From positions 1 through 57,253 of the IMG/VR virus record IMGVR_UViG_3300021223_000017: a stretch of DNA of 57,253 nt; one strand, written 5' to 3'. This stretch comes from a virus. Below, one piece after another: positions 1 to 57,253 of this stretch. The stretch's first letter is position 1. Each line of letters opens with the position of its first letter. The position numbers were made by a program, and so were the translations under genes. The notes under the pieces are model-generated. The model was not told where the DNA came from, did no database searches, and saw only the letters and a list, made by a program, of their open reading frames with translations.

Positions 1-933
1 GTGTACGCCATCGTCGTTCACATGAACGACGCAATGAAAGAGCTGCGCAGCATTGTGATGCGTGCAGAAAGCCAGTGGACAGAAACCGGGTTGCCTCGTG
101 TGGCGATGGTGCATGCCGAAGCCTGCGCCAGCCAGGTTTACCAACCAATGCTGCACGTGGTCCTGCAAGGGTCCAAAACCTTGTCCATTGGCGACCGGGT
201 GTTGAGTTACGGCCCTGCCACCTATTTTGTGGTGCCTATCGATGTGCCCGCGACTGGCGAAATTTACCCAGCCGGGCCGGATGAACCCTATCTGGCGATT
301 AGCTTGACCCTGGACCCCGGCATCATTGCCTCGCTACTGGCTGACGGGCGAAAAACAGAAAGCCAGACGCACTCCAGTTGCTTTTCGCCAGTGCCGGCAC
401 CTGCAGAAATGCTTGATGCATTGCTACGGATGCTGCGCCTCATCGACCGCCCCAACGAGGCATTCGTGCTGGCACCCATGATCGAGCGGGAAATTTTGTT
501 TCGCGCATTGCAAGGACCGTTCGGGGACATGCTGGCGGAAATAGCACGCCCGGATGGCCGACTGTCTCAGGTACGTCGCGCCACTCAATGGATCCGCGAG
601 CACTACACCGAGCCTTTTCGGGTAGAACCACTCGCGGCAATGGCGGACATGAGCGTTGCAGCGTTTTATCGGCACTTCAAAGCCATCACCGCCATGACGC
701 CGATTCAGTACCAGAAGCGGCTACGCCTGTTGCGAGCGCGGTGGTTACTGCTGTTTGAAACACAAAACGCCGCCGCCATCGCCTTTACGGTCGGCTACGA
801 AAGCGCCTCGCAATTCAGCCGTGAGTACGCCCGTCTGTTTGGGTTGCCCCCTGCGCGGGATGCAGCAAGGTTTAAAACGCCTGCCGATGCAAGTGATCCA
901 GATACGATGGGTGCGAGTGCACTTCAGGGTTAA
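1..933 (+). CDS. AraC-family transcriptional regulator
   Basis: A DNA-binding regulator with an N-terminal cupin-like sensing domain (about residues 30-180) and a C-terminal double helix-turn-helix AraC domain (about 195-295). The C-terminal half shows the classic order: a first HTH around PLAAMADMSVAAFYRHFKA, then the GYESASQFSREYARLFG signature. The length of 310 aa is usual for the family. The reading frame opens with GTG at the very first base, so the upstream region is unseen. ATG at 22 (MNDAMKEL) is an equally plausible start. It is host chromosomal, not prophage. The inducer and targets cannot be read from the sequence. Confidence 0.93.
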   Translation: MYAIVVHMNDAMKELRSIVMRAESQWTETGLPRVAMVHAEACASQVYQPMLHVVLQGSKTLSIGDRVLSYGPATYFVVPIDVPATGEIYPAGPDEPYLAISLTLDPGIIASLLADGRKTESQTHSSCFSPVPAPAEMLDALLRMLRLIDRPNEAFVLAPMIEREILFRALQGPFGDMLAEIARPDGRLSQVRRATQWIREHYTEPFRVEPLAAMADMSVAAFYRHFKAITAMTPIQYQKRLRLLRARWLLLFETQNAAAIAFTVGYESASQFSREYARLFGLPPARDAARFKTPADASDPDTMGASALQG

Positions 934-1100
934 GGATGCATTCTGGAATTGCCAGTCGCAGCTATTGTGCGCGGGGCAGATAGCCCAGGATTTTGGCGAT
1001 CCAGTTAGGTCCGCTTTTGGCCGTAAGCGGACACTCTTAGCGTTTGGAGCTGGCTATCAGGCGCCAACTGCTAGACTGCTTACTCTTTGGAGGAACACCG

Positions 1101-1310
1101 ATGCCGAACTCAGATCTGCTCCCCTCCCTACTCTCCAAGCTATACGAAAATCAACTGGCCCTTGAAGCCTCGATCATGGAGCTATCGAACTGGGTTGAGC
1201 AGCGTGGCTCTGCCGAAGTCGCAGAGAACGTGCGCGGCGCACTGCACACCATCGACGAGAACGAAGAGTTCATCAAGCTGACCCTGGCCGTCCTCATGAC
1301 GCCCGGCTGA
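1101..1310 (+). CDS. Small conserved hypothetical protein (69 aa), paralogue of a prophage protein
   Basis: The start at 1101 follows a GGAGG Shine-Dalgarno at 1089-1093; longer in-frame starts upstream lack one. The protein is acidic and mostly helical, with no known domain that I recognise. Its core, around KLYENQLALEASIMELS and NVRGALHTIDEN, is clearly related to the 72-aa protein encoded at 41801-42019 inside the prophage. Function is unknown. Being in the host flank with a prophage paralogue suggests a phage-exchanged gene family. Confidence 0.75.
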   Translation: MPNSDLLPSLLSKLYENQLALEASIMELSNWVEQRGSAEVAENVRGALHTIDENEEFIKLTLAVLMTPG

Positions 1311-1407
1311 TCGTCGGGTAAACGTGCAGTTCGTCGGCGAACGACTACCGCATTGCTGCAGCTCGATTACTGTATGCACATACAGCACTTAAAAGCAGTC
1401 CAGCCTC

Positions 1408-2133
1408 ATGAATCAGACAGAACTCAAAGCGGCTTGGACGGCGAAATGGCGCGCGGCTCTAGACGACCGCGAATATCGATTTAGCAGCCCAGAGGCCCAT
1501 CGCACATCCTGCCGCTGGGAAGCCCAAGAAATGTTTGCCGCCGGTGTCGTTGATGAGACGGAAAAGCTGGAGATGGACGAGCTTGCCGAAGCTGCCTATT
1601 GGCATGCCGTTGAGGAATTAGTCACCCTTGAGGCGGGCTATTTGAATGGTGGGCACTACAACGTAATGCCAAGGAATGGCGGCACCTGCATTGGCAAAAT
1701 CATCAACGGCACCTATTCCGCCGCTGAAGGGAAAGCTCTTGGCGGATTTGAGGCACGGGTGTTCAAAGAAAATAGCGGCAGACACCTGGCTTTCCGTTTT
1801 GGAGGGGAACCATGGCCAATTGACGGTCTCGTGTTGACGTCGAACACAGGTAAACAATTCGATCTGGTGCTGACAGCCCAGTTTATCAATGGCGTCGTTT
1901 ATCCAACCATTGACGATGCGGACACGTACCGGGCGTTGGTCAACACGGCGCAGATCGCTTTAGAAGCGCACGACTTCGACGCCTACCGAAAAGCGCGACC
2001 TCTTCTCTTGGGCGCTGAATTCATCAGTTGCGTCGAGTGTCATGACAGCTTCAGCTTAAGAGAAGACTGCAAGGCTTGTGCAGGAAATGGGTTTGTCCCG
2101 AGAGTGAATCGTCAGCGCAGCTCATCTGCATAA
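1408..2133 (+). CDS. Hypothetical protein with C-terminal zinc-ribbon-like cysteines
   Basis: A 241-aa protein. The first 70 residues form a helical domain with motifs FSSPEAHR and AGVVDETEKLEMDEL. The last 35 residues carry CVECHDSF and CKACAGNGF, two CxxC pairs arranged like a DnaJ-type zinc ribbon. The N-terminal domain resembles most of the 69-aa protein encoded convergently at 2112-2321, and the two genes overlap tail to tail by 22 bp. The Shine-Dalgarno is weak. The function is not recognised. Confidence 0.7.
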   Translation: MNQTELKAAWTAKWRAALDDREYRFSSPEAHRTSCRWEAQEMFAAGVVDETEKLEMDELAEAAYWHAVEELVTLEAGYLNGGHYNVMPRNGGTCIGKIINGTYSAAEGKALGGFEARVFKENSGRHLAFRFGGEPWPIDGLVLTSNTGKQFDLVLTAQFINGVVYPTIDDADTYRALVNTAQIALEAHDFDAYRKARPLLLGAEFISCVECHDSFSLREDCKACAGNGFVPRVNRQRSSSA

Positions 2134-2321
2134 GCTAACGCAGCCTCTTCGACCAGTTCGCGCCACTCCCCGCCGTCGATCACGCCACGATCTTTCATGT
2201 CGTCGGCGACTGCCAGCCGTGTGTCATATCGCTCTTCCGGACTTGTTGATATGAAGTGCGGGTCATTACGCAGTGCAAACCATGCTGCCATTGCGGTGAT
2301 CTTTTCGTCTTTGTTTGTCAT
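2112..2321 (-). CDS. Small hypothetical protein (69 aa)
   Basis: The ATG at 2321 has a GGAG about eight bases upstream on the minus strand. The product is acidic and helical and looks like a stand-alone copy of the N-terminal domain of the 1408-2133 protein: compare STSPEERYDTR with FSSPEAHRTSC and RGVIDGGEWREL with AGVVDETEKLEM. It is divergent from the SRAP gene across a dyad at 2337-2361. Its function is unknown. Confidence 0.65.
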   Translation of the reverse strand: MTNKDEKITAMAAWFALRNDPHFISTSPEERYDTRLAVADDMKDRGVIDGGEWRELVEEAALAYADELR

Positions 2322-2336
2322 GACGAAGACTCCGGG

Positions 2337-2361
2337 CCAGTGTCTACAGTGTAGAGACTGG
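2337..2361. promoter_or_regulatory. 25-bp near-perfect dyad between divergent genes
   Basis: The sequence runs CCAGTGTCTAC-AGT-GTAGAGACTGG with one mismatched pair. It lies between the 69-aa minus-strand gene and the plus-strand SRAP gene, where a regulator controlling both could bind. It does not match a CTG-N10-CAG LexA box. Confidence 0.4.
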
Positions 2362-2404
2362 CACGGCTACAGCTGTTCACCGGTACCGACGAGCGGAGGC
2401 GCCT

Positions 2405-3094
2405 ATGTGCGGAAGACTTTCACAGTACACAGGCATTCACGACTTCGTTGCGGCGTTGAGCATGCCCAATGCCTTGACGAATTCCGTGGGTGATGCGCCG
2501 CTGGAGCGCTACAACGTTGCGCCGACGACACAAGTCGCCCTGCTCCACCTCCAGGGCGATCATCTGCGTGCGGACCTGGTGCGCTGGGGATGGCGGCCGC
2601 ACTGGGCGAAGGATCGAGCCGCACCGATCAACGCCCGAGTCGAGAAGGTGGCTCACGGCACTTTCTTCCGGGCTATCTGGCCGCACCGAGCAATCACGCC
2701 GATCAACAACTGGTTTGAGTGGGTGGACGAAGGTGGCCCAAAGAAGCAGCCCTACCTGATCCGCCGACGGGATGGCGCACCCGTGCTGTGTGCAGCTATA
2801 GGCCAACTGCCGGGCGGCGGCGAAGAACCGAACGAGCATGACGGCGTTGTGATCATCACCGCTGACAGCGCCGGCGGCATGGTGGACATTCACGACCGGC
2901 GTCCGGTGGTGTTGACGCCCGAGCTTGCGCGGGAATGGCTGGACCCGTCCACGCCCAAGGAGCGCGCCGAGCAGATGGTCCTGCACCAAGGCGAACAGTC
3001 CGATACATTTGAATGGTTCAGGGTCGACACGGCGGTGGGTAATGTGCGGAATAAAGGTCCGGTACTGATCCGGCCAGTCCATTCGCTTAGCTGA
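2405..3094 (+). CDS. yedK: SOS response-associated peptidase (SRAP) YedK/HMCES-type
   Basis: SRAP proteins covalently trap abasic sites in single-stranded DNA through Cys2. Here the mature protein starts Met-Cys-Gly-Arg, giving the catalytic cysteine. Conserved blocks follow in order: PINARVEKV (active-site Asn), ITPINNWFEW (catalytic Glu), and IHDRRPVVL (active-site His) near residue 160. Length (229 aa) is normal. A GGAGG lies nine bases before the ATG. It is a host gene; the prophage begins downstream. Confidence 0.93.
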   Translation: MCGRLSQYTGIHDFVAALSMPNALTNSVGDAPLERYNVAPTTQVALLHLQGDHLRADLVRWGWRPHWAKDRAAPINARVEKVAHGTFFRAIWPHRAITPINNWFEWVDEGGPKKQPYLIRRRDGAPVLCAAIGQLPGGGEEPNEHDGVVIITADSAGGMVDIHDRRPVVLTPELAREWLDPSTPKERAEQMVLHQGEQSDTFEWFRVDTAVGNVRNKGPVLIRPVHSLS

Positions 3095-3173
3095 AAAACC
3101 ACATGATGCTGATCACGGCAATCACCCAGCCGAGCGTAAGCAGAAATGAAAGGCCAGCCAGGCGCTTATGCAT
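3087..3173 (-). CDS. Possible 28-aa single-span membrane peptide
   Basis: A short reading frame on the minus strand encodes a basic N-terminus (MHKR) followed by a continuous hydrophobic stretch ending WFFS. An AGGA lies five bases before the ATG. Its end overlaps the last codons of the SRAP gene. The only support is the ribosome site and the hydrophobic pattern, so it stays tentative. Confidence 0.35.
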   Translation of the reverse strand: MHKRLAGLSFLLTLGWVIAVISIMWFFS

Positions 3174-3230
3174 GAGGTCCTGAAAAATCGATGAACGAGT
3201 GATGGCTCTCACTGCTGGCCGCCAGTTAAG

Positions 3231-3271
3231 CGTAGTCCAAAAAACCCCAACGGACCACTGAACGGACTACG
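3231..3271. repeat. Inverted repeat near the left prophage boundary (candidate att region)
   Basis: CGTAGTCC (3231-3238) and GGACTACG (3264-3271) form an 8-bp inverted repeat. The interior carries a tandem AACGGAC (3249 and 3261). It lies between the last host gene and the first prophage gene, where the attachment core for the integrase at the other end is expected. The partner site is outside the window, so this is only positional inference. No gene fills 3174-3308. Confidence 0.3.
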
Positions 3272-3308
3272 ATTAACACGCCCGCAGCGTAATAATTCCT
3301 ATCGAACG

Positions 3309-3566
3309 CTACTGACACGACCTCACCGCCGCGACCAACTGCCGCTCAAAACCGATTCGCTGCCGACGCTCAGCCAAAAGCGCCCGCACCTTCAGTTCCA
3401 AAACGTCGGACTTCTTCAGGCCATCGGCAGCCCAAGGTGGTACCGCGACTTCCTGTGTCTTGCACGGCACCTGCACCGGCACCTCAACGCGTACGGTGCG
3501 CACTTCCGGCTCCCGGCCAGCGCATCCAGCCAGCAACAGCGCAAACCCCATCAGCAGAACCCTCAT
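3309..3566 (-). CDS. Rz1-like outer-membrane spanin lipoprotein
   Basis: The 85-aa product has a signal peptide ending in the lipobox LLAGC, so it should be an outer-membrane lipoprotein. The mature part has a short proline/valine-rich stretch and then a helical C-terminus. It starts within an ATGA overlap with the upstream Rz-like gene and is the last gene of the late operon. Together with Rz it would fuse inner and outer membranes during lysis. Unlike lambda, Rz1 is not nested inside Rz but follows it. Confidence 0.75.
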   Translation of the reverse strand: MRVLLMGFALLLAGCAGREPEVRTVRVEVPVQVPCKTQEVAVPPWAADGLKKSDVLELKVRALLAERRQRIGFERQLVAAVRSCQ

Positions 3567-3934
3567 AGCCCCAACTCCTGATCGATAATCGCCGCTGCAG
3601 CCTGGGCAGGGTCACCGCCGGTTTGCTCCCGCAACAATTGGTTAGCGGCGGCGTAGTCTGGCTGGGCTTCTTGCCTGGCCTTTTCCTGGGCTAGCGCGGC
3701 ATTCCGCTCCCGCAATTGGCCTGCCAGCACCAACTCGCCAAGCTTCCTGCCTTGCTCCCCCGCCAACGCTTGAAGGTTGTCACGCGCCGACGTGGCCTTG
3801 GCCAGATCGATATTCGCCGCGTCGAGCAGCGGGCGGTAATGCCCGCTTGCCAGCCACACCCCGCCGCCGGCTCCCAGGGCCAGTAGCAGAACCGCCGCCA
3901 GTCCAACGACAGCGATCTTCTGCACCATCGTCAT
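3563..3934 (-). CDS. Rz-like inner-membrane spanin
   Basis: A 123-aa protein with a single N-terminal membrane segment (about residues 6-28) followed by a long alpha-helical, glutamine-rich periplasmic region. This is the topology of lambda Rz. It overlaps the endolysin stop by four bases (ATGA) and the Rz1-like gene by four bases, giving a tight endolysin-Rz-Rz1 unit. Confidence 0.8.
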   Translation of the reverse strand: MTMVQKIAVVGLAAVLLLALGAGGGVWLASGHYRPLLDAANIDLAKATSARDNLQALAGEQGRKLGELVLAGQLRERNAALAQEKARQEAQPDYAAANQLLREQTGGDPAQAAAAIIDQELGL

Positions 3935-4440
3935 GCCAGCACCCCACCTGCCGCCACGTAGCGGGCCAGCAGATCGTCCATGCGGTGCTCACGCTGCCCG
4001 TAGCCAGCACCTGGTAGGCTGGCCCAGATGTTCCGGCACTTGGTCAGGGCCAGCTCAATACGCCCCGCCTTCGCGTCATCGAGGGCGCGGCATTCGCGGA
4101 TGTGCTGAATGGCCAGCTTGTCCTGGCTGATCGGCCCGAAGTCCGGCAGCTTCAACTGAGCCCGGTAGTGCGGCCAGTCCTTCAGCATCTGCTGGTAGCG
4201 ACCCGATGCGTTTGAGGTCAGGCCCTTGCTGTTGATGGTTTTCGACTTCCGCCCCCAAATGAAAGGATGGTCGGCATAGTCGCCGAACAGCTCAAGCCGG
4301 CCATCAATGCCCGTCACAATGACGTTGTAGCCATCGTCGGAGCGCTTCAGGTAATCAGACCCAAGCTCGGCCCAAGCGATCGCATCGAGCGTCGCCAATA
4401 CGTTACGGCCGCCGGCGGCGGCTTCAGAAATGCGCGGCAT
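3931..4440 (-). CDS. Endolysin, lambda R-like lytic transglycosylase (GH104)
   Basis: A peptidoglycan-degrading enzyme homologous to lambda gpR. Shared blocks are IAWAELGSD (catalytic Glu25, as in lambda LAWSEGTD), DYADHPF, SNASGRYQQM and the long NIWASLPGAGYGQ. Length is 169 aa against 158 in lambda. It has no obvious signal peptide, so a holin is expected elsewhere. The ATG is preceded by CTGGAG and, directly upstream, by an intrinsic terminator. Confidence 0.93.
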   Translation of the reverse strand: MPRISEAAAGGRNVLATLDAIAWAELGSDYLKRSDDGYNVIVTGIDGRLELFGDYADHPFIWGRKSKTINSKGLTSNASGRYQQMLKDWPHYRAQLKLPDFGPISQDKLAIQHIRECRALDDAKAGRIELALTKCRNIWASLPGAGYGQREHRMDDLLARYVAAGGVLA

Positions 4441-4455
4441 ACTTTTCTCCAGGCG

Positions 4456-4478
4456 AAAAAAAACCGCTCAAGGCGGTA
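4456..4478 (-). terminator. Intrinsic terminator upstream of the endolysin gene
   Basis: On the minus strand ACCGC pairs with GCGGT around a 5-nt loop and is followed by eight T residues. It sits only about 15 bases before the endolysin start codon, inside the late operon, so late transcription must read through it. Confidence 0.7.
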
Positions 4479-4511
4479 TCGGTGTTCGGGCGTCTATCAG
4501 CGAAGGGGCTT

Positions 4512-4712
4512 TTAAGCCTTGGTTACAACGTCCAGCGCCTGATCACGCTTGGCGCGTACGTCTGCTGGGATCTCCCGACCGCGCTCTATGTGGGCGATCA
4601 CCTGCCAGTCGGTTGACTGCAGGTACTGCTGAGCCAGAACCATCTCCTGCTCGTCGGACAGATCCTTATCGGTCTGTATCTTTTTGGCCTTACTGAAATC
4701 AATCGCTGTCAT
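4512..4712 (-). CDS. Small tail-fibre-associated protein
   Basis: The 66-aa form starting MTAIDF at 4712 is preceded by GAGG at nine bases; an alternative start lies at 4721. The segment STDWQVIAHIERG...PADVRAKRDQAL resembles the C-terminal part of tail-fibre assembly proteins. It follows the fibre gene and overlaps the upstream gene by 14 bases, fitting a fibre chaperone or tail accessory role. The specific function is inference. Confidence 0.6.
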   Translation of the reverse strand: MTAIDFSKAKKIQTDKDLSDEQEMVLAQQYLQSTDWQVIAHIERGREIPADVRAKRDQALDVVTKA

Positions 4713-5031
4713 TTTCTTCATCCTCAGTTTTTTTCTCGGTGAACGGGAGCGGCACAGACCCCTCCTCCACCTCAATGTCAGACGGGAACCGAACGCTCTC
4801 GTCAGCCATGTCGTCATGAGGAAGGATCAGGTTTATAGTCAATTCCCCCTCTTTCGATTTAGAGATCTGCCCTGTAAACCATGTGGACGAGACAGCCGCC
4901 GCAGGCAGCTCATACCCCGCAGGCAGTTCCTCGAAGTCAAACTTCTCGCCATCAATCGTAACGGCGCTGCCGCTGACAAAAATAGAAGGCGCAGATTGTT
5001 CGCAGAGTCTGGGTGTTAGTTTGATTTTCAT
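4699..5031 (-). CDS. Hypothetical protein downstream of the tail fibre
   Basis: A 110-aa acidic protein ending in a strongly negative tail (KKTEDEENDSD). It starts in an ATGA overlap with the tail-fibre gene, so translation is probably coupled. No domain is recognised. Position suggests a fibre-assembly or virion accessory function. Confidence 0.7.
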   Translation of the reverse strand: MKIKLTPRLCEQSAPSIFVSGSAVTIDGEKFDFEELPAGYELPAAAVSSTWFTGQISKSKEGELTINLILPHDDMADESVRFPSDIEVEEGSVPLPFTEKKTEDEENDSD

Positions 5032-6527
5032 TTCCAGGAACCTATGGCAAAGATCTCAAAAGTCAGTGGTCCAGCGCCTGTAGTCGAAGCAAGCGCACCG
5101 AAATAGACTTCAAAGGTGGTAATGGTGGAACTGGCGTTAGTCACCCACGCCGAGCACGCGGAGATATCCGGGTCCAGGGGAGTGCAAATAATCCTTGGAG
5201 CCTTGCCAGTCGGGAATGCTACAGGTAGCGACCCTTGATAGTTGCGGTAGCGAATGCCGCCACCAGGGGAGAACCAAGAGGCAGCCACCCCGGTAAACCT
5301 CTGGGAGGTAATCATAAGTCCACTGAGAAACTTCCACCATTCTCCGGTAGAGTTAGACCCGTAGGAAAGCAGCCCACCGGAAAACTGCGGATCAAGAATC
5401 GCCTTGGCCGCGTCAAACTTGGTATCCAAGGCCGTCTGAGCCTGCGTGCTGATCCCTGTCTTGGTACCGTTTCCGCCCTGCGCAATGCTAAGCGCTGTAG
5501 TCATACCGGTAAGCGCGGTAATGTCGCCGTTAGACCCGCTGGACGCCTTTGCGTCAACGTCAACCTGACTGGCCTTCTTGTCCCATGCGGTCCAGGACGT
5601 GCCGCCGTTGTTGGTGGATCGAACCCACAGAGTGCTGGTGCCGGACTCGGTGAACTCCTGCTTAACGTCGTTCGCAAAGCCCTTAATGACTTCAAGTATC
5701 CCGCCCAAGGTTCCAGGCTTATTTATCGCGTTAGCCGCTACTCGATACCGGTTTGGGGTTATTGCTGCGTTAAGGTTTGTAGCTGCCTGGGACTGATCCG
5801 CCGCCGCAAGCGAAATACCGTAGAACGCCAGCCGCGCCTCAACGTTGTCCGTGGTAGCAGAAGTGATCCATGACGTATAGACGCCGTTGGTTGGCCTAGA
5901 CCGGTAGAACATTCGCGGGTTTGATTCGAAGGTGGTATAGATCTGTGCGGATGCGGATCCAGTGGTGGCTCCATACTGCATGTGCTGGACCATGCCAGCC
6001 TGATTTACGGGGGTCCCGGTAGCGGATCCAAGCACTCGGTAAACGTTTGTCCCGAAAAGCACGTCCAGGTCCGTGACGTTTGCCGAGGTCCCGCCGATAC
6101 CGAACAATGCAGCCATGGAGGTGGCCGTGATGCTCTCGGTCCATGCCGACCAAACGTTATTAAAACACTGCCTGCTCCAGACTCTGTTTTTGTTGGCTGC
6201 AACGCCGGTCAAAGGGAATGCGATTTGGGAGCAGGCCGTGCCAGACGTTGTACCTGGAATGGTGAAAATACCCCAACCGGCGGTTAGCTCGGTTGGCGTG
6301 TTTGCGGCTCCCGAGTTCACATAATTGAACCCCCCGAGCCCCTTGCTTACGTTGTTCGGGTCGTCAATAAGCACAGACGCCCGATCCAACTTGGCCGCAA
6401 TCCCGCCGATACCAGCGGCCCCGTAAAGCTCCAGCGTCATGGCGTTGATTTTCATGCTGGCAACGCGCGGCGGATCGCCCCCGAGCCCAGTAGGTGGCGT
6501 GCCGAGAATGATTTCTTGTCTTGCCAT
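5028..6527 (-). CDS. Tail fibre protein with gp53-like receptor-binding C-terminus
   Basis: A 499-aa fibre. The N-terminal 40 residues (IILGTPPTGLGGD) look like a virion-attachment segment. The body is rich in Gly/Ser/Thr/Asn with repeated short motifs such as NVWSAW and GGTSWTAW. The C-terminus (PVAFPTGKAPRII ... FEVYFG ... FEIFAIGSW) matches the gp53-like fold that ends many phage fibres. It likely recognises the host surface. Confidence 0.85.
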   Translation of the reverse strand: MARQEIILGTPPTGLGGDPPRVASMKINAMTLELYGAAGIGGIAAKLDRASVLIDDPNNVSKGLGGFNYVNSGAANTPTELTAGWGIFTIPGTTSGTACSQIAFPLTGVAANKNRVWSRQCFNNVWSAWTESITATSMAALFGIGGTSANVTDLDVLFGTNVYRVLGSATGTPVNQAGMVQHMQYGATTGSASAQIYTTFESNPRMFYRSRPTNGVYTSWITSATTDNVEARLAFYGISLAAADQSQAATNLNAAITPNRYRVAANAINKPGTLGGILEVIKGFANDVKQEFTESGTSTLWVRSTNNGGTSWTAWDKKASQVDVDAKASSGSNGDITALTGMTTALSIAQGGNGTKTGISTQAQTALDTKFDAAKAILDPQFSGGLLSYGSNSTGEWWKFLSGLMITSQRFTGVAASWFSPGGGIRYRNYQGSLPVAFPTGKAPRIICTPLDPDISACSAWVTNASSTITTFEVYFGALASTTGAGPLTFEIFAIGSWK

Positions 6528-6542
6528 GTTTAACCCACCCGA

Positions 6543-7268
6543 TTAGGAGTTGTAGTATTTAGTTATTGGAAACTTACAAATAGGCATCGAAAAGAACGAG
6601 CCAGTACTAAATAGACCATTACCCAGCGATGACCTTTGACAGTCGATCCTAAGCAAACGAGCGGACGCCACAAGCAACTGAAGCCCTGTGTATTGATAGT
6701 GACCTGTAAACCACGCGGTCCCCCTGTCAATTGAGGACACACTTATAAAGTCATCAACATCAATACTTATATTTGAGCTCCAAGTATCGTGAGCGTTGGG
6801 CACGGTACCGCCCGCCGAGTACGTCCAAGCCTTTGTAAACTTGCTATACCTGACAACCCTGTCAGAGGAAGCGTATATAGGAGTTCCATCTTTATCCCAT
6901 ATTTGCAGCCCATAAGGATCAGAACTGACATTATCCGAGTACTTACAGCAAACATACTCCAGCGAATGGCTCTGTATGAACCCTGAAGCGGCAGAGGTAA
7001 TTCTGAAGCCCGTCCAGTAACCCGGCCCGCCGAGAATCGTTGTATAGATTGTGAGATTGGGCCCGTTAGGAGTAACCAACCTCAAAAATATCTGGGGAGC
7101 TTCTTGTGTGAGAACAGGCTTTACGAAATTCACCGTCCCGGTTCCCGTTGCATCCGAGAATCTAGACTGAATTGAAAAGCCACCCCTCTCTGAGAAAACC
7201 AACACTTTGTTGTAGGAGCTAATGGTAACGGTCTTTGAATCTCCAATAACTTCTAAACCAAAATCCAT
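6543..7268 (-). CDS. Hypothetical tail protein (241 aa)
   Basis: A beta-rich protein lying between the tail-tip and fibre genes. It begins MDFGLEV, like the MTFGIGV start of the preceding gene, suggesting a shared N-terminal docking motif. The base composition is visibly more AT-rich than the surrounding tail genes, a sign of recent exchange. The role is probably tail-tip decoration or a host-range accessory; no domain is recognised. Confidence 0.75.
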   Translation of the reverse strand: MDFGLEVIGDSKTVTISSYNKVLVFSERGGFSIQSRFSDATGTGTVNFVKPVLTQEAPQIFLRLVTPNGPNLTIYTTILGGPGYWTGFRITSAASGFIQSHSLEYVCCKYSDNVSSDPYGLQIWDKDGTPIYASSDRVVRYSKFTKAWTYSAGGTVPNAHDTWSSNISIDVDDFISVSSIDRGTAWFTGHYQYTGLQLLVASARLLRIDCQRSSLGNGLFSTGSFFSMPICKFPITKYYNS

Positions 7269-7660
7269 TATGTGACCCTCACAACTTCAACAGTGCATTC
7301 AACGGTGAACGCTTGCCATGAATAGCGCCACCGACTGCCATCATAAACACCGTAGTTTGTCCAAGTGCATATCCCAATTGAGCTTCCGCCGAGATCCACA
7401 TAGGTAGGTACGCTAGGCCATGTACCCGCGTTTTGCGGCACCTGGTCCACGGCTGCATAAACCCTTGGCGTTATCGTGACGTAGCATGTCGCTGGGTTGT
7501 ATCCCGGAATATTGAGAACAATATAATCAGATCGAAAATTATCCCCTCCCACTTTCGGCTGCGCGGGTATAACTCCGGAATACAATCGTTGAATCGTAAA
7601 GTCGTCCATGCTCAGAGTTTGAACACCGTTCTTATCCCAAACACCAATTCCAAAAGTCAT
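7268..7660 (-). CDS. Hypothetical tail protein (130 aa)
   Basis: The first residues (MTFGIGVWDKNG) resemble those of the next gene, and both are relatively AT-rich. It overlaps the tail-tip gene by four bases and abuts the 241-aa gene by one base, so the three are translated as a unit. The predicted structure is mostly beta. Function is unknown. Confidence 0.75.
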   Translation of the reverse strand: MTFGIGVWDKNGVQTLSMDDFTIQRLYSGVIPAQPKVGGDNFRSDYIVLNIPGYNPATCYVTITPRVYAAVDQVPQNAGTWPSVPTYVDLGGSSIGICTWTNYGVYDGSRWRYSWQAFTVECTVEVVRVT

Positions 7661-10600
7661 GAAGAAAGATTCCCGACCATGGTGCGACGAATATCACCAA
7701 TATCATAAACAGCCAGGCCGTTATTATTGAGCAGCGATGAGCCGCCCGCGCCCTCACCACGTAGCGTGAGAGTACCCGCCCTGACATTGATCTCCAGCAG
7801 TGGCCTGCCCTTCGAATCCACAGTCTCCGACCGCAGCGTCATACCCAAGATGATTTCCTGAATGAACGCCTTGTTGATGATTGCCTGATTGAGGAACACC
7901 TGATTGCCTTGGACCACGAACATCGGCACGAGCTGGCCGCTGGCTTCGTCGACCACAGCAAAGCGCTGAGCAAAGATCAGAACCTCACCTGTTTCCCCGT
8001 CGGAGCCGATGGCCAGGCCAGCCATGACCTTCTTGCCGTTGGATGTGGTTTGCACCTTGATGGTGGTCTGCGCCGATACCTTGCCGTCTAGCGCTACCTG
8101 GGCCTTGCTGACTGTCTGCACCGACGCTGAGTTCTCCCCGACATCGGCCTTGATCGTCTTGATTTCCTCAGCGGTCGCCTCCTTGTCGGTGGCCATGGCT
8201 TTCTGGACGGTCACGATGGTGGCTGTGTTCTCCCCGACGTTGGCCTTGATCGTCTTAATTTCTTCGGCAGTTGCCTCCTTGTCAGAAGCCATGACTTTTT
8301 GGACTGTGACGATGCTGGCAGCGTTGTCGCCGACGCTGGCCTTGATTGTCCTGACCTCCTCGGCATTTGCCGCCCTGTCCGAGGCCACGGCGGTTTGAAC
8401 GGTGGTGATGCTGGCCGTGTTCTCCGCGACATTGGCCTCAACGATGTCGGTCCGCTGCGACTGGGCAAAATCCCGCTCAGCGATGGCAGCCATCAGCGAC
8501 CACGCGCCGGCGGATGAGGTGTTGTCGCCAGCACTGCCCTCCTCCGAGCCCGCAGAGTCAGACTTCACCAGCGCATAGACACCCTCCAGACGCTCAGCGG
8601 TGGCTGTGACCTTGCCGTCGACCTCTTCAATAGCGGTCTTGTTCTTGCTGATCTCCAGAGCCATGGCCGCGTTGGTCTCGGCAATGGTGCCCATGTCGAA
8701 CCAGAAGTTGGCGTTCGGCGGGGTTGTGTTGATCGGTACCGCCTTGGTCGCCTGGAACAATTTCTGCCCCACGCGAACCATGTCGCCCTTGGCATAGGCC
8801 TTGGACGGGACATATTCCAGCGCGTCGGTGATCTCGGAGATCAGGTCTTCCAGCTCCTGCTTGGCCTTGTCCAGACGGTCATTGACCGAGCCCGGCCCGC
8901 TGCCAGAAATCAGATCGATCTCGTCGCGCAGGGTTTTGTACAGCGCGCCCTTGCCGATTTTATCGGCGAAGTACTTGTCGTACTCGGTCTGGTCCGAGCT
9001 GGCCCGGCCATTCACTGCCCCAGGGATCGGCCAGAACGGCCCGACGTTGCCGGTGCGATCCACCAGGCGCGCCCAGAAGAAGAAACCCGCACCCGCCAGG
9101 ATGTTCTGCATCTCGTGCTTGGCCTGGGGGTAGCTAAAGTCGCTCAGCTTAGTAGCGTTCGCCAGTACCGCCGACTGGCTGTACCACAGCTCAGTGCGCT
9201 GGGTGTCCTCTGCACCTGGTGGAAATCCCCACTCGATGCCGATGCCATAGACCAGGCTGGTGGTGGTCAGGAACGACACCGCCGGCGGGAGGCCGACTTT
9301 GCCCTGAAGGTTGGTCAGGTTGGAGCTTTTCCAGATCGACGAAATTTCGAAGGCGCTCACCGAGCGAACGCGGGCCAAATATGCGCCCGAGTAGATGCCG
9401 GTGACGTCGACGCTGGTCGAGCCAGTGCGCTGCAGCTTGATCCAGTTGCCACTGTCCTTGCGCCACTCCACGTCATAGGCGATCGCGCCTTTAACGGCAG
9501 GCCACGAGATGTTCATGGTGCTGATAGCGATGCCTTGGTTTACGGCGTAGCTCGATGTCAGCGTTACGCTCGCCGGCGCCGGAACGACGGTGACCGGGAC
9601 AACGCTGATTGGCCTCTCTTCCAAGCGCGCGCCGGTGTCGATGTGCGCGAATTTGCTCGGATCGTACTGGACGGCCGAGATTTCAAACACGCCAGGCTCT
9701 GGCCGGGAAACGCTGGTGACGCGGTACAGCGGTATGGCCAAGTCGTCAGCATCGAGCGCCCACACTAGTTCGCGCTCAGGCGTGACGGAGTAGGCAGTGG
9801 TTACAGTTACTTTCCGACCGCTCACCAGTTGCACGGTCCGCCCTTCGCACTTTCCGTCTGGCAGGTTGAGTATGAGCCGGTCGCCCGGCTTGGCCTGGGT
9901 GTCGCGGTCCAGGGTGATGACCTTGCCGCTCACTGCCGAGATGCGCCCGCCTACAGGTCGACCAGCGAGCAGTTCGTCAGCGATTGGGATGACGTAGCCA
10001 GGCAGCGGAATGCGCCCGTCTAAGCCAACCTTGAAAATCACCGCCCGGTCCTTGGAGTTCGTGAGTAAGGCCCACTTGCCACGGCGCTGAGCTTCCGATT
10101 CACGGGTGCAGCCAATAGCGCTGATCTCCAGCGGATTGTCTCCGTAGCGGCGCTGAAGCTTCGGATCGGTCACCGCAGTGACGTCGGTGTCGTAGTTGTT
10201 CAGCGGGTTGTCGTAGCTGATCAGGGCGCGGGTGTAGCGGGTGCGCTCCGATGCACTCGAATAGGTAAACTTGCCATCGATGACGTTCGCGCGGGTATAA
10301 GCGAAGTCGAAGTCGGTAGCCCGCGGCATGTCCGACAGGGTGAAGACCTGGCCCTGGGCCCAGTAGGTCATGCCCCGGTAAATCGCCGAGATGTCGCGCA
10401 GCAGCGACCATGCGTCCGCCTTGCTCTGCAAGTTCAGATCGCAGATGAAACGCGGTTCCTGGCCACCCTTCCCGTTCGGCACCATCTGATCGCAATACTG
10501 CGAAATGCGGTACAGCTCCCACTTGTCCACCATCCATGGCTTGATGCGCCGGCCCAGGCCGAAGCGGTCATTAGTAGTAATACCGTAGGTGTGCCAGACC

Positions 10601-11448
10601 GGGTTGTCCGTCCACGCCTCTTTGAACGTACCGTCCCAGATACCGGTATAGCTGCGGGAGATTGGATCGTAGTTGCTCGGAACCTGCCACTTTCGGCCCT
10701 TACAGCGGATCGTTATGGCGGGAATGCTGCGGAACTGCTCGGCAGAAAACTCGATGTACAACAGCGCGGTGTTTGGGTACCGAATTTTCGCATCGATTAC
10801 CTCGGTAAAGCCGGCAATCTGCATGGTGTCGGAAATTTTGTTGTTGTTCTGGTTGATGGTCAGCCGAGTGACCCGGATAAGCCATCCGCTATTGGCCTTT
10901 GGCAGGTCGATACGGCGCGTGCGCTCGTAAACGGTAGTGGTTTTCCCGTCCACGGCCTCACTCAGAACCTGTTGATAGGCTCCGCCATCAGTTGCCAACT
11001 CGACTTTGTACTCGACCCGGTACCCGTTGATATTGCCGCCAACATCCACGGATTGGAGCGCCGGCCATGCCAGGCGCACGCGCACAGCAGAAAGTTGGGT
11101 GTTCGTGATTGCTCGAACCCATGGCGTGCCGCTACGCAACTCGACGCCAATGGTGATTTCGTTCTCTATGGATGGTATGCCCTGGATGTACGGTTGATCG
11201 ACCGAGCCCGTGCGCCACTCCCACTTTACGTTCGGGAAATTCATATTCCCCTGCGGATCTTGCAACGGGGTGCCGTCAACCCGAATGTCACGTGCTGATG
11301 GGATGCCATCAAAGTCACCCTCGCCAACAGCAATGAGCATTTTGGCAATAGCGATCGAGCGCAAGCTATCTGGCGCTTCAGTTGGCGTTTTTGGCTTATC
11401 CGAACCACCCTTCGCGCCGTAAATATCGATCTTTTTTGCTGCGCCCAT
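7657..11448 (-). CDS. Tail tip / host-specificity protein (lambda gpJ-like)
   Basis: At 1263 aa it is comparable to lambda J (1132 aa) and sits directly after gpI as in lambda. The N-terminal two thirds contain conserved J blocks (YGAKGG, NPVWHTYGIT, CDLNLQSKADAW) and fibronectin-like segments (ISWPAVKGAIAYDVEWR). A coiled-coil region with tandem 32-residue repeats follows at about residues 1000-1110, then a DUF1983-type C-terminus (GSDGETGEVLIFAQRFAVVD). It forms the tail tip and probably contacts the receptor. Confidence 0.95.
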   Translation of the reverse strand: MGAAKKIDIYGAKGGSDKPKTPTEAPDSLRSIAIAKMLIAVGEGDFDGIPSARDIRVDGTPLQDPQGNMNFPNVKWEWRTGSVDQPYIQGIPSIENEITIGVELRSGTPWVRAITNTQLSAVRVRLAWPALQSVDVGGNINGYRVEYKVELATDGGAYQQVLSEAVDGKTTTVYERTRRIDLPKANSGWLIRVTRLTINQNNNKISDTMQIAGFTEVIDAKIRYPNTALLYIEFSAEQFRSIPAITIRCKGRKWQVPSNYDPISRSYTGIWDGTFKEAWTDNPVWHTYGITTNDRFGLGRRIKPWMVDKWELYRISQYCDQMVPNGKGGQEPRFICDLNLQSKADAWSLLRDISAIYRGMTYWAQGQVFTLSDMPRATDFDFAYTRANVIDGKFTYSSASERTRYTRALISYDNPLNNYDTDVTAVTDPKLQRRYGDNPLEISAIGCTRESEAQRRGKWALLTNSKDRAVIFKVGLDGRIPLPGYVIPIADELLAGRPVGGRISAVSGKVITLDRDTQAKPGDRLILNLPDGKCEGRTVQLVSGRKVTVTTAYSVTPERELVWALDADDLAIPLYRVTSVSRPEPGVFEISAVQYDPSKFAHIDTGARLEERPISVVPVTVVPAPASVTLTSSYAVNQGIAISTMNISWPAVKGAIAYDVEWRKDSGNWIKLQRTGSTSVDVTGIYSGAYLARVRSVSAFEISSIWKSSNLTNLQGKVGLPPAVSFLTTTSLVYGIGIEWGFPPGAEDTQRTELWYSQSAVLANATKLSDFSYPQAKHEMQNILAGAGFFFWARLVDRTGNVGPFWPIPGAVNGRASSDQTEYDKYFADKIGKGALYKTLRDEIDLISGSGPGSVNDRLDKAKQELEDLISEITDALEYVPSKAYAKGDMVRVGQKLFQATKAVPINTTPPNANFWFDMGTIAETNAAMALEISKNKTAIEEVDGKVTATAERLEGVYALVKSDSAGSEEGSAGDNTSSAGAWSLMAAIAERDFAQSQRTDIVEANVAENTASITTVQTAVASDRAANAEEVRTIKASVGDNAASIVTVQKVMASDKEATAEEIKTIKANVGENTATIVTVQKAMATDKEATAEEIKTIKADVGENSASVQTVSKAQVALDGKVSAQTTIKVQTTSNGKKVMAGLAIGSDGETGEVLIFAQRFAVVDEASGQLVPMFVVQGNQVFLNQAIINKAFIQEIILGMTLRSETVDSKGRPLLEINVRAGTLTLRGEGAGGSSLLNNNGLAVYDIGDIRRTMVGNLSS
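8131..8450 (-). repeat. 96-bp tandem repeats in the tail tip gene
   Basis: Equivalent repeat boundaries fall at 8131, 8227, 8323 and 8419, exactly 96 bp apart. Each unit encodes a 32-residue coiled-coil module of the form VGENxASIVTVQ ... EEIKTIKA. Two further degenerate units flank the array. Confidence 0.85.
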
Positions 11449-11463
11449 GCTTTTCTCCAGGCA

Positions 11464-11488
11464 ATAAAAAACCGCCTCATGGGCGGTG
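11464..11488 (-). terminator. Intrinsic terminator upstream of the tail tip gene
   Basis: ACCGCC and GGCGGT pair around a 5-nt loop, followed on the minus strand by TTTTTTATT. It directly precedes the CTGGAG ribosome site of the 11448 start, the same arrangement as at 4456 and 12111. Confidence 0.75.
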
Positions 11489-11507
11489 GCGGTGCTTTAG
11501 GTTTTGG

Positions 11508-12095
11508 CTACATCTGGTCTTCGGCGTAGATGCCGGCGCTGGCAATGGCACCGCCCCAATCTCTTTCGCCCGCACACAGCGGAACAGGATTACCAGATGC
11601 CGTTGTGTTCTTAGCGCTGCCGAAGGCGTAGCCGGGTGTGTTCTCGGGCGCCGCGCTGGTCTTCAGACCGCCGGCCTGGGGGCTGAGCATCTGGATCACG
11701 CCGCCCGCGACAAGACCTATGCCTGCCGGCGCGAGATAAGGCGCGGTGACCGGGAACACGTAGGAGATAGCCAGCAGCACCACGCCAACAATCGTTTGAA
11801 GAACCCCACCTCGCTTGCTCCCTGTTATGACTGGTGCGATTCGGATCTCACCCTCACCGCTATAGCTGAGCTCCTCAGCGCCGATATTCTTCCTTCCCCT
11901 GAAAACAGCGAACTCAATCCCCCTCGACTTCGCATTCGACAAAAATCGCTCGAAGCCAGGAATCTGAACGCAGAGCGCCTTGATAGCCTCAGCCGGTGTT
12001 CTAACAGACAATTTGAAGGACTTGCCAAACTGACGTAGTTGGCCAAAAAGCAGGACGGTAGTGAGTGGCTGATATTCGATTGCGAGAGCGGCCAT
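11508..12095 (-). CDS. Tail assembly protein I-like
   Basis: A 195-aa homologue of lambda gpI. The N-terminal part is ubiquitin-like (TVLLFGQLRQFGKSF ... AIKALCVQIPGF), as is usual for the family. A hydrophobic glycine-rich stretch follows (TIVGVVLLAISYVFPV...), then a C-terminal motif with ASGNPVPLCAG. It acts in tail-tip assembly with J and K. A GGAG is placed six to seven bases before the ATG. Confidence 0.9.
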   Translation of the reverse strand: MAALAIEYQPLTTVLLFGQLRQFGKSFKLSVRTPAEAIKALCVQIPGFERFLSNAKSRGIEFAVFRGRKNIGAEELSYSGEGEIRIAPVITGSKRGGVLQTIVGVVLLAISYVFPVTAPYLAPAGIGLVAGGVIQMLSPQAGGLKTSAAPENTPGYAFGSAKNTTASGNPVPLCAGERDWGGAIASAGIYAEDQM

Positions 12096-12110
12096 TAGAA
12101 ACTCCAGGCG

Positions 12111-12133
12111 TAAAAAAACCGCCCGTAGGCGGC
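12111..12133 (-). terminator. Intrinsic terminator upstream of the gpI-like gene
   Basis: CCGCC-CGTA-GGCGG on the plus strand gives, on the minus strand, a stable tetraloop hairpin followed by seven T residues, about 15 bases before the gpI start. Confidence 0.75.
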
Positions 12134-12149
12134 TTGATGTAATTTTTCG

Positions 12150-12494
12150 TTAAAGGCAGTCGCGAACAGCCTTCTCAATGGATGCTCGCCCATATCCTGG
12201 AGCCCAAGACAGACGCTGATACAGTGCGACGGTGCTACCGCTCGCAGATCGGTTGACCTCTAGAAGCTCTTCAGCTGTCGAATCGGTGGCCACGATGAGC
12301 CTGTATCCGTTCTCTGTTTCGGTCATGGTTGCACCTGAACGCGCATCTTGCCATTTGGGCATAACGCAAAGCGCGTACTGCTTAGGCACCTTGCTCGACG
12401 AAGCGCTGATAGTTGCCTTGCCGCCTTTCAGGTCGGCAGGTGTTGTGCACCCCGCCAGCATCACCACCGCTACCGCCACTATCAAAATCCGCAT
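12150..12494 (-). CDS. Small lipoprotein, probable moron
   Basis: A 114-aa protein with a signal peptide ending LAGC and a small mature domain. GGGA lies six bases before the ATG. It is inserted between the gpK and gpI genes, a place where phages often carry lysogenic-conversion lipoproteins that block receptors (Cor, Llp); that role is inference here. Its leader is duplicated at 13570-13611. Confidence 0.75.
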   Translation of the reverse strand: MRILIVAVAVVMLAGCTTPADLKGGKATISASSSKVPKQYALCVMPKWQDARSGATMTETENGYRLIVATDSTAEELLEVNRSASGSTVALYQRLSWAPGYGRASIEKAVRDCL

Positions 12495-12532
12495 GTCGTT
12501 CCCTCTTTGGTTTGGCGGGACTGTAACACTGG
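12491..12532. repeat. Direct repeat copy 1 (42 bp)
   Basis: These 42 bases cover the start codon, ribosome site and leader of the lipoprotein gene. They recur at 13570-13611 with a single mismatch. The repeats flank the block that holds the 156-aa and cupin genes. Confidence 0.9.
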
Positions 12533-12540
12533 ATCAAGCT

Positions 12541-13011
12541 TCATGGAGCTGTGCCAGTGATCAGCCTGTGCCAGGCTTCCTTGGTCTCTTCATAGGATGC
12601 AAGTACTTGTATTTTGGGGAGCCAAAACTGCCCGTCATTCACGACACATTCCAAAGTAGAGTCTTGAAAAGTAAAGACATAGTGGACAAGATCGCTTAAA
12701 AAACGCTTTCGATCGTGTCTTGGATGAATAGAGTTTTGCCGTTCGAGTTCTCCAATCCAAGGCGAATTATCTATGCGATGCACTTGGTACTGCCTGAGGC
12801 CAAACGCAGTCAGAGGATGACCTCCCAGCGCCTCATCGTTTGGTGAGCCAAATTGAAACTTCTTGACTAGCGGAAACTGTATTACAGCGGTTTCTTCGTC
12901 ATCAGTGCCGTACCGCAGAAACAACATTGTGTCTGTGGCAAACACGATTGGCTCAGGAGATGCACTTGGCTGTGGCCAAGAATTGAGTAGCACAACAATC
13001 GGGGATGGCAT
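12541..13011 (-). CDS. Hypothetical protein (156 aa), moron
   Basis: A soluble protein with no recognised domain and no signal peptide. It lies within the repeat-flanked accessory block inside the tail operon and is more AT-rich than neighbouring tail genes. The 13012-13226 interval after it contains only a terminator. Confidence 0.6.
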   Translation of the reverse strand: MPSPIVVLLNSWPQPSASPEPIVFATDTMLFLRYGTDDEETAVIQFPLVKKFQFGSPNDEALGGHPLTAFGLRQYQVHRIDNSPWIGELERQNSIHPRHDRKRFLSDLVHYVFTFQDSTLECVVNDGQFWLPKIQVLASYEETKEAWHRLITGTAP

Positions 13012-13125
13012 AAGGACGCCTAACGAAAAACAGAAGCCGAAATAGGGTGATCAGTCAGATATATCACAACCCATAAAGTGCATGATCCATTTTACGGCAC
13101 GGCCCAGTGTAGGACGCCGCCAGAT

Positions 13126-13152
13126 GCAAAAAGCCCAGCGCGGGATTGGGCT
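13126..13152 (-). terminator. Intrinsic terminator after the cupin gene
   Basis: AGCCCA and TGGGCT pair around a 9-nt loop and are followed on the minus strand by five T residues. It would end transcripts of the cupin gene starting on the minus strand. Confidence 0.65.
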
Positions 13153-13226
13153 GGCATCAGCTCTCGTCAAAGAACACTCTCACACTATGAAAAGAGGACT
13201 GTCCGCACAAATCAGACCGCTCTCGA

Positions 13227-13538
13227 TCAGACGCTCCCCTCGCGCTCAATTACGAGTATTCGAGCTTCACCAAGAGGATGGGCAACGTGTTCACAACCGA
13301 CCCCCGCAAAAAAAACATCCCCCGCCGACAGCACAGCAATGTGCTCAACACCTAGCTCGCGGTAATGCATTTCAACGACTCCGTCTAGAACCGCAAATAC
13401 TTCCTCTCCATCGTTCACATGCCACTTGTAGGGCTGATCCGTCCAATGAAGACGCACTGTCGTGCCATCCATGTTTGCAATGTCCATGGCACCCCATGCG
13501 CGAGCAGCGACGAACTCTTTACTCCGGATTACCTTCAA
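13227..13538 (-). CDS. Cupin-domain protein
   Basis: A 103-aa single-domain cupin. The first motif is near WHVNDGEEVFAVLDGVVEMHY and the second around LSAGDVFFAGVGCEHVA, with His and Glu residues suited to metal binding. It resembles stand-alone small cupins; substrate unknown. It is an accessory gene in the late region with its own terminator. Confidence 0.8.
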   Translation of the reverse strand: MKVIRSKEFVAARAWGAMDIANMDGTTVRLHWTDQPYKWHVNDGEEVFAVLDGVVEMHYRELGVEHIAVLSAGDVFFAGVGCEHVAHPLGEARILVIEREGSV

Positions 13539-13569
13539 TCATTTTCTCCCTGACAGCTCAATCGAAGTC

Positions 13570-13611
13570 GCATGTCGTTCCCTCTTTGGTTTGGCGGGAC
13601 TGTAGCACTGG
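13570..13611. repeat. Direct repeat copy 2 (42 bp)
   Basis: A near-identical copy (41 of 42) of the lipoprotein leader at 12491-12532. Here the ribosome site and ATG lead into only a 12-codon frame (MRLRLSCQ...), so it is the broken 5' end of a duplicated or replaced gene. Confidence 0.9.
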
Positions 13612-13639
13612 GGGATGAATGCAAAAAAGCAGCACAAAC

Positions 13640-14014
13640 CTAATACTTCCCAGGTGGGTCGGTTTCGTAGAAAAAACGAAAGCATTGGCCAAGGAAACGC
13701 TTGGTGAACTTTTCGCCAGCCTCCTTCCTCTTCCCTGGGTCGCTCTCAATAGGAATGGTTTGCGCCTCAGAAATCATGTTCGCACGCGCCCGCTTTTGTA
13801 TCAAAGTAGGAGGAAACTGATCATCGAAATCAAGCTGGTAACCCTCTTGCCGATTGAGAAAAACTACTGCCGCGTCATGCTCGAACAACCGGCAGACATT
13901 CTGCTCCGCATTAGAAAACCTTACCTTTCCCTCGTCCATTGTCCAGGACCAGGCGTTTGAACTGGCGATCAGCCAAGCCCACGCGAAAACGATCGATGCA
14001 ACCTTGCCCCTCAT
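13640..14014 (-). CDS. Secreted small protein (moron)
   Basis: The 124-aa product begins with a clear Sec signal peptide (MRGKVASIVFAWAWLIASSNAWS) and has a short polar mature part with two cysteines that may pair. No family is recognised. Its position between tail genes K and I marks it as an accessory gene acting in the periplasm or outside the cell. Confidence 0.65.
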   Translation of the reverse strand: MRGKVASIVFAWAWLIASSNAWSWTMDEGKVRFSNAEQNVCRLFEHDAAVVFLNRQEGYQLDFDDQFPPTLIQKRARANMISEAQTIPIESDPGKRKEAGEKFTKRFLGQCFRFFYETDPPGKY

Positions 14015-14143
14015 TATGATCCCTCATGCAAAGGCGCAAAGATTATCCTGAACCTGGCCAGGCATCCAGCGTGGATGGAGTGCCAGTAACTGGGCCGGGG
14101 CTTGCCGTAGTAGCGTTATGCCCTCATAAACCAAGGATCGGCC

Positions 14144-14374
14144 ATGTCGATAAGAAGCCTCGCGAAAAATCTACCAGCAGACCCGGATATGCCTGGATGG
14201 GTGCAGGGATGGGCAGTGGGTCGTAATGAACCATGGAGCTTCGTTGATATCTACGCCGACAAGAACGTCGCAGAGATCGAGGCTGAGCGCCTAGGTGATG
14301 GCCACACTGTGAAGTATGGGTCGCACAGGCTAGGAACCGATGAGTTTATGGGTGGCGGCGAAGAGCCTAGATAG
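14144..14374 (+). CDS. Small hypothetical protein on the opposite strand
   Basis: A 76-aa acidic protein (MSIRSLAKN...) starting 14144 with AAGGA upstream. It is transcribed against the late operon and its end overlaps the next gene by eight bases, so it must have its own promoter. No domain is recognised. Confidence 0.55.
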   Translation: MSIRSLAKNLPADPDMPGWVQGWAVGRNEPWSFVDIYADKNVAEIEAERLGDGHTVKYGSHRLGTDEFMGGGEEPR

Positions 14375-14621
14375 CGACCGCCTGCGCCAATCCAAAATCA
14401 ATTCTGCCCGGCCCATATACAAGCGCCGCTTCAAGCCCCGACTTGCCATAGTAGCTGCGGCTGTAGCCACCTTTGCCCTGGCACTTACCGGAGAATTTCA
14501 TGCGATCGATCTCGACACCACCATCAAGAATGGCGACTTCGGCTTCAGCGCCGCAGATACCGGCGTCGGAAATGATGAAGAGGTCGTGAATGGTCAGCGT
14601 GTAGCGTTGAGTTGCTTGCAT
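14367..14621 (-). CDS. Hypothetical protein (84 aa)
   Basis: A small mostly-beta protein (TLTIHDLFIIS...). It lies immediately downstream of the gpK-like gene and convergent with the 76-aa gene. A GGAG-like site precedes the ATG. Function unknown. Confidence 0.6.
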   Translation of the reverse strand: MQATQRYTLTIHDLFIISDAGICGAEAEVAILDGGVEIDRMKFSGKCQGKGGYSRSYYGKSGLEAALVYGPGRIDFGLAQAVAI

Positions 14622-14646
14622 ACCCTTCTCCGGCGGCCCTGCCGCG

Positions 14647-15408
14647 TCATGGTTGTTTTGCGTCTTTGTGCCTGAGAATCAAACGTGTCCGGTCGTGCCA
14701 GGGACCTCCGTAGACGATGATCTCGGACGGCCTGCCGTACAGGTGGTGCAGAAGGAATGGGCCAGGTCCGAATGCACCAGGCTCTTCACCGGGCAATGCC
14801 GGATCGGTGCCAAGGTAGATCCCCGCATGATTTGGATGCGCTGTCCGCCCGACCTGCATAACGATCATGTCACCACGCTGCGGCCGGTCGGCTCGCACAA
14901 AGCCGGCGGCCTCGTAGTGCTGCTCGTAGAGGCTCGCGTTCTCCGCACTCTCCCACCAGCCATCGGTGCGCTGGAAGGCTTCGAACTCAATCCCCAATTC
15001 CCTTTGGTACCAGTCAGCGCAAACCTGCCAGCAGTCCCAGGCACCGTGCACAAACGGACGTCTGAGCAGCGGCGTGCTGCCGGTTGGCGTGATCGTGCGC
15101 AAATCCCCCTCGGGCCACGACAGAATGTGCCAGGGCAAGGCCGTAGCCTCGCACATAGCCAGGTCGTGCGATGACGGCCGACTGGTAGCGTCTGGGTGTG
15201 AGTGCACAATGCCGATCACCTCGCCCAGATCTTCCGCCGCAGCGTAGTCCTCGGGATCAAGCCGGAACTCTTCGCTCGATTCCGTGGCGATGTTCCGACA
15301 CGGGAAATACTTCTGCTTGCGCCCGATTGCCAGCAGCAGGCCACAGCACTCTTTCGGGTACTGTGCGGCCGCGTGCGCCTGGATGGCCGCGATGATGTGC
15401 TTACGCAT
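14647..15408 (-). CDS. Tail assembly protein K-like: JAMM plus NlpC/P60 peptidase
   Basis: The start at 15408 (MRKHII) fits homologues. The N-terminal Mov34/JAB domain has Glu20 and the JAMM motif HSHP...S..D (His69, His71, Asp82). The C-terminal NlpC/P60 domain has Cys126 (GAWDCWQVC) and His194 (HPNHAGIYLG). Lambda gpK has the same two domains and is needed for tail-tip assembly. It lies between L and the accessory block that separates it from I. Confidence 0.92.
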   Translation of the reverse strand: MRKHIIAAIQAHAAAQYPKECCGLLLAIGRKQKYFPCRNIATESSEEFRLDPEDYAAAEDLGEVIGIVHSHPDATSRPSSHDLAMCEATALPWHILSWPEGDLRTITPTGSTPLLRRPFVHGAWDCWQVCADWYQRELGIEFEAFQRTDGWWESAENASLYEQHYEAAGFVRADRPQRGDMIVMQVGRTAHPNHAGIYLGTDPALPGEEPGAFGPGPFLLHHLYGRPSEIIVYGGPWHDRTRLILRHKDAKQP

Positions 15409-15410
15409 GG

Positions 15411-16163
15411 TCAGCTCCGGGCAATGAGGGATACAGCGGGGAATCCGCCGAATGAGAGCTCGTTGTTTTCGCCGAAGCGCAACTTGCAGGACGACAGACA
15501 GCCCTTGCACTGGTCTTTGGCGGGATCGTCCGTGGGTGTGTCCTCGTCGTCGAACATGGCCGCGCCGGTGTATCCGCAGTCCGGCCCTCGGTAACCATTG
15601 GTCATGGCCCAGTGGCAGAAGGTCGTCATCTGCCGCCCTGGTAGCCCGTGGTTATCAATCTCGCCCGGGGAAGACAACTCCCAGACTACGGCCTCGCCGT
15701 CCTCACTGATTTTCTGGTCGATGTACCAGATCTCCAGCGCCTCTTGGGTCGGATTGGCCGTTGGGTTGCCTTCGGGAAAGTTCACCGCGTCCAGGTACTG
15801 AGCCAGGGTCTCGCGAACAGTCAGCTTGAACTTCAGCATGTCCTCGAAGGCCAGGCACAACGCCGTGACGCGCCCGTTTATGTTGCCGGCGGCGAACGTC
15901 GGCCTGGACGCAGTGCCGTCGCTACTCGATGATATCCCCTCGATCTGCACGGGCCAGGCTGCGTACTCCTCGCCCTGCCACCATATCGACTTGGCCGGCA
16001 GATCCTCTTCCGAATGTTCGTAGGCCAGCAGTTCCGCCGGCGTATGCGGGATGGCGTGGCCGTGGAAGCGCAGGTAATCCGCGCCATACTCGGTTCCGTC
16101 AATTTCGAACAGGCGAATTTCGGCGCCGGGCTCCAGTTTCTGGATGTCCGTGATCAGTGCCAT
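15411..16163 (-). CDS. Minor tail protein L-like, Fe-S cluster protein
   Basis: A 250-aa lambda gpL homologue. The C-terminal domain has cysteines at about 183, 196, 219, 222 and 226 (FCHW, DCGY, QCKGCLSSCKLRFG); the family is known to bind a [4Fe-4S] cluster there. Order M-L-K is as in lambda. Confidence 0.92.
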   Translation of the reverse strand: MALITDIQKLEPGAEIRLFEIDGTEYGADYLRFHGHAIPHTPAELLAYEHSEEDLPAKSIWWQGEEYAAWPVQIEGISSSSDGTASRPTFAAGNINGRVTALCLAFEDMLKFKLTVRETLAQYLDAVNFPEGNPTANPTQEALEIWYIDQKISEDGEAVVWELSSPGEIDNHGLPGRQMTTFCHWAMTNGYRGPDCGYTGAAMFDDEDTPTDDPAKDQCKGCLSSCKLRFGENNELSFGGFPAVSLIARS

Positions 16164-16174
16164 GGGCGGTTATC

Positions 16175-16513
16175 TCAGGGGTGAAAGGTTTGTTCGAAGG
16201 TGGCAGTGATCGCGTAGACCGCGCCGCCGCGATGCACAGGCTTGTAGCCGTTGCACTTGTAAAGCCCGAGATCGCCCAAGGGCGGCTCCCAGAGGAAGCC
16301 CTTGGCGCCCTTGTGCCGGTCTATGAACTTCATGATCTCCTTGATGCGACTCTTCATGCCTGTGAAGGTCACCGGCCAGGACTGGGACTTATTGTTGATC
16401 CCGTCCTCGACGGACTGCGCGTAGCCGTCGGCAAACTGCTTGGTGCGTACGCGCTGGGAGATCTCCCCCTCGACCCCTTTCTCGGTTGCCCAGGTGAATC
16501 GTTCGATTGCCAT
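16175..16513 (-). CDS. Minor tail protein M-like
   Basis: A 112-aa homologue of lambda gpM, a tail-tip component. Conserved features are FTWATEKG near the N-terminus and KGFLWEPP in the second half. It overlaps the tape-measure stop codon (ATGA). Confidence 0.9.
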   Translation of the reverse strand: MAIERFTWATEKGVEGEISQRVRTKQFADGYAQSVEDGINNKSQSWPVTFTGMKSRIKEIMKFIDRHKGAKGFLWEPPLGDLGLYKCNGYKPVHRGGAVYAITATFEQTFHP

Positions 16514-19500
16514 CAGCGCCCCTTGATTGCGTTGTTGAGCTTGCCGCCCTGGCGAAGGTCTGCGTTGCGCAGTTGCTGGTATTTCTGTTCAACGAAGGTC
16601 GCCAGTTCCTTGCCGAACAAGTCATAGCCAGGGGCATCAGCCGAGGACGACGCGTTGCCGTCCCCATCGATATGCACCTCGACATTAATCTGCGTTCCGC
16701 CAACCCCGCCGCCCATGGACATAACGCCCAGCTTTCCGCTGGCAGTTCGGGTCAGCGGCATGATCGCCTCATCCCCTGCCTCGCCCATAACACCGGTCTT
16801 GCCGTTAGCCATGCCGAACGCCGTGGGCTTGCTGACGATGGAGTTGGTGAAGGCACCACCGTCGGCGAACATCTGCACGCCGCTCGACCAGGCGCCGCCC
16901 AAGGCTTGCGGAAAGTACGAGCCCGAGTAGCCACCCGCTGATGCGCCAAGATTTGACGAAGCGGCACCGGCAGATCCGGCCGCCAATCCGTTCCCACCAG
17001 CAGCGCTGCCACCGAAGTAGCTGACCGTTGCGCCCACCAGACTGCTCAGCAATGCCGAACTTGCCTGGCGCGTTGCAATGCGCGCCATGTCAGCCAGGAT
17101 CGACTTGGTGAAATCGGCAAACGAGAACTTGCCGCTGATGGCAAAGTTCGCAACAGCATCCTCCATGGAGCTGAAGGCATTACCGAACAGGGCTTTGGTC
17201 TGACCGGCGACGTTACGCGCCGAATCCAGATAGTTGGCCCAGGCCGATGTCGCGCCCTTCGTCCAATCGCCTTGGGCGTTTTCCACGTCGGCATAGTTCT
17301 GCCGGATCTGGTCAGTGGCAGCCTTGTTCGCGTCCGCGAGCGCCTGCGCTTTGCGCTTGAACTCTTCATCCGACATGTTCCGCGATGGGTCGGAGCGCTG
17401 GTTTTCCAGGTCCAGCGACTGCTGAGCGAACCGGTCTTGCTGGCTGTTCAGTTCACCGTTGAGTGCGTTCTGCCGATCGCCTTGGCCCACGCCGATAACT
17501 GCGCGCTGGCCGGCAAGCTCCAGGGCACGCTGTTGCTGCCCAAGTGCCTGGACGTACGACGTGATCGCCCTCTCCTGCTTCGCCAGCCGACCGGTCTCGC
17601 TGGTCGCCAACACTTCAAGCTGGCTATCTGCATCCTTCTGCGCCTTGACCATCCCTGCGCGAGCGTCAGCGATCTTCTGGTCAAGCTGGATGCTCTGGGC
17701 GGCAGTCGTGGACTTTTTGCCCTTGGTGGCCTCCAGCGCGGCGATCTCGGCCTCGTAGGCCGCGGTCACCTCGTCGCGTTCGTTACCGATCAGCGCTTCG
17801 CGCTTCAGGGCGTAATCCGATTGCGAGACCAGTCCTGCTTTCTGCGCCGCGTCCAGTTCCTTCTGGGTGTTTTTGTACTCGTTGACGATCCGGGCCAGGT
17901 TGTTCTTGGCGTCGTTGAAGCCCGTCAGGTCGACCTGGCCTGTAGCGGCTTTCGGGTCTTTGAACTTGGCGTTGATGTTTGAAATGTTTTTGTCGATTGC
18001 CGACTGGTCCAGCCGCGAATCCTTCGGGTCAACCTTGCGGATATCGTCGAGTTGCTTCTTGTAGTCCTTGAGAGCTTCGGTACGCTTCTGCTCGTTTGTC
18101 AATGCGGACTTGGTCAGCGCGTCTACTTTTTCCATCGAGGTGACGGCGGCGCGCTCTGCCTTGCCCTGATCGTCAAAATACTTTGTTCGCGCCTGGTCGG
18201 CGTCCCGTTGTAACTCCAGAAAACGAATCTGCCCCTCTATCTGTGTACGAACTTTGGGACTGACTTCCTGCGCGTTGAAACGCGTCCCACCCACATCGAA
18301 TGCATCGGAGCCGGTGAGCTTGGAACGCAAATCTTTGATCTGGTCATCGAAATTCTTTTGCCGACCAATATCACTGATCCCATCTAGAGCACCGCTTGCC
18401 GCGCTCTTGATGCCAAGCCAGGCTCGCTCCCACAGGTTCAAGTTGTCGAGCACCTGCCGGGATCGGGTTTGTACGGTGTCGGCGTAGGTGTCAGTCAGCA
18501 GCTTCGTAGCACCGATCTCGTCGCCCTGATCCTTGAGAGCAACGATTTGCGAATAAACCGAAGCGGTAAGAAAGTTGTACTGCTCGTTCAAAGATTTCGC
18601 CGCCGCTACAGGGTCTTCAGCGATCTTCACGAACTCGGCAATTGTCGACTCGATAGATTTGCCCGTGGCCTTTTCCATGGACAACGCCGCCTCGGCGATT
18701 TCCACGAAACTGCCACTCGCGAGCTTCCCGCTACCGGCCAACGTAGCCAGTACATCTGCAGCCGCCCCCGTAGTACCAACGACTGCGGAAACCTGACGCG
18801 CCATGTCGCTCAACTGGCCCGAAGTCGTTCCTGCAAAGTTGCCAGTAAGGATGAGAGCTTTGTTGAAGGCATCCGTTTCTTTGTTGCCGCTGTAGTACGC
18901 ATAAGCAAGACCGCCGATAGCGGCGGCGACCAAGCCAATCGGCGCCACCAAAGCCAGCAGGCTAGCCCCGGACGCGCCCGCTCCTACACCGATCTGGGTA
19001 ATCGCTCTTGCACCGCTCGCCCAGTCGCCCGAAGAAAGCGCATTCCCAAGTTGCATTACGTTTTGCTGGGCCGCGCGAGTACCGAGGCGCAGCTTGTCGA
19101 AACCGGAGCTGGTCTTTTCGAGCTTCGCGTAATCCTTGTCGATATTGCCCAGGGCTTTGTTGTAGTCCTCTTGGCTGATACGCCCAGCGTCCAGATGCTT
19201 GCCCAGTTGCTCGACCTGGGTGTCCAGCTTGGCGAGCGCGGCGCGTGCCGGGTCAATCGCCCCCAGCAGGCTGTTGAGGGCCTTCTGCTCATCCATCGCG
19301 GACTTGGCCAGAGCGATCTGCTGCTTATCGAGCTGAGCCGAGATCTTCGCGGCCTCGGCCTCGCCGTAGGCGCCAGTCTTCGTCAGCTTGGCGAGCGCGT
19401 CCCGCTGCTTTGCCAGGTCCTGCGTGGTCTTGGCGTTGGTGGAAAGCGATTTCTCCAGCGCCTGCATTTCGTTCATCAGGCTGACGGCGGATTGCTCGGC

Positions 19501-19593
19501 CCGGCCGCCGGCCTTCGCCATCTCATCCAGGCTCGTTTTGGCCTGGATTGCATCGGCCGAGTCGATCTTGACGCCGAGTTCTGCAATGTTCAT
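16513..19593 (-). CDS. Tape measure protein
   Basis: A 1026-aa protein with long coiled coils (about 50-180 and 480-800) and hydrophobic segments (around residues 205-235 and in the C-terminal third). Its C-terminus shows MFADGG...TAFGMANGKTGVMGEAGDEAIMPLTR, the signature of lambda H-like tape measures. Its length sets tail length. It starts 28 bases after the end of the frameshifted T extension, the usual order. Confidence 0.95.
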   Translation of the reverse strand: MNIAELGVKIDSADAIQAKTSLDEMAKAGGRAEQSAVSLMNEMQALEKSLSTNAKTTQDLAKQRDALAKLTKTGAYGEAEAAKISAQLDKQQIALAKSAMDEQKALNSLLGAIDPARAALAKLDTQVEQLGKHLDAGRISQEDYNKALGNIDKDYAKLEKTSSGFDKLRLGTRAAQQNVMQLGNALSSGDWASGARAITQIGVGAGASGASLLALVAPIGLVAAAIGGLAYAYYSGNKETDAFNKALILTGNFAGTTSGQLSDMARQVSAVVGTTGAAADVLATLAGSGKLASGSFVEIAEAALSMEKATGKSIESTIAEFVKIAEDPVAAAKSLNEQYNFLTASVYSQIVALKDQGDEIGATKLLTDTYADTVQTRSRQVLDNLNLWERAWLGIKSAASGALDGISDIGRQKNFDDQIKDLRSKLTGSDAFDVGGTRFNAQEVSPKVRTQIEGQIRFLELQRDADQARTKYFDDQGKAERAAVTSMEKVDALTKSALTNEQKRTEALKDYKKQLDDIRKVDPKDSRLDQSAIDKNISNINAKFKDPKAATGQVDLTGFNDAKNNLARIVNEYKNTQKELDAAQKAGLVSQSDYALKREALIGNERDEVTAAYEAEIAALEATKGKKSTTAAQSIQLDQKIADARAGMVKAQKDADSQLEVLATSETGRLAKQERAITSYVQALGQQQRALELAGQRAVIGVGQGDRQNALNGELNSQQDRFAQQSLDLENQRSDPSRNMSDEEFKRKAQALADANKAATDQIRQNYADVENAQGDWTKGATSAWANYLDSARNVAGQTKALFGNAFSSMEDAVANFAISGKFSFADFTKSILADMARIATRQASSALLSSLVGATVSYFGGSAAGGNGLAAGSAGAASSNLGASAGGYSGSYFPQALGGAWSSGVQMFADGGAFTNSIVSKPTAFGMANGKTGVMGEAGDEAIMPLTRTASGKLGVMSMGGGVGGTQINVEVHIDGDGNASSSADAPGYDLFGKELATFVEQKYQQLRNADLRQGGKLNNAIKGR

Positions 19594-19620
19594 CGACTCA
19601 CCTTGAATAAGTGCCCGTTG

Positions 19621-19944
19621 TTACGGGCTGTTTTCCCTTTCCTCCGCCATGACGCGCAGGGCTTCGCCTTCCAGCACCTGAAGGTCAGGGAAGATTTCAG
19701 CGAGTTTCTTTTTCTTGATGCCGAGGAACCCGGCCACGTCGCGGAGACAGGTGTAGTCGAGACCGATAGCGCCGCCAGCGCCCGCCCGCCACTGAGTCGA
19801 CATCCTGTTGAACAGGTAAAACGCCGGCCAGTTGCAGGGCCAGACTTCGAATGTTTCGTCGAGGTCCGAGAGTTCCAGGCCGTATGCCGCAAGCTTTTCA
19901 GCATCTGGCGCAGACTCGTAAAGAGCGCGTGCGACGCGTATCAG
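19621..19944 (-). CDS. Tail chaperone T-frame extension (made by -1 frameshift from G)
   Basis: This frame is open from inside the end of the G gene to a TAA at 19621 and adds 107 residues to give a 233-aa GT fusion. The residues after the shift run LIRVARALYES..., and the C-terminal half, from MSTQWRAGAGGAIGLDY, resembles DUF1799, the T-domain of lambda-like phages. An internal ATG at 19803 exists but lacks a ribosome site. Confidence 0.85.
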   Translation of the reverse strand: MIRVARALYESAPDAEKLAAYGLELSDLDETFEVWPCNWPAFYLFNRMSTQWRAGAGGAIGLDYTCLRDVAGFLGIKKKKLAEIFPDLQVLEGEALRVMAEERENSP

Positions 19945-20321
19945 TTTCCCGATCGGGCTTTGGCGTACGCATCCTCGTAGGCCGCGACAACAGCCTCGGT
20001 GGTGCCTTGGCAGGATTTCACCAGCGCCTTGATGCTTTCCTCGTCGAACTTGTCGTCGAACTCCCAGCCGACAACCAGATCCTTGATCTGCTGTGCCTGT
20101 TGCTCGGTATCGACAGTCACCACATCCGACAGAGAGGGGTTGTCGCCAAGGCGCTCAAAACCCTCTTTGCGGCGCTGGTTCCACTCGTCAAAAAGGGTGG
20201 CAAGATCAACACGATCGCGGTACTTGAAGGTGAATTCAACCTTCACAGGCGACTGGCCAACGATGGGGATCTTTACCGGCCCCTTGAATGTTGGGGCCTG
20301 GGCAATTTTGAACTTTGCCAT
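19941..20321 (-). CDS. Tail assembly chaperone G-like
   Basis: A 126-aa protein (MAKFKIAQAPTF...) located between the major tail protein and tape measure genes, the position of lambda G. Its last codons contain the slippery heptamer G-GGA-AAC followed at once by TGA. It prevents aggregation of the tape measure and recruits tail-tube subunits. Confidence 0.88.
   Translation of the reverse strand: MAKFKIAQAPTFKGPVKIPIVGQSPVKVEFTFKYRDRVDLATLFDEWNQRRKEGFERLGDNPSLSDVVTVDTEQQAQQIKDLVVGWEFDDKFDEESIKALVKSCQGTTEAVVAAYEDAYAKARSGN
19944..19950 (-). promoter_or_regulatory. Programmed -1 frameshift site GGGAAAC
   Basis: Read in the G frame the heptamer is G GGA AAC, a canonical X-XXY-YYZ slip site, directly followed by the stop codon TGA. 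Lambda uses GGGAAAG at the same place. Confidence 0.88.
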
Positions 20322-20323
20322 GA

Positions 20324-20995
20324 TCAGTTCCCGCCGGCGGCCGCAACAGGGGCGCGATACGCTGTGATTTCAGCGTTGATGGTGAAGCCGAAAGCAACGG
20401 CGGCACCTTCGTTGCGCACCAGGGTCGGGCTCTTGTTGAAGGACGGATAGCCGGCGTAGTAGATCGTTTTTCCGTTCGGCAGCGACATCCGCAGGATCCG
20501 CACTTCCTTCTCGCGGTCGGCCTTGTCGAGTTCGTCGTACCAGGCCAGGCTGTCGTCGTCTGCGAGCTGGAACGAGAAAGCCTGGGCGTTCTTGGTAGTT
20601 GGGATCTGCTTGTCTCGGCGCGCCTCGAGCGGTGCGTAGGTCCAGTACTGCTGCTCACCGCCGGACATCGAGTTGCCGATCACCTGGTTCACAGCAACCC
20701 AGCCGGTGACCTTTTTGGCAGTGCCGGCGCTGATGCCATCCGGAAAGAACGAAGTGTTCGAGGTGTCGATACCTTCCAGAGTGAAGGCACCCGCAGCGGC
20801 GGCAGAGACACGCACAGCCCGCTCGTTGATGTCTTCCCAGCCGGAAGCGACCAACAGGATGTCGCCATTAGCAAAACCGTTGGCAAGGGATGTGGCGACG
20901 CCCGGATTGGCGTTAGTAATGCTCGCGATCACCTTCGCAGCGGCGAAGCCAGTCGAGATCGCCAGTGTTGCCCCGTTGGGGAAGTAAACAGACAT
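20324..20995 (-). CDS. Major tail (tube) protein
   Basis: The start at 20995 (MSVYFPNG) has AGGA upstream; a longer start is unlikely. The 223-aa protein forms the tail tube: it sits between the tail-completion genes and the G chaperone, and its ATLAISTGFAAAK and GITA-like beta regions fit the lambda V/HK97 tube class. A terminator lies 20 bases upstream of its start. Confidence 0.85.
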   Translation of the reverse strand: MSVYFPNGATLAISTGFAAAKVIASITNANPGVATSLANGFANGDILLVASGWEDINERAVRVSAAAAGAFTLEGIDTSNTSFFPDGISAGTAKKVTGWVAVNQVIGNSMSGGEQQYWTYAPLEARRDKQIPTTKNAQAFSFQLADDDSLAWYDELDKADREKEVRILRMSLPNGKTIYYAGYPSFNKSPTLVRNEGAAVAFGFTINAEITAYRAPVAAAGGN

Positions 20996-21017
20996 GGGTT
21001 TTCCTCTTTGCAGAAAT

Positions 21018-21043
21018 GACAAAACCCGCACATGGCGGGTTTA
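21018..21043 (-). terminator. Intrinsic terminator before the tube gene
   Basis: AAACCCGC and GCGGGTTT pair around five bases; on the minus strand the stem is followed by TTTTGTCATT. Confidence 0.6.
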
Positions 21044-21068
21044 GGATTTGCCCAACGGGCGGGTTTCG

Positions 21069-21272
21069 CTATAGGTCGAGGTGCAACGAGACAGTACCAA
21101 TGACAGGATCCGGTACTGGCTCGCTTAAGGCATGGCAGCGGTAAACATTTACGTCGATCGCGAGAATGCCCACTCCTGTTGCAGTCTTAAATTTAGAAAA
21201 AGCCTCTTGGATTTTTACGGAAAGCTCGTTTTCGAGCGCCTTCTTTTGAAGTTCGATCTCGTGCAGTTCCAT
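21069..21272 (-). CDS. Small hypothetical protein (67 aa)
   Basis: The N-terminal half is a charged helix (MELHEIELQKKALENEL) and the rest is beta-like. It lies between the tail-terminator and tube genes and is preceded by GGAA. No family is recognised. Confidence 0.6.
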   Translation of the reverse strand: MELHEIELQKKALENELSVKIQEAFSKFKTATGVGILAIDVNVYRCHALSEPVPDPVIGTVSLHLDL

Positions 21273-21284
21273 GTGGCTTCCTAA

Positions 21285-21701
21285 TCAGGTGGTGTCGGAC
21301 CGATACGAGAACGACAGCGGCACGGTGTAGGCTGAATCCCCCGTGATGCCGGGTCCCTGGTCAACAGGTGTCATCGGCGTTACGACGAACCCGTTTTTGG
21401 TATCCCGCACGTAAAGCGGGAACAGGGAAGTCAGCTCATCCGCAATCGGATTGGTCTTGGTCTTGCCGGTGCCCGCCGGCGCGATGATGCTGACCTGAAA
21501 CACGCCGGTGTACAGCCGGTGATCTCCGCCGAGCGTGTTGCTCGCGGTGTCGCCCGGGATAGTGAAGGCTCGCAGGTAGGTCTCGCCCGCCGCCGGCGTG
21601 TAGGCCGTGTTCTCGAAGACGATCTTCAGCTTCTCCGACCTGGCAACGTTCCAGGCGATGAGCTTGGCCTCGTAGATTGAGGCGATGATTGCGTGACTCA
21701 T
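21285..21701 (-). CDS. Tail terminator protein (DUF4128-like)
   Basis: The 138-aa product (YEAKLIAWNVAR...FENTAYTPAAGETYLRAF) fits the DUF4128/gpU-like tail terminators that cap the tube and join it to the head. The position directly after the tail-completion gene (4-base overlap) agrees. Confidence 0.8.
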   Translation of the reverse strand: MSHAIIASIYEAKLIAWNVARSEKLKIVFENTAYTPAAGETYLRAFTIPGDTASNTLGGDHRLYTGVFQVSIIAPAGTGKTKTNPIADELTSLFPLYVRDTKNGFVVTPMTPVDQGPGITGDSAYTVPLSFSYRSDTT

Positions 21702-22294
21702 ACCTGGTTGTTCCTGATGGCCTCCAGCACGATCTGCTGAAAGCGAGCCACGGTTACCCGGACCATACCGCCGGGGGCCTGGGTCGAATGGCCAAACTCC
21801 AGCGGAATCGCGTAGGGCAAATTGTTGATGATGTAGGCCATCTGGCCGGCCGTGAAGTCGCTCATCGCGGCGACCAGCGCCGCAGTGGTTTCGGCGCCGC
21901 TCGGGTCCACTTCGTCGAAAGTGACGTTCTCGACCACGCCGAGCGATATGTGCCAGTTCGCCCGGAACCGGCCACCGACGTAGCCTTCTGGTGCCTTGAT
22001 GTCCATGCCGTCGTTGAGCTTGCGGCCTTTCTTCAGCCTACCGCCCTTCGTGAGGTTGGCCGGATCACTGCGCAGCGCGCTGTTGTGATTGTCGACGGCC
22101 TTGTTGTACTGGGTGGCCACTGCGTTCTGCGCCCAGATCTCCGGGTTACCCACGGGAGACATCCGAATCAGATTACTGCCGACCTCGATGATGATCTCGC
22201 GCACACTGGCGTCGATGGCTTCGCTGGTCTGGGCGGCGAACTCAGCCAGGCTCAGGGCAAAGCTGCCGGACTGCCCGGCGCCCGCCCGACTCAC
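21698..22294 (-). CDS. Tail completion / gp10-like protein
   Basis: A 198-aa protein starting at GTG and ending EFGHSTQAPGGMVRVTVARF, the hallmark C-terminus of HK97 gp10-like and gpZ-like proteins. It is coupled to both neighbours by four-base overlaps. Confidence 0.82.
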   Translation of the reverse strand: MSRAGAGQSGSFALSLAEFAAQTSEAIDASVREIIIEVGSNLIRMSPVGNPEIWAQNAVATQYNKAVDNHNSALRSDPANLTKGGRLKKGRKLNDGMDIKAPEGYVGGRFRANWHISLGVVENVTFDEVDPSGAETTAALVAAMSDFTAGQMAYIINNLPYAIPLEFGHSTQAPGGMVRVTVARFQQIVLEAIRNNQV

Positions 22295-22662
22295 GACCGC
22301 ACCTGCAGCTCATACAGGATCGGTGTGCCGGCAGGGTTGACCTCTTTCAGCTGCGGAACGATTGACCAGGTTCGGCCCTGTGCGACCACCTTGTCCAGCA
22401 GGCCCGGCACCCAAGCCAGTCCCTGCGCGGCGATCTTGAGTTTCTTGTCACCCTGCTTGATGAGGCTGTTGTTTTGGAATTCTTGGCCGGTGAAGTCGAG
22501 CAGGATGCCTTGGGCGATTTGCTCGACGGTTGCGCCTGGCATCTCGCCGCCCAACTCAGGGTCATACTCGCCCGGCTCCGTCTTGCTGATGGTCACAGGC
22601 TGGCCGAACTCTGTGATCATCTCCAGAGCCATCACGGCCATTTCATCGTAGAAGGTGGCCAT
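22291..22662 (-). CDS. Head closure / head-tail adaptor
   Basis: A 123-aa protein with segments typical of head-tail joining proteins: FGQPVTISKTEPGEYDPELG, LLDFTGQEF and RTWSIV. The order connector-closure-gp10-terminator is conserved in siphoviruses. Confidence 0.78.
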   Translation of the reverse strand: MATFYDEMAVMALEMITEFGQPVTISKTEPGEYDPELGGEMPGATVEQIAQGILLDFTGQEFQNNSLIKQGDKKLKIAAQGLAWVPGLLDKVVAQGRTWSIVPQLKEVNPAGTPILYELQVRS

Positions 22663-22679
22663 GGTGGTCTCCGTTGTGG

Positions 22680-23183
22680 CTATGCGCGTACTGAGAACAG
22701 ACCGCGCTTTTGTAGATAGTCGGCGAACTGTGTGGCGCTCGGCCGGTCAGGCGCCGCCGGCAGTAACCGGTTGCTGGTAGAGGGGATCGCCGCATACTGC
22801 CGCGTCACCGCCCCCTCAACACGATCCAGCAAGACGGCGCCTTTGCGCTTTTCCACCGGGTCGATATCGTCCTGATGGATCTCAGCAGCCAGGGCCATCT
22901 GCCCGTACTGGATCCGCGCCGGCAGATAGTTGTTCGGCTTGTTCTCGCGATCCAGCAGCACTTCCCGGCGCGGCCAGGACAGGCCCTGTTCGCTGTTGGT
23001 CTTGCGCCCTTTCCAGGTCATTCCATCCATCGCCAAGGCAGCCCGACGCAACAACGCTTCCTGTGCTGGAACGCCTTCGGGGATGACCACGCCGAACTTC
23101 ACGGCATACATGGCCAAGTCCTCGGCGCTCGCGTAGCTTTCGGCGTCAGGCTTGCCGGTGCCGTCCTCGATGATGAGTGTCAT
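22680..23183 (-). CDS. Head-tail connector (DnaT-like/Ad1 family)
   Basis: The sequence YASAEDLAMYAVKFG...RRAALAMDGMTWKGRKT...LSWPRREV is characteristic of the phage connector family often labelled DnaT-like. At 167 aa it is the standard length. It lies between capsid and closure genes; no replication role is expected. Confidence 0.82.
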   Translation of the reverse strand: MTLIIEDGTGKPDAESYASAEDLAMYAVKFGVVIPEGVPAQEALLRRAALAMDGMTWKGRKTNSEQGLSWPRREVLLDRENKPNNYLPARIQYGQMALAAEIHQDDIDPVEKRKGAVLLDRVEGAVTRQYAAIPSTSNRLLPAAPDRPSATQFADYLQKRGLFSVRA

Positions 23184-23242
23184 GCGTCAACTCGCTGGAA
23201 TGGTTTGTAGATTGGCCGCCGGATCACCGACAGCCAGCAGTA

Positions 23243-23827
23243 TTACTCCTTGGGCAACTCAGCGACGAGTTTTTCCAAGGATTCTTTCGAGGCATTGGCC
23301 CGGTACTGGACTTTGGCCTCATCGAGCTTTGCCTTGAGCGCCACGATTTCACCCGCCTCATCAGCCGGCGGCGCGAGGGCGGCTTTCTTCAGCGCCTCGA
23401 TCTCGCTGCGCAGTGCATCCACGGTAGAAATCAGGCCGTCACGCTCTTTGACAAGCTCGCCGATGGATACCTGGATGGATTCAAGCGCACCAAACAGACG
23501 GATTGCCAATTCACCAGTTTCTGGACGATTGATCTCCCCGGCTTCCAGGCCATCAGCCAAGAAGACGATTGCGCCATGTTCAGCGCGTAGACCTGCGATG
23601 ATTTTTTCCAGTTCGGCTTGATTGGTAGCGCCAACAACCTGTACCCGCGCGCCCTCCTTCACCGAAACATCGATGCCCGCCGTTTCATAGGCATCGACCA
23701 CCCGCGGCCAATTGCCAATCACCAGCACGCTGGTCACGCCAGCTTCCGGCTTATCGAAGTGTTCCGGGTTGCGGTAACGCTTATCCGGGTCGAACCCTTG
23801 AAGCTGGTTGCTGTAAGTCAGTTCCAT
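23243..23827 (-). CDS. Hypothetical head-region protein with C-terminal coiled coil
   Basis: The start at 23827 (MELTYSNQ) has GGAGA six bases upstream, whereas the longer frame has none. The 194-aa product has a mixed N-terminal domain and a coiled coil (about 120-170). It sits directly after the major capsid gene where decoration proteins often lie, but no family is recognised. Confidence 0.65.
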   Translation of the reverse strand: MELTYSNQLQGFDPDKRYRNPEHFDKPEAGVTSVLVIGNWPRVVDAYETAGIDVSVKEGARVQVVGATNQAELEKIIAGLRAEHGAIVFLADGLEAGEINRPETGELAIRLFGALESIQVSIGELVKERDGLISTVDALRSEIEALKKAALAPPADEAGEIVALKAKLDEAKVQYRANASKESLEKLVAELPKE

Positions 23828-23877
23828 GTTGCTCTCCAAGGCGGCCATTGCTGACCGCGCGGTGGACTGAAGGTTAA

Positions 23878-24840
23878 TTAGCCTTCGAGTGGAGGATTGG
23901 TCGTCAGCTTGATCATCACGCCGGCGGTGACTTTGTTGCTGCCCGCGTGCTTGACCCAGTTGGCAGCGGAGCCGACAGCGGCCAGGGTTGGGTTGGAGCC
24001 GCCGGTGGTGGCTTTCCAGCTGTAACCCAGCACGTCGATGTTCACAGTGCCTTCAGCGCGGTAACCGATGCTCAAGTTTTCCTCGTCGTTCACTTCGTAC
24101 GAGCGGAATCCTGGAGCCTGAGACTCGGTGATGGTCACAGCGTTTGGCAGCAGGCCGAAGATCACATCCATCGGCGCGGTGTCGGTCACCAGCACAGGCT
24201 TGCCGAGGGTGCCAGGCAGGCCACCGTAGATCACGACACCAGCTTCTTCGTAGATCTTGCTGGTGATAGCTTCGTCAACAATGTCGAAGTAGGCGCTGGA
24301 GTGCATGACCCACAGAGAGATACGGCCGAACTTGTCACCGAACTTGCGCATGCCGCGAGTCAGGGTCTTCTTGCCGTCGGTTTCGATGTTGGCCGAGACC
24401 ACCATTTCAGCGTTGGAGCCGATCGCGGCGCGCAGGCCGGCGGTGGCGTACTGGATGAAGCCTTCCAGGGTCGCGTCGGCAACGTCGGCGCCTACGATCT
24501 GGGAGAACTCCTCGACCGGACGACCGCGGCGCTTGAACGCCTCTTCGGTTGTTTGGTAAGGGCCGTACTTCCAAGGAGCCTTGACGCCGACAGCTTCGCC
24601 GGCGCTGATTTTCTTGGCAGTTACCTTGCCTTCGGAGTTGACGTCGCGGTGTTCCAGCGAGCCGTTCAGCTTGTAGAGGGCGCGCTTACGGAAGTCACCC
24701 TCGATCAGTTCGTTGTCCAGCACCATCGCGCCGTTGGACGATTCGTTAAACACGTCGAGGTTGTCCTGAACGCGCTCCAGGTATGCAGTTTGCGCCTCAT
24801 CGTTGTAGATGATCAGGTCGCTGTTAACGGTTGTAGCCAT
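23878..24840 (-). CDS. Major capsid protein
   Basis: A 320-aa protein following a scaffold gene. Motifs such as EEFSQIVGADVADATLEGFIQ, WVMHSSAYFDIVDEAI and GKPVLVTDTAP fit the major capsid 'gp13-like' group with the HK97 fold. A GGGG-type ribosome site precedes the ATG. Confidence 0.9.
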   Translation of the reverse strand: MATTVNSDLIIYNDEAQTAYLERVQDNLDVFNESSNGAMVLDNELIEGDFRKRALYKLNGSLEHRDVNSEGKVTAKKISAGEAVGVKAPWKYGPYQTTEEAFKRRGRPVEEFSQIVGADVADATLEGFIQYATAGLRAAIGSNAEMVVSANIETDGKKTLTRGMRKFGDKFGRISLWVMHSSAYFDIVDEAITSKIYEEAGVVIYGGLPGTLGKPVLVTDTAPMDVIFGLLPNAVTITESQAPGFRSYEVNDEENLSIGYRAEGTVNIDVLGYSWKATTGGSNPTLAAVGSAANWVKHAGSNKVTAGVMIKLTTNPPLEG

Positions 24841-24852
24841 GGGTGAATCCCC

Positions 24853-25581
24853 TTACTTGGGCAATGCGAGATATGCGGTTTGGCCGTGCTTGCGCTGGAA
24901 ATCGCGCTTCTGCTCGGAGGTCATTTCGGAGCGCTTGAATGCAGCCTTGCCGCCGCCCCCGCCCGGGGCAAATGTCCCTGAAGCCCTTGGCCACAGATGA
25001 GGTGCGCTTTCGCGCAGAGATTCCGCCCATTCGAGCGGGGTCAGAGGGGTTTTGCCGTCTTTACCGAGGATGGTCTGGCCAGACTCATCAACGGCGACTG
25101 CATCGCCATCTTCGTTCAGCGTGAACACGCCTTTGGCGCGCAGGATGATGTCGTCGGTTGCTTCCGGCAGTGCGCCGGCTTTCAGTGCTGCGCCACGTAC
25201 CGAGTCACCCAGGACTTTGCCCTGGAACTTGGCAGCGAAAGATTCGGCCTTCTCGGCGCGTTCGCTGATGGTCTTCAACTGCTTGTCGTAGTCACCACGC
25301 AGGCGCTCGGTGCGGCGGTTGAAGACTTCATCCACCTTGCCCTCGGTCAGCAGCTTGGTTTCTTCATCCTGTCCAGCACGAGTGAGCAAGCCTTTGACGG
25401 CGTCGATGTCGATGCCTTCAAACTGGGTTTCGAACTGGGTCAGCTTGCCGGTGGTGTCTTTGAGCTTGCCCAGCAACTCGGTATTCTTGGTTTTGAGGCC
25501 AGAAACGGATGCTTCAACGGCAGTCGCGATAGCGGCCTTGATTGCCGGGTTTTCCAGGTCGATTTCGTTTTCTTCTGCCAC
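24853..25581 (-). CDS. Capsid scaffold protein
   Basis: The start chosen is GTG at 25581 (AEENEIDLENP), preceded by AAGGGG; a TTG start further upstream lies in the terminator stem and is unlikely. The 242-aa protein is charged and helical, with a central coiled coil (about 40-120), and ends in a basic segment (SEMTSEQKRDFQRKHG). Scaffolds guide capsid assembly and are removed. Confidence 0.85.
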   Translation of the reverse strand: MAEENEIDLENPAIKAAIATAVEASVSGLKTKNTELLGKLKDTTGKLTQFETQFEGIDIDAVKGLLTRAGQDEETKLLTEGKVDEVFNRRTERLRGDYDKQLKTISERAEKAESFAAKFQGKVLGDSVRGAALKAGALPEATDDIILRAKGVFTLNEDGDAVAVDESGQTILGKDGKTPLTPLEWAESLRESAPHLWPRASGTFAPGGGGGKAAFKRSEMTSEQKRDFQRKHGQTAYLALPK

Positions 25582-25623
25582 GTTGATGCACCCCTTGGGT
25601 TTGTTCGCCCGCTTTGCAGGCAA

Positions 25624-25645
25624 TAAAAAACCGCCCGGAGGCGGC
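25624..25645 (-). terminator. Intrinsic terminator between head morphogenesis and scaffold genes
   Basis: CCGCC-CGGA-GGCGG forms a tetraloop hairpin, and the minus strand continues TTTTTTATTGCCTG. The same downstream bases follow the terminator at 11464. Confidence 0.75.
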
Positions 25646-25662
25646 TGATTGAATTTGTTCGG

Positions 25663-26748
25663 TTAGATCCCTGCTCGCTCGAAGGCCAGCGGCTCCAGCC
25701 CTTTCATCTGCACCAGAGTCAGCGGCGCAAAGTTGCGATCAAGCTGCAGCTCAGTGAAGCGCTCGACGGTCAGCCCGCCCTCCCGGAACAGCTTGGCTCG
25801 GATAGGGCCGATGGCAACGTCCTGGAACGCCGCCGGCTGTTGCTGAAGCCAGTGGTAGTAATCAAGATCGGCGCTAACCTGCTGCCCGCCATCGGCGCCT
25901 ACCGAAGCACGCGTAGCGTCCTTGGCAAACATGACGCTGAGCTTGGTAAGCAAAACGAACGTCGTCCGGCAGTTCGGGTGAAACGGAGGCCTTGGGCCGG
26001 AGTCCACCGGAAACTTACGCTTGTCCATCGAGCGGCATTGCTGGCTGGTCTTGCTGTCAAGCGTGGCCACCATCTGGATCTCTTCAACGATATCCGTGTT
26101 GGCCTTGGCCACCTCCATGCGCGCCTGGGACGACACATGCTGAATCGCCGTGTGAACGACCGTGCTGGCATTGCGGTTGGTGATAGCCAGGATGCCGTCT
26201 TTGTACCCGGCCGCCTTGGTGCCGCGAATGTTGCGGATAACTTGGAAGTTCGTCTGCCCTTCGAAGAATCCCTGTCGGATCGTGCCCGTTACGCGCTCAC
26301 GCTCGGCGCTGGTCCAGCCCTTGATGAATGACTTCAGCAGCTTCCCGCCGCCGGTACCGCGAACGCTGAGTGGGTTCGTCAGCACGGCCGTGCGGATTGC
26401 AGCAGCAGTCGGCGCCACGACATCGAGCGACACGCCAACTGGTGCTGATCGGGCCAAACTCGTCGCCTCGAACTGCGCCTCGTAGTTGGCGATGTCCACC
26501 AGGTCGAGGTTCAGTTGCGCGCTGTATCGGTCGAAGATGCCTAGCAACAGGCTGTCGACCTCCTTCAGCAGCGCTTCCAGGCGCTTCGTGCTGTATTCGG
26601 TCAGGTCCGACTGAGTGAGCCGATCGCGGATCGAGCGGTCAATCTCCTTGAGGAAGGGAGCGAACTTGCCCACCTCCCCGGCCTTCAGCTTTTCGAGAAA
26701 GACCGCGTGCCGGATCGTGGCGTCAAGTACTGCCGGATTTACCGCCAT
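25663..26748 (-). CDS. Minor head protein (Mu F / SPP1 gp7-like)
   Basis: The 361-aa start at 26748 has AGGA upstream. The C-terminal half contains the family core (TIRQGFFEGQTNFQVIRNIRG ... TAIQHVSSQARMEVAKAN ... CRSMDKRKF ... PFHPNCRTTF). The His/Cys-rich end is typical of phage Mu protein F. It overlaps the portal gene and is involved in head morphogenesis or DNA ejection. Confidence 0.88.
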   Translation of the reverse strand: MAVNPAVLDATIRHAVFLEKLKAGEVGKFAPFLKEIDRSIRDRLTQSDLTEYSTKRLEALLKEVDSLLLGIFDRYSAQLNLDLVDIANYEAQFEATSLARSAPVGVSLDVVAPTAAAIRTAVLTNPLSVRGTGGGKLLKSFIKGWTSAERERVTGTIRQGFFEGQTNFQVIRNIRGTKAAGYKDGILAITNRNASTVVHTAIQHVSSQARMEVAKANTDIVEEIQMVATLDSKTSQQCRSMDKRKFPVDSGPRPPFHPNCRTTFVLLTKLSVMFAKDATRASVGADGGQQVSADLDYYHWLQQQPAAFQDVAIGPIRAKLFREGGLTVERFTELQLDRNFAPLTLVQMKGLEPLAFERAGI

Positions 26749-28141
26749 TTGTTTTGTCCTCATCGTCCAGATCCAGGCCGTCGCTCTGCTCTTCCAGCTC
26801 GCCGTCGATCTGTTGGTCGGTGCGCTCTGGTGCGATCAGACCAAGCTTGCGCAGGTAAGCCCGCAAATCGGCCTTGGCGAAGCCACCGTTCTGCCACAAG
26901 CCAACCAGCGCAGAGATCATCTGCGGGTCAGCCGTCAGCTCGACGAACTCTTGATTGACTTGGTAGGCGACCTTCTTGTCAGCGATGCCCATGTACATGC
27001 AGCACCACATGATCGCCCGGGTGTAAGCCTCGCTGACGTTTGCCACACACCCGGCCAGCACCGATGTGGACGCAGACTGGTCACCGCGTGACTCGGTAGC
27101 AGTTTTGGTGGCAAGTGACGCCACCACCATCCGCGCGCCGAGCTCGATCATCATCTGGTTCTTGTCGCCCATCGCCTCCTTGACCAGTGTGTTCGGTGCA
27201 GGCTGCGCGTAGCCGAACGCACCACCAGCCGGCAGAAGCATTGGCGCCCGGGACCCAACATAAACGCCCTTTTCTTCCAGCAGCTTGACCCACTGCTCGG
27301 TCAGGCCAGAAATCCAAGGCTGGGCTTGCCCACACCAGAAAACGCTGTCCTCATAGTCGGCGCTGTTCCGGTAATGGCCCAGGTTGATCATGGCGATGTC
27401 GTATAGCGGCGACTCGTCAATGGTCGGGTCGTTGTTCTGTGCGCCGACGAAGGTGAACGGGATCTCCTTGAGGCGACCCGTTACTCCTTCCGGCTTGAAC
27501 TCTTCAGTGACCGCCAGCGGTCCACCACCCTTCGGCCCGGACCGGCGCCAAACCCGGCAAACGAAACCGTCAGCTTCCAGCGCAAGTTCCCGATACTGCT
27601 CGACCGTCTTGAAGCCGAAGCCCTCGGCAATCTCAGGCGATTCGCGCAGCACCACCAGCGTCAACACGCTATGGCCGTTCACCATGCTGGTGCGCCAGTT
27701 GATGATGTCTTCTGCGCAGTAGGTAAGGATCACCGCATGCCCGCCAATGCCGTTGTCCTGGTGATAGTCGACGTACAGGCCATGCCGGCCAGCCTCAAGC
27801 ACTTTTTCAAGCGTGCCCTGCGAGTGCTGGTAAATGCTCACCCCGGAGCCGTTGGCGTTGTCCTGCAAGTACTCGAGCTTCTTCGGCACCGTCAGCGTCG
27901 GGTCTTTGTGAAAGGCCAGACCGAGCAAGCCGTTTCGAGTGTGGCCGGTGGCATTCTTGAACACCGCCCGCTCACGGTAGGCCCGGTTGCGATCCACGTT
28001 CTCTGGCGACTTATCGTGTGCGTTGATGTAGGGCAGTCGATCAACAACCCGGTGCTGACCAGCGCAGACGTCGCGAACGGTTGCCCAACGGTCCAGCACT
28101 CCCAGGTATTCCGCCCGTTTGAAGGAGACGTCATTGCTCAT
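26723..28141 (-). CDS. Portal protein (DUF4055)
   Basis: The start at 28141 forms an ATGA overlap with the terminase stop. The 472-aa protein (MSNDVSFKRAEYLG) has the DUF4055 pattern, including LPYINAHDKSPENVDRNRAYR, NATGHTRNGLLGLAF and VGSRAPMLLPAGGAFGYAQP. It forms the DNA entry vertex. Confidence 0.9.
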   Translation of the reverse strand: MSNDVSFKRAEYLGVLDRWATVRDVCAGQHRVVDRLPYINAHDKSPENVDRNRAYRERAVFKNATGHTRNGLLGLAFHKDPTLTVPKKLEYLQDNANGSGVSIYQHSQGTLEKVLEAGRHGLYVDYHQDNGIGGHAVILTYCAEDIINWRTSMVNGHSVLTLVVLRESPEIAEGFGFKTVEQYRELALEADGFVCRVWRRSGPKGGGPLAVTEEFKPEGVTGRLKEIPFTFVGAQNNDPTIDESPLYDIAMINLGHYRNSADYEDSVFWCGQAQPWISGLTEQWVKLLEEKGVYVGSRAPMLLPAGGAFGYAQPAPNTLVKEAMGDKNQMMIELGARMVVASLATKTATESRGDQSASTSVLAGCVANVSEAYTRAIMWCCMYMGIADKKVAYQVNQEFVELTADPQMISALVGLWQNGGFAKADLRAYLRKLGLIAPERTDQQIDGELEEQSDGLDLDDEDKTNGGKSGST

Positions 28142-29625
28142 CGGGCGTATCCCATTTTGATAGAGGTGGCCGGCTTCCTGGCGCTCTTCGCCACAGCGAA
28201 GTACCGAAATCCGTCGGAGCCGTGAGAGGTCCAGTCGTGAAGAGGTTTGTCTTTCCAGCAACCGCGCTTGTCGTCCCACTCCTTGCGATAGTTCTCAAGG
28301 CAGGAAACACCCTGCTCGCACTTCGAATCATCGAATACGCACTTGGGTAAGATCTCGCGCACCTGCTCGATACCATCATTGATGCCGAGCTTCGGAACGA
28401 CCTGAAACGTCATGCTGTAAATCTGCCCGTCGATTTCGTAGCCCTCCTGCGCCAGCTCCCGGCGAGTCTTGGCATCGCTACCGAACTCCCTGTTATCAAT
28501 GTCGTGAGGCCCCCAGTGCTCGGAGTAGGTGTAACCCTTGTCCTTGAGCACTTTCATGTAGTGCCGCAAGCCCTCGCCGCTGTTCTCGTAGTAGTCAATA
28601 ACGTGGAATTCAGTCCCGACCTGACGCACGAACCAAATGGCTGTGGAGTCGCCGACGCCGATGTCCCAGAAGGTCATCACCGGCAAGTGGCTGTTGTTCG
28701 GGATTACGCCGATACGCTGCTGGGCGTAAAGCTTGGTAAGTTGCTGGGCGTAATAGGCGCCCTCGACCGACTGTTGGAAGGCTTCGACGGGTATCGACGG
28801 GTATTCCCGCTTCATATCGTCGCCGAGCGTCTTCTCCTTGGCCGCGTACCAGGCGCACTGGCCGTCGTTGATGACGATCCCGTGCTTGGCTTGGAGTTCG
28901 TTGAAGTAATCGGTCAGGCGCTGCGGTATGACCACATCTGTCGGGTCAAGCCAATAGGCCTTGTTCTTCCACCAGGAGAAGAAGAAAAACTTCCAGTCCA
29001 GCAGGCCCAGGGGCACACCAGCGAGTTGCTGTCGTTCCGCGCTCTGCGAGTAATCGAAGAAATAGCCCGCCCTGCCCTCCGCCGTCGACTCAATCGTGAC
29101 GAAGCAATCGGTGGCGACAGCCTCGAAGGCGCCGGTGACGATCTCTCTGGCCTTGTGGGGGAACTTGGCGCAGATCTTCCCGAACTCGGATACGTGCAGA
29201 TACCGTAGAGTCCCGCCCCGGAAGGACGTGGACACGTAGACAGACCCGCCCTTGCTGAACACAAGCTCACCAGCAGCATCGTTAGAAGCAGGGTTGGCAG
29301 CGCGTATCTCAGCGGGCAGGTTGTCGTAGGCATATTTGACCTTCTCCCGGAACAGGCGCTTTGCGTCGTTAAGGGTGTGGGCGATCAGGGCGCACTTGGC
29401 TGACTCGAACAGGGCCGCGTCGAGCTGGATGATGCAGCACTCGGTGGTGAAGCCAAGTTGCCGAGCCTTCAGGATGATGTTGCGGGTGTGCATCCCGTCG
29501 AAGTATTCAATCTGCTCGTCCGTCATCCGGAAGCGGACCTTCTTGCCCGCTTTGTCGGTGATGAAGTAGAGGTTGTTCAACCGCCAGCGCTTGTCCCGGA
29601 GCAGCTTCAAGTGCTCGGGCTTCAT
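28138..29625 (-). CDS. terL: Terminase large subunit
   Basis: A 495-aa packaging ATPase-nuclease. A Walker-A-like ILKARQLGFTT lies at about residues 51-61 (arginine/lysine-rich variant typical of terminases), and the Walker B region is YLHVSEFGKI at about 145. The C-terminal nuclease has aspartates around VMTFWDIGVGDSTA and GPHDIDN. Coupled to the portal gene. Confidence 0.93.
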   Translation of the reverse strand: MKPEHLKLLRDKRWRLNNLYFITDKAGKKVRFRMTDEQIEYFDGMHTRNIILKARQLGFTTECCIIQLDAALFESAKCALIAHTLNDAKRLFREKVKYAYDNLPAEIRAANPASNDAAGELVFSKGGSVYVSTSFRGGTLRYLHVSEFGKICAKFPHKAREIVTGAFEAVATDCFVTIESTAEGRAGYFFDYSQSAERQQLAGVPLGLLDWKFFFFSWWKNKAYWLDPTDVVIPQRLTDYFNELQAKHGIVINDGQCAWYAAKEKTLGDDMKREYPSIPVEAFQQSVEGAYYAQQLTKLYAQQRIGVIPNNSHLPVMTFWDIGVGDSTAIWFVRQVGTEFHVIDYYENSGEGLRHYMKVLKDKGYTYSEHWGPHDIDNREFGSDAKTRRELAQEGYEIDGQIYSMTFQVVPKLGINDGIEQVREILPKCVFDDSKCEQGVSCLENYRKEWDDKRGCWKDKPLHDWTSHGSDGFRYFAVAKSARKPATSIKMGYAR

Positions 29626-29626
29626 G

Positions 29627-30148
29627 TCAGGCTTCCTTCGATAGATCGTCCATCAGTGCAGCCAGGTCGCTGACTGTCTTGTCGCCGGTTTCGGTGTCGA
29701 GGTTGTAGGCCTGGCGCTCGCCTTTAATGACCTTGAGCTGGGCATCTACACCTGCGTTCAGGGAACGGGCGAAGTCGCCAGCATTGCCGGGGGTCACATC
29801 CATGTCGGCGAGGACGGTGCTGAGTTTGTCGGCAATGCCGCGCCACTGCGCCAGCCCTGAGCGATGAGCCAGGATGACAGCTGCCGCCTGATCGGACGCC
29901 TCTTCGATTATCTCGGCGTCGGTAACCACTTTCGACTGGTTACTTTTAGTGGTTACTGCCGTGGTTACCTTCTGCTTGGTTGCCGCTCGAACCTGGTCCG
30001 TCAGGTCCCGCTTCCAATCTTCTTTCTTTGCTCGCTTCAGGATGGTCGCGTGGTTCACACCGTGCGATTCACCTATGGCGCGAACTGAAAGCAACCCGGC
30101 CCGGTAGGCACGTTCGATTGCCTCCCAGTCGGGCTGCTTGGTCGTCAT
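29627..30148 (-). CDS. terS: Terminase small subunit
   Basis: A 173-aa DNA-recognition subunit. The N-terminal helix-turn-helix (AYRAGLLSVRAIGESHGVNHATILKRAKKEDW) is standard for small terminases, followed by a helical oligomerisation region. It sits two bases upstream of the large subunit. Confidence 0.9.
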   Translation of the reverse strand: MTTKQPDWEAIERAYRAGLLSVRAIGESHGVNHATILKRAKKEDWKRDLTDQVRAATKQKVTTAVTTKSNQSKVVTDAEIIEEASDQAAAVILAHRSGLAQWRGIADKLSTVLADMDVTPGNAGDFARSLNAGVDAQLKVIKGERQAYNLDTETGDKTVSDLAALMDDLSKEA

Positions 30149-30158
30149 TTGATTTCTA

Positions 30159-30656
30159 TTACCTTTCGAGGCGAGCAGCCAGAACTCTCGCTACCTCTTC
30201 AATGGAGTAAGGGAAGCCGCTTACACTTTCGAATTCGGCAAGCATTGACCTATAACCCTGGACGGTCGGGTGGTGAGAATTCCAAGTGTGCTCTCTGTTC
30301 TTTAAGCCCATCCACAACCCCTTATCTTCAAGCAGATAAAGCGCGTACGAATAATGCTCAGCTTCTTCATTGCCGTCGAACCCTGGAAATAGTGAAGACT
30401 TGATCAGCGTTTCATCGGCCTCGCTCTCTCTAAGGCTGTTTTGCAGATTCCGGTACATATCCAGGATGCTGCGGACCTCTTTGCAGATCACTAAAGACAC
30501 AGGCTCAATTGAAGCGCTCTCAACAAGGGCCTCAATCTCGAACTCAAAGCCGCTATCGATCGCCTTAATAGAGAGCTCATGCTCCCTATTGTCGGGGTCA
30601 AGCAAAGCGAGAATTTCGAACTGTTTTTTTAGAATTAATAATTGCAACGCGTCCAT
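30159..30656 (-). CDS. YfbU-family protein (phage-borne)
   Basis: The start at 30656 (MDALQLLILKKQFE) has GGAG six bases upstream and gives 165 aa, like E. coli YfbU (164 aa). Shared features are LILKKQFEILALLDPDN, ILDMYRNL, FPGFDGN and W.....V..YRSMLAEF. YfbU has been linked to MazF-mediated cell death in E. coli; its mechanism is unclear. In this prophage it lies between the holin candidates and terS, preceded by two CCATATGG palindromes. It is probably a moron. Confidence 0.82.
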   Translation of the reverse strand: MDALQLLILKKQFEILALLDPDNREHELSIKAIDSGFEFEIEALVESASIEPVSLVICKEVRSILDMYRNLQNSLRESEADETLIKSSLFPGFDGNEEAEHYSYALYLLEDKGLWMGLKNREHTWNSHHPTVQGYRSMLAEFESVSGFPYSIEEVARVLAARLER

Positions 30657-30664
30657 GTCAGTCT

Positions 30665-30696
30665 CCATATGGCAAAATGCCTTCTTAACCATATGG
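30665..30696. promoter_or_regulatory. Two CCATATGG palindromes upstream of the yfbU-like gene
   Basis: CCATATGG occurs at 30665-30672 and 30689-30696, 24 bp apart, just before the chosen start codon. A minus-strand TTGAAG-N17-TATGGT could be a promoter overlapping them. A role as operator is inference. Confidence 0.4.
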
Positions 30697-30768
30697 CTAA
30701 CCCCTTGCCACTTCAATGCGCTGGCAACATCGCGCCACGATTTGGCCCTTTCGAAAACGTGACGCGGA

Positions 30769-31086
30769 CTATTGCGATACCCGGTTGAGGGCTTCGTCCG
30801 CTTTGTCGGCAGCCTGGGCCGCAGTCGTTGCTGCCTTCGTGGCCTTGTCGGCGGCGGTACCGGTCTGGCGTGTCAACTCTTCCAGACGCTTGTCCCGCTC
30901 AGTCATTGCGGTGTCGTACGCCTCGCGGATGCCCTTCACCTGATTGCTCTGGTTCTCAGCGAGAGACCAGTAGGCGGCCTGGTAGCCGAGAACGGCACCG
31001 CCACCAACCAGCACGACGGCAATCGCCCAGACCTCGGCCCGGCGCCACCAGCGGCGTGCGATAAATTCCAATGCGCATCTGTCCAT
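30769..31086 (-). CDS. Membrane protein with coiled coil, holin/lysis candidate
   Basis: A 105-aa protein: one membrane span (about residues 17-36, AEVWAIAVVLVGGGAVLGY) preceded by Arg-rich residues, then an alanine-rich coiled coil with KATKAATTAAQAADKADEA. It overlaps the previous gene (TGATG). Position at the start of the late operon upstream of terminase is typical of holin genes of Pseudomonas siphophages, but no holin family is recognised. Confidence 0.6.
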   Translation of the reverse strand: MDRCALEFIARRWWRRAEVWAIAVVLVGGGAVLGYQAAYWSLAENQSNQVKGIREAYDTAMTERDKRLEELTRQTGTAADKATKAATTAAQAADKADEALNRVSQ

Positions 31087-31457
31087 CAGGCGATTCCTCC
31101 CAGCTTGGTGCGCAGGCGAGTGATCTCATCGCTCTGCTGCGTCACGCGATCAGTGAGTTGAGCGACCTGGCTGGTCAGCGCTTCGATCTTGCCTTCCATG
31201 CGCCCTACTGCTGCGGCCAGGTCGTTCCGCTCTTTTGCGAATTGATCAGCGCGCGCCTCGGCTTCTTTGCGGGCGGCGCGCTCCTGGTTCAGCAGCTCAT
31301 TGAGCCGGCGCAACGTGCCAATGTCGGCGTTATCCATTGCCCGGTCGGTCGCATCCTTCGATAGAAATTTTCGCAGCCATAGCAGGCCGCCCAGTACAAC
31401 GGTGGCGCTACCGCCCAGCCAGGTAGCTGTGCCTGGGCCGAGGTCGGTTGGGTCCAT
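31086..31457 (-). CDS. Membrane-anchored coiled-coil protein, holin-like
   Basis: The 123-aa form begins at 31457 with GGAG upstream. A single membrane segment (about 10-28, ATWLGGSATVVLGGLLWL) is followed by a long helical coiled coil (KEAEARADQFAKERNDL ... ITRLRTKLG). This is the topology of several phage putative holins and of DUF-type anchor proteins. It is the first of the pair next to hicA on the opposite strand. Confidence 0.6.
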   Translation of the reverse strand: MDPTDLGPGTATWLGGSATVVLGGLLWLRKFLSKDATDRAMDNADIGTLRRLNELLNQERAARKEAEARADQFAKERNDLAAAVGRMEGKIEALTSQVAQLTDRVTQQSDEITRLRTKLGGIA

Positions 31458-31488
31458 CGTCACTCCAAATTCAAATAAAACAAAATTG

Positions 31489-31516
31489 TTGTAACACCAC
31501 AAAAACGTTGTATACT
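31489..31516 (+). promoter_or_regulatory. hicAB promoter
   Basis: TTGTAA (31489-31494) and TATACT (31511-31516) are spaced by 16 bp. GTTGTA is repeated around the promoter (31488 and 31507), a plausible site for HicB autorepression. hicA starts 29 bases downstream. Confidence 0.65.
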
Positions 31517-31544
31517 GGACTCATCCAAACAACGAGGCGAGGTG

Positions 31545-31724
31545 ATGAAGTTCAGCGAGTTCAGACGATGGTTGAAGGCCCAAGGGGTGACCTTCGAAGC
31601 AGGCAAAGGAAGCCACTTCAAAGTCATCGCCCCAAACGGCAACAGGAGCACCTTCGCGGATCACGGCAGTAAGGAAATGCCAGAACCGACCCGCAAAGCG
31701 ATCATTAAACAACTGGGGCTCTGA
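31545..31724 (+). CDS. hicA: HicA mRNA interferase toxin
   Basis: A 59-aa toxin of the HicA/YcfA double-stranded RNA-binding fold. The active-site histidine is in GKGSHFKV, and the family end PEPTRKAIIKQLGL is intact. It cleaves mRNA until bound by HicB. The ATG at 31545 is favoured over an upstream GTG because of a GAGG-like site. The pair is antisense within the late operon. Confidence 0.92.
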   Translation: MKFSEFRRWLKAQGVTFEAGKGSHFKVIAPNGNRSTFADHGSKEMPEPTRKAIIKQLGL

Positions 31725-31775
31725 GAGCCCCTTCACCACATCTGAACGCTGAACGATCACCTCCAGGGAGTGACC

Positions 31776-32201
31776 ATGTACAACTACGCAATCCGATTTG
31801 AACAAGACACCGCGCCTGGACTGTCCGTCTTCTGTCGCGATCTTCCGTTGCTGAACAGCTATGGTGACGATAAAGAACACGCGATCAGCGAGGCCGTGGA
31901 CGCGATTGAGACGACTCTGTCCATCTATGTGGATCAGCGCCAAGCCATTCCGCAGGCCTCGCCGGCAGAGCCAGGTGAGCAGGTCATCCACTTGCCAGCC
32001 GTTACCGTGGCAAAAATCGTTCTATGGAACGAGATGATCGCGCGCGATATGCGCAAGGCTGATCTGTGCCGGCTCTTGGGCCTGGCTCAGACTCAGGGCG
32101 ACCGTCTGGTCGACTTTCTGCACACGTCGAAGATGGAGGCCATTGAGAAAGCTCTTGCTGCCATGGGCAAGCGATTGGCCGTATCGGTCGAGGCAGCTTA
32201 A
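31776..32201 (+). CDS. hicB: HicB antitoxin
   Basis: A 141-aa antitoxin: the N-terminal HicB fold (YAIRFEQDTAPGLSVFCRDLP) blocks HicA, and the C-terminal helix-turn-helix (MRKADLCRLLGLAQTQGDRLV) should bind the hic promoter. The ATG at 31776 has GGGAG six bases upstream. A 51-base gap separates it from hicA. Confidence 0.92.
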   Translation: MYNYAIRFEQDTAPGLSVFCRDLPLLNSYGDDKEHAISEAVDAIETTLSIYVDQRQAIPQASPAEPGEQVIHLPAVTVAKIVLWNEMIARDMRKADLCRLLGLAQTQGDRLVDFLHTSKMEAIEKALAAMGKRLAVSVEAA

Positions 32202-32263
32202 AGCTCGAAGTTGAATCAGCCCCATCAGCACTCCCAGCCATAGCGATGGGTGTGGTGGGGCCG

Positions 32264-32295
32264 AAAACGAAAAAGCCCCGGCAAATACCGAGGCT
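32264..32295 (-). terminator. Intrinsic terminator after the 89-aa late gene
   Basis: AGCCTCGG and CCGGGGCT pair (one mismatch) around a 6-nt loop on the minus strand and are followed by TTTTTCGTTTTCGG. It lies between the first late gene and hicB (convergent). Confidence 0.65.
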
Positions 32296-32344
32296 CAAAA
32301 CAGCTATGAATGGCCGGATAGGTCCCGGCATGGGATGTTTCAGG

Positions 32345-32614
32345 TCAAAGTTTTTGAAAGGTCACGACCAGACTGCCCGCCTCATTCTCGTCTTGAGGCC
32401 TGCCGAGTACAACCAAAGGCTCGAAGCCCCCCGCCTCCGCCGCTGCCGCTAGCTCCGCCTGAAGACCAGCTCGTACTTGTTCTACATCCTTTGGCGAAAG
32501 CTTGTTTGAATACAGAGGCAAGTCTGCGTCAATTCCCTCGGGCGCCTCACGAATCAGCCGGCCCCTCACGACGTCAAAAAGATTTTGTATTTCGAGTAAA
32601 ATTTCCTGATTCAT
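32345..32614 (-). CDS. Hypothetical first late-operon protein (89 aa)
   Basis: The start at 32614 (MNQEILLEIQNLF) is preceded by GAGAG. The protein is acidic and helical. It is the first frame downstream of the late promoter candidate and the tR'-like terminator, the place of lysis or regulatory genes in lambda. No domain is recognised. Confidence 0.65.
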   Translation of the reverse strand: MNQEILLEIQNLFDVVRGRLIREAPEGIDADLPLYSNKLSPKDVEQVRAGLQAELAAAAEAGGFEPLVVLGRPQDENEAGSLVVTFQKL

Positions 32615-32667
32615 TATGAGCTCTCGTTCCGTTGAGCTCAAAGAATGCTTCAGTAGTAACCAAAATG

Positions 32668-32692
32668 CAAAAACCCGGCGCTTGGCCGGGTT
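32668..32692 (-). terminator. tR'-like terminator after the late promoter
   Basis: AACCCGGC and GCCGGGTT form an 8-bp stem with a 5-nt loop, followed on the minus strand by TTTTTGCATTTT. It sits about 35-60 bases downstream of the predicted start point of the late promoter. Confidence 0.82.
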
Positions 32693-32734
32693 CAGGGTTT
32701 CGTGTGCGTTTCGCGTTACTTGTGCACTATGGGA

Positions 32735-32763
32735 AAATTACGCACAAAACCCCGTCATGTCAA
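32735..32763 (-). promoter_or_regulatory. Strong late promoter (PR'-like)
   Basis: TTGACA (32763-32758) and TAATTT (32740-32735) are separated by 17 bp, near-consensus for sigma-70. It lies immediately after the stop codon of the 225-aa putative late regulator, exactly as lambda pR' follows Q. Confidence 0.82.
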
Positions 32764-32768
32764 TATGT

Positions 32769-33446
32769 TTATGCCGCTTCTTGATCTTTTTCCGAGTGGA
32801 TCACCTGCCATAGCGGTTGTTGAGCCTGAATATCCACTTCCTTTATCACTTCTTTCAGGGATTCCCACAGGTCGAGCCAGTCGCGCGTCCAGTTCTTCGG
32901 GTCGATGGTGACGCCGAAGAATGTCAGCATCTCAGCGGCAACTCGGGCCGGCCCCCACTCTGCCGATCCGGCGACCTCACCCTTGTACGACTGCAGGGCC
33001 AGGGTAACCAGGTACTGCGCCTTCACACGCTTGGCCGAAGTCAGGTCAGGCAGCGCCGCTTTGGCGGTGATCAGCAGCACCGCGTTCAATAGGTGCTTCA
33101 TGTTCATCGCCGGGTGGTACAGGTAGTGCCCGAACTGCTGCACCTGGAACGGCAAGGTGTCGATGGCGCGCAGTACTTTGCCGATGGTTGCCAGGTGCGC
33201 GGCGCGAGCGGTGGAGCGGCCGGCGGGCGTACCGCGTGTCTCGCTGATGCTGATCTTCTGGCGCACAACCTGGATGCGCTCTTCCTTGTCCTCTCCCAGG
33301 GCTGCAAATACAGCCTCGGCGCGACGCATGCGCTGGCCCTTCTTGATCAGTGCTGATTGTGCTTTGTCGATGGCCACAGCGCTGATCGACGCGTTCGATT
33401 CGTGCTGAGCCTCAGTCCATACCTGCCTTGCGTTGATCAGTTTCAT
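32769..33446 (-). CDS. Putative late-gene regulator in the position of Q
   Basis: A 225-aa basic, largely helical protein. I do not recognise the family. It is the last gene of the right early operon, follows ninG, and is followed at once by a strong promoter and a terminator. That is the arrangement of lambda Q, which lets polymerase pass tR'. Function as antiterminator is therefore inferred from context only. Confidence 0.55.
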   Translation of the reverse strand: MKLINARQVWTEAQHESNASISAVAIDKAQSALIKKGQRMRRAEAVFAALGEDKEERIQVVRQKISISETRGTPAGRSTARAAHLATIGKVLRAIDTLPFQVQQFGHYLYHPAMNMKHLLNAVLLITAKAALPDLTSAKRVKAQYLVTLALQSYKGEVAGSAEWGPARVAAEMLTFFGVTIDPKNWTRDWLDLWESLKEVIKEVDIQAQQPLWQVIHSEKDQEAA

Positions 33447-34063
33447 GCTGCCTGCCCCTTCCTCAGCTCTTTTGTCTTTGCCCGGTAGTCGGCGGTCATC
33501 GCCTTCAGCTCTTCGACGGTATATTTCTTGGCCTCATGAGGGCCTTCCAGCCACTCAACTGCCTCGGCGCCGATACGCTTCACCAACTCAATGCGGTAGT
33601 TCACGATGTTCCCGGAAAGCCGGGTGTTGCATGGCGAGCACTGGCGGTGGCAGTTCTTCGGCTCGAAGCGCAAGGCCGGATTGCTCCCCACGGTGCGGTA
33701 GTGACCTGCGTCGTACTTGCCCTGGTGGTGGCGACCGCAGCTGACGCATGGCAGCTCAGCGTCACGGGCACGCACCCAGGCGTTGAAGGCCTGCTGTGTG
33801 TCTTTCAGGTGATCCGCCCTGCTTTTGAGCTTCTCCTTACGGACTTTGATCTCGCGGCGCCCGACTTCTGCCAGCGCTTTCCCGGCGATCGCCCGTCCCT
33901 TTTCAGACTTACCGTGCGCAATGGCGCACTCGATCTCACCGCACACGGCCTGCGCGGCGCGAGCTGGAGTGAACATCACCCGGCACTCTGGGCAGCACTT
34001 GCGCCGATGGCCACCGGACGTGAGCGGGGCTTTGCGTTGCAGCGGGGTGCGCTTAAGCGTCAT
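33443..34063 (-). CDS. ninG: NinG/Rap recombination protein
   Basis: A 206-aa homologue of lambda NinG (Rap), a Holliday-junction-directed nuclease. The N-terminal CPECRVMF zinc motif, the central CVSCGRHHQGKYDAGHY and the QCSPCN region give the known cysteine/histidine pattern. The start at 34063 has GGAG eight bases upstream and overlaps the previous stop. Confidence 0.93.
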   Translation of the reverse strand: MTLKRTPLQRKAPLTSGGHRRKCCPECRVMFTPARAAQAVCGEIECAIAHGKSEKGRAIAGKALAEVGRREIKVRKEKLKSRADHLKDTQQAFNAWVRARDAELPCVSCGRHHQGKYDAGHYRTVGSNPALRFEPKNCHRQCSPCNTRLSGNIVNYRIELVKRIGAEAVEWLEGPHEAKKYTVEELKAMTADYRAKTKELRKGQAA

Positions 34064-34332
34064 TGCGGGCACTCCTGCCGGTCAGTGCATATGGTTCGGT
34101 AGTGCCCGAAGCACTCCGGTGACTGCCATGCTGTTGGCGTATGGAAGTCCATCTGGTGCTTTTTGGAGCAAGCGTTGTAGTCGGCAGGGACTGTGCTTTT
34201 CTCGCTCCATGTGCGGAAGTTCAGGCATTCCTCGCACCATCTGGCGGGCTGCCGGTTGCTCTTATTGCTATTGCGTCGACGAACAATTTCTTCGAGCAGC
34301 TCATCGTCGGTAAAGCAGTCGAGAAGGCTCAC
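34060..34332 (-). CDS. Cysteine-rich nin-region protein (90 aa)
   Basis: It starts at GTG with GAGG upstream. Cysteine pairs (WCEECLNF, ACSKKH, ECFGHYRTIC) suggest zinc binding. It is coupled to both neighbours by four-base overlaps. Role unknown; position fits the lambda nin region. Confidence 0.75.
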   Translation of the reverse strand: MSLLDCFTDDELLEEIVRRRNSNKSNRQPARWCEECLNFRTWSEKSTVPADYNACSKKHQMDFHTPTAWQSPECFGHYRTICTDRQECPQ

Positions 34333-34844
34333 GCGACCTCCTTGAATGCTTCGAACTCGGCCATTTCGGTCAGGCGCTCTTCGGTGAGCGTCGGCCAGTC
34401 ATGCAGCACCAGGTACGCGCAGCACTGGCGCCAAAAGTCTTGGAATGTCTCCTCCCCCATCGAGTCGTAGGAAAGGCTGCGGGGTGTCTTGCGGGTGAGC
34501 TGGCCCAGGCCAGGGATGTCGAACGCTTCCTCGTCGCAGTACACGCCCGACTCCAGTTGAAGGGCCTTGATCGCGTCGTGGGACTGCTTGCCAGAGAACC
34601 GGTCGATGTTCTGGCTTAACACCCGGCCCAGGCCATGGACCAAACCATTGAACCGTGGGTTACGCGGCTGCTTGAGGTCGGCGCGGATCTTCGTGTTGAT
34701 GCGAAAGTCCCGCTCGCGGAGGATCGAGCGGTCAGCGTCGGAGGACGGCACGAACGCGGCCACATCCTTGCCGGTGGCTGGATCTACCAGGCGGCGCAGC
34801 ACGAGGTACACGGGCATTGGGCGTGGCTTGGCTGGCCGGGTCAT
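34329..34844 (-). CDS. DUF1367-like protein
   Basis: A 171-aa protein with RNPRFNGLVHGLGRVL and ESGVYCDEEAFDIPG, typical of the DUF1367/NinB-type proteins of lambdoid nin regions. The ATG at 34844 forms an ATGA with the upstream gene. Biochemical function unknown. Confidence 0.7.
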   Translation of the reverse strand: MTRPAKPRPMPVYLVLRRLVDPATGKDVAAFVPSSDADRSILRERDFRINTKIRADLKQPRNPRFNGLVHGLGRVLSQNIDRFSGKQSHDAIKALQLESGVYCDEEAFDIPGLGQLTRKTPRSLSYDSMGEETFQDFWRQCCAYLVLHDWPTLTEERLTEMAEFEAFKEVA

Positions 34845-35041
34845 GGCTTCCACCGGAAGAATTCAACTTCGAATGGACCGACGTAAACCCGGACGGCAGG
34901 CTTGGAGTCGAGTTTCGTGAAATAGAAATGCCAGTTGAGCGGGCGGAACCCAAAGAGCAGCCATCCCCGCTTGAACCCGAAGCTGACCATGTAGCCGTTG
35001 CCACGGTATTCGTCAGTGAACTTTCCATAATTGGTCTTCAT
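34841..35041 (-). CDS. Small hypothetical protein (66 aa)
   Basis: An aromatic-rich protein (KRGWLLFGFRPLNWHFYFTKLD) that may be membrane-associated or beta-rich. Coupled to neighbours by short overlaps. Not recognised. Confidence 0.65.
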   Translation of the reverse strand: MKTNYGKFTDEYRGNGYMVSFGFKRGWLLFGFRPLNWHFYFTKLDSKPAVRVYVGPFEVEFFRWKP

Positions 35042-35844
35042 GACAGCTCCCCCTTGCCCATGGCGGCGTCGAGCAGCGCGTCCAGGTCTTCACCTGTCAT
35101 CCCGGTTGCGTGTGGACCAATCCACTCCACAACCTCGATGTGTCCGCTACGGGCCTGACGCAGCCACTCATACCGCTCTGAACCCTTGCGCAGCGCCGCC
35201 AGCTCTTCGGTGAAGTCCGGCCCTTTCAGGCGATTCAGTTCGCCCTGGTACGCCGCGCTGTTGGCTCGCTCAGCGGCGACAGTAAGACGCCAAGCCTCGA
35301 TGTCGAGCCGCTGGCGGTTATTCTCGGCCTTGAGCCGCTCCAGATCGCTCATTAGTCCGGCGGACATGTTGTCGATCTGCCCGATGACGCTGGAGGCTCT
35401 TTCGAACGGCTGGAAGTTTGGAGAGTCCTTGGCATAGCGCCGATGCCAGATTGCCAAGGCCAGGTCGGTCGTCTCTCTCAGAGCTGCGGTGTTCTCGGCC
35501 TTGAGCTGGTCGCGCTCGCTGGAAACGTTAATCAACTTGGCTGCATTGCAGTCGCATTGGCCACGCCATTCGCCGACGATGTCATGCACGTCACCGGTAT
35601 CGCCGCAACTCCAGCAGGACGGGCCGTTCCGCCAAACTTCGAGCTCTTGCGCAAGATCACGCTCGGCTGTGCTTCGGAACGTCTTCAGCCGCTCGTTCTC
35701 GGCGATCAGGGCCAGGATGGTTTCAGGGTCAACTTCTTCGTGGAACTGCTGAGGCGCACGCATCTCCTCGCTTTCATCGGAGAACTTGATTACATCTTGG
35801 GCGGCGTAGGTGGCGGCCGCTTTGAGGTCGGCGTAGTCGGTCAT
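35038..35844 (-). CDS. Ead/Ea22-like hypothetical protein
   Basis: A 268-aa protein starting MTDYADLKAAA with GGAG upstream. It has a zinc-like CWSCGDTGDVHD...CDCNA motif around residues 80-100 and two coiled coils (about 105-130 and 170-215). The C-terminus SERYEWLRQAR...DLDALLDAAM is common in lambdoid Ead-type proteins. Function unknown. Confidence 0.7.
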   Translation of the reverse strand: MTDYADLKAAATYAAQDVIKFSDESEEMRAPQQFHEEVDPETILALIAENERLKTFRSTAERDLAQELEVWRNGPSCWSCGDTGDVHDIVGEWRGQCDCNAAKLINVSSERDQLKAENTAALRETTDLALAIWHRRYAKDSPNFQPFERASSVIGQIDNMSAGLMSDLERLKAENNRQRLDIEAWRLTVAAERANSAAYQGELNRLKGPDFTEELAALRKGSERYEWLRQARSGHIEVVEWIGPHATGMTGEDLDALLDAAMGKGELS

Positions 35845-35993
35845 TTGCATTGCTCCAGCGCACGATCAAGGGGAGCGCTTTGCGCGGCGATCTTCACGCA
35901 CACCAGTGTCAGATATCTGGATCCGGTGGCGATCCCGTTAACGGTAAAAAGCACACACGCAGCTACCAAAAAAATGATCAGGGCGTCCTTCAT
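35841..35993 (-). CDS. Small membrane protein (50 aa)
   Basis: The ATG at 35993 overlaps the DnaC-like stop codon (TGATG). Product MKDALIIFLVAACVLFTVNG begins with a single hydrophobic span followed by a short polar tail. Not recognised. Confidence 0.6.
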   Translation of the reverse strand: MKDALIIFLVAACVLFTVNGIATGSRYLTLVCVKIAAQSAPLDRALEQCK

Positions 35994-36799
35994 CAGAAAC
36001 CCTCCTTGCCGCGCTGCGATTCCCACTCAAACGGAACGACGATCAACCCGCCCTCCCGCAGCCGGTCAACACAGCGGTCGCCCATTGCTCGCCCCAACTC
36101 GCCAGCGCCCAGATTCGAGATAATCACCGTGGGTGCTTCACGCTCGTACCGGCCGTTGATGATTGCGAACAGAGTCGTCAGCTCGAAGTCGCTCGGCTGC
36201 TCCTTGCTCACGCCGATCTCATCCAGCACCAGCAGGTCGGGATTGATCAGGCTGGACAGGATGTCCGACTCGGACAGCTCGCTCCTCCGGTCAAAGGTTG
36301 CCTTGATGGCCTGCAGGACGGCCCCGACGGTTCGGTACACCGCCGTGCGTGAGGTTTTGTGCAGAAGCTCATTGGCCATCGCCACGCCGAGGTGCGTCTT
36401 GCCGGTACCGGGCTTGCCGATCAGCACCATGCAGCGCCCTACTTCGCGGATCTGGTCGAACGTGGCGACGTAGTGGCGGCAAAACTTCAGGGCCTGGCGC
36501 TGCTCGTCATGCTTGACCTGGTAATTATCCAGCGTGCGGCTCATGAATCGCTTCGGGATCAGCGCGTCTCCCAGCTTTCGGGCCAGAGTCAGGCGCAGTT
36601 CGTAAGCTTTCTCGGCCTTGGCGCTTTCCTCGCGCTCGATGGCAATGGCACGCAGGCACTCAGGGCAGCCGCCCTTCAGCTCACGACCGAGGATCACAGT
36701 GACCTTCTGATCAAATTTACCGTGCTTCTCACAATCGGCTGGCTGGGTGCGGATTGGCAGCACGCCATCTGCGACGGAGACAATCTTCTCAGAGCGCAT
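35993..36799 (-). CDS. DnaC-like helicase loader
   Basis: A 268-aa AAA+ ATPase. Walker A GKPGTGKTH lies at residues 128-136, Walker B LLVLDEIG at about 189-196, and an N-terminal zinc-like set at Cys23, Cys45 and Cys48. It should load the host DnaB at the phage origin, as lambda P or E. coli DnaC do. The start at 36799 has GGAGG nine bases upstream; the ATG at 36808 is too close. Confidence 0.92.
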   Translation of the reverse strand: MRSEKIVSVADGVLPIRTQPADCEKHGKFDQKVTVILGRELKGGCPECLRAIAIEREESAKAEKAYELRLTLARKLGDALIPKRFMSRTLDNYQVKHDEQRQALKFCRHYVATFDQIREVGRCMVLIGKPGTGKTHLGVAMANELLHKTSRTAVYRTVGAVLQAIKATFDRRSELSESDILSSLINPDLLVLDEIGVSKEQPSDFELTTLFAIINGRYEREAPTVIISNLGAGELGRAMGDRCVDRLREGGLIVVPFEWESQRGKEGF

Positions 36800-37721
36800 A
36801 AGTGCCATCCTCCCGCTGGATCAAGCCGGAGGTGTAGTCGCGCTCAGCGAAGCCGGTGTGACGAGATGGGGCCTCACGCTTCACGAACGGACGGACGTTA
36901 CTGGCCCGGTTCTTGTCGTCCTTGACCCACTTGACGAGCAGGGATACCCACTTGGATTGGGTTTGCAGCAGGCCGGTGGTTTCGTGATGAGCGGTGAACG
37001 GGGCCACAGCGTCCTTGGTGAACAGGTCAGTCGAGACGCCGAAGTGGACGCAGTAGGTCTTCAGCAGGTTGGCGTCAGGCATCCAATCCAGGGTCATCTC
37101 GACAGGGGCCTTTGGGTCAACGAGTGGCTCGCCATCTTCCAAGGGATGGTCTTCAAGATCATCGAAGCCTTTGAAGCTTGATCCCGGAATTTCTTCGCTC
37201 GCGTTGAGAGAGTGGTGCTGATCCCTTCCATTCCCTTCTACATCTACATCTACATCCCTTCCGGGGTCGAGGTCTCGACGGTCACTCGACGACTCTTCGA
37301 CGACCGCTCCGCAATCACTCGACGACTGCTCGACGACTTCTTCCTGATTGATCGACGTATCTTCTCTTTCAGGTTCTTCGCCCTCGATGATCAGTTGTGG
37401 AGGCTTCGGGTACTTGAAGGTGCGCTTTTCGATCTTCTGGTGCTTCCAGCCGTTGACGTGGAGGTACTGCTTTCCGGATACGGAATAGCTGCGGGTCAGA
37501 CCAGAACCTTCAAGCTCGCCCAGCAGCTCGCTGACAGCCTCGGTAGTGATGTCGTCGCCTGGAAATACCAGGGCCTTGATCGTGCGAGGAGCTAGCGGGT
37601 GGTTGCCGCCGTCATCGCAGAAGTTCCAGAGCCCAATGAACAGCAGGCGAGCAAGCGGGCGACTTTCCATCACCTGCTCGCTTGACCAGAATTCGGGTTT
37701 GATAGTGCGGATGCGGGCCAT
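36789..37721 (-). CDS. Replication initiator (O-like) with DnaT-type C-terminus
   Basis: A 310-aa protein. The N-terminal winged helix (MARIRTIKPEFWSSEQV...LFIGLWNFCDDGG) is the usual phage replication-protein start. A flexible acidic middle follows (EQSSSDCG..., DVDVDVEGNG), then a DnaT-like C-terminal domain (MTLDWMPDANLLK...W...WVKDD) that may bind the loader or ssDNA. The middle contains the candidate origin. Confidence 0.85.
   Translation of the reverse strand: MARIRTIKPEFWSSEQVMESRPLARLLFIGLWNFCDDGGNHPLAPRTIKALVFPGDDITTEAVSELLGELEGSGLTRSYSVSGKQYLHVNGWKHQKIEKRTFKYPKPPQLIIEGEEPEREDTSINQEEVVEQSSSDCGAVVEESSSDRRDLDPGRDVDVDVEGNGRDQHHSLNASEEIPGSSFKGFDDLEDHPLEDGEPLVDPKAPVEMTLDWMPDANLLKTYCVHFGVSTDLFTKDAVAPFTAHHETTGLLQTQSKWVSLLVKWVKDDKNRASNVRPFVKREAPSRHTGFAERDYTSGLIQREDGTYAL
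37275..37359. other. Candidate replication origin: 11-bp-phased TCGACGAC iterons
   Basis: TCGACGAC occurs at 37286, 37297, 37319 and 37330, with related copies at 37275 (TCGACGGT) and 37352 (TCGACGTA). All are at multiples of 11 bp. Lambda likewise has iterons inside gene O. A (TCTACA)-type repeat and pyrimidine tract lie alongside at 37217-37260. Confidence 0.6.
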
Positions 37722-38503
37722 TACACAGCCTCCTTGAGTTCGGCAGCGAACAGCTCTGCTATATCGATCTGGTACACATCCATCCATGCGCCCGCTGGCC
37801 ACGAGCGAACCGTACCGAAAGTTGGGTGGAGAACTTTGGGGGCTGTGATCCCATGATCCTTGCACCAGCGACGTAGCGGCACGTAGCCAGAAATCCCAAA
37901 CTTGCGCCCAGTGATCTTCTCCACGGCCACTACTGACGCCTGCTTGGTGCCAAGTCCAAGCTCTTGTTTAAGTTTTTGCGCCTGCCGAACAGCAGCCGAT
38001 GCAGTGGCCATGGCTGTAGCTTCACGGCGGGAACCGATTTCGGCTTTAGTTTCGATGGCGTGATCGCGCTGCTGAGCGATGTGCTTGTTCTCGGCGATCA
38101 GCGCGAGTTGCTTGGTCGCCAGATCCTGGATCAGTAGAAGCTTGCCCTCATCGGTATCGATTGACGGGCTTGCTTGCTGTGCCTCCAGTTCCTGCCAGCG
38201 ATCCACTAGGGCGGCGGTAAACTCTGGGCAGAGCTGGGCGACAACTACGAAGCTGTCACGCTTGAATACCATGTAGGTAGCGACACCCTGTCCAAGATGA
38301 TTTTTAACTTCCTGCAATGCAGGTTGTTGGATCACCTTGCGATCCACGAGACGCTCAATGGTTTTTCGTACGTTGTCGTGGCGAGATCCAACAAGCTCTG
38401 CAATTTCCAGGCTCGACATTTCGATTTGGCGCGCCACGTTTTCAGGTTGCGAAAAACGTGGCGCGAGATTGGTAGCGCTATTGATATGTGGCAGGGTTTG
38501 CAT
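37721..38503 (-). CDS. rha: Rha-family phage regulatory protein
   Basis: A 260-aa protein. The N-terminal Rha domain is clear (MSSLEIAELVGSRHDNVRKTIERL ... YMVFKRDSFVVVAQL). A coiled coil follows, then a C-terminal domain (GRKFGISGYVPLRRWCKDHGI) seen in phage antirepressor/KilAC-like proteins. GAGG lies eight bases before the ATG. It is the second gene of the PR operon. Confidence 0.88.
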   Translation of the reverse strand: MQTLPHINSATNLAPRFSQPENVARQIEMSSLEIAELVGSRHDNVRKTIERLVDRKVIQQPALQEVKNHLGQGVATYMVFKRDSFVVVAQLCPEFTAALVDRWQELEAQQASPSIDTDEGKLLLIQDLATKQLALIAENKHIAQQRDHAIETKAEIGSRREATAMATASAAVRQAQKLKQELGLGTKQASVVAVEKITGRKFGISGYVPLRRWCKDHGITAPKVLHPTFGTVRSWPAGAWMDVYQIDIAELFAAELKEAV

Positions 38504-38532
38504 ATAATCGGCCTCACAAGTGTTATCGAATC

Positions 38533-38558
38533 AGCCGACCTCGACCGTCGGCTTTTTT
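38533..38558 (+). terminator. Plus-strand intrinsic terminator between rha and cro
   Basis: AGCCGAC and GTCGGCT pair around seven bases and are followed by six T residues on the plus strand. On the minus strand there is no T run. It would stop transcription entering the immunity region from the left. Confidence 0.6.
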
Positions 38559-38713
38559 GTGCCTGTAATTCAGCGCCGAAGCACCAACCTCCCTGTCCCA
38601 CCCCCGTCTCGCCTCTCTCAAAACCCACTGGATAAAACTCCAGCGACTTCAGGTTTCTTACTTCGTGGACCGGCTGGGCCGATACTGGCTACATGGATTG
38701 GTGAGCGCGGGTG

Positions 38714-38926
38714 TTAGGCGGCGGACTGGATGCCCTTCTGGCGCATGCACAACTCACGAGCCGTGATCTTCCCGCCCGTCAACTCTTCCGCTTTAAAAGC
38801 TTTCTCGGCGCCCATCGGATGGATCCCTGCCACCCAGTACGAAACCGCGGCCTGAGACACATCGAGCGCCAAAGCTGTTTTGGTTTGCCCGCCGAAGAAG
38901 TCGACGAGCCTTTCGATAGGGGTCAT
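38714..38926 (-). CDS. cro: Cro-like repressor
   Basis: A 70-aa helix-turn-helix protein (MTPIERLVDFFGGQTKTALALDVSQAAVSYWVAG). GAGG is placed upstream of the ATG at 38926. It is divergent from cI across the operators, as lambda cro is. Confidence 0.9.
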   Translation of the reverse strand: MTPIERLVDFFGGQTKTALALDVSQAAVSYWVAGIHPMGAEKAFKAEELTGGKITARELCMRQKGIQSAA

Positions 38927-38941
38927 CTGAGAACCCTCCTG

Positions 38942-39002
38942 ATAAGCCTGCTTATATCCTAAGTAGAAGGACACTTATTTGCAAGCCGATAAGGGAACTT
39001 AT
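38942..39002. promoter_or_regulatory. OR-like operator cluster with PR and PRM
   Basis: Three 14-bp operators follow ATAAG-N4-CTTAT: 38942-38955 (CCTG spacer), 38965-38978 (one mismatch, GACA spacer) and 38989-39002 (GGAA spacer), about 24 bp apart. PR for cro on the minus strand is TTGCAA (38979-38984) - 17 bp - TAGGAT (38961-38956). The central operator lies in its spacer. TATAAA at 39000-39005 may be the -10 of PRM for cI. Confidence 0.88.
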
Positions 39003-39014
39003 AAATTCCAGCGG

Positions 39015-39674
39015 ATGAGCACACTCGCCGAACGAATTAAATCCGCGCGGAATCACGCCAAACTGACGCAGAAGGCTCTCGCCTTAAAGGTCGGGGTTGA
39101 GCAGCCCGTGATATCGCAGCTGGAGACAGGAAAGAACCTTCAAAGCGCGCACCTGCCGAAGATCGCGCACGTGTGCGGCGTGAACGCTATTTGGCTGTCC
39201 GAGAACACAGGGCCAATGACTGGCGCGAGCGCTTCCGAGTCGAACGTCTCAATGGCCGCGCAGCCCACAAAATCATTCCGTTACCCGGTAATAAGCTGGG
39301 TTTCTGCCGGCTCGTGGGCGGAGGCTGTAGAGCCCTACCCGGCCGGTATTTCCGATACCTATGAGTTTTCGGAGTACGACTCCAAAGGCCCAGCTTTCTG
39401 GCTCACGGTTAAAGGCGACTCGATGACTGCGCCCGCCGGCCAGAGCATCACCGAGGGCACGCTGATCCTGGTCGACACCGAAGCCGAGGTAGCACCAGGC
39501 AAGTTGGTTGTTGCCAAGCTGCCAGACAGCAACGAGGCGACATTCAAGAAGCTTGTGAGCGACGGCGGCCGGCTGTTCCTGAAGCCGCTGAACCCTGGCT
39601 ACCCGATTGAGCCGGTCGACGATAACTGCCGGATCGTGGGCGTGGTGGTCCAGGCGCTGCAGAAGTTTTACTGA
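39015..39674 (+). CDS. cI: CI-like repressor with S24 autoproteolysis domain
   Basis: A 219-aa repressor. The N-terminal HTH (residues 5-60, TQKALALKVGVEQPVISQLE) and a LexA-type C-terminal peptidase are present, with Ser136 in GDSM, Lys178 in EATFKKL, and an Ala98-Gly99 cleavage pair in SWVSAG. SOS-activated RecA would trigger self-cleavage and induction. No good Shine-Dalgarno precedes the ATG at 39015, so the PRM transcript may be nearly leaderless. Confidence 0.95.
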   Translation: MSTLAERIKSARNHAKLTQKALALKVGVEQPVISQLETGKNLQSAHLPKIAHVCGVNAIWLSENTGPMTGASASESNVSMAAQPTKSFRYPVISWVSAGSWAEAVEPYPAGISDTYEFSEYDSKGPAFWLTVKGDSMTAPAGQSITEGTLILVDTEAEVAPGKLVVAKLPDSNEATFKKLVSDGGRLFLKPLNPGYPIEPVDDNCRIVGVVVQALQKFY

Positions 39675-39901
39675 TGCCCTCCGCCCTTGGAAAACCATCG
39701 ACCTCATGGCGCTGGAGCAAGGTATGGGCCTATGCCCTGCTAGCGCTCATGGTGGTGTTCACAAGCTATGACGGCACTTGGCCGGACGGTGGCTCATACG
39801 GCCGCAAGCGCGTCTTCAGTCCCGGCTTCCTTGTGCTCTGCGTTTTCGTGGCTGTGTTTGAGCTGTTAGCGCTGAACCACTTCTATGGGGAGCGCGGGTA
39901 A
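39674..39901 (+). CDS. Small membrane protein next to cI
   Basis: A 75-aa protein with two membrane spans (about 15-33 and 50-68). It starts in a TGATG overlap with cI and so is probably co-expressed in the lysogen. The site corresponds to lambda rexA/B, so an exclusion role is possible but unproven. Confidence 0.7.
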   Translation: MPSALGKPSTSWRWSKVWAYALLALMVVFTSYDGTWPDGGSYGRKRVFSPGFLVLCVFVAVFELLALNHFYGERG

Positions 39902-40156
39902 ATGGCAGATCTGATGGAAAAGCTCGACGGCCCCAGGACTGCCCAGCAGGAACTGTTCTACGACCTTGAAGATGCGACGGCGGTTATTGCCTGGTCAGTG
40001 GCAGAACTGACCAATATCGCGGGGCTCGCAAAATCGCCGGAGGAGGCCATCGCCTTGATGAAGATGGGCACGCAGCTCGCTGCTCAGCAGGAAAAGCTCG
40101 GCGGGTATGCGGATGAGGTGAAGGCGGGGCAGATAAATCGAAGCAAGCCCGAGTAG
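39902..40156 (+). CDS. Hypothetical lysogen-expressed protein (84 aa)
   Basis: The ATG follows the previous stop directly (TAAATG). The product is helical and acidic (DLEDATAVIAWSVAELTNIAG). No domain is recognised. Likely transcribed with cI. Confidence 0.65.
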   Translation: MADLMEKLDGPRTAQQELFYDLEDATAVIAWSVAELTNIAGLAKSPEEAIALMKMGTQLAAQQEKLGGYADEVKAGQINRSKPE

Positions 40157-40220
40157 GCGCATGGTTTGGCGCGGCGGGATGCTTTAGGAATTCAATTAGC
40201 GCTACGCGCATGGAGAGCAA

Positions 40221-40481
40221 ATGGCTAACCCCATAAGAATGGCTAACAATTTCGTCGCTGGTCACGCAGATTCCGCAACCGTTGCGGCATTGCGCCCAGA
40301 CAACTCAAAAATAGCTATTAGCTTCGTTGAGGAGCAGATGCAGCCATTGCTGGTTAAGCCGAATGGAAGCCCGACCGATTACGAAGTCGTAGAGGCGGTT
40401 ATCGCCTCGATTACGATGGTTCCTGAGCTTGCTAGAGCTCTGGCGGAATCGATTCTTAAAACGCTCGACGGTAATAAGTAA
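40221..40481 (+). CDS. Hypothetical protein (86 aa)
   Basis: GGAGA lies before the ATG at 40221. A soluble small protein (MANPIRMANNFVAGHADS). It is part of the same plus-strand block. Not recognised. Confidence 0.65.
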   Translation: MANPIRMANNFVAGHADSATVAALRPDNSKIAISFVEEQMQPLLVKPNGSPTDYEVVEAVIASITMVPELARALAESILKTLDGNK

Positions 40482-41018
40482 ATGGCTGCTGATGTCGATG
40501 TTGCAGGCGCCTCCGACGCCCATCATCAGCCCTCCTCCATATTTTCCTTAAGCTCTACTCCGGTTGGCGGAATCGCTCAGATTACCGTGACTCAGGCGCA
40601 GAGAGATCGGGCGCCACAAGCAAGCAAAGTAGTTACTCAAAATCGCGCGGGGATGGGCGGCCGTGCTACGATTGAAACAGTCCAATCAGAAGATATTTCA
40701 ACAGACACTCAAATCACGGGAGGCGGTATGTCAGAAAATAATGCATGGTTCGCCTTCCTGAAGTCGCCACACTTTACGGTGATCTCGACAGGGGTCATAA
40801 CCGTCCTTGCGGGAGTAGGCATGTACGTCATGCTGGATAATAAAATATCCGCACTACGCATGGAGACAAAGTCTGACCTGCAGCTGTCTTGGGATCGAAC
40901 GGAAGCCCAATTCGGTAAAGTAGACGGCAGATTTGATAAGGTCGACTCTAAATTTGACGCCGTGCTGAGCAAAATTGACTCTGAGGGAAAAGAAATCCGC
41001 GCCTTACTCCGCCCATAA
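40482..41018 (+). CDS. Membrane-anchored protein with possible internal start
   Basis: A 178-aa frame beginning directly after the previous stop, without a clear ribosome site. A second start at 40728 (MSENNAWFAF) has a strong GGGAGG five bases upstream and gives 96 aa: one membrane span (FTVISTGVITVLAGVGMYVML) and a coiled coil with KVDGRFDKVDSKFD. The short form may be the main product. A role in exclusion is possible by position. Confidence 0.65.
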   Translation: MAADVDVAGASDAHHQPSSIFSLSSTPVGGIAQITVTQAQRDRAPQASKVVTQNRAGMGGRATIETVQSEDISTDTQITGGGMSENNAWFAFLKSPHFTVISTGVITVLAGVGMYVMLDNKISALRMETKSDLQLSWDRTEAQFGKVDGRFDKVDSKFDAVLSKIDSEGKEIRALLRP

Positions 41019-41035
41019 GCTTTTCCCCGTAAAAA

Positions 41036-41058
41036 GCCCGGCCTAGCGCCGGGCTTCT
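41036..41058. terminator. Bidirectional intrinsic terminator
   Basis: AGCCCGGC and GCCGGGCT pair around five bases, with TTCTTGT on the plus strand and TTTTTACGG on the minus strand. It ends the cI-linked block. Confidence 0.75.
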
Positions 41059-41132
41059 TGTATCTGCCCCTTCACATCCCTTTCACAGTCGAACGCTTAT
41101 GGTTATCCCAGCTCCTAGCGATCATCCCTTTA

Positions 41133-41163
41133 AGCCCGCTACTCCCATCGCGGGCTTTTCTTT
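41133..41163 (+). terminator. Intrinsic terminator, copy 1 of the AGCCCGC type
   Basis: AGCCCGC and GCGGGCT pair around ten bases and are followed by TTTTCTTT. The downstream arm and tail are duplicated at 41714-41740 (26 of 27 bases). Confidence 0.75.
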
Positions 41164-41267
41164 GTCTGTGATTTGCCAGGCAGGCCCCGGCCACTCCGGC
41201 GACGTCTATACGCGCCCGCCTACAAAATGACACGATAGCGCCTCGCCTTCGAAAGCAGGAATACAGG

Positions 41268-41678
41268 ATGTTCAGTCACGTAACCGTTGGTACAAACGAT
41301 CTTGATAATGCAGCCGCCTTCTACGATGCGGTGCTGATCCCTCTGGGTTTTTGCCGTAGAGCTGTAACCCCTGATGGCGGGCCGCCTTCCGCGTGCTGGA
41401 TTAAACCCGACAGCCCCCTGCCTCGCTTTTATGTTTACTGCCCTTACGATCAAAAAGAGGCCTTAGCGGGAAATGGCAGCATGGTGGCTTTTTCCGCGCC
41501 AAATTCAGATGCAGTCGACACCGCCTATGCCGCAGGCGTTAGGACTGGTGGTGTAGATGCGGGCGAGCCCGGGCCACGCTCTCACTATGGAGACGGATAC
41601 TATGGCGCGTATCTCCATGACCCGGATGGCAATAAAGTGCACATAGTCCATCGTGGCGATTTGCACTTGCAGGGGTAG
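41268..41678 (+). CDS. VOC (glyoxalase/dioxygenase) superfamily protein
   Basis: A 136-aa single-domain vicinal oxygen chelate protein. Features: FSHVTVGTNDLDNAAAFYDAVLIPLGF at the N-terminus and GYYGAYLHDPDGNKVHIVHR at the C-terminus. Histidines and glutamate-like positions suggest metal binding. Substrate unknown. It is a stand-alone moron flanked by terminators. Confidence 0.88.
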   Translation: MFSHVTVGTNDLDNAAAFYDAVLIPLGFCRRAVTPDGGPPSACWIKPDSPLPRFYVYCPYDQKEALAGNGSMVAFSAPNSDAVDTAYAAGVRTGGVDAGEPGPRSHYGDGYYGAYLHDPDGNKVHIVHRGDLHLQG

Positions 41679-41701
41679 ACGCACCTCCCTGCTTTGCTTG
41701 G

Positions 41702-41727
41702 AGCCCGCCATCACGCGGGCTTTTCTT
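41702..41727 (+). terminator. Intrinsic terminator, copy 2 of the AGCCCGC type
   Basis: AGCCCGC-CATCAC-GCGGGCT followed by TTTCTTT. It closes the VOC gene and shares a 27-bp near-identical tail with the terminator at 41133. Confidence 0.8.
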
Positions 41728-41800
41728 TGTCTGCGATTTGGTCGCCACGCGCCGGTTACCCTGAACTACGCTCCCAGAATCACCGACTGTCGCCAAAGCC

Positions 41801-42019
41801 ATGCCCTCCCCCGAATACTCCCTCACCGACACCCTTGAACGGATCTACGAGAACCAGCTTGCCCTGGAAGCGGCCATCATGGAGTTATCGTTGTGGGCTA
41901 AGCGCAACGGAGGTGTCCAAGTCGACGCCAGCGTTCGTGGCGCGCTGTACACCATTGGCGAGAACGCGGGACACGTTAAGCAGGGGCTGGCAAGATTGAG
42001 GGCGCATGAGCCGGACTGA
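41801..42019 (+). CDS. Small conserved protein (72 aa), paralogue of host-flank gene
   Basis: Related to the 69-aa protein at 1101-1310: IYENQLALEAAIMELS and VRGALYTIGEN correspond to LYENQLALEASIMELS and VRGALHTIDEN. Function unknown. It occupies the accessory segment between cI and PL. Confidence 0.75.
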   Translation: MPSPEYSLTDTLERIYENQLALEAAIMELSLWAKRNGGVQVDASVRGALYTIGENAGHVKQGLARLRAHEPD

Positions 42020-42073
42020 GCGCCCTGCCCGATCTGAATCCGTAGCCCACCAGTGAGCGGTTTTTGCTGAATA

Positions 42074-42262
42074 CTAAAACCTTAGCTCTTGGAAGGATCC
42101 GTTCTCGTTGTGCACCTTCACTGACGCCGCTTTCCCTGCAATAAGTGGTGCAGTCATCTTCACGAGCCCCTCTTTCGTTTGTGCCTCTGCAAGTGGTTTA
42201 ACTGAGCCTGTCCTGAACAAGCCCCAGCCGAATTTGGTTCTCAAAATCCTGTACGAATTCAT
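42074..42262 (-). CDS. DUF2188-like small protein
   Basis: A 62-aa protein (MNSYRILRTKFGWGLFRTGS) with the form of DUF2188: a GW..... core, an E..KEGLVKM helix and a C-terminal VKVHNENGSF strand. It is on the minus strand within the accessory region. Confidence 0.6.
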   Translation of the reverse strand: MNSYRILRTKFGWGLFRTGSVKPLAEAQTKEGLVKMTAPLIAGKAASVKVHNENGSFQELRF

Positions 42263-42360
42263 GACTGCATCCATTCAATCGGATTAGTGAGCATAGTCGA
42301 TAAAAGCTGATCCGGACCCGCCCTAAGATGGCGGCTGAGCCAACACCTCGAACAATCGAT

Positions 42361-42386
42361 AGCCCGCCGCTGAGCGGGCTTTTTTG
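42361..42386 (+). terminator. Intrinsic terminator, copy 3 of the AGCCCGC type
   Basis: AGCCCGC-CGCTGA-GCGGGCT followed by six T residues. It separates the DUF2188-like gene region from the DUF1654-like gene. Confidence 0.8.
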
Positions 42387-42474
42387 TGCCCAAAATAAAG
42401 ACCTACCACCACACTTTATGCATTTGTGCATGTTTATTCCAAAACTTGCTTGCCAGAGTTCGCCAGCATCAATA

Positions 42475-42490
42475 CTGTACATGCATCCAG
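42475..42490 (+). promoter_or_regulatory. LexA-like box upstream of the DUF1654-like gene
   Basis: CTGTACATGCATCCAG matches CTG-N10-CAG with a near-palindromic core. It lies 20 bases before the start codon, where LexA would block transcription. Confidence 0.55.
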
Positions 42491-42509
42491 TACAGGCAAG
42501 GAACATCAC

Positions 42510-42761
42510 ATGACCCTCCCCGCTTTCACTACCTCGCAACCATCCTCCTCCTATGAAGCGGCAGGCCGGCGCTTGCAAGCTTTAATTGCCGCGCCAGGAG
42601 TCCAGAAGGTCCAGGCAGTGACCGTGTCTCGCCTAGCCCATGAAAGGCCAGAGGACTGGAGGCGGCTGCTCCATGAAATCGGCGAAACGGCCGGGGTCAG
42701 GGTGGAAGTTCTGGAAGGTGGCACCGTCAGGATCGGTTGGCGAGAATTCTGCGACGCATAA
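42510..42761 (+). CDS. DUF1654-like protein
   Basis: An 83-aa protein with the DUF1654 pattern typical of Pseudomonas: YEAAGRRLQALIAAPGVQ...TVSRLAHERPEDWRRLLHEI...EVLEGGTVRIGW. AAGGA is seven to eight bases before the ATG. A LexA-like box suggests SOS control. Function unknown. Confidence 0.75.
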   Translation: MTLPAFTTSQPSSSYEAAGRRLQALIAAPGVQKVQAVTVSRLAHERPEDWRRLLHEIGETAGVRVEVLEGGTVRIGWREFCDA

Positions 42762-42764
42762 ATG

Positions 42765-42789
42765 AGCCCGCCACTGAGCGGGCTTTTTA
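42765..42789 (+). terminator. Intrinsic terminator, copy 4 of the AGCCCGC type
   Basis: AGCCCGC-CACTGA-GCGGGCT followed by TTTTT. It isolates the PL promoter, which starts 30 bases further on. Confidence 0.85.
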
Positions 42790-42807
42790 TCGACTGCATG
42801 AAAAAAT

Positions 42808-42849
42808 ATAAGCGTGCTTATTGACGATAAAAATAAGTTGGCTTATATT
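42808..42849 (+). promoter_or_regulatory. PL-like promoter with two CI/Cro operators (OL)
   Basis: TTGACG (42821-42826), a 17-bp spacer and TATATT (42844-42849) form a strong promoter. Perfect operators ATAAGCGTGCTTAT (42808-42821) and ATAAGTTGGCTTAT (42833-42846) overlap the -35 and the -10. They have the same consensus as the operators beside cI. Confidence 0.92.
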
Positions 42850-42882
42850 TCAATTCAAGCCAGCAACAAACACCGCCGGCCA

Positions 42883-42910
42883 GCAGCGAAAGCTGCGTCG
42901 CTCTTTAACA
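42883..42910 (+). promoter_or_regulatory. nut-like antitermination site: boxB-like hairpin and boxA
   Basis: A GCAGC-GAAA-GCTGC hairpin with a GNRA loop (42883-42896) is followed by CGCTCTTTAACA (42899-42910), identical in form to bacterial rrn boxA. It starts about 27 bases after the predicted PL start point. The order boxB-boxA is that of rRNA leaders. The 42911-43167 leader beyond it has no confidently coding frame; arginine-rich frames are discussed in the findings. Confidence 0.78.
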
Positions 42911-43167
42911 GTCTGACGTGACCACCGCGACGTACCCAGGCCACTACCTGGGTCGGAAGAAGCTAAATCGCCGCCCAAGCAGCCTCTGGATAGCTGCCGT
43001 ACTCCCACATGTGAATACGCGAAACCACGCAAGCCAGCCAGGAAGAACACCGTCCACGAAATGTGTGACCTGGCCAAAGAGAGGACTCAGGCGCCGCGCG
43101 TGGTGGAGAGAACAAATTTTCCTCGATGGCCTTGGAAACAGGGCCATCCGGGAAAAGGAGAAAGACC

Positions 43168-43659
43168 ATGAATGAAGCAATGGTTAAGAGATTTTTCGAG
43201 TTTGTTAAGTATGACCCTGCGATGGGGGAATTCACTTGGGTCAAGTCACCCAACGCAAATTCACCGAAGGGCTCAGTAGCTGGATCAGCGGACACCGCCG
43301 GGTACCGACGGATAAGCCTACTCGGCAAACAGGTATCAGCTCACAGGCTTGCCGTTCTATGGATGACCGGCTCCATGCCTGATAACGAACTCGACCACAT
43401 CAACGGCATCCGATCAGACAATCGATGGGCGAACCTACGGGTTTGTGATCAATCGCAGAATCGGCAAAACGTGAACCTACGATCGGACAACAAGGTAGGC
43501 GTCAAGGGTATTCGCATTACCAAGAATGGTCGCTTTGAGGCTCAGGTTATCGCCAATAAGGCTCGCAAAAGCGCGACCTTCATGACGCTTTCAGAGGCGG
43601 CCGAATGGGTGAGGTCGACGCGAATAGCGATGCACGGAGAGTTTGCAAAGCACGCATAA
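43168..43659 (+). CDS. HNH endonuclease with AP2-like domain
   Basis: A 163-aa protein. The HNH block is HRLAVLWMTGSMPDNELDHINGIRSDNRWANLRVCDQSQN (one core after another), followed by a C-terminal AP2-type DNA-binding segment (VGVKGIRITKNGRFEAQV). Such proteins are mobile, homing-type nucleases. AAGGAG lies eight bases before the ATG at 43168. It is the first clear gene of the PL operon. Confidence 0.88.
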   Translation: MNEAMVKRFFEFVKYDPAMGEFTWVKSPNANSPKGSVAGSADTAGYRRISLLGKQVSAHRLAVLWMTGSMPDNELDHINGIRSDNRWANLRVCDQSQNRQNVNLRSDNKVGVKGIRITKNGRFEAQVIANKARKSATFMTLSEAAEWVRSTRIAMHGEFAKHA

Positions 43660-43667
43660 CAGCATGA

Positions 43668-43728
43668 CGGACATTTTCACTTCTGCATCTGGTGACGGGT
43701 GCAGCGGGAAAACAACCGGAGAGCAGTG
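43668..43728 (+). repeat. 61-nt conserved leader element, copy A
   Basis: CGGACATTTTCAC, a hairpin (TGCATCTGG...GGGTGCA), then GGGAAAACAACCGGAG and the start codon of the 97-aa gene. Copies B and C are at 44024-44083 and 45061-45121. Confidence 0.8.
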
Positions 43729-44022
43729 ATGACCAAAAAGGTAGGGAGGAAAACGACGGTGACGGCGGTAGCAATTCGGATGCATCCAAAACTAAGACAT
43801 CTTCTGGATGTGGTGGGTCGTAAGCAGCGCCGCTCGATGACTGCTGTTATTGAGGCCGCCATCGAAGCATTCGCAAGCTCTGCAGAGCGTGATATCGCGG
43901 AGTCGACTTGGTCCACCGATGAAAACGAGCGCGCCTTGAACCTCTATTTAAAAGCGCCTGACCTTTGCTCATTCGATGAGGAAGTCGATGCCAAGGCAAT
44001 CCTGGCTGCGCGCAGTCAGTAA
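43729..44022 (+). CDS. Ribbon-helix-helix-like protein (97 aa)
   Basis: The start at 43729 has GGAGA upstream. The N-terminal half (TVTAVAIRMHPKLRHLLDVVGRKQRRSMTAVIEAAIEAF) fits a ribbon-helix-helix DNA-binding fold. The second half is acidic. Probably a small regulator. Confidence 0.7.
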   Translation: MTKKVGRKTTVTAVAIRMHPKLRHLLDVVGRKQRRSMTAVIEAAIEAFASSAERDIAESTWSTDENERALNLYLKAPDLCSFDEEVDAKAILAARSQ

Positions 44023-44023
44023 T

Positions 44024-44083
44024 CGGACCTTTTCACGTCAGCGCTTGTATCGGGCGCTTTCGGAAACCACCCGGAGTAAGGCG
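44024..44083 (+). repeat. 61-nt conserved leader element, copy B
   Basis: CGGACCTTTTCAC, a hairpin (AGCGC...GCGCT), GGAAACCACCCGGAG, then the 57-aa start codon 60 bases after the motif. Confidence 0.8.
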
Positions 44084-44257
44084 ATGAACGAAGCCCAGAA
44101 AAAAGAGATTCAGGACATTGTTCAGGAGATCGCGACTGACGAAAGCATCAGTTTTGACGAGGCTTTCGCAATCGCCGTGGGGATGTTGAAGCTTCATGGT
44201 GGCGGCATGCCTAAAGGAAGAAAGGCCGCTGGCAGTGGAACAGGTCAGGCCTCGTAA
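44084..44257 (+). CDS. Small hypothetical protein (57 aa)
   Basis: The ATG at 44084 has GGAG upstream. An acidic helix (EIQDIVQEIATDESISFDEAF) and a glycine-rich basic tail (GGMPKGRKAAGSG). Its end overlaps the convergent DUF2622-like gene by 13 bases. Confidence 0.65.
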   Translation: MNEAQKKEIQDIVQEIATDESISFDEAFAIAVGMLKLHGGGMPKGRKAAGSGTGQAS

Positions 44258-44535
44258 AGAAACGCCGACCATTCGTGTTCATGGACACGACAGAGAAAAA
44301 TAGAGGCTGAGCCTCGCGAAGTAAGCGGATCAGAAATAGATTTAACTCTATCTCTTAATTCAGAGGTACCCAGAGTACTAGTACCAAAGTACGTCCCTAT
44401 CGGCATGCCGTACGTTTTACCGTCATCAAATAAAACGGTCCTTTTCAGGCCGAGCGCATCCATCTTTTCGTGAAGATCGGAGTAATCCTCTCCGCTAGCC
44501 CTAAACAGCTCAACTCGCACCATGTATTCCGCCAT
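44245..44535 (-). CDS. DUF2622/GhoS-like protein
   Basis: A 96-aa protein (MAEYMVRVELFRASGEDYSDLHEKMDALGLKRT) with the DUF2622 pattern. The GhoS antitoxin, an endoribonuclease that destroys ghoT mRNA, is the best-known relative. AGGAG precedes the ATG. It is on the minus strand against the PL operon, with no ghoT-like toxin visible. Confidence 0.72.
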   Translation of the reverse strand: MAEYMVRVELFRASGEDYSDLHEKMDALGLKRTVLFDDGKTYGMPIGTYFGTSTLGTSELRDRVKSISDPLTSRGSASIFLCRVHEHEWSAFLYEA

Positions 44536-44670
44536 TGCTGCACTCCTTGCTTCGACTGTGGAGGTCGAAGCATATGGCTTTCCCTCGACTGTGGAAAGCG
44601 AGGAAACAGGGAGCCTGCCCCTGTCAAAACAGGCGCCTTAACTGACCAATGCCACCTGGGAGTCACGACG

Positions 44671-45054
44671 ATGGAAGCAACAATCATCAACGGCGCATGG
44701 AAGGGTCACCTCGGACGTGGCCTTGCACCGCGAGAGCTTCAGTTTCTGCTTTGGATTGCCCAGGGCTTCACCTCGAAAGAGATCGCTCGGGAAGCAGGCA
44801 TTGAGTACGGCAGCGTCAAGAAGCGCCTGACCAATGCGATGTTCAAGCTTGGCGTGACGAAGCGCACTGCTTTGGTGGCTGAGGCCATGAAGCGCCAGAT
44901 CATCACGCCGGTCTGCTTTGTGCTGGCGGCGCTGATCGCCATTCACTCGATGATCAGTGACGACTCATTGCGTCGTGATCGCCGGGCGCCGGAAAGGCGA
45001 ATGGCTCAGGTGCGAATGGTGCGCCGGACGGAATGTCCTGAGCTGATGGGTTGA
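44671..45054 (+). CDS. LuxR-type HTH protein with membrane anchor
   Basis: A 127-aa protein. The LuxR/GerE helix-turn-helix (residues 18-72, LAPRELQFLLWIAQGFTSKEIAREAGI) is followed by a hydrophobic segment (79-96). The upstream stretch 44536-44670 contains hairpins with a repeated CGACTGTGGA loop. Possibly a membrane-tethered regulator. Confidence 0.8.
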   Translation: MEATIINGAWKGHLGRGLAPRELQFLLWIAQGFTSKEIAREAGIEYGSVKKRLTNAMFKLGVTKRTALVAEAMKRQIITPVCFVLAALIAIHSMISDDSLRRDRRAPERRMAQVRMVRRTECPELMG

Positions 45055-45060
45055 GCGGTA

Positions 45061-45121
45061 CGGACCTTTTCACTGATGCACCTGGTTACCCAGTGCATTG
45101 AGAAAAAAACGGGAGACAGGT
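45061..45121 (+). repeat. 61-nt conserved leader element, copy C
   Basis: CGGACCTTTTCAC, a hairpin (TGCACCTGG...CCAGTGCA), GAAAAAAACGGGAG and the start codon 61 bases after the motif. Confidence 0.82.
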
Positions 45122-45316
45122 ATGGGGAACAACGATCTGAAGGACGCAGAGCAGACTCTGCAGCGCCTCGCCGCAGCCCTGAACAAAGCGGTCCGGGAAT
45201 ATTCGAACCACGGAATGACTGTAGAGATGGATGTCGTCAGCAGCTCAATAATCGGGGGTGTTTCGGTGTCGTCGGTTTCGCTGAACTGCAGCATCGCCAT
45301 TCGAAACCTCGACTGA
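45122..45316 (+). CDS. Small hypothetical protein (64 aa)
   Basis: The start at 45122 has GGGAG upstream. An N-terminal helix (DAEQTLQRLAAALNKAVREYS) and a valine-rich C-terminus. Not recognised. Confidence 0.65.
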   Translation: MGNNDLKDAEQTLQRLAAALNKAVREYSNHGMTVEMDVVSSSIIGGVSVSSVSLNCSIAIRNLD

Positions 45317-45383
45317 ACAACCAGCGCCACGACAGCCTGTCGTTAACTGCCCGATGCCCTGGTACTCCCCAGCACCAGGTCGT

Positions 45384-45469
45384 ATCGGAGTGTGATCTGA
45401 AACACAGGCCGAAAGGTTCCCCCGGACAGCCGGCATGCCGGAGTAAGTCAGGGCAGATCACACCCCGAT
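45384..45469 (+). ncRNA. Candidate structured RNA in an ORF-free stretch (45317-45770)
   Basis: A 15-bp stem with one mismatch (ATCGG-A-GTGTGATCT at 45384-45398 with AGATCACAC-C-CCGAT at 45455-45469) encloses a perfect palindrome CCGGCATGCCGG (45430-45441). Further stems follow: CAACTGC/GCAGTTG (45508-45535) and GCGCAG/CTGCGC (45591-45614). No convincing gene lies in 45317-45770; one GGAGG at 45547 leads into a start-Lys-stop frame at 45562. Strand is taken from the operon. Confidence 0.5.
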
Positions 45470-45770
45470 GCGGACGAAATCGCGGCCTATAACCGCCCAC
45501 CTGCACTCAACTGCCAGAGCACACCGCCGCAGTTGAAACCCCACACGGAGGATTGTCAGCCATGAAGTAATTCAGAGATTCACCTGCGTGGCGCAGTAAG
45601 CCTGAAGGCTGCGCCCAACATCCTGACAGGCAGCGGAAAGCAGGGCCGACGATGTGACCGCGCATCATCCGAAAGGTAGGCCCACCCAAAACGAAGATGA
45701 ACACCGCAGGCGAGTCCGAGGGCATAGCTGGCCAGACTCGACACATCCCGGGAAGTGCCGGGCGCCTGCG

Positions 45771-45998
45771 TCATCGCGGAATCGCCCGACCGGTGACAAT
45801 GCTCTTGCTTCCGCAGTTGCAAATAGGAACATGGGATTCGGATCGCCGACGCAGGTGTTCATAGTCGCTTGCTGCAACAGTATCGAAGCCGCTCCACCGA
45901 TTTTCGGTGTTGCCCAGTTCGTCTGAGCGAACGACCTTAATACCTACATGCCCGCAGGACCTGCAGGTTGCTTTGTAGTGATTTTCATCCCAGCTCAT
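45771..45998 (-). CDS. Zinc-ribbon-like small protein (75 aa)
   Basis: The ATG at 45998 has AAGGAG upstream on the minus strand. The protein (MSWDENHYKATCRSCGHVGI ... HVPICNCGSKSIVTG) has two CxxC pairs of zinc-ribbon type. It lies against the PL operon and needs its own promoter. Function unknown. Confidence 0.7.
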   Translation of the reverse strand: MSWDENHYKATCRSCGHVGIKVVRSDELGNTENRWSGFDTVAASDYEHLRRRSESHVPICNCGSKSIVTGRAIPR

Positions 45999-46151
45999 TT
46001 GCCACTCCTTGACGTCCATAAGTCTGTCAAATATAGCAGCGATATCCCACCTCCCCGCCTTTATCCACCAGCACTCACCCCGCGGCCATCGGCAACCAGC
46101 GGAGGGCATGAGTGTTGACGAATACAGGTGAACCAACGAAAGGAGACGACC

Positions 46152-46418
46152 ATGAACCAAAGTCACCACGCTTACTGTGATGTAGCGATCGCAATGAACC
46201 AGCGCCGCAATATGTCCTTGGCGCTTTGCCTTGGGCTGGTCGGCTCCAACGCCCCGAAGACCTCGCCTCGGCACCGGGTCATTCCGGTGAGTGATCAGTT
46301 CTTCCACATCGTCGACGGCCAGACGGGCAAGGTTGTTGGGTTCCGCCGCGATCACAACGAAGCTTGCGCCTTCGCCCGGCGCCTGGAGACCTGCCATGCC
46401 GACCAGTTACGCGGATAG
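46152..46418 (+). CDS. Hypothetical protein (88 aa)
   Basis: AAAGGAG precedes the ATG at 46152. A small basic protein (MNQSHHAYCDVAIAMNQRRNMSLAL ... FHIVDGQTGKVVGFRRDHNEACAFARRLE). Not recognised. Overlaps the next gene by 23 bases. Confidence 0.65.
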   Translation: MNQSHHAYCDVAIAMNQRRNMSLALCLGLVGSNAPKTSPRHRVIPVSDQFFHIVDGQTGKVVGFRRDHNEACAFARRLETCHADQLRG

Positions 46419-46626
46419 TGCCCAGGCCCGGGAATCCGACAGGCGCTGGGACTTCCCGGAACAAACGCCAAGCAGTCGAGCGGTCCTGTTCCATGAATAT
46501 ACCGAGGACGACCTTGCAGAACGTGATGCCCAGCGTCTCGCAGAACGTGCAAGCCTCAAGCGCCGGATTGGGTTGGCAATGACCCAGATGGAAGCCATCT
46601 GCCCGCCGATTGGGAGTGATGCATGA
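46396..46626 (+). CDS. Hypothetical protein (76 aa)
   Basis: The start at 46396 (MPTSYADSAQAR) has CTGGAGA upstream. Acidic and helical (EDDLAERDAQRLAERASLKRR). Overlaps the next gene by four bases. Confidence 0.65.
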   Translation: MPTSYADSAQARESDRRWDFPEQTPSSRAVLFHEYTEDDLAERDAQRLAERASLKRRIGLAMTQMEAICPPIGSDA

Positions 46627-46850
46627 ACACCGCCCAGCGCGACCACCAGACCGCAGTCGGCTGGATCGAGGCAGAGATCGAAAACATGATCCGCGACCTC
46701 GGCAAGCCCAACGCAAGTGCGGCAGCGACATCCTGCGTCACCCTGGCCTTCATGCTACGGGCTATTGATGAGGCCGAGCAGCGCCGCTACCGGGCGCGCA
46801 TCGACCAGATCTACGCCGAATACAACGCGTCACTCGTTTCTGCCGCTTAA
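46623..46850 (+). CDS. Hypothetical protein (75 aa)
   Basis: GGGAG lies upstream of the ATG in an overlap with the previous stop. A helical protein (NTAQRDHQTAVGWIEAEIENMI). Not recognised; a probable recombination-module accessory by position. Confidence 0.65.
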   Translation: MNTAQRDHQTAVGWIEAEIENMIRDLGKPNASAAATSCVTLAFMLRAIDEAEQRRYRARIDQIYAEYNASLVSAA

Positions 46851-46907
46851 CCGCACCACCTCACTACAACACTTTCAATGCTGCGCCAGGCGCGGCGAGG
46901 GATCGTC

Positions 46908-48068
46908 ATGTCCACAAATGCTAAAAAAGCACCCGCACAAGAATCGCTCGAAATCAGCGAAGCCGAAAATGCGCAGAAAGCAGTATCTCCTGCGGTAGCG
47001 TTCACTGACATCGCTGAGTACCGGCCGCACGAAGAACAAATCGTTCGCCTGGAAACGACTTACGCGAAGCTGGTCGTTGATTGCTCGACGACCGAAGGCT
47101 ACGAGAGTGCCAAGGAAGTACGCGTCGATATCCGTGCCGTGCGTTATGCCCTGGCGAATACCACCAAGACTGCGTTGGCGCCCTACCAGCAGGCGGTTAA
47201 AGATGCTCAGGCCCGCGTCAATCAGGTGAAAGAGTTCGGCGAGACACTGAAGACTCGCGTCCTCGTACTTGAAGAGCCAATCGACGAGGCGATCAAGGCT
47301 GAAGATAAACGCATTGCCGAGGCCAAGGCCGAACGCGAACGCATCGAGCGTGAGCGCATCGAGGTCATCCGCGCAAAAATTACCCGCTTCAGTTCTGTCG
47401 CTGCCGCATATGCAAGTCGGAGCGCGACTGACGTCTCCAGCATTCTGCAAGGCGTCAAGGAATCGGTGATCCTCCCCGAAGAATATGGCGAGTTTGAAGC
47501 CGAAGGCACCATCGCTCGTGATAACGCAATTGAGCAGTTGGAAGCGCTGCACAAGGCTGCCATTGATCGAGAGGAAGCTGCTGCGAAGCTGCTGGCTCAG
47601 CAGAAAGAGCTTGAAGAGCTGCGCGAGAAGCAACGCGTCGCTGACGCTGAAGCCGAGGAACTGCGCAAGCAACGCGCCGAGGAAGATCGTAAGCGCTTAA
47701 AGCAGCAGCAGGACGAACTGGATAAGCAGCGCCGCGATATGGAAACGCAACAACGCCAACAGCGTGAGCAGCAGGAAGAGCAACAGCGCCAGCAGCGCGA
47801 ACGTGACGCCCAGTATCAGCGCGACCAGGAAGAACTGGCCCGTCTTCGCGCCCAGGCTATTGCCCCGGCACCAGTAACTGCTGCAGCTGCGCCTGTGATC
47901 GTAGAGAAGGTTGAAGTCACGCCGATCAGTTCGCATGCGATCGGTGATAACACCGACGACGCCACTACAGGCGCGCCACTCGTTGACGACATCGTCGAGG
48001 TCGTGGCGCTGGGCTTCGACGTGAGCCTCGACACCGCTCGCGCCTGGCTACGCGCCATCCGCTTCTAA
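46908..48068 (+). CDS. Coiled-coil protein upstream of recT (DUF1351-like)
   Basis: A 386-aa protein. The N-terminal 170 residues (QIVRLETTYAKLVVDCSTTEGYESAKEVRVDIRAVRYAL) resemble proteins always found with phage recT/YqaJ. A long glutamine/glutamate/arginine-rich coiled coil follows (about 215-320), then a C-terminal helical domain. GAGGGA lies before the ATG at 46908. Probably assists recombination. Confidence 0.78.
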   Translation: MSTNAKKAPAQESLEISEAENAQKAVSPAVAFTDIAEYRPHEEQIVRLETTYAKLVVDCSTTEGYESAKEVRVDIRAVRYALANTTKTALAPYQQAVKDAQARVNQVKEFGETLKTRVLVLEEPIDEAIKAEDKRIAEAKAERERIERERIEVIRAKITRFSSVAAAYASRSATDVSSILQGVKESVILPEEYGEFEAEGTIARDNAIEQLEALHKAAIDREEAAAKLLAQQKELEELREKQRVADAEAEELRKQRAEEDRKRLKQQQDELDKQRRDMETQQRQQREQQEEQQRQQRERDAQYQRDQEELARLRAQAIAPAPVTAAAAPVIVEKVEVTPISSHAIGDNTDDATTGAPLVDDIVEVVALGFDVSLDTARAWLRAIRF

Positions 48069-48121
48069 CCACCCTTTCCACCCGAAAGCCGACACGTCCC
48101 TTGTCGGCCAGGGAGAGCGCT

Positions 48122-49087
48122 ATGACCGATACAGACACACAAGCACAAACAGGCCTCGCCACGTACCACGATCCATCGCACAACGCCGCAGCGCTCATCC
48201 TTGATCCGGGCACGATGAGGTCAATGACTGATCTTGCGACGATGATGGCTGACGGGAAAACGACCGTTCCTGAACATCTGCGGGGCAACAAAGCCGATTG
48301 CATGGCAATCGTCTTGCAGGCGATGCAATGGCAGATGAACCCATTCGCGGTGGCTCAGAAAACCTTCATCGTAAAAGACGGCGCACTGAGTTACGAAGCT
48401 CAACTGGTCAACGCTGTAATCACATCCAAGGCCCCCACCATCGACCGCCTGCACTATGAATGGTTTGGGCCCTGGGAAAAGATTGTCGGCAAGTTCCTGG
48501 TTAAGAAAAATGCAGATAACAAGGAATACCGCGTTCCCGGTTGGGGGCTGCTGGACGAAGTAGGCTTGGGCGTCAAAGTATGGGCGACTTTCCGTGGAGA
48601 GAATGAGCCGCGAGTGCTTGAGACACTCATGGCGCAGGCTCGCACTCGTAACTCCACTCTGTGGGCCGACGATCCGAAGCAGCAGATCGCTTACCTCGCC
48701 ACCAAGAAGTGGGCTCGCTTGTTCTGCCCTGACGTGATTCTGGGTGTTTACACACCTGACGAGTTCGAAAGCGTCCACGGCAACGAGATTGATATTACTC
48801 CCTCTGAACAAGCAGCTAACACGGCCGCTGCAGCTGGTGTTTCGTTTGGCCCCAAATCCCCGTCACCGGAAATCGACGGTGTATTCGCAGACCTTCTTAT
48901 CGTCGCGAAGCGGCAAGACATCGAAGCCTATGCAGCGGCCTGGGCAGGTCTCAAGCCGAAGCAGCGCGCAGCAATCGGCCTGGAGTGCCACGAAGCCCTT
49001 AAAGCCATGGCGGCGACCGTCGATGCCGACTTTACCGATATGACGGGATCCAACGGCGACCAGTCCCAGACAGAGGAGGCGGCATAG
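48122..49087 (+). CDS. recT: RecT-family single-strand annealing protein
   Basis: A 321-aa annealing protein. Motifs: CMAIVLQAMQWQMNPFAVAQKTF, LSYEAQLVNAVI, and TRNSTLWADDPKQQIAYLATKKWARLF. A hairpin (GCCGAC...GTCGGC) and GGGAGA precede the start. It works with the downstream exonuclease in phage recombination. Confidence 0.93.
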   Translation: MTDTDTQAQTGLATYHDPSHNAAALILDPGTMRSMTDLATMMADGKTTVPEHLRGNKADCMAIVLQAMQWQMNPFAVAQKTFIVKDGALSYEAQLVNAVITSKAPTIDRLHYEWFGPWEKIVGKFLVKKNADNKEYRVPGWGLLDEVGLGVKVWATFRGENEPRVLETLMAQARTRNSTLWADDPKQQIAYLATKKWARLFCPDVILGVYTPDEFESVHGNEIDITPSEQAANTAAAAGVSFGPKSPSPEIDGVFADLLIVAKRQDIEAYAAAWAGLKPKQRAAIGLECHEALKAMAATVDADFTDMTGSNGDQSQTEEAA

Positions 49088-49749
49088 TGAGAACGGAACT
49101 TCAGGGCACCGAAAAATGGCGTCAGGACCGGTCTGGCCGCTTAACAGCTAGCCGCTTTAAAGATGTGGTGGCCTGGGGGAAGCCTGACAAAAATGGGAAG
49201 CGCGAGCCTATGGGTGCGCGCACCTCATACATGCGCGAACTGTGCTTCGAGCGACTCGCAAAGAAGTCCAAGCACAACGTCAGCAGCGCCTCTATGAAGT
49301 GGGGCCACACCGAAGAGCAGAAGGCGCAGGACGCCTACGAGATATTGACCGGCAACATCGTCCTACCGTCGGAGTTCATCGTTCATCCAAAGTACGACTG
49401 GCTCGGCTGTTCACCAGATGGCCTGATCAACGAAGACGGGGGCACCGAATCGAAGTGCCCCTTCAACGAAGCGATACACGTCAGGACCTGGTTGGAAGGC
49501 ATGCCCGAAGAGCATATGCCACAGGTCCAGGGCTGCATGTTCGTTACTGGCCGAAAATGGTGGGACTTCCTGTCGTTTGATTCTCGCCAAGATGAAGAGT
49601 GTCAGCTCTATATCGAAACGATTTACCGCGACGAAGACTACATCGCCAACCTGCACAAAGAGCTGGTCCAGTTCAACCTGGAACTGAACCGCATGGTTGA
49701 TGAGGTAGCGGACAAAGCTCGGGCGCAAGCCCATCGCCTAGGAGCCTGA
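49087..49749 (+). CDS. YqaJ-type recombination exonuclease
   Basis: A 220-aa lambda-exonuclease-fold enzyme. Catalytic residues are Asp111 (CSPDGLI), Glu121 and Lys123 (GTESKCP), with the earlier WGHTEEQKA acid. It starts at GTG, overlapping the recT stop, with GGAGG upstream. It resects double-strand ends for RecT. Confidence 0.93.
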   Translation: MRTELQGTEKWRQDRSGRLTASRFKDVVAWGKPDKNGKREPMGARTSYMRELCFERLAKKSKHNVSSASMKWGHTEEQKAQDAYEILTGNIVLPSEFIVHPKYDWLGCSPDGLINEDGGTESKCPFNEAIHVRTWLEGMPEEHMPQVQGCMFVTGRKWWDFLSFDSRQDEECQLYIETIYRDEDYIANLHKELVQFNLELNRMVDEVADKARAQAHRLGA

Positions 49750-49751
49750 CC

Positions 49752-49994
49752 ATGATCAGCAACCTAAAATCAGACATCGAGTTCCGGCGCGAGAAAGCGC
49801 TGGAGCTTTCCAGTCAGGTCAGTCGGCACTTGGACGCCGGTGGCAAATACACCATCGGCGAGAGCCCGGCGATCAATCCAGACCCGGCAAAGCGTTCGGA
49901 ATTCATCGACCCGACAACCATCCTCAAGCGCCGCAAGCAGCCCATCACCCGGGCCGAGCGTGAGGCGCTGCGCAAACTCGCGGAGGCCATATGA
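49752..49994 (+). CDS. Small hypothetical protein (80 aa)
   Basis: AGGAG precedes the ATG. Charged and helical (DIEFRREKALELSSQVSRHL ... ILKRRKQPITRAEREALRKL). Coupled to its neighbour by four bases. Confidence 0.65.
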   Translation: MISNLKSDIEFRREKALELSSQVSRHLDAGGKYTIGESPAINPDPAKRSEFIDPTTILKRRKQPITRAEREALRKLAEAI

Positions 49995-50461
49995 GCAAGC
50001 GCAAGCCTCACAACTTCAAAGCCCGCATTGACCGATCCTGCCGGTCGCTGCTGGCTACCAATCACGTCGCAGTAGTCAACATCGACCCCAGCGGCCGCCA
50101 GGGCATGATCAACTACAAATCGCTCAAGAACATTGCGCCGGGAAAGATTGGCCAGGCTGTCTGCGGAATTCCCCACCGGTGGACGATCTACCTCGGCGCC
50201 CTTTGCATCGACGCCCACGGCGACCGCTACAGCAAGTCGATTGAGGTCGCGCCCGATGGCGTCTACCTCTCCGACCACCTGGAAGACGTGATCGAGCATT
50301 GCTACAAGAAGCTGCGTGACGAGGCAAACCAAAGCCAGATGGTGGCTTCGGGCTGGATCGCCATTCCTGAAGCGATATCGCTGGACGAGGCGCATGCAGC
50401 GCGGATCTTCAAAGCAGTCGGCGCCTGGCACCAGGTGAAGGTCGATTCATGCGCCGCATAG
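49991..50461 (+). CDS. Hypothetical protein (156 aa)
   Basis: A 156-aa basic protein (MSKRKPHNFKARIDRSCRSLLATNHVAVVNIDPSGRQGM). It is common in form among early genes of such prophages but the function is not recognised. Confidence 0.7.
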   Translation: MSKRKPHNFKARIDRSCRSLLATNHVAVVNIDPSGRQGMINYKSLKNIAPGKIGQAVCGIPHRWTIYLGALCIDAHGDRYSKSIEVAPDGVYLSDHLEDVIEHCYKKLRDEANQSQMVASGWIAIPEAISLDEAHAARIFKAVGAWHQVKVDSCAA

Positions 50462-50530
50462 CCCGCATCCAGCAACGCAAACGACAAACCTGGCTCGCAC
50501 TGCCGGCCAGCGGAATAGAAGAGGTAGGCC

Positions 50531-50860
50531 ATGGCCAAGACTGTGCAGGAACGATCGGCCAAAACTGCCAGGAAGCGCGTGGCACTTGCCGAAGAGGAGT
50601 TGAGGCTCAGGGTTCGCCCCGGCACCCGACAGGCGCTGGCCGAATTGATGGAGTGGTCAGGCATTACTGAGCAGGGCGAGGCGATGACGCTGATGATTCA
50701 TCACCTACACGCGATGGGTTCAGCGAAATGCCAGCCGCTGCTGAATCCACAGCGCCACGAAATCGAGATATCGGAAAACGTGGCGCGGGAATTCAGAAAC
50801 AAAAGCCTTCTCGCCATCCAGAAAGACCCGGGCGACGAGATTATCGACCCATCTATTTAA
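50531..50860 (+). CDS. Hypothetical RHH-like protein (109 aa)
   Basis: AGAGG precedes the ATG at 50531. A basic N-terminus is followed by LRLRVRPGTRQALAELMEWSGI...MTLMIHHLHAMG, resembling ribbon-helix-helix regulators. Overlaps the convergent lipoprotein gene by eight bases. Confidence 0.65.
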   Translation: MAKTVQERSAKTARKRVALAEEELRLRVRPGTRQALAELMEWSGITEQGEAMTLMIHHLHAMGSAKCQPLLNPQRHEIEISENVAREFRNKSLLAIQKDPGDEIIDPSI

Positions 50861-51287
50861 CTGATGTCGAAGGCGTTTCGTTGGCAACAGGATCCGCAAC
50901 ATCTGCCGGCTGCCCAGTCTCCACGTCACGAACCTCATATCTCCACCATGACAGCGAAGATATCCCATAGAGACCATAAGTACGGCCGCCCACGAGATCA
51001 ATAGTCATTTCGATCGGAGCAGTTTGTTGTTCCGCGGTAATGAATTTACGAACTTGAATCTTATGCCTGCCTGCACCCAGTCGGTATTCGCTTTGGCGGC
51101 TCAACCAATAAAGGGTTTGATCGTCGTCAATCTTAAATATTGTCAAAGATTTATCGAACTGCTGAATCGTAGCGATTTCGGAGTTTGATTTTCCTTCTGC
51201 ACTTTTGTGTTCGTAATGAATGCACCCAGTCAGCGTGAAGCTGAACAAAATCATTGCTATAAAGCGCCAAACAATCTCGTGTCGCAT
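50853..51287 (-). CDS. Lipoprotein (144 aa), moron
   Basis: Signal peptide and lipobox LTGC (MRHEIVWRFIAMILFSFTLTGC). The mature part is AT-rich in coding and beta-like (TLYWLSRQSEYRLGAGRHKIQVRKF). It is on the minus strand, downstream of a small two-span membrane gene. Probably expressed in the lysogen; an envelope role is inference. Confidence 0.78.
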   Translation of the reverse strand: MRHEIVWRFIAMILFSFTLTGCIHYEHKSAEGKSNSEIATIQQFDKSLTIFKIDDDQTLYWLSRQSEYRLGAGRHKIQVRKFITAEQQTAPIEMTIDLVGGRTYGLYGISSLSWWRYEVRDVETGQPADVADPVANETPSTSVK

Positions 51288-51415
51288 CAGTGCTCCTTAT
51301 AGGCTCAAATCCAAGGTGTGGATCGATACCTTATCCTTTTCCAAAATCCCATCCCACTCGCAGAATCCGGTAACGGACGGGCACAGCTGGGTGAAATTGC
51401 CACTTTGAGATGTAG

Positions 51416-51592
51416 CTAGGCCTTTACTACGCTCTTGATAATCCAGACACCAACCAGAACAAATGCTGCTGATTTAGCCACGGCAAACAGAGAATCTCTT
51501 CCAGCAAATAACTCGAATGCCGAAAATAGTAGTGAGATCGTTCCTACTACCACCAAACCATAGCCAACCGGTCGCACGTACTTGGGGAACAT
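51416..51592 (-). CDS. 58-aa two-span membrane protein
   Basis: GGAG seven bases before the ATG at 51592. MFPKYVRPVGYGLVVVGTIS starts a first hydrophobic span, and a second (about 41-53, SAAFVLVGVWIIK) follows a short charged loop (GRDS). It is in the same direction as the lipoprotein 128 bases downstream; the gap between them holds no gene. Confidence 0.65.
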   Translation of the reverse strand: MFPKYVRPVGYGLVVVGTISLLFSAFELFAGRDSLFAVAKSAAFVLVGVWIIKSVVKA

Positions 51593-51705
51593 CTATTCAT
51601 CTCCATGATAAAACAGAAATTGTAAATTTCCCCGCCCAGTAACGCCATCAATCATTCCGCCTCCATCCGATATCACGGAGGGCGGCGCTTGACTGGAGAT
51701 AATCC

Positions 51706-52128
51706 ATGAGCAACATTCCTCCGCGCCCGAAGGCTGATAAAGCAATGATCCTCGCGGCCTGCACCGTTGTGGCTGAGAAGATCAATGGAGACGCCGACAC
51801 CATCGCCCAGCACTACCGCCGCCACATGGACGGTTTTGAGCTGGCAAAGGAGCTTGATAAGTATGCGTCCTGGGACACCACGCGGGATGACATGGAAGCG
51901 CTGGACGAGGTCGACTATCTCGTAGATAGGGCCGAAGACCTGGCGGTAAAAGCGTGGGCTGAAGAGTTCAAGCCCGAGCCACCGCTGCCTATTGGCACCA
52001 GGGTCAAACAAGGCGTGATCACGCGGATCTACGAGCACACCCCGGCCATGTACTGCGTCAAAGAAGACGGCTGCACCAACGACACCCGCAGCCTGCTCAT
52101 AAAATTCGAAGACGCCGTAGCTGCCTGA
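51706..52128 (+). CDS. Hypothetical protein (140 aa)
   Basis: A hairpin with CCGCC/GGCGG arms and GGAG precede the ATG. The N-terminal helical domain (AMILAACTVVAEKINGDADTIAQHYRRHMDGFELAKEL) is followed by a small beta domain (TRVKQGVITRIYEHTPAMYCV). Not recognised. Confidence 0.7.
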   Translation: MSNIPPRPKADKAMILAACTVVAEKINGDADTIAQHYRRHMDGFELAKELDKYASWDTTRDDMEALDEVDYLVDRAEDLAVKAWAEEFKPEPPLPIGTRVKQGVITRIYEHTPAMYCVKEDGCTNDTRSLLIKFEDAVAA

Positions 52129-52196
52129 TCCGGCTCCATGCCGGTCACCCGTAATACCCCATATCAACGAATCACGCCAGCCGGCGAGGATCCCCT

Positions 52197-53147
52197 ATGC
52201 CTACTCACAACATCGTCAGCATGAGTGGCGGTAAAGACAGCACGGCTACGCTGCTGGTCGCCCGCGAGCTGGAGGTGCCGAACCTCAGCGCTGTAGTGGC
52301 TGACACCGGGCATGAGCATCCAGAGACGTACGACTACATTCACTACCTGGCTGAAGCCACTGGTGTTCCTATCCGGTGGGTGAAGGCAGATTTCTCCAGG
52401 CAGATCGCTGGCAAGCGCAAATTCATCGAAACGAAATGGCGCGAAAAGGGTGTGGCGGAATCCGTGGTGCTGGGCGCTCTGGAAGTACTGCACCCAACCG
52501 GCAACCCGTTCCTGGACTTGTGCCTTTGGAAAGGTCGATTCCCTAGCACCAAAGCCCGCTTCTGCACCGACGAGCTCAAGCGCAATCCAATCATCGAGCA
52601 GGTTTACCTGCCGCTCATGGACGGCGAGAACATGCTGCTGTCCTGGCAAGGCGTTCGGGCTGATGAGTCGCCGGCCCGCAAGTACCTACCAGAGTGCGAT
52701 GAGGTTGGCGGCGGCCTGTTCAACTATCGGCCCATCTTGAAGTGGACGGTTGATTCGGTCTTCGAGGCTCACCGGGCCGCCGGCATCAAGCCGAACCCGC
52801 TGTACTTGCAAGGCTGTAATCGAGTTGGCTGTATGCCCTGCATCATGTGTGCGAAAGACGAGCTTCGGCAGATCGCGGCCAGGTGGCCAGAGGAAGTTGA
52901 CCGGGTGCGCGAGTGGGAGCGACTGGTGAGCATCGCCAGCAAGCGCGGCGCGGCAACGTTCTTCGCCACCGTCACCGATCCCACTGTCCGGTCAGATGAC
53001 AAGGTGAGCGCCGTCACACACGGCATTGACCGAATAGTCAACTGGAGCAACACCGCACGCGGGGGCCGACAGTTCGACATGGTCGACCTGATCGCTCGCA
53101 CCGACAGCCAGAACAGCTGCTCTTCCGCCTATGGACTCTGTGAGTAA
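52197..53147 (+). CDS. PAPS-reductase-like PP-loop ATPase
   Basis: A 316-aa protein of the phosphoadenosine phosphosulphate reductase superfamily. The pyrophosphate-binding SGGKDST (10-16) is at the N-terminus, DTGHEHPETYDYIH follows, and a CNRVGCMPCIMCAKDE cysteine cluster lies near residue 210-225. Phage members are known but the substrate is not; nucleic-acid thiolation or sulphur metabolism are options. GAGGA precedes the ATG. Confidence 0.88.
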   Translation: MPTHNIVSMSGGKDSTATLLVARELEVPNLSAVVADTGHEHPETYDYIHYLAEATGVPIRWVKADFSRQIAGKRKFIETKWREKGVAESVVLGALEVLHPTGNPFLDLCLWKGRFPSTKARFCTDELKRNPIIEQVYLPLMDGENMLLSWQGVRADESPARKYLPECDEVGGGLFNYRPILKWTVDSVFEAHRAAGIKPNPLYLQGCNRVGCMPCIMCAKDELRQIAARWPEEVDRVREWERLVSIASKRGAATFFATVTDPTVRSDDKVSAVTHGIDRIVNWSNTARGGRQFDMVDLIARTDSQNSCSSAYGLCE

Positions 53148-53155
53148 TAACAAAA

Positions 53156-53521
53156 CTAATTCAGCATATCGTCCAGTAGGGAGTCTAGGTTAGAGGCTTT
53201 GTCCCGAGCTACATCAAATAACTGCTTCAGCATAGGAGAGTATTCAGAGTAGTCGCTTACCAAACTGTCACCGATGATAATCCCAAAGTGGATAGACGTA
53301 GTCCAGCTGAACTCATCAACATCCGTCCAGTACTTCTCCCTAAGCTCAAACAAGCATACTGCGCTCCCTTTATATCTAGCTTCGAGATACAGCGGAATGA
53401 AATTATCAGTGGCCAACGTTAAGGCTCGAGGAGCACTGTCGATACGCCAGCTAACTTCGCCGTTATTTGTGGAGCGAAGTAACTTTTCAACAAGCATTGA
53501 CAATTTGTAATCAGTATTCAT
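53156..53521 (-). CDS. Second gene of a coupled minus-strand cassette (121 aa)
   Basis: The start at 53521 forms an ATGA with the upstream stop and has GGAG six bases before. A soluble acidic protein (MNTDYKLSMLVEKLL ... FIPLYLEARYKGSAVCLFELREKYWTDVDEF). No family is recognised. Clearly AT-rich relative to flanking genes. Confidence 0.65.
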   Translation of the reverse strand: MNTDYKLSMLVEKLLRSTNNGEVSWRIDSAPRALTLATDNFIPLYLEARYKGSAVCLFELREKYWTDVDEFSWTTSIHFGIIIGDSLVSDYSEYSPMLKQLFDVARDKASNLDSLLDDMLN

Positions 53522-53997
53522 CGATTTCTCCAAGCTGAATCTTTATGACCGCCATCAACTTGAACGATCATTCCATCAAGGGACCTTGCAATCTCCCAGG
53601 CTTCGTTAAGGGAAATAGCTGAAATATCACGAGCAAAAAACAAAAACCTTTTATGCTCAATTTTCCCCAGTACAACTTTTAGGGACTTCTTTTCTTCAGC
53701 TGCAAGTTTTCCTTTCAAGATAATCAGACGCCCACGCACCCTAGACAACGCGTTATGGGTTGTCTTACCAGTACCTCCAGGCTTCTCCCACTCTCCAAGA
53801 GCCTTGATTAGCGCCTGCGAGTCGCTTGAAAGTTCTGGAAGAATTTCACCTACCCTGACACGGTTAAAAAAGAAATCGCTAATTCTTCTTGCCTGCCATC
53901 CAATCCAGCAAGTTAGAGCAAATCCAAGCCATGTGATGATATCGGCAGAGCTGCTTAAAGTTAGCCAAGAAGGCCAAGTCCATTCAATCGATGTCAA
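53518..53997 (-). CDS. Membrane-anchored first gene of the cassette (159 aa)
   Basis: It starts at TTG with a GGAGGG site about nine bases upstream; no nearby ATG is available. One membrane span (about 19-36, ITWLGFALTCWIGW) is followed by a basic stop-transfer region and a cytoplasmic helical domain (RGRLIILKGKLAAEEKKSLK). It is coupled to the 121-aa gene. The direction against the early operon suggests lysogenic expression. Function unknown. Confidence 0.65.
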   Translation of the reverse strand: MTSIEWTWPSWLTLSSSADIITWLGFALTCWIGWQARRISDFFFNRVRVGEILPELSSDSQALIKALGEWEKPGGTGKTTHNALSRVRGRLIILKGKLAAEEKKSLKVVLGKIEHKRFLFFARDISAISLNEAWEIARSLDGMIVQVDGGHKDSAWRNR

Positions 53998-54038
53998 TCC
54001 GTTAGCCCTCCGTTCCTACATTATCTGCAGAAATTATT

Positions 54039-54383
54039 ATGCCTGCCATCACTCCCTTAAGGTATCCCCATGCCCACAGAAAAAAACGGCTGACCCCCTT
54101 CGGCCCGAACGGCCGCACCTTTCACATCCATCTGAGCGTTCGCGGCGCAATCCGCGATTTCAGCAAGCGCCAGCTCAAAGGTATGTTCCGCGTTGATGGC
54201 AGGGAATGCACCGCTGACGAGGCGAAGGATCATCTGCTCGAAGCGCTGGCCCAGGGCAAAGAGGTGCTTCCCTTCGGTCCGCCGTGCGAAGGCTTCGACT
54301 TCTCAGGCGGCGGCTGCCCAGGTCATGACAAGCCGGCGCCGGTTATGAATGTCCATGATTTGGTAACGAGGGAGGCTGTATGA
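54039..54383 (+). CDS. Hypothetical protein with possible -1 frameshift start
   Basis: The open frame encodes KKRLTPFGPNGRTFHIHLSV...FSKRQLKGMFRVDGREC, and its C-terminus has GGGCPGH. The frame's own ATG (54039) has no ribosome site. ATG at 54070 has AAGG eight bases upstream but lies in the +1 frame and reaches TGA after seven codons. Between them is A-AAA-AAC (54081-54087), a canonical -1 slip site that would join the two. Either frameshifting or an adenine loss explains this. Confidence 0.6.
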   Translation: MPAITPLRYPHAHRKKRLTPFGPNGRTFHIHLSVRGAIRDFSKRQLKGMFRVDGRECTADEAKDHLLEALAQGKEVLPFGPPCEGFDFSGGGCPGHDKPAPVMNVHDLVTREAV

Positions 54384-54961
54384 GCCAAGTTAAACGGTGG
54401 TACATCGGCGTGTATGGCGGCGAGGCGCAAGCGAGAGGCTGCGCACCCAATGTCCGGGAAATGATTCGAGACTCCGAGAAAGAAATATTTGTTTTGGATG
54501 CTGACTTCAAACGCGTCGAAGCCGAGCGCGACGCCCTGCAACAGCGCCTGACCGCAGCGGATGAGCGGTGGGACGAACTGGTCAGTGCGGTACGGTCAAT
54601 CAACCGCAGCCCGCACTACATGGTCAAAGCGATTGACGATGACCAACCGCAGTACAGGCAGCGCAAGGAATGGATTGATTGGGTGCTTGGGCTTTGTGAT
54701 GCAGCGCCTAAGTCCAGTGAGCGATCCAACAGGGACTACGCCATCGAGCACGCCGAATACATGGCCAAGTCAGCCGATGAGGTTATGGCGAAATTCCAGG
54801 CATATGGCGTGGCTCTGCTGGCCGTTGATGAGGGCGGTGACGATGGCGAATGTGAGCTTTTGGAGAATATTGACTCTGCCCGCAGTGAACTGCAGGAGTC
54901 ACTGGTAGATCTGCGCGGCATGGTTTACGAATTTCGCAAGCGTAGCGCTAAATCCCAATAG
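54380..54961 (+). CDS. Hypothetical coiled-coil protein (193 aa)
   Basis: ATGA overlap with the previous gene. Helical (EKEIFVLDADFKRVEAERDALQQRL), then a conserved middle (RSINRSPHYMVKAIDDD) and a C-terminal acidic coil. Ead-like by style; not recognised. Confidence 0.7.
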   Translation: MSQVKRWYIGVYGGEAQARGCAPNVREMIRDSEKEIFVLDADFKRVEAERDALQQRLTAADERWDELVSAVRSINRSPHYMVKAIDDDQPQYRQRKEWIDWVLGLCDAAPKSSERSNRDYAIEHAEYMAKSADEVMAKFQAYGVALLAVDEGGDDGECELLENIDSARSELQESLVDLRGMVYEFRKRSAKSQ

Positions 54962-55098
54962 GAGTACATCCGTACTCCACCCGCAAAGACGCCAACCCCT
55001 CCTCGAAAATCCTAACTTTCGGCGTCACCAATCAAAATTCGTTAACCAACTCAATCCCCCCTACATGCCTGTCGGCGAGCGGCGGGCGAGGAGTTCCT

Positions 55099-55623
55099 AT
55101 GTCTCATGCACTCGACAACAGGCCGCTCTCGGTGCGCCTGCAAGCAAGAATCGAAAAGTACGCCGGGGCCACAGTCGACCCTCTCGTTACCGACCTGGCG
55201 CTCCACACCCAGTCGCTGGCGGAGATCACGAGGCTGTCGGCAGAAGTGGCGGTGCTCAGCAAGAACGTTATCGATTTCACCCGAGAAGACTTCGATGCGA
55301 CCCTGAACAATCTTCGCAGGATGGGCGCCAGCATCGACGGTGACAACGCCTACAAGCGCGACCTGTGCGATGCGATTGCAGGGGCCCTGGCCATGGGTGC
55401 CCAGAATACGAACCCGCCGCCGGCGGATCACTGGGGTCAGCGCTTCTGGGATATCGGCCGCGAGGAACGTGCTGGGTGCGAAGAGTTGGTCGCAGCCCTG
55501 AGTCTCGCCGTAGACCGCTGGACCCTATTGGCAAACGAGTTCAAACACACGACCCCCGAGCATGATCGAGAGCTCGCCGAGATATCGAAAGCCAAGAACG
55601 CAATCGCCAAGGCCACCCGCTAA
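55099..55623 (+). CDS. Hypothetical protein (174 aa)
   Basis: AGGAG is five bases upstream. Helical throughout (LQARIEKYAGATVDPLVTDLAL ... FDATLNNLRRMGASIDGDNAYKRDLCDAI). The interval before it (54962-55098) holds only a hairpin. Not recognised. Confidence 0.7.
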   Translation: MSHALDNRPLSVRLQARIEKYAGATVDPLVTDLALHTQSLAEITRLSAEVAVLSKNVIDFTREDFDATLNNLRRMGASIDGDNAYKRDLCDAIAGALAMGAQNTNPPPADHWGQRFWDIGREERAGCEELVAALSLAVDRWTLLANEFKHTTPEHDRELAEISKAKNAIAKATR

Positions 55624-55659
55624 CCCACCTTCTGCCGCCCAGCGCGGCCAGGACACCAC

Positions 55660-55881
55660 ATGTTCGCAATGAAACTTACCCTAATTGTACTGGGCGTCTT
55701 GCTGTACCTGATCGGCACTGCCGTTGGGTTCATCGTGGGCCTACCTGCCCTTCTCAGCTCCGGCGATATACCAGACATCATTGGCGCCTTCGCTGGCTTC
55801 GTCGCCTGGGTGCTCATCACCTTCGGTTTCATCATCCACATCATCAAGACAGCGCGGCCCACAGCGGACGCCGGGAGGTAG
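55660..55881 (+). CDS. Small membrane protein (73 aa)
   Basis: Two hydrophobic spans (about 4-28 and 42-64) with a short acidic loop (SSGDIPDI). AGGA precedes the ATG. Its position before xis suggests an early membrane function. Not recognised. Confidence 0.68.
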   Translation: MFAMKLTLIVLGVLLYLIGTAVGFIVGLPALLSSGDIPDIIGAFAGFVAWVLITFGFIIHIIKTARPTADAGR

Positions 55882-55883
55882 CG

Positions 55884-56117
55884 ATGGCACGGCTTATTGC
55901 GCAGATCACGGTAAAGCTGCCGCGCCTCATGGAGGCCGGTGAATACAGGAAGTTGCGGTATGTGGGTGGAAAGCCGAGCCTGCAGCAACTGAAGAAATGG
56001 ATTGAGGAAGGCGAAGTGATCGGAGAGGTAAAAGGCGGGATGTATTTCGTCGATGTGCAGGCAGCGATCATGGGTTCGAGTGACCCGCTGCTCGCGAAGA
56101 TGCTGGAGATAGGCTGA
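55884..56117 (+). CDS. Excisionase (Xis-like)
   Basis: A 77-aa protein with a winged-helix-like LQQLKKWIEEGEVIGEVKGGMYFVDV, usual for recombination directionality factors. It ends one base into the integrase start (ATGATGG region). It directs excision on induction. Confidence 0.82.
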   Translation: MARLIAQITVKLPRLMEAGEYRKLRYVGGKPSLQQLKKWIEEGEVIGEVKGGMYFVDVQAAIMGSSDPLLAKMLEIG

Positions 56118-57253
56118 TGGCTGCCCGGCCCCGCACGCTGCAAAACAGAAAGCTGCCGCCAAATCTTTACCCGAACGGGAAGTACTGGCGGTACCGCAAC
56201 CCGGTCACCGGCGTGATGACCAGCATCAACCGCCCCCTGGAGGAGGCAATCAAGCTGGCCCGGGCGGCAAACCTTAAGTTTGCCGAGCTCGTAGTGGATG
56301 ACGGCTCGCTTCTGGCGGTGCTGACCGGCGACCGCTTGCCAATCGTCAGCAACCTGCTGACGCGATTCGAAGAGGAGTGGCTGCCGGACCGGTCATACGC
56401 CGCGCGCACCCTGGAGGAAATCAAGTTCAAGCTTGAGCGGTATCGACAGGATCTGGGTGACCGGCTGATAGGGCAACTGGACGTGCTGGCAATGGCCGAG
56501 TATCTCGACGACTTCAGCAACAACGCCTACACGAAGCACCGCGGGCTGTGGGTGCAGATCTTCGCCTTTGCGGTGGCCAAAGGCCTGGCAGAGCGTAACA
56601 ACGCCGAGCTGACCCTGGTTAAGAAAGAAGCCGAGAAGAAGCGGCAGCGCCACACGTTCGACGGTTTGAAGTTGATCATCGAGGCGGTGACCACGCCGCC
56701 CTGGCTGAGGCGGGCAATCCGCTTGGCCCTGGCCAGCCTTCAGCGCCGGGACGACATCGTCACCTGGCTAAAGTCAGCGGCCGACATGGAAAAGAACACG
56801 CTGACCGTCTCCCCCGGAAAGACCCAAGGTTATGAGAACCCTGTGCACCTCAAAATCACCATGGGCGCTGCGCTGCGGGAGGTGGTCGGGGAATGCCTGC
56901 GCTCGCCGCTCGCATCGCCCTACCTGATCCACTACAAGCCGAAGGCACGCCGGCGGGAACAGATCGACGCCAAGGACCATTGGACATCCGTGACGCCGGA
57001 CTACTTGACCAAGGAGTTCAGCAAGGCCAGGGACGCAGCGCATGCCTACGACCATGTGCCGGCCGGTGAGCGACCCACTTTTCACGAGATCCGCGCATTG
57101 GGCGCCTGGCTGTATGAGCAGCAGAAATTCCCACAGGAATACATCCAGGCGCTCATGGGGCACGCGGACGAAAAGATGACGAAGCACTATCAGGAGGGGC
57201 ACGACGAAAAGAAGATCGAGTACCTGGAGGTGGGTGCCGAATTGGCGTTCTGA
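56117..57253 (+). CDS. int: Tyrosine-recombinase integrase (lambda-type)
   Basis: A 378-aa integrase with an N-terminal arm-binding domain (PPNLYPNGKYWRYRNPVTG), a core-binding domain and a catalytic domain. Catalytic residues are Arg211, Lys235 (SPGKTQG), His323 and Arg326 (FHEIRALG), His349 (GHADEKM) and Tyr358 (KHYQEG). The stop codon coincides with the window end, so the att site lies just beyond. Confidence 0.95.
   Translation: MAARPRTLQNRKLPPNLYPNGKYWRYRNPVTGVMTSINRPLEEAIKLARAANLKFAELVVDDGSLLAVLTGDRLPIVSNLLTRFEEEWLPDRSYAARTLEEIKFKLERYRQDLGDRLIGQLDVLAMAEYLDDFSNNAYTKHRGLWVQIFAFAVAKGLAERNNAELTLVKKEAEKKRQRHTFDGLKLIIEAVTTPPWLRRAIRLALASLQRRDDIVTWLKSAADMEKNTLTVSPGKTQGYENPVHLKITMGAALREVVGECLRSPLASPYLIHYKPKARRREQIDAKDHWTSVTPDYLTKEFSKARDAAHAYDHVPAGERPTFHEIRALGAWLYEQQKFPQEYIQALMGHADEKMTKHYQEGHDEKKIEYLEVGAELAF

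Follow-up and report, generated by a model that had tools for sequence, protein, structure and literature searches.

What is known of early antitermination in temperate phages comes chiefly from N proteins and their nut sites and, rarely, from put RNA. N proteins are small, divergent and hard to detect by sequence, and the boxA of the lambda and P22 nut sites is similar in its core to the boxA described here. Outside the classical lambdoid phages, the non-lambdoid coliphages mEp021 and mEpimmI also show Nus-dependent early antitermination, as proposed below for a group of Pseudomonas prophages, however they differ in having an N-like protein (Gp17), three nut sites and an A-rich boxB loop (PMC11893012). 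On bacterial rRNA, it is proposed that a Nus-SuhB complex assembled at BoxA keeps Rho from terminating transcription (PMC4807359, PMC5725501), and BoxA, with the consensus GYTCTTTAANA, has also been described in suhB and other non-rRNA genes (PMC5725501). No description of boxA or nut in Pseudomonas prophage leaders was found in the literature searched, which lay mostly outside subscription papers.

The window, a viral DNA stretch of 57,253 nucleotides, has a lambdoid layout and is a Pseudomonas-type prophage, with its relatives pointing to a Pseudomonas host. PL lies 3.1 kb downstream of the CI-type repressor gene and in the same direction, as in lambda, and a Cro-like gene is found on the strand opposite the repressor (Table 1). 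A promoter scan identified PL as the sole promoter-like site on the positive strand in 42800-57253. The inverted-repeat operators AAGCGTGCTTATT and AATAAGTTGGCTTAT overlap this promoter, and relatives show the same layout with other operator sequences. The early left operon of about 14 kb encodes an HNH endonuclease, a LuxR-type regulator, a RecT-like protein and an exonuclease, as identified by PHROG and Pfam matches, and ends with an integrase recognized by its sequence. An untranslated leader of about 310 nt precedes the first gene. Upstream of PL, a separate scan found a second terminator-type site at 42361-42380, resembling the one at 42766-42790, and an operator-like palindrome next to PL, ACTGTACATGCATCCAGTACAG, is located at 42473-42496, 5′ of the DUF1654 gene (42510-42761).

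Table 1. Features of the PL region and its leader in the window.
Feature	Coordinates	Strand	Basis
CI-type repressor	38979-39674	+	PHROG 4, E 3.2e-55
Hairpin and T-run (GAGCCCGCCACTGAGCGGGCTTTTTATC), would insulate PL from the DUF1654 gene	42766-42790	+	sequence reading
PL promoter, TTGACG (42821-42826) / TATATT (42844-42849), 17-nt spacer	42810-42849	+	sequence
Possible 5′ hairpin close to the transcript start, GCCAGC..GCCGGC, 1 mismatch	42859-42880	+	sequence reading
BoxB-like hairpin GCAGC-GAAA-GCTGC	42883-42896	+	sequence; upstream-stem statistics
BoxA CGCTCTTTAACA, same as Pseudomonas rrn boxA	42899-42910	+	motif scan and rrn comparison
5′ domain: outer stem 42927-42932 / 42969-42974, H1 CCCAGG-CCACTA-CCTGGG (42935-42952)	42927-42974	+	sequence
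Type B core (model R1)	42972-43106	+	alignment A1, covariation count, model R1
Type B H2, loop CTCTGGATA	42979-42997	+	alignment A1 / model R1
Type B H3	42998-43019	+	alignment A1 / model R1
Type B closing stem P1	43024-43030 / 43098-43104	+	alignment A1 / model R1
Type B P2	about 43037-43042 / 43069-43074	+	alignment A1 / model R1
Type B P3	43055-43065	+	alignment A1 / model R1
Type B P4	43079-43088	+	alignment A1 / model R1
Hairpin element 5′ of the first gene's ribosome-binding site	43117-43156	+	sequence
HNH endonuclease, first PL-operon gene with a database match	43171-43659	+	PHROG 99, E 2.3e-54; Pfam HNH_3

The initial annotation had placed a hairpin and then a perfect boxA about 27 nt into the PL transcript, and the sequence confirms this with a predicted transcript start at about 42856. 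A GT dinucleotide (42897-42898) separates hairpin from boxA, and inspection of other loci shows other hairpins in the position taken here by the possible 5′ hairpin. The boxA core, GCTCTTTAACA, has a single exact copy on the two strands of the window; since shuffles of the window contain a mean of 0.61 such sites with 1 mismatch permitted, the motif alone is only moderately improbable. The full boxA shares 12 of 12 positions with the Pseudomonas rrn boxA: eight leaders in Pseudomonas genomes, assigned to rrn by their promoter, sequence and recurrence at contig ends, read ...GGTTGAGACGAAAGATCTTAACCAAC CGCTCTTTAACA ACTGAA.... A hairpin stands directly 5′ of boxA in the window and in these leaders alike, so that, as first claimed, both the order of the elements and the boxA sequence are those of ribosomal RNA leaders. 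The two also share the closeness of hairpin to boxA and a long untranslated structured RNA thereafter, whereas the window carries a phage promoter with repressor operators, drives an mRNA operon, and differs in hairpin sequence from the GGTTGAGA..TCTTAACC of Pseudomonas rrn. A contig end of Aeromonas lacus (L219, L254 and L334) bears an rrn-like promoter followed by GCAGCAAAAGCTGCGTCGCTCTTTAACA, identical at 27 of 28 positions to 42883-42910 of the window, a match that is suggestive only, given the contig ends there and the absence of this pattern from 25 other Aeromonas genomes.

Comparison with related prophages, proposed at the outset as a check, reveals that boxA recurs at the PL position across many regulatory contexts. 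A scan of viral contigs for the hairpin-boxA pattern found at least 80 loci; in most of them boxA is constant, whereas the operators before it are of many types and the leaders after it of several. An operator-anchored scan yielded only six loci. To avoid circularity, leaders were also gathered through downstream anchors that exclude boxA, the viral-contig counts being lower bounds. Among the leaders listed for the T1 anchor, 107 of them distinct, GCTCTTTAACA is exact in 86 and has one mismatch in 19, compared with no exact copy and one single-mismatch copy in 535 shuffled controls, and the distance from boxA to the anchor is 28-30 nt in 88 of the 107. Loci retrieved from whole genomes with models of the downstream RNA carry an exact boxA in 21 of 30 cases for type A leaders and 16 of 30 for type B; on inspection, all exceptions of type B, and all of type A but L295, which is without boxA, have a boxA or boxA-like variant at the expected place, including GCTCTTTAAAA, GCTCTTTACACA and GCTCTTTTACAA. 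This recurrence at the same place in leaders gathered without requiring boxA is decisive in showing that the motif is not there by chance. The P. aeruginosa phages LESphi3 (L264), phi2 (L269), Riah (L268) and D14P (L270) have the variant CGCTCTTTCACA at the same site. The number of sites per phage is also constrained: of 25 phage contigs, 22 contain a single copy of the consensus GYTCTTTAANA, two contain two copies and one contains none, which gives no indication that a second site resembling nutR is regularly present, and an exact search found no consensus boxA on the PR side of the window.

The hairpin is conserved in another manner. A stem of at least 4 bp ending 2-8 nt 5′ of boxA is present in 65% of 46 distinct upstream sequences versus 26% of dinucleotide shuffles (largest of 60 shuffle values, 43%), with no excess at two control positions. 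Hairpin sequence and loop vary widely, however, with the GCAGCGA form found in 10 of the 46, and most relatives from the hairpin-boxA scan have GCAGC..GCCGC, a stem with one A.C mismatch. The boxB hairpin of the initial annotation thus holds as a structure enriched upstream of boxA, but not as a sequence, GCAGC-GAAA-GCNGC being one of many. A conserved boxB sequence serving as an N target is ruled out by this variation, and enrichment only directly upstream, with variable sequence, argues against the hairpin as a sequence-specific N target. The hairpin is kept as a structure rather than as a binding sequence, which fits an rrn boxB better than a boxB loop read by N.

Downstream of boxA, the leaders continue with one of two unrelated structured RNAs, type A or type B, for which the models R2 and R1, respectively, were built. 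A single RNA common to both was rejected, as each model matches leaders of its own type and not those of the other. In type B (alignment A1, n = 28), 31 pairs are proposed with 87.9% of cells paired, and in type A (alignment A2, n = 16), 36 pairs with 87.4%. The covariation score is 0.254 for type B versus 0.134 in shuffles, and 0.249 for type A versus 0.133; with the partners slid, it reaches at most 0.081 and 0.093, respectively, although this control is biased towards structures derived from the data on which it is run. For type B, pairs with changes on both sides are no more numerous than in shuffles, whereas cells with such changes are; per-pair counts of this kind are provisional because the structures were drawn by eye from the same sequences and the alignments are sequence-based. 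Inspection of leader L211 shows the outer stem and H1 of the 5′ domain retained with other bases (ACGACG/CGTCGT and ACCGG/CCGGT). Among 299 Pseudomonas genomes, R2 matches 43 and R1 matches 39 (13-14% each), type A being the commonest leader type, and among 321 class-level genomes R2 matches only its seed genome and R1, run without a positive control, matches none. The window has no Rfam match at gathering level, nor do the window or the type A and type B loci have one at a relaxed threshold; these two covarying leader RNAs without an Rfam entry appear to be undescribed. A leader open reading frame at 42918-43175 was considered as a gene and rejected, having no PHROG match, and since no reading frame is open in all aligned type B leaders, these are unlikely to be coding.

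Further leader types follow boxA at other loci, one termed T5 (L013, L026 and L224) and others at L005, L020 and L217; they have no convincing match to R1 or R2 and are possibly additional structured RNAs. The first gene after the T5-type leader of L013 is short, starts MLILTRRVGETIRINDDI and is CsrA/RsmA-like by sequence, and a gene in the early left operon of phage phi297 is annotated as similar to a global regulator family protein. The hairpin element before the first gene of the window belongs to a recurring pre-gene element, in which TTTTC and GGGAAAA flank a hairpin of about 6-7 bp and a ribosome-binding site follows, and which is repeated on the positive strand at 43673-43719, 44030-44076 and 45067-45115. 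It precedes the first genes in many related leaders too and may function in translation or processing.

For the operon genes tested, neither PHROG nor Pfam gave an N-like match, which is weak evidence given that N proteins diverge fast. No gene family is present within 4.5-6 kb of more than half of 92 leaders, and no shared N-like candidate was found near the leaders. No boxB hairpin with a conserved loop closely 3′ of boxA is common to the leader types. As in lambda and P22, the site stands where the PL transcript of a lambdoid-organized phage begins; unlike the nut sites of those phages, the hairpin is upstream of boxA rather than downstream and has no conserved loop, and the window's group has one site instead of two and no recognized N gene. 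In the same data, two opposed boxA motifs are present in each of five contigs from a different phage group (L033, L040, L015, L016 and L066), with a hairpin of similar type about 12-18 nt downstream of each motif, for example CCGCCGAAATGCGG. This is a lambda-type nut-pair arrangement, and the window's group looks different.

The function we consider probable for the conserved site is rrn-type, Nus-dependent and Rho-resistant transcription of the long untranslated leader and the 14-kb early operon. Under this model, RNA polymerase departing from PL would transcribe the hairpin and then boxA, host NusB-NusE(S10) would bind the nascent boxA, and NusA, NusG and SuhB would join to form the same Rho-resistant elongation complex as on rRNA. 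The polymerase would then cross the structured leader and the operon, through the HNH, recT, exonuclease and integrase genes, without being terminated by Rho; the site at PL would be the only one, and N would not have to be encoded by the phage. Nus binding, Rho resistance and independence from a phage factor are what we infer. In rRNA operons, boxA with NusB-NusE-SuhB is proposed to protect long untranslated RNA, which, like the phage leader, is otherwise a target for Rho (PMC4807359, PMC5725501). Rho resistance might suffice, as intrinsic-terminator-like sites on the sense strand of the operon are few: one by scan, and two in a separate count versus 3.5 expected, a difference that is weak evidence. 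On the most economical reading, the findings suggest that these phages use the rrn complex of the host in place of an N protein of their own, and the "little need for N" of the initial annotation is plausible. Some observations do not favour rrn-type antitermination, however: the majority variant of the GCAGC hairpin family carries the stem mismatch described above, the downstream structured RNA is conserved beyond the needs of a Nus-only model, and BoxA can also repress, as in suhB (PMC5725501).

It is conceivable, if a good deal less probable, that early transcription follows an N-free third way in which an rrn-type boxB-boxA complex and an exchangeable large leader RNA jointly make polymerase processive over the whole early operon. 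As boxA alone does not explain the conserved leader RNAs, the main rival, which we regard as unlikely, is that the type A or type B RNA binds RNA polymerase directly in the manner of HK022 put, with boxA and Nus factors merely assisting. In HK022, putL is located immediately 3′ of PL and works without a dedicated protein, and put RNA comprises about 70 nt in two stem-loops and is found at both PL and PR (PMC9378689). The resemblance lies in a structured leader RNA that closely follows PL in a phage with no recognized N, in the directly adjacent H2 and H3 hairpins of the window, and in the exchange at PL of the two covarying leader families among phages whose operators and first genes differ. 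Unlike put, these RNAs are much larger (136 positions in R1 and 150 in R2, with 6-7 helices) and accompany an almost invariant boxA, and the single site per phage is at PL only.

Improbable, too, is a lambda-type nut site with an unrecognized N, for which a hairpin 3′ of boxA, for instance H2 with its CTCTGG loop, would serve as the actual boxB. That loop is constant in the type B set, a constancy that is partly circular because the set was collected by this motif, and it also occurs shortly after the boxA-like site of phi297; the difficulty of detecting N proteins by sequence is a further point in favour. However, type A leaders lack the CTCTGG hairpin, which rules it out as a universal boxB and leaves it a rival for type B, and neither a nutR-like second site nor a shared candidate gene near the leader accompanies it. 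The two-site, boxA-then-hairpin arrangement of the five contigs from the other phage group also looks different.

A regulatory or attenuating role, in which bound Nus factors or the folded leader would restrict or time the expression of the first gene, or would direct processing by RNase, is very unlikely. The hairpin element 5′ of the first ribosome-binding site would suit such a role, and in the suhB leader and other cellular targets BoxA likewise lies within an mRNA leader, where it represses suhB. The phage boxA, however, is near the transcript start and about 260 nt from a first gene that differs between phages, and the long operon favours read-through. A chance match or a decayed fragment of host rrn, for which the shortness of boxA is the sole argument, is refuted by conservation across anchors and operators and by the shuffles, and its probability is negligible.

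Conservation of a host-type rrn signal throughout a large group of Pseudomonas prophages would account for the transcription of their long early operons without N. If antitermination is indeed of the rrn type, their early transcription would depend on the Nus-SuhB machinery of the host, and the phage leader would provide a compact setting in which to study the rrn complex away from rRNA.
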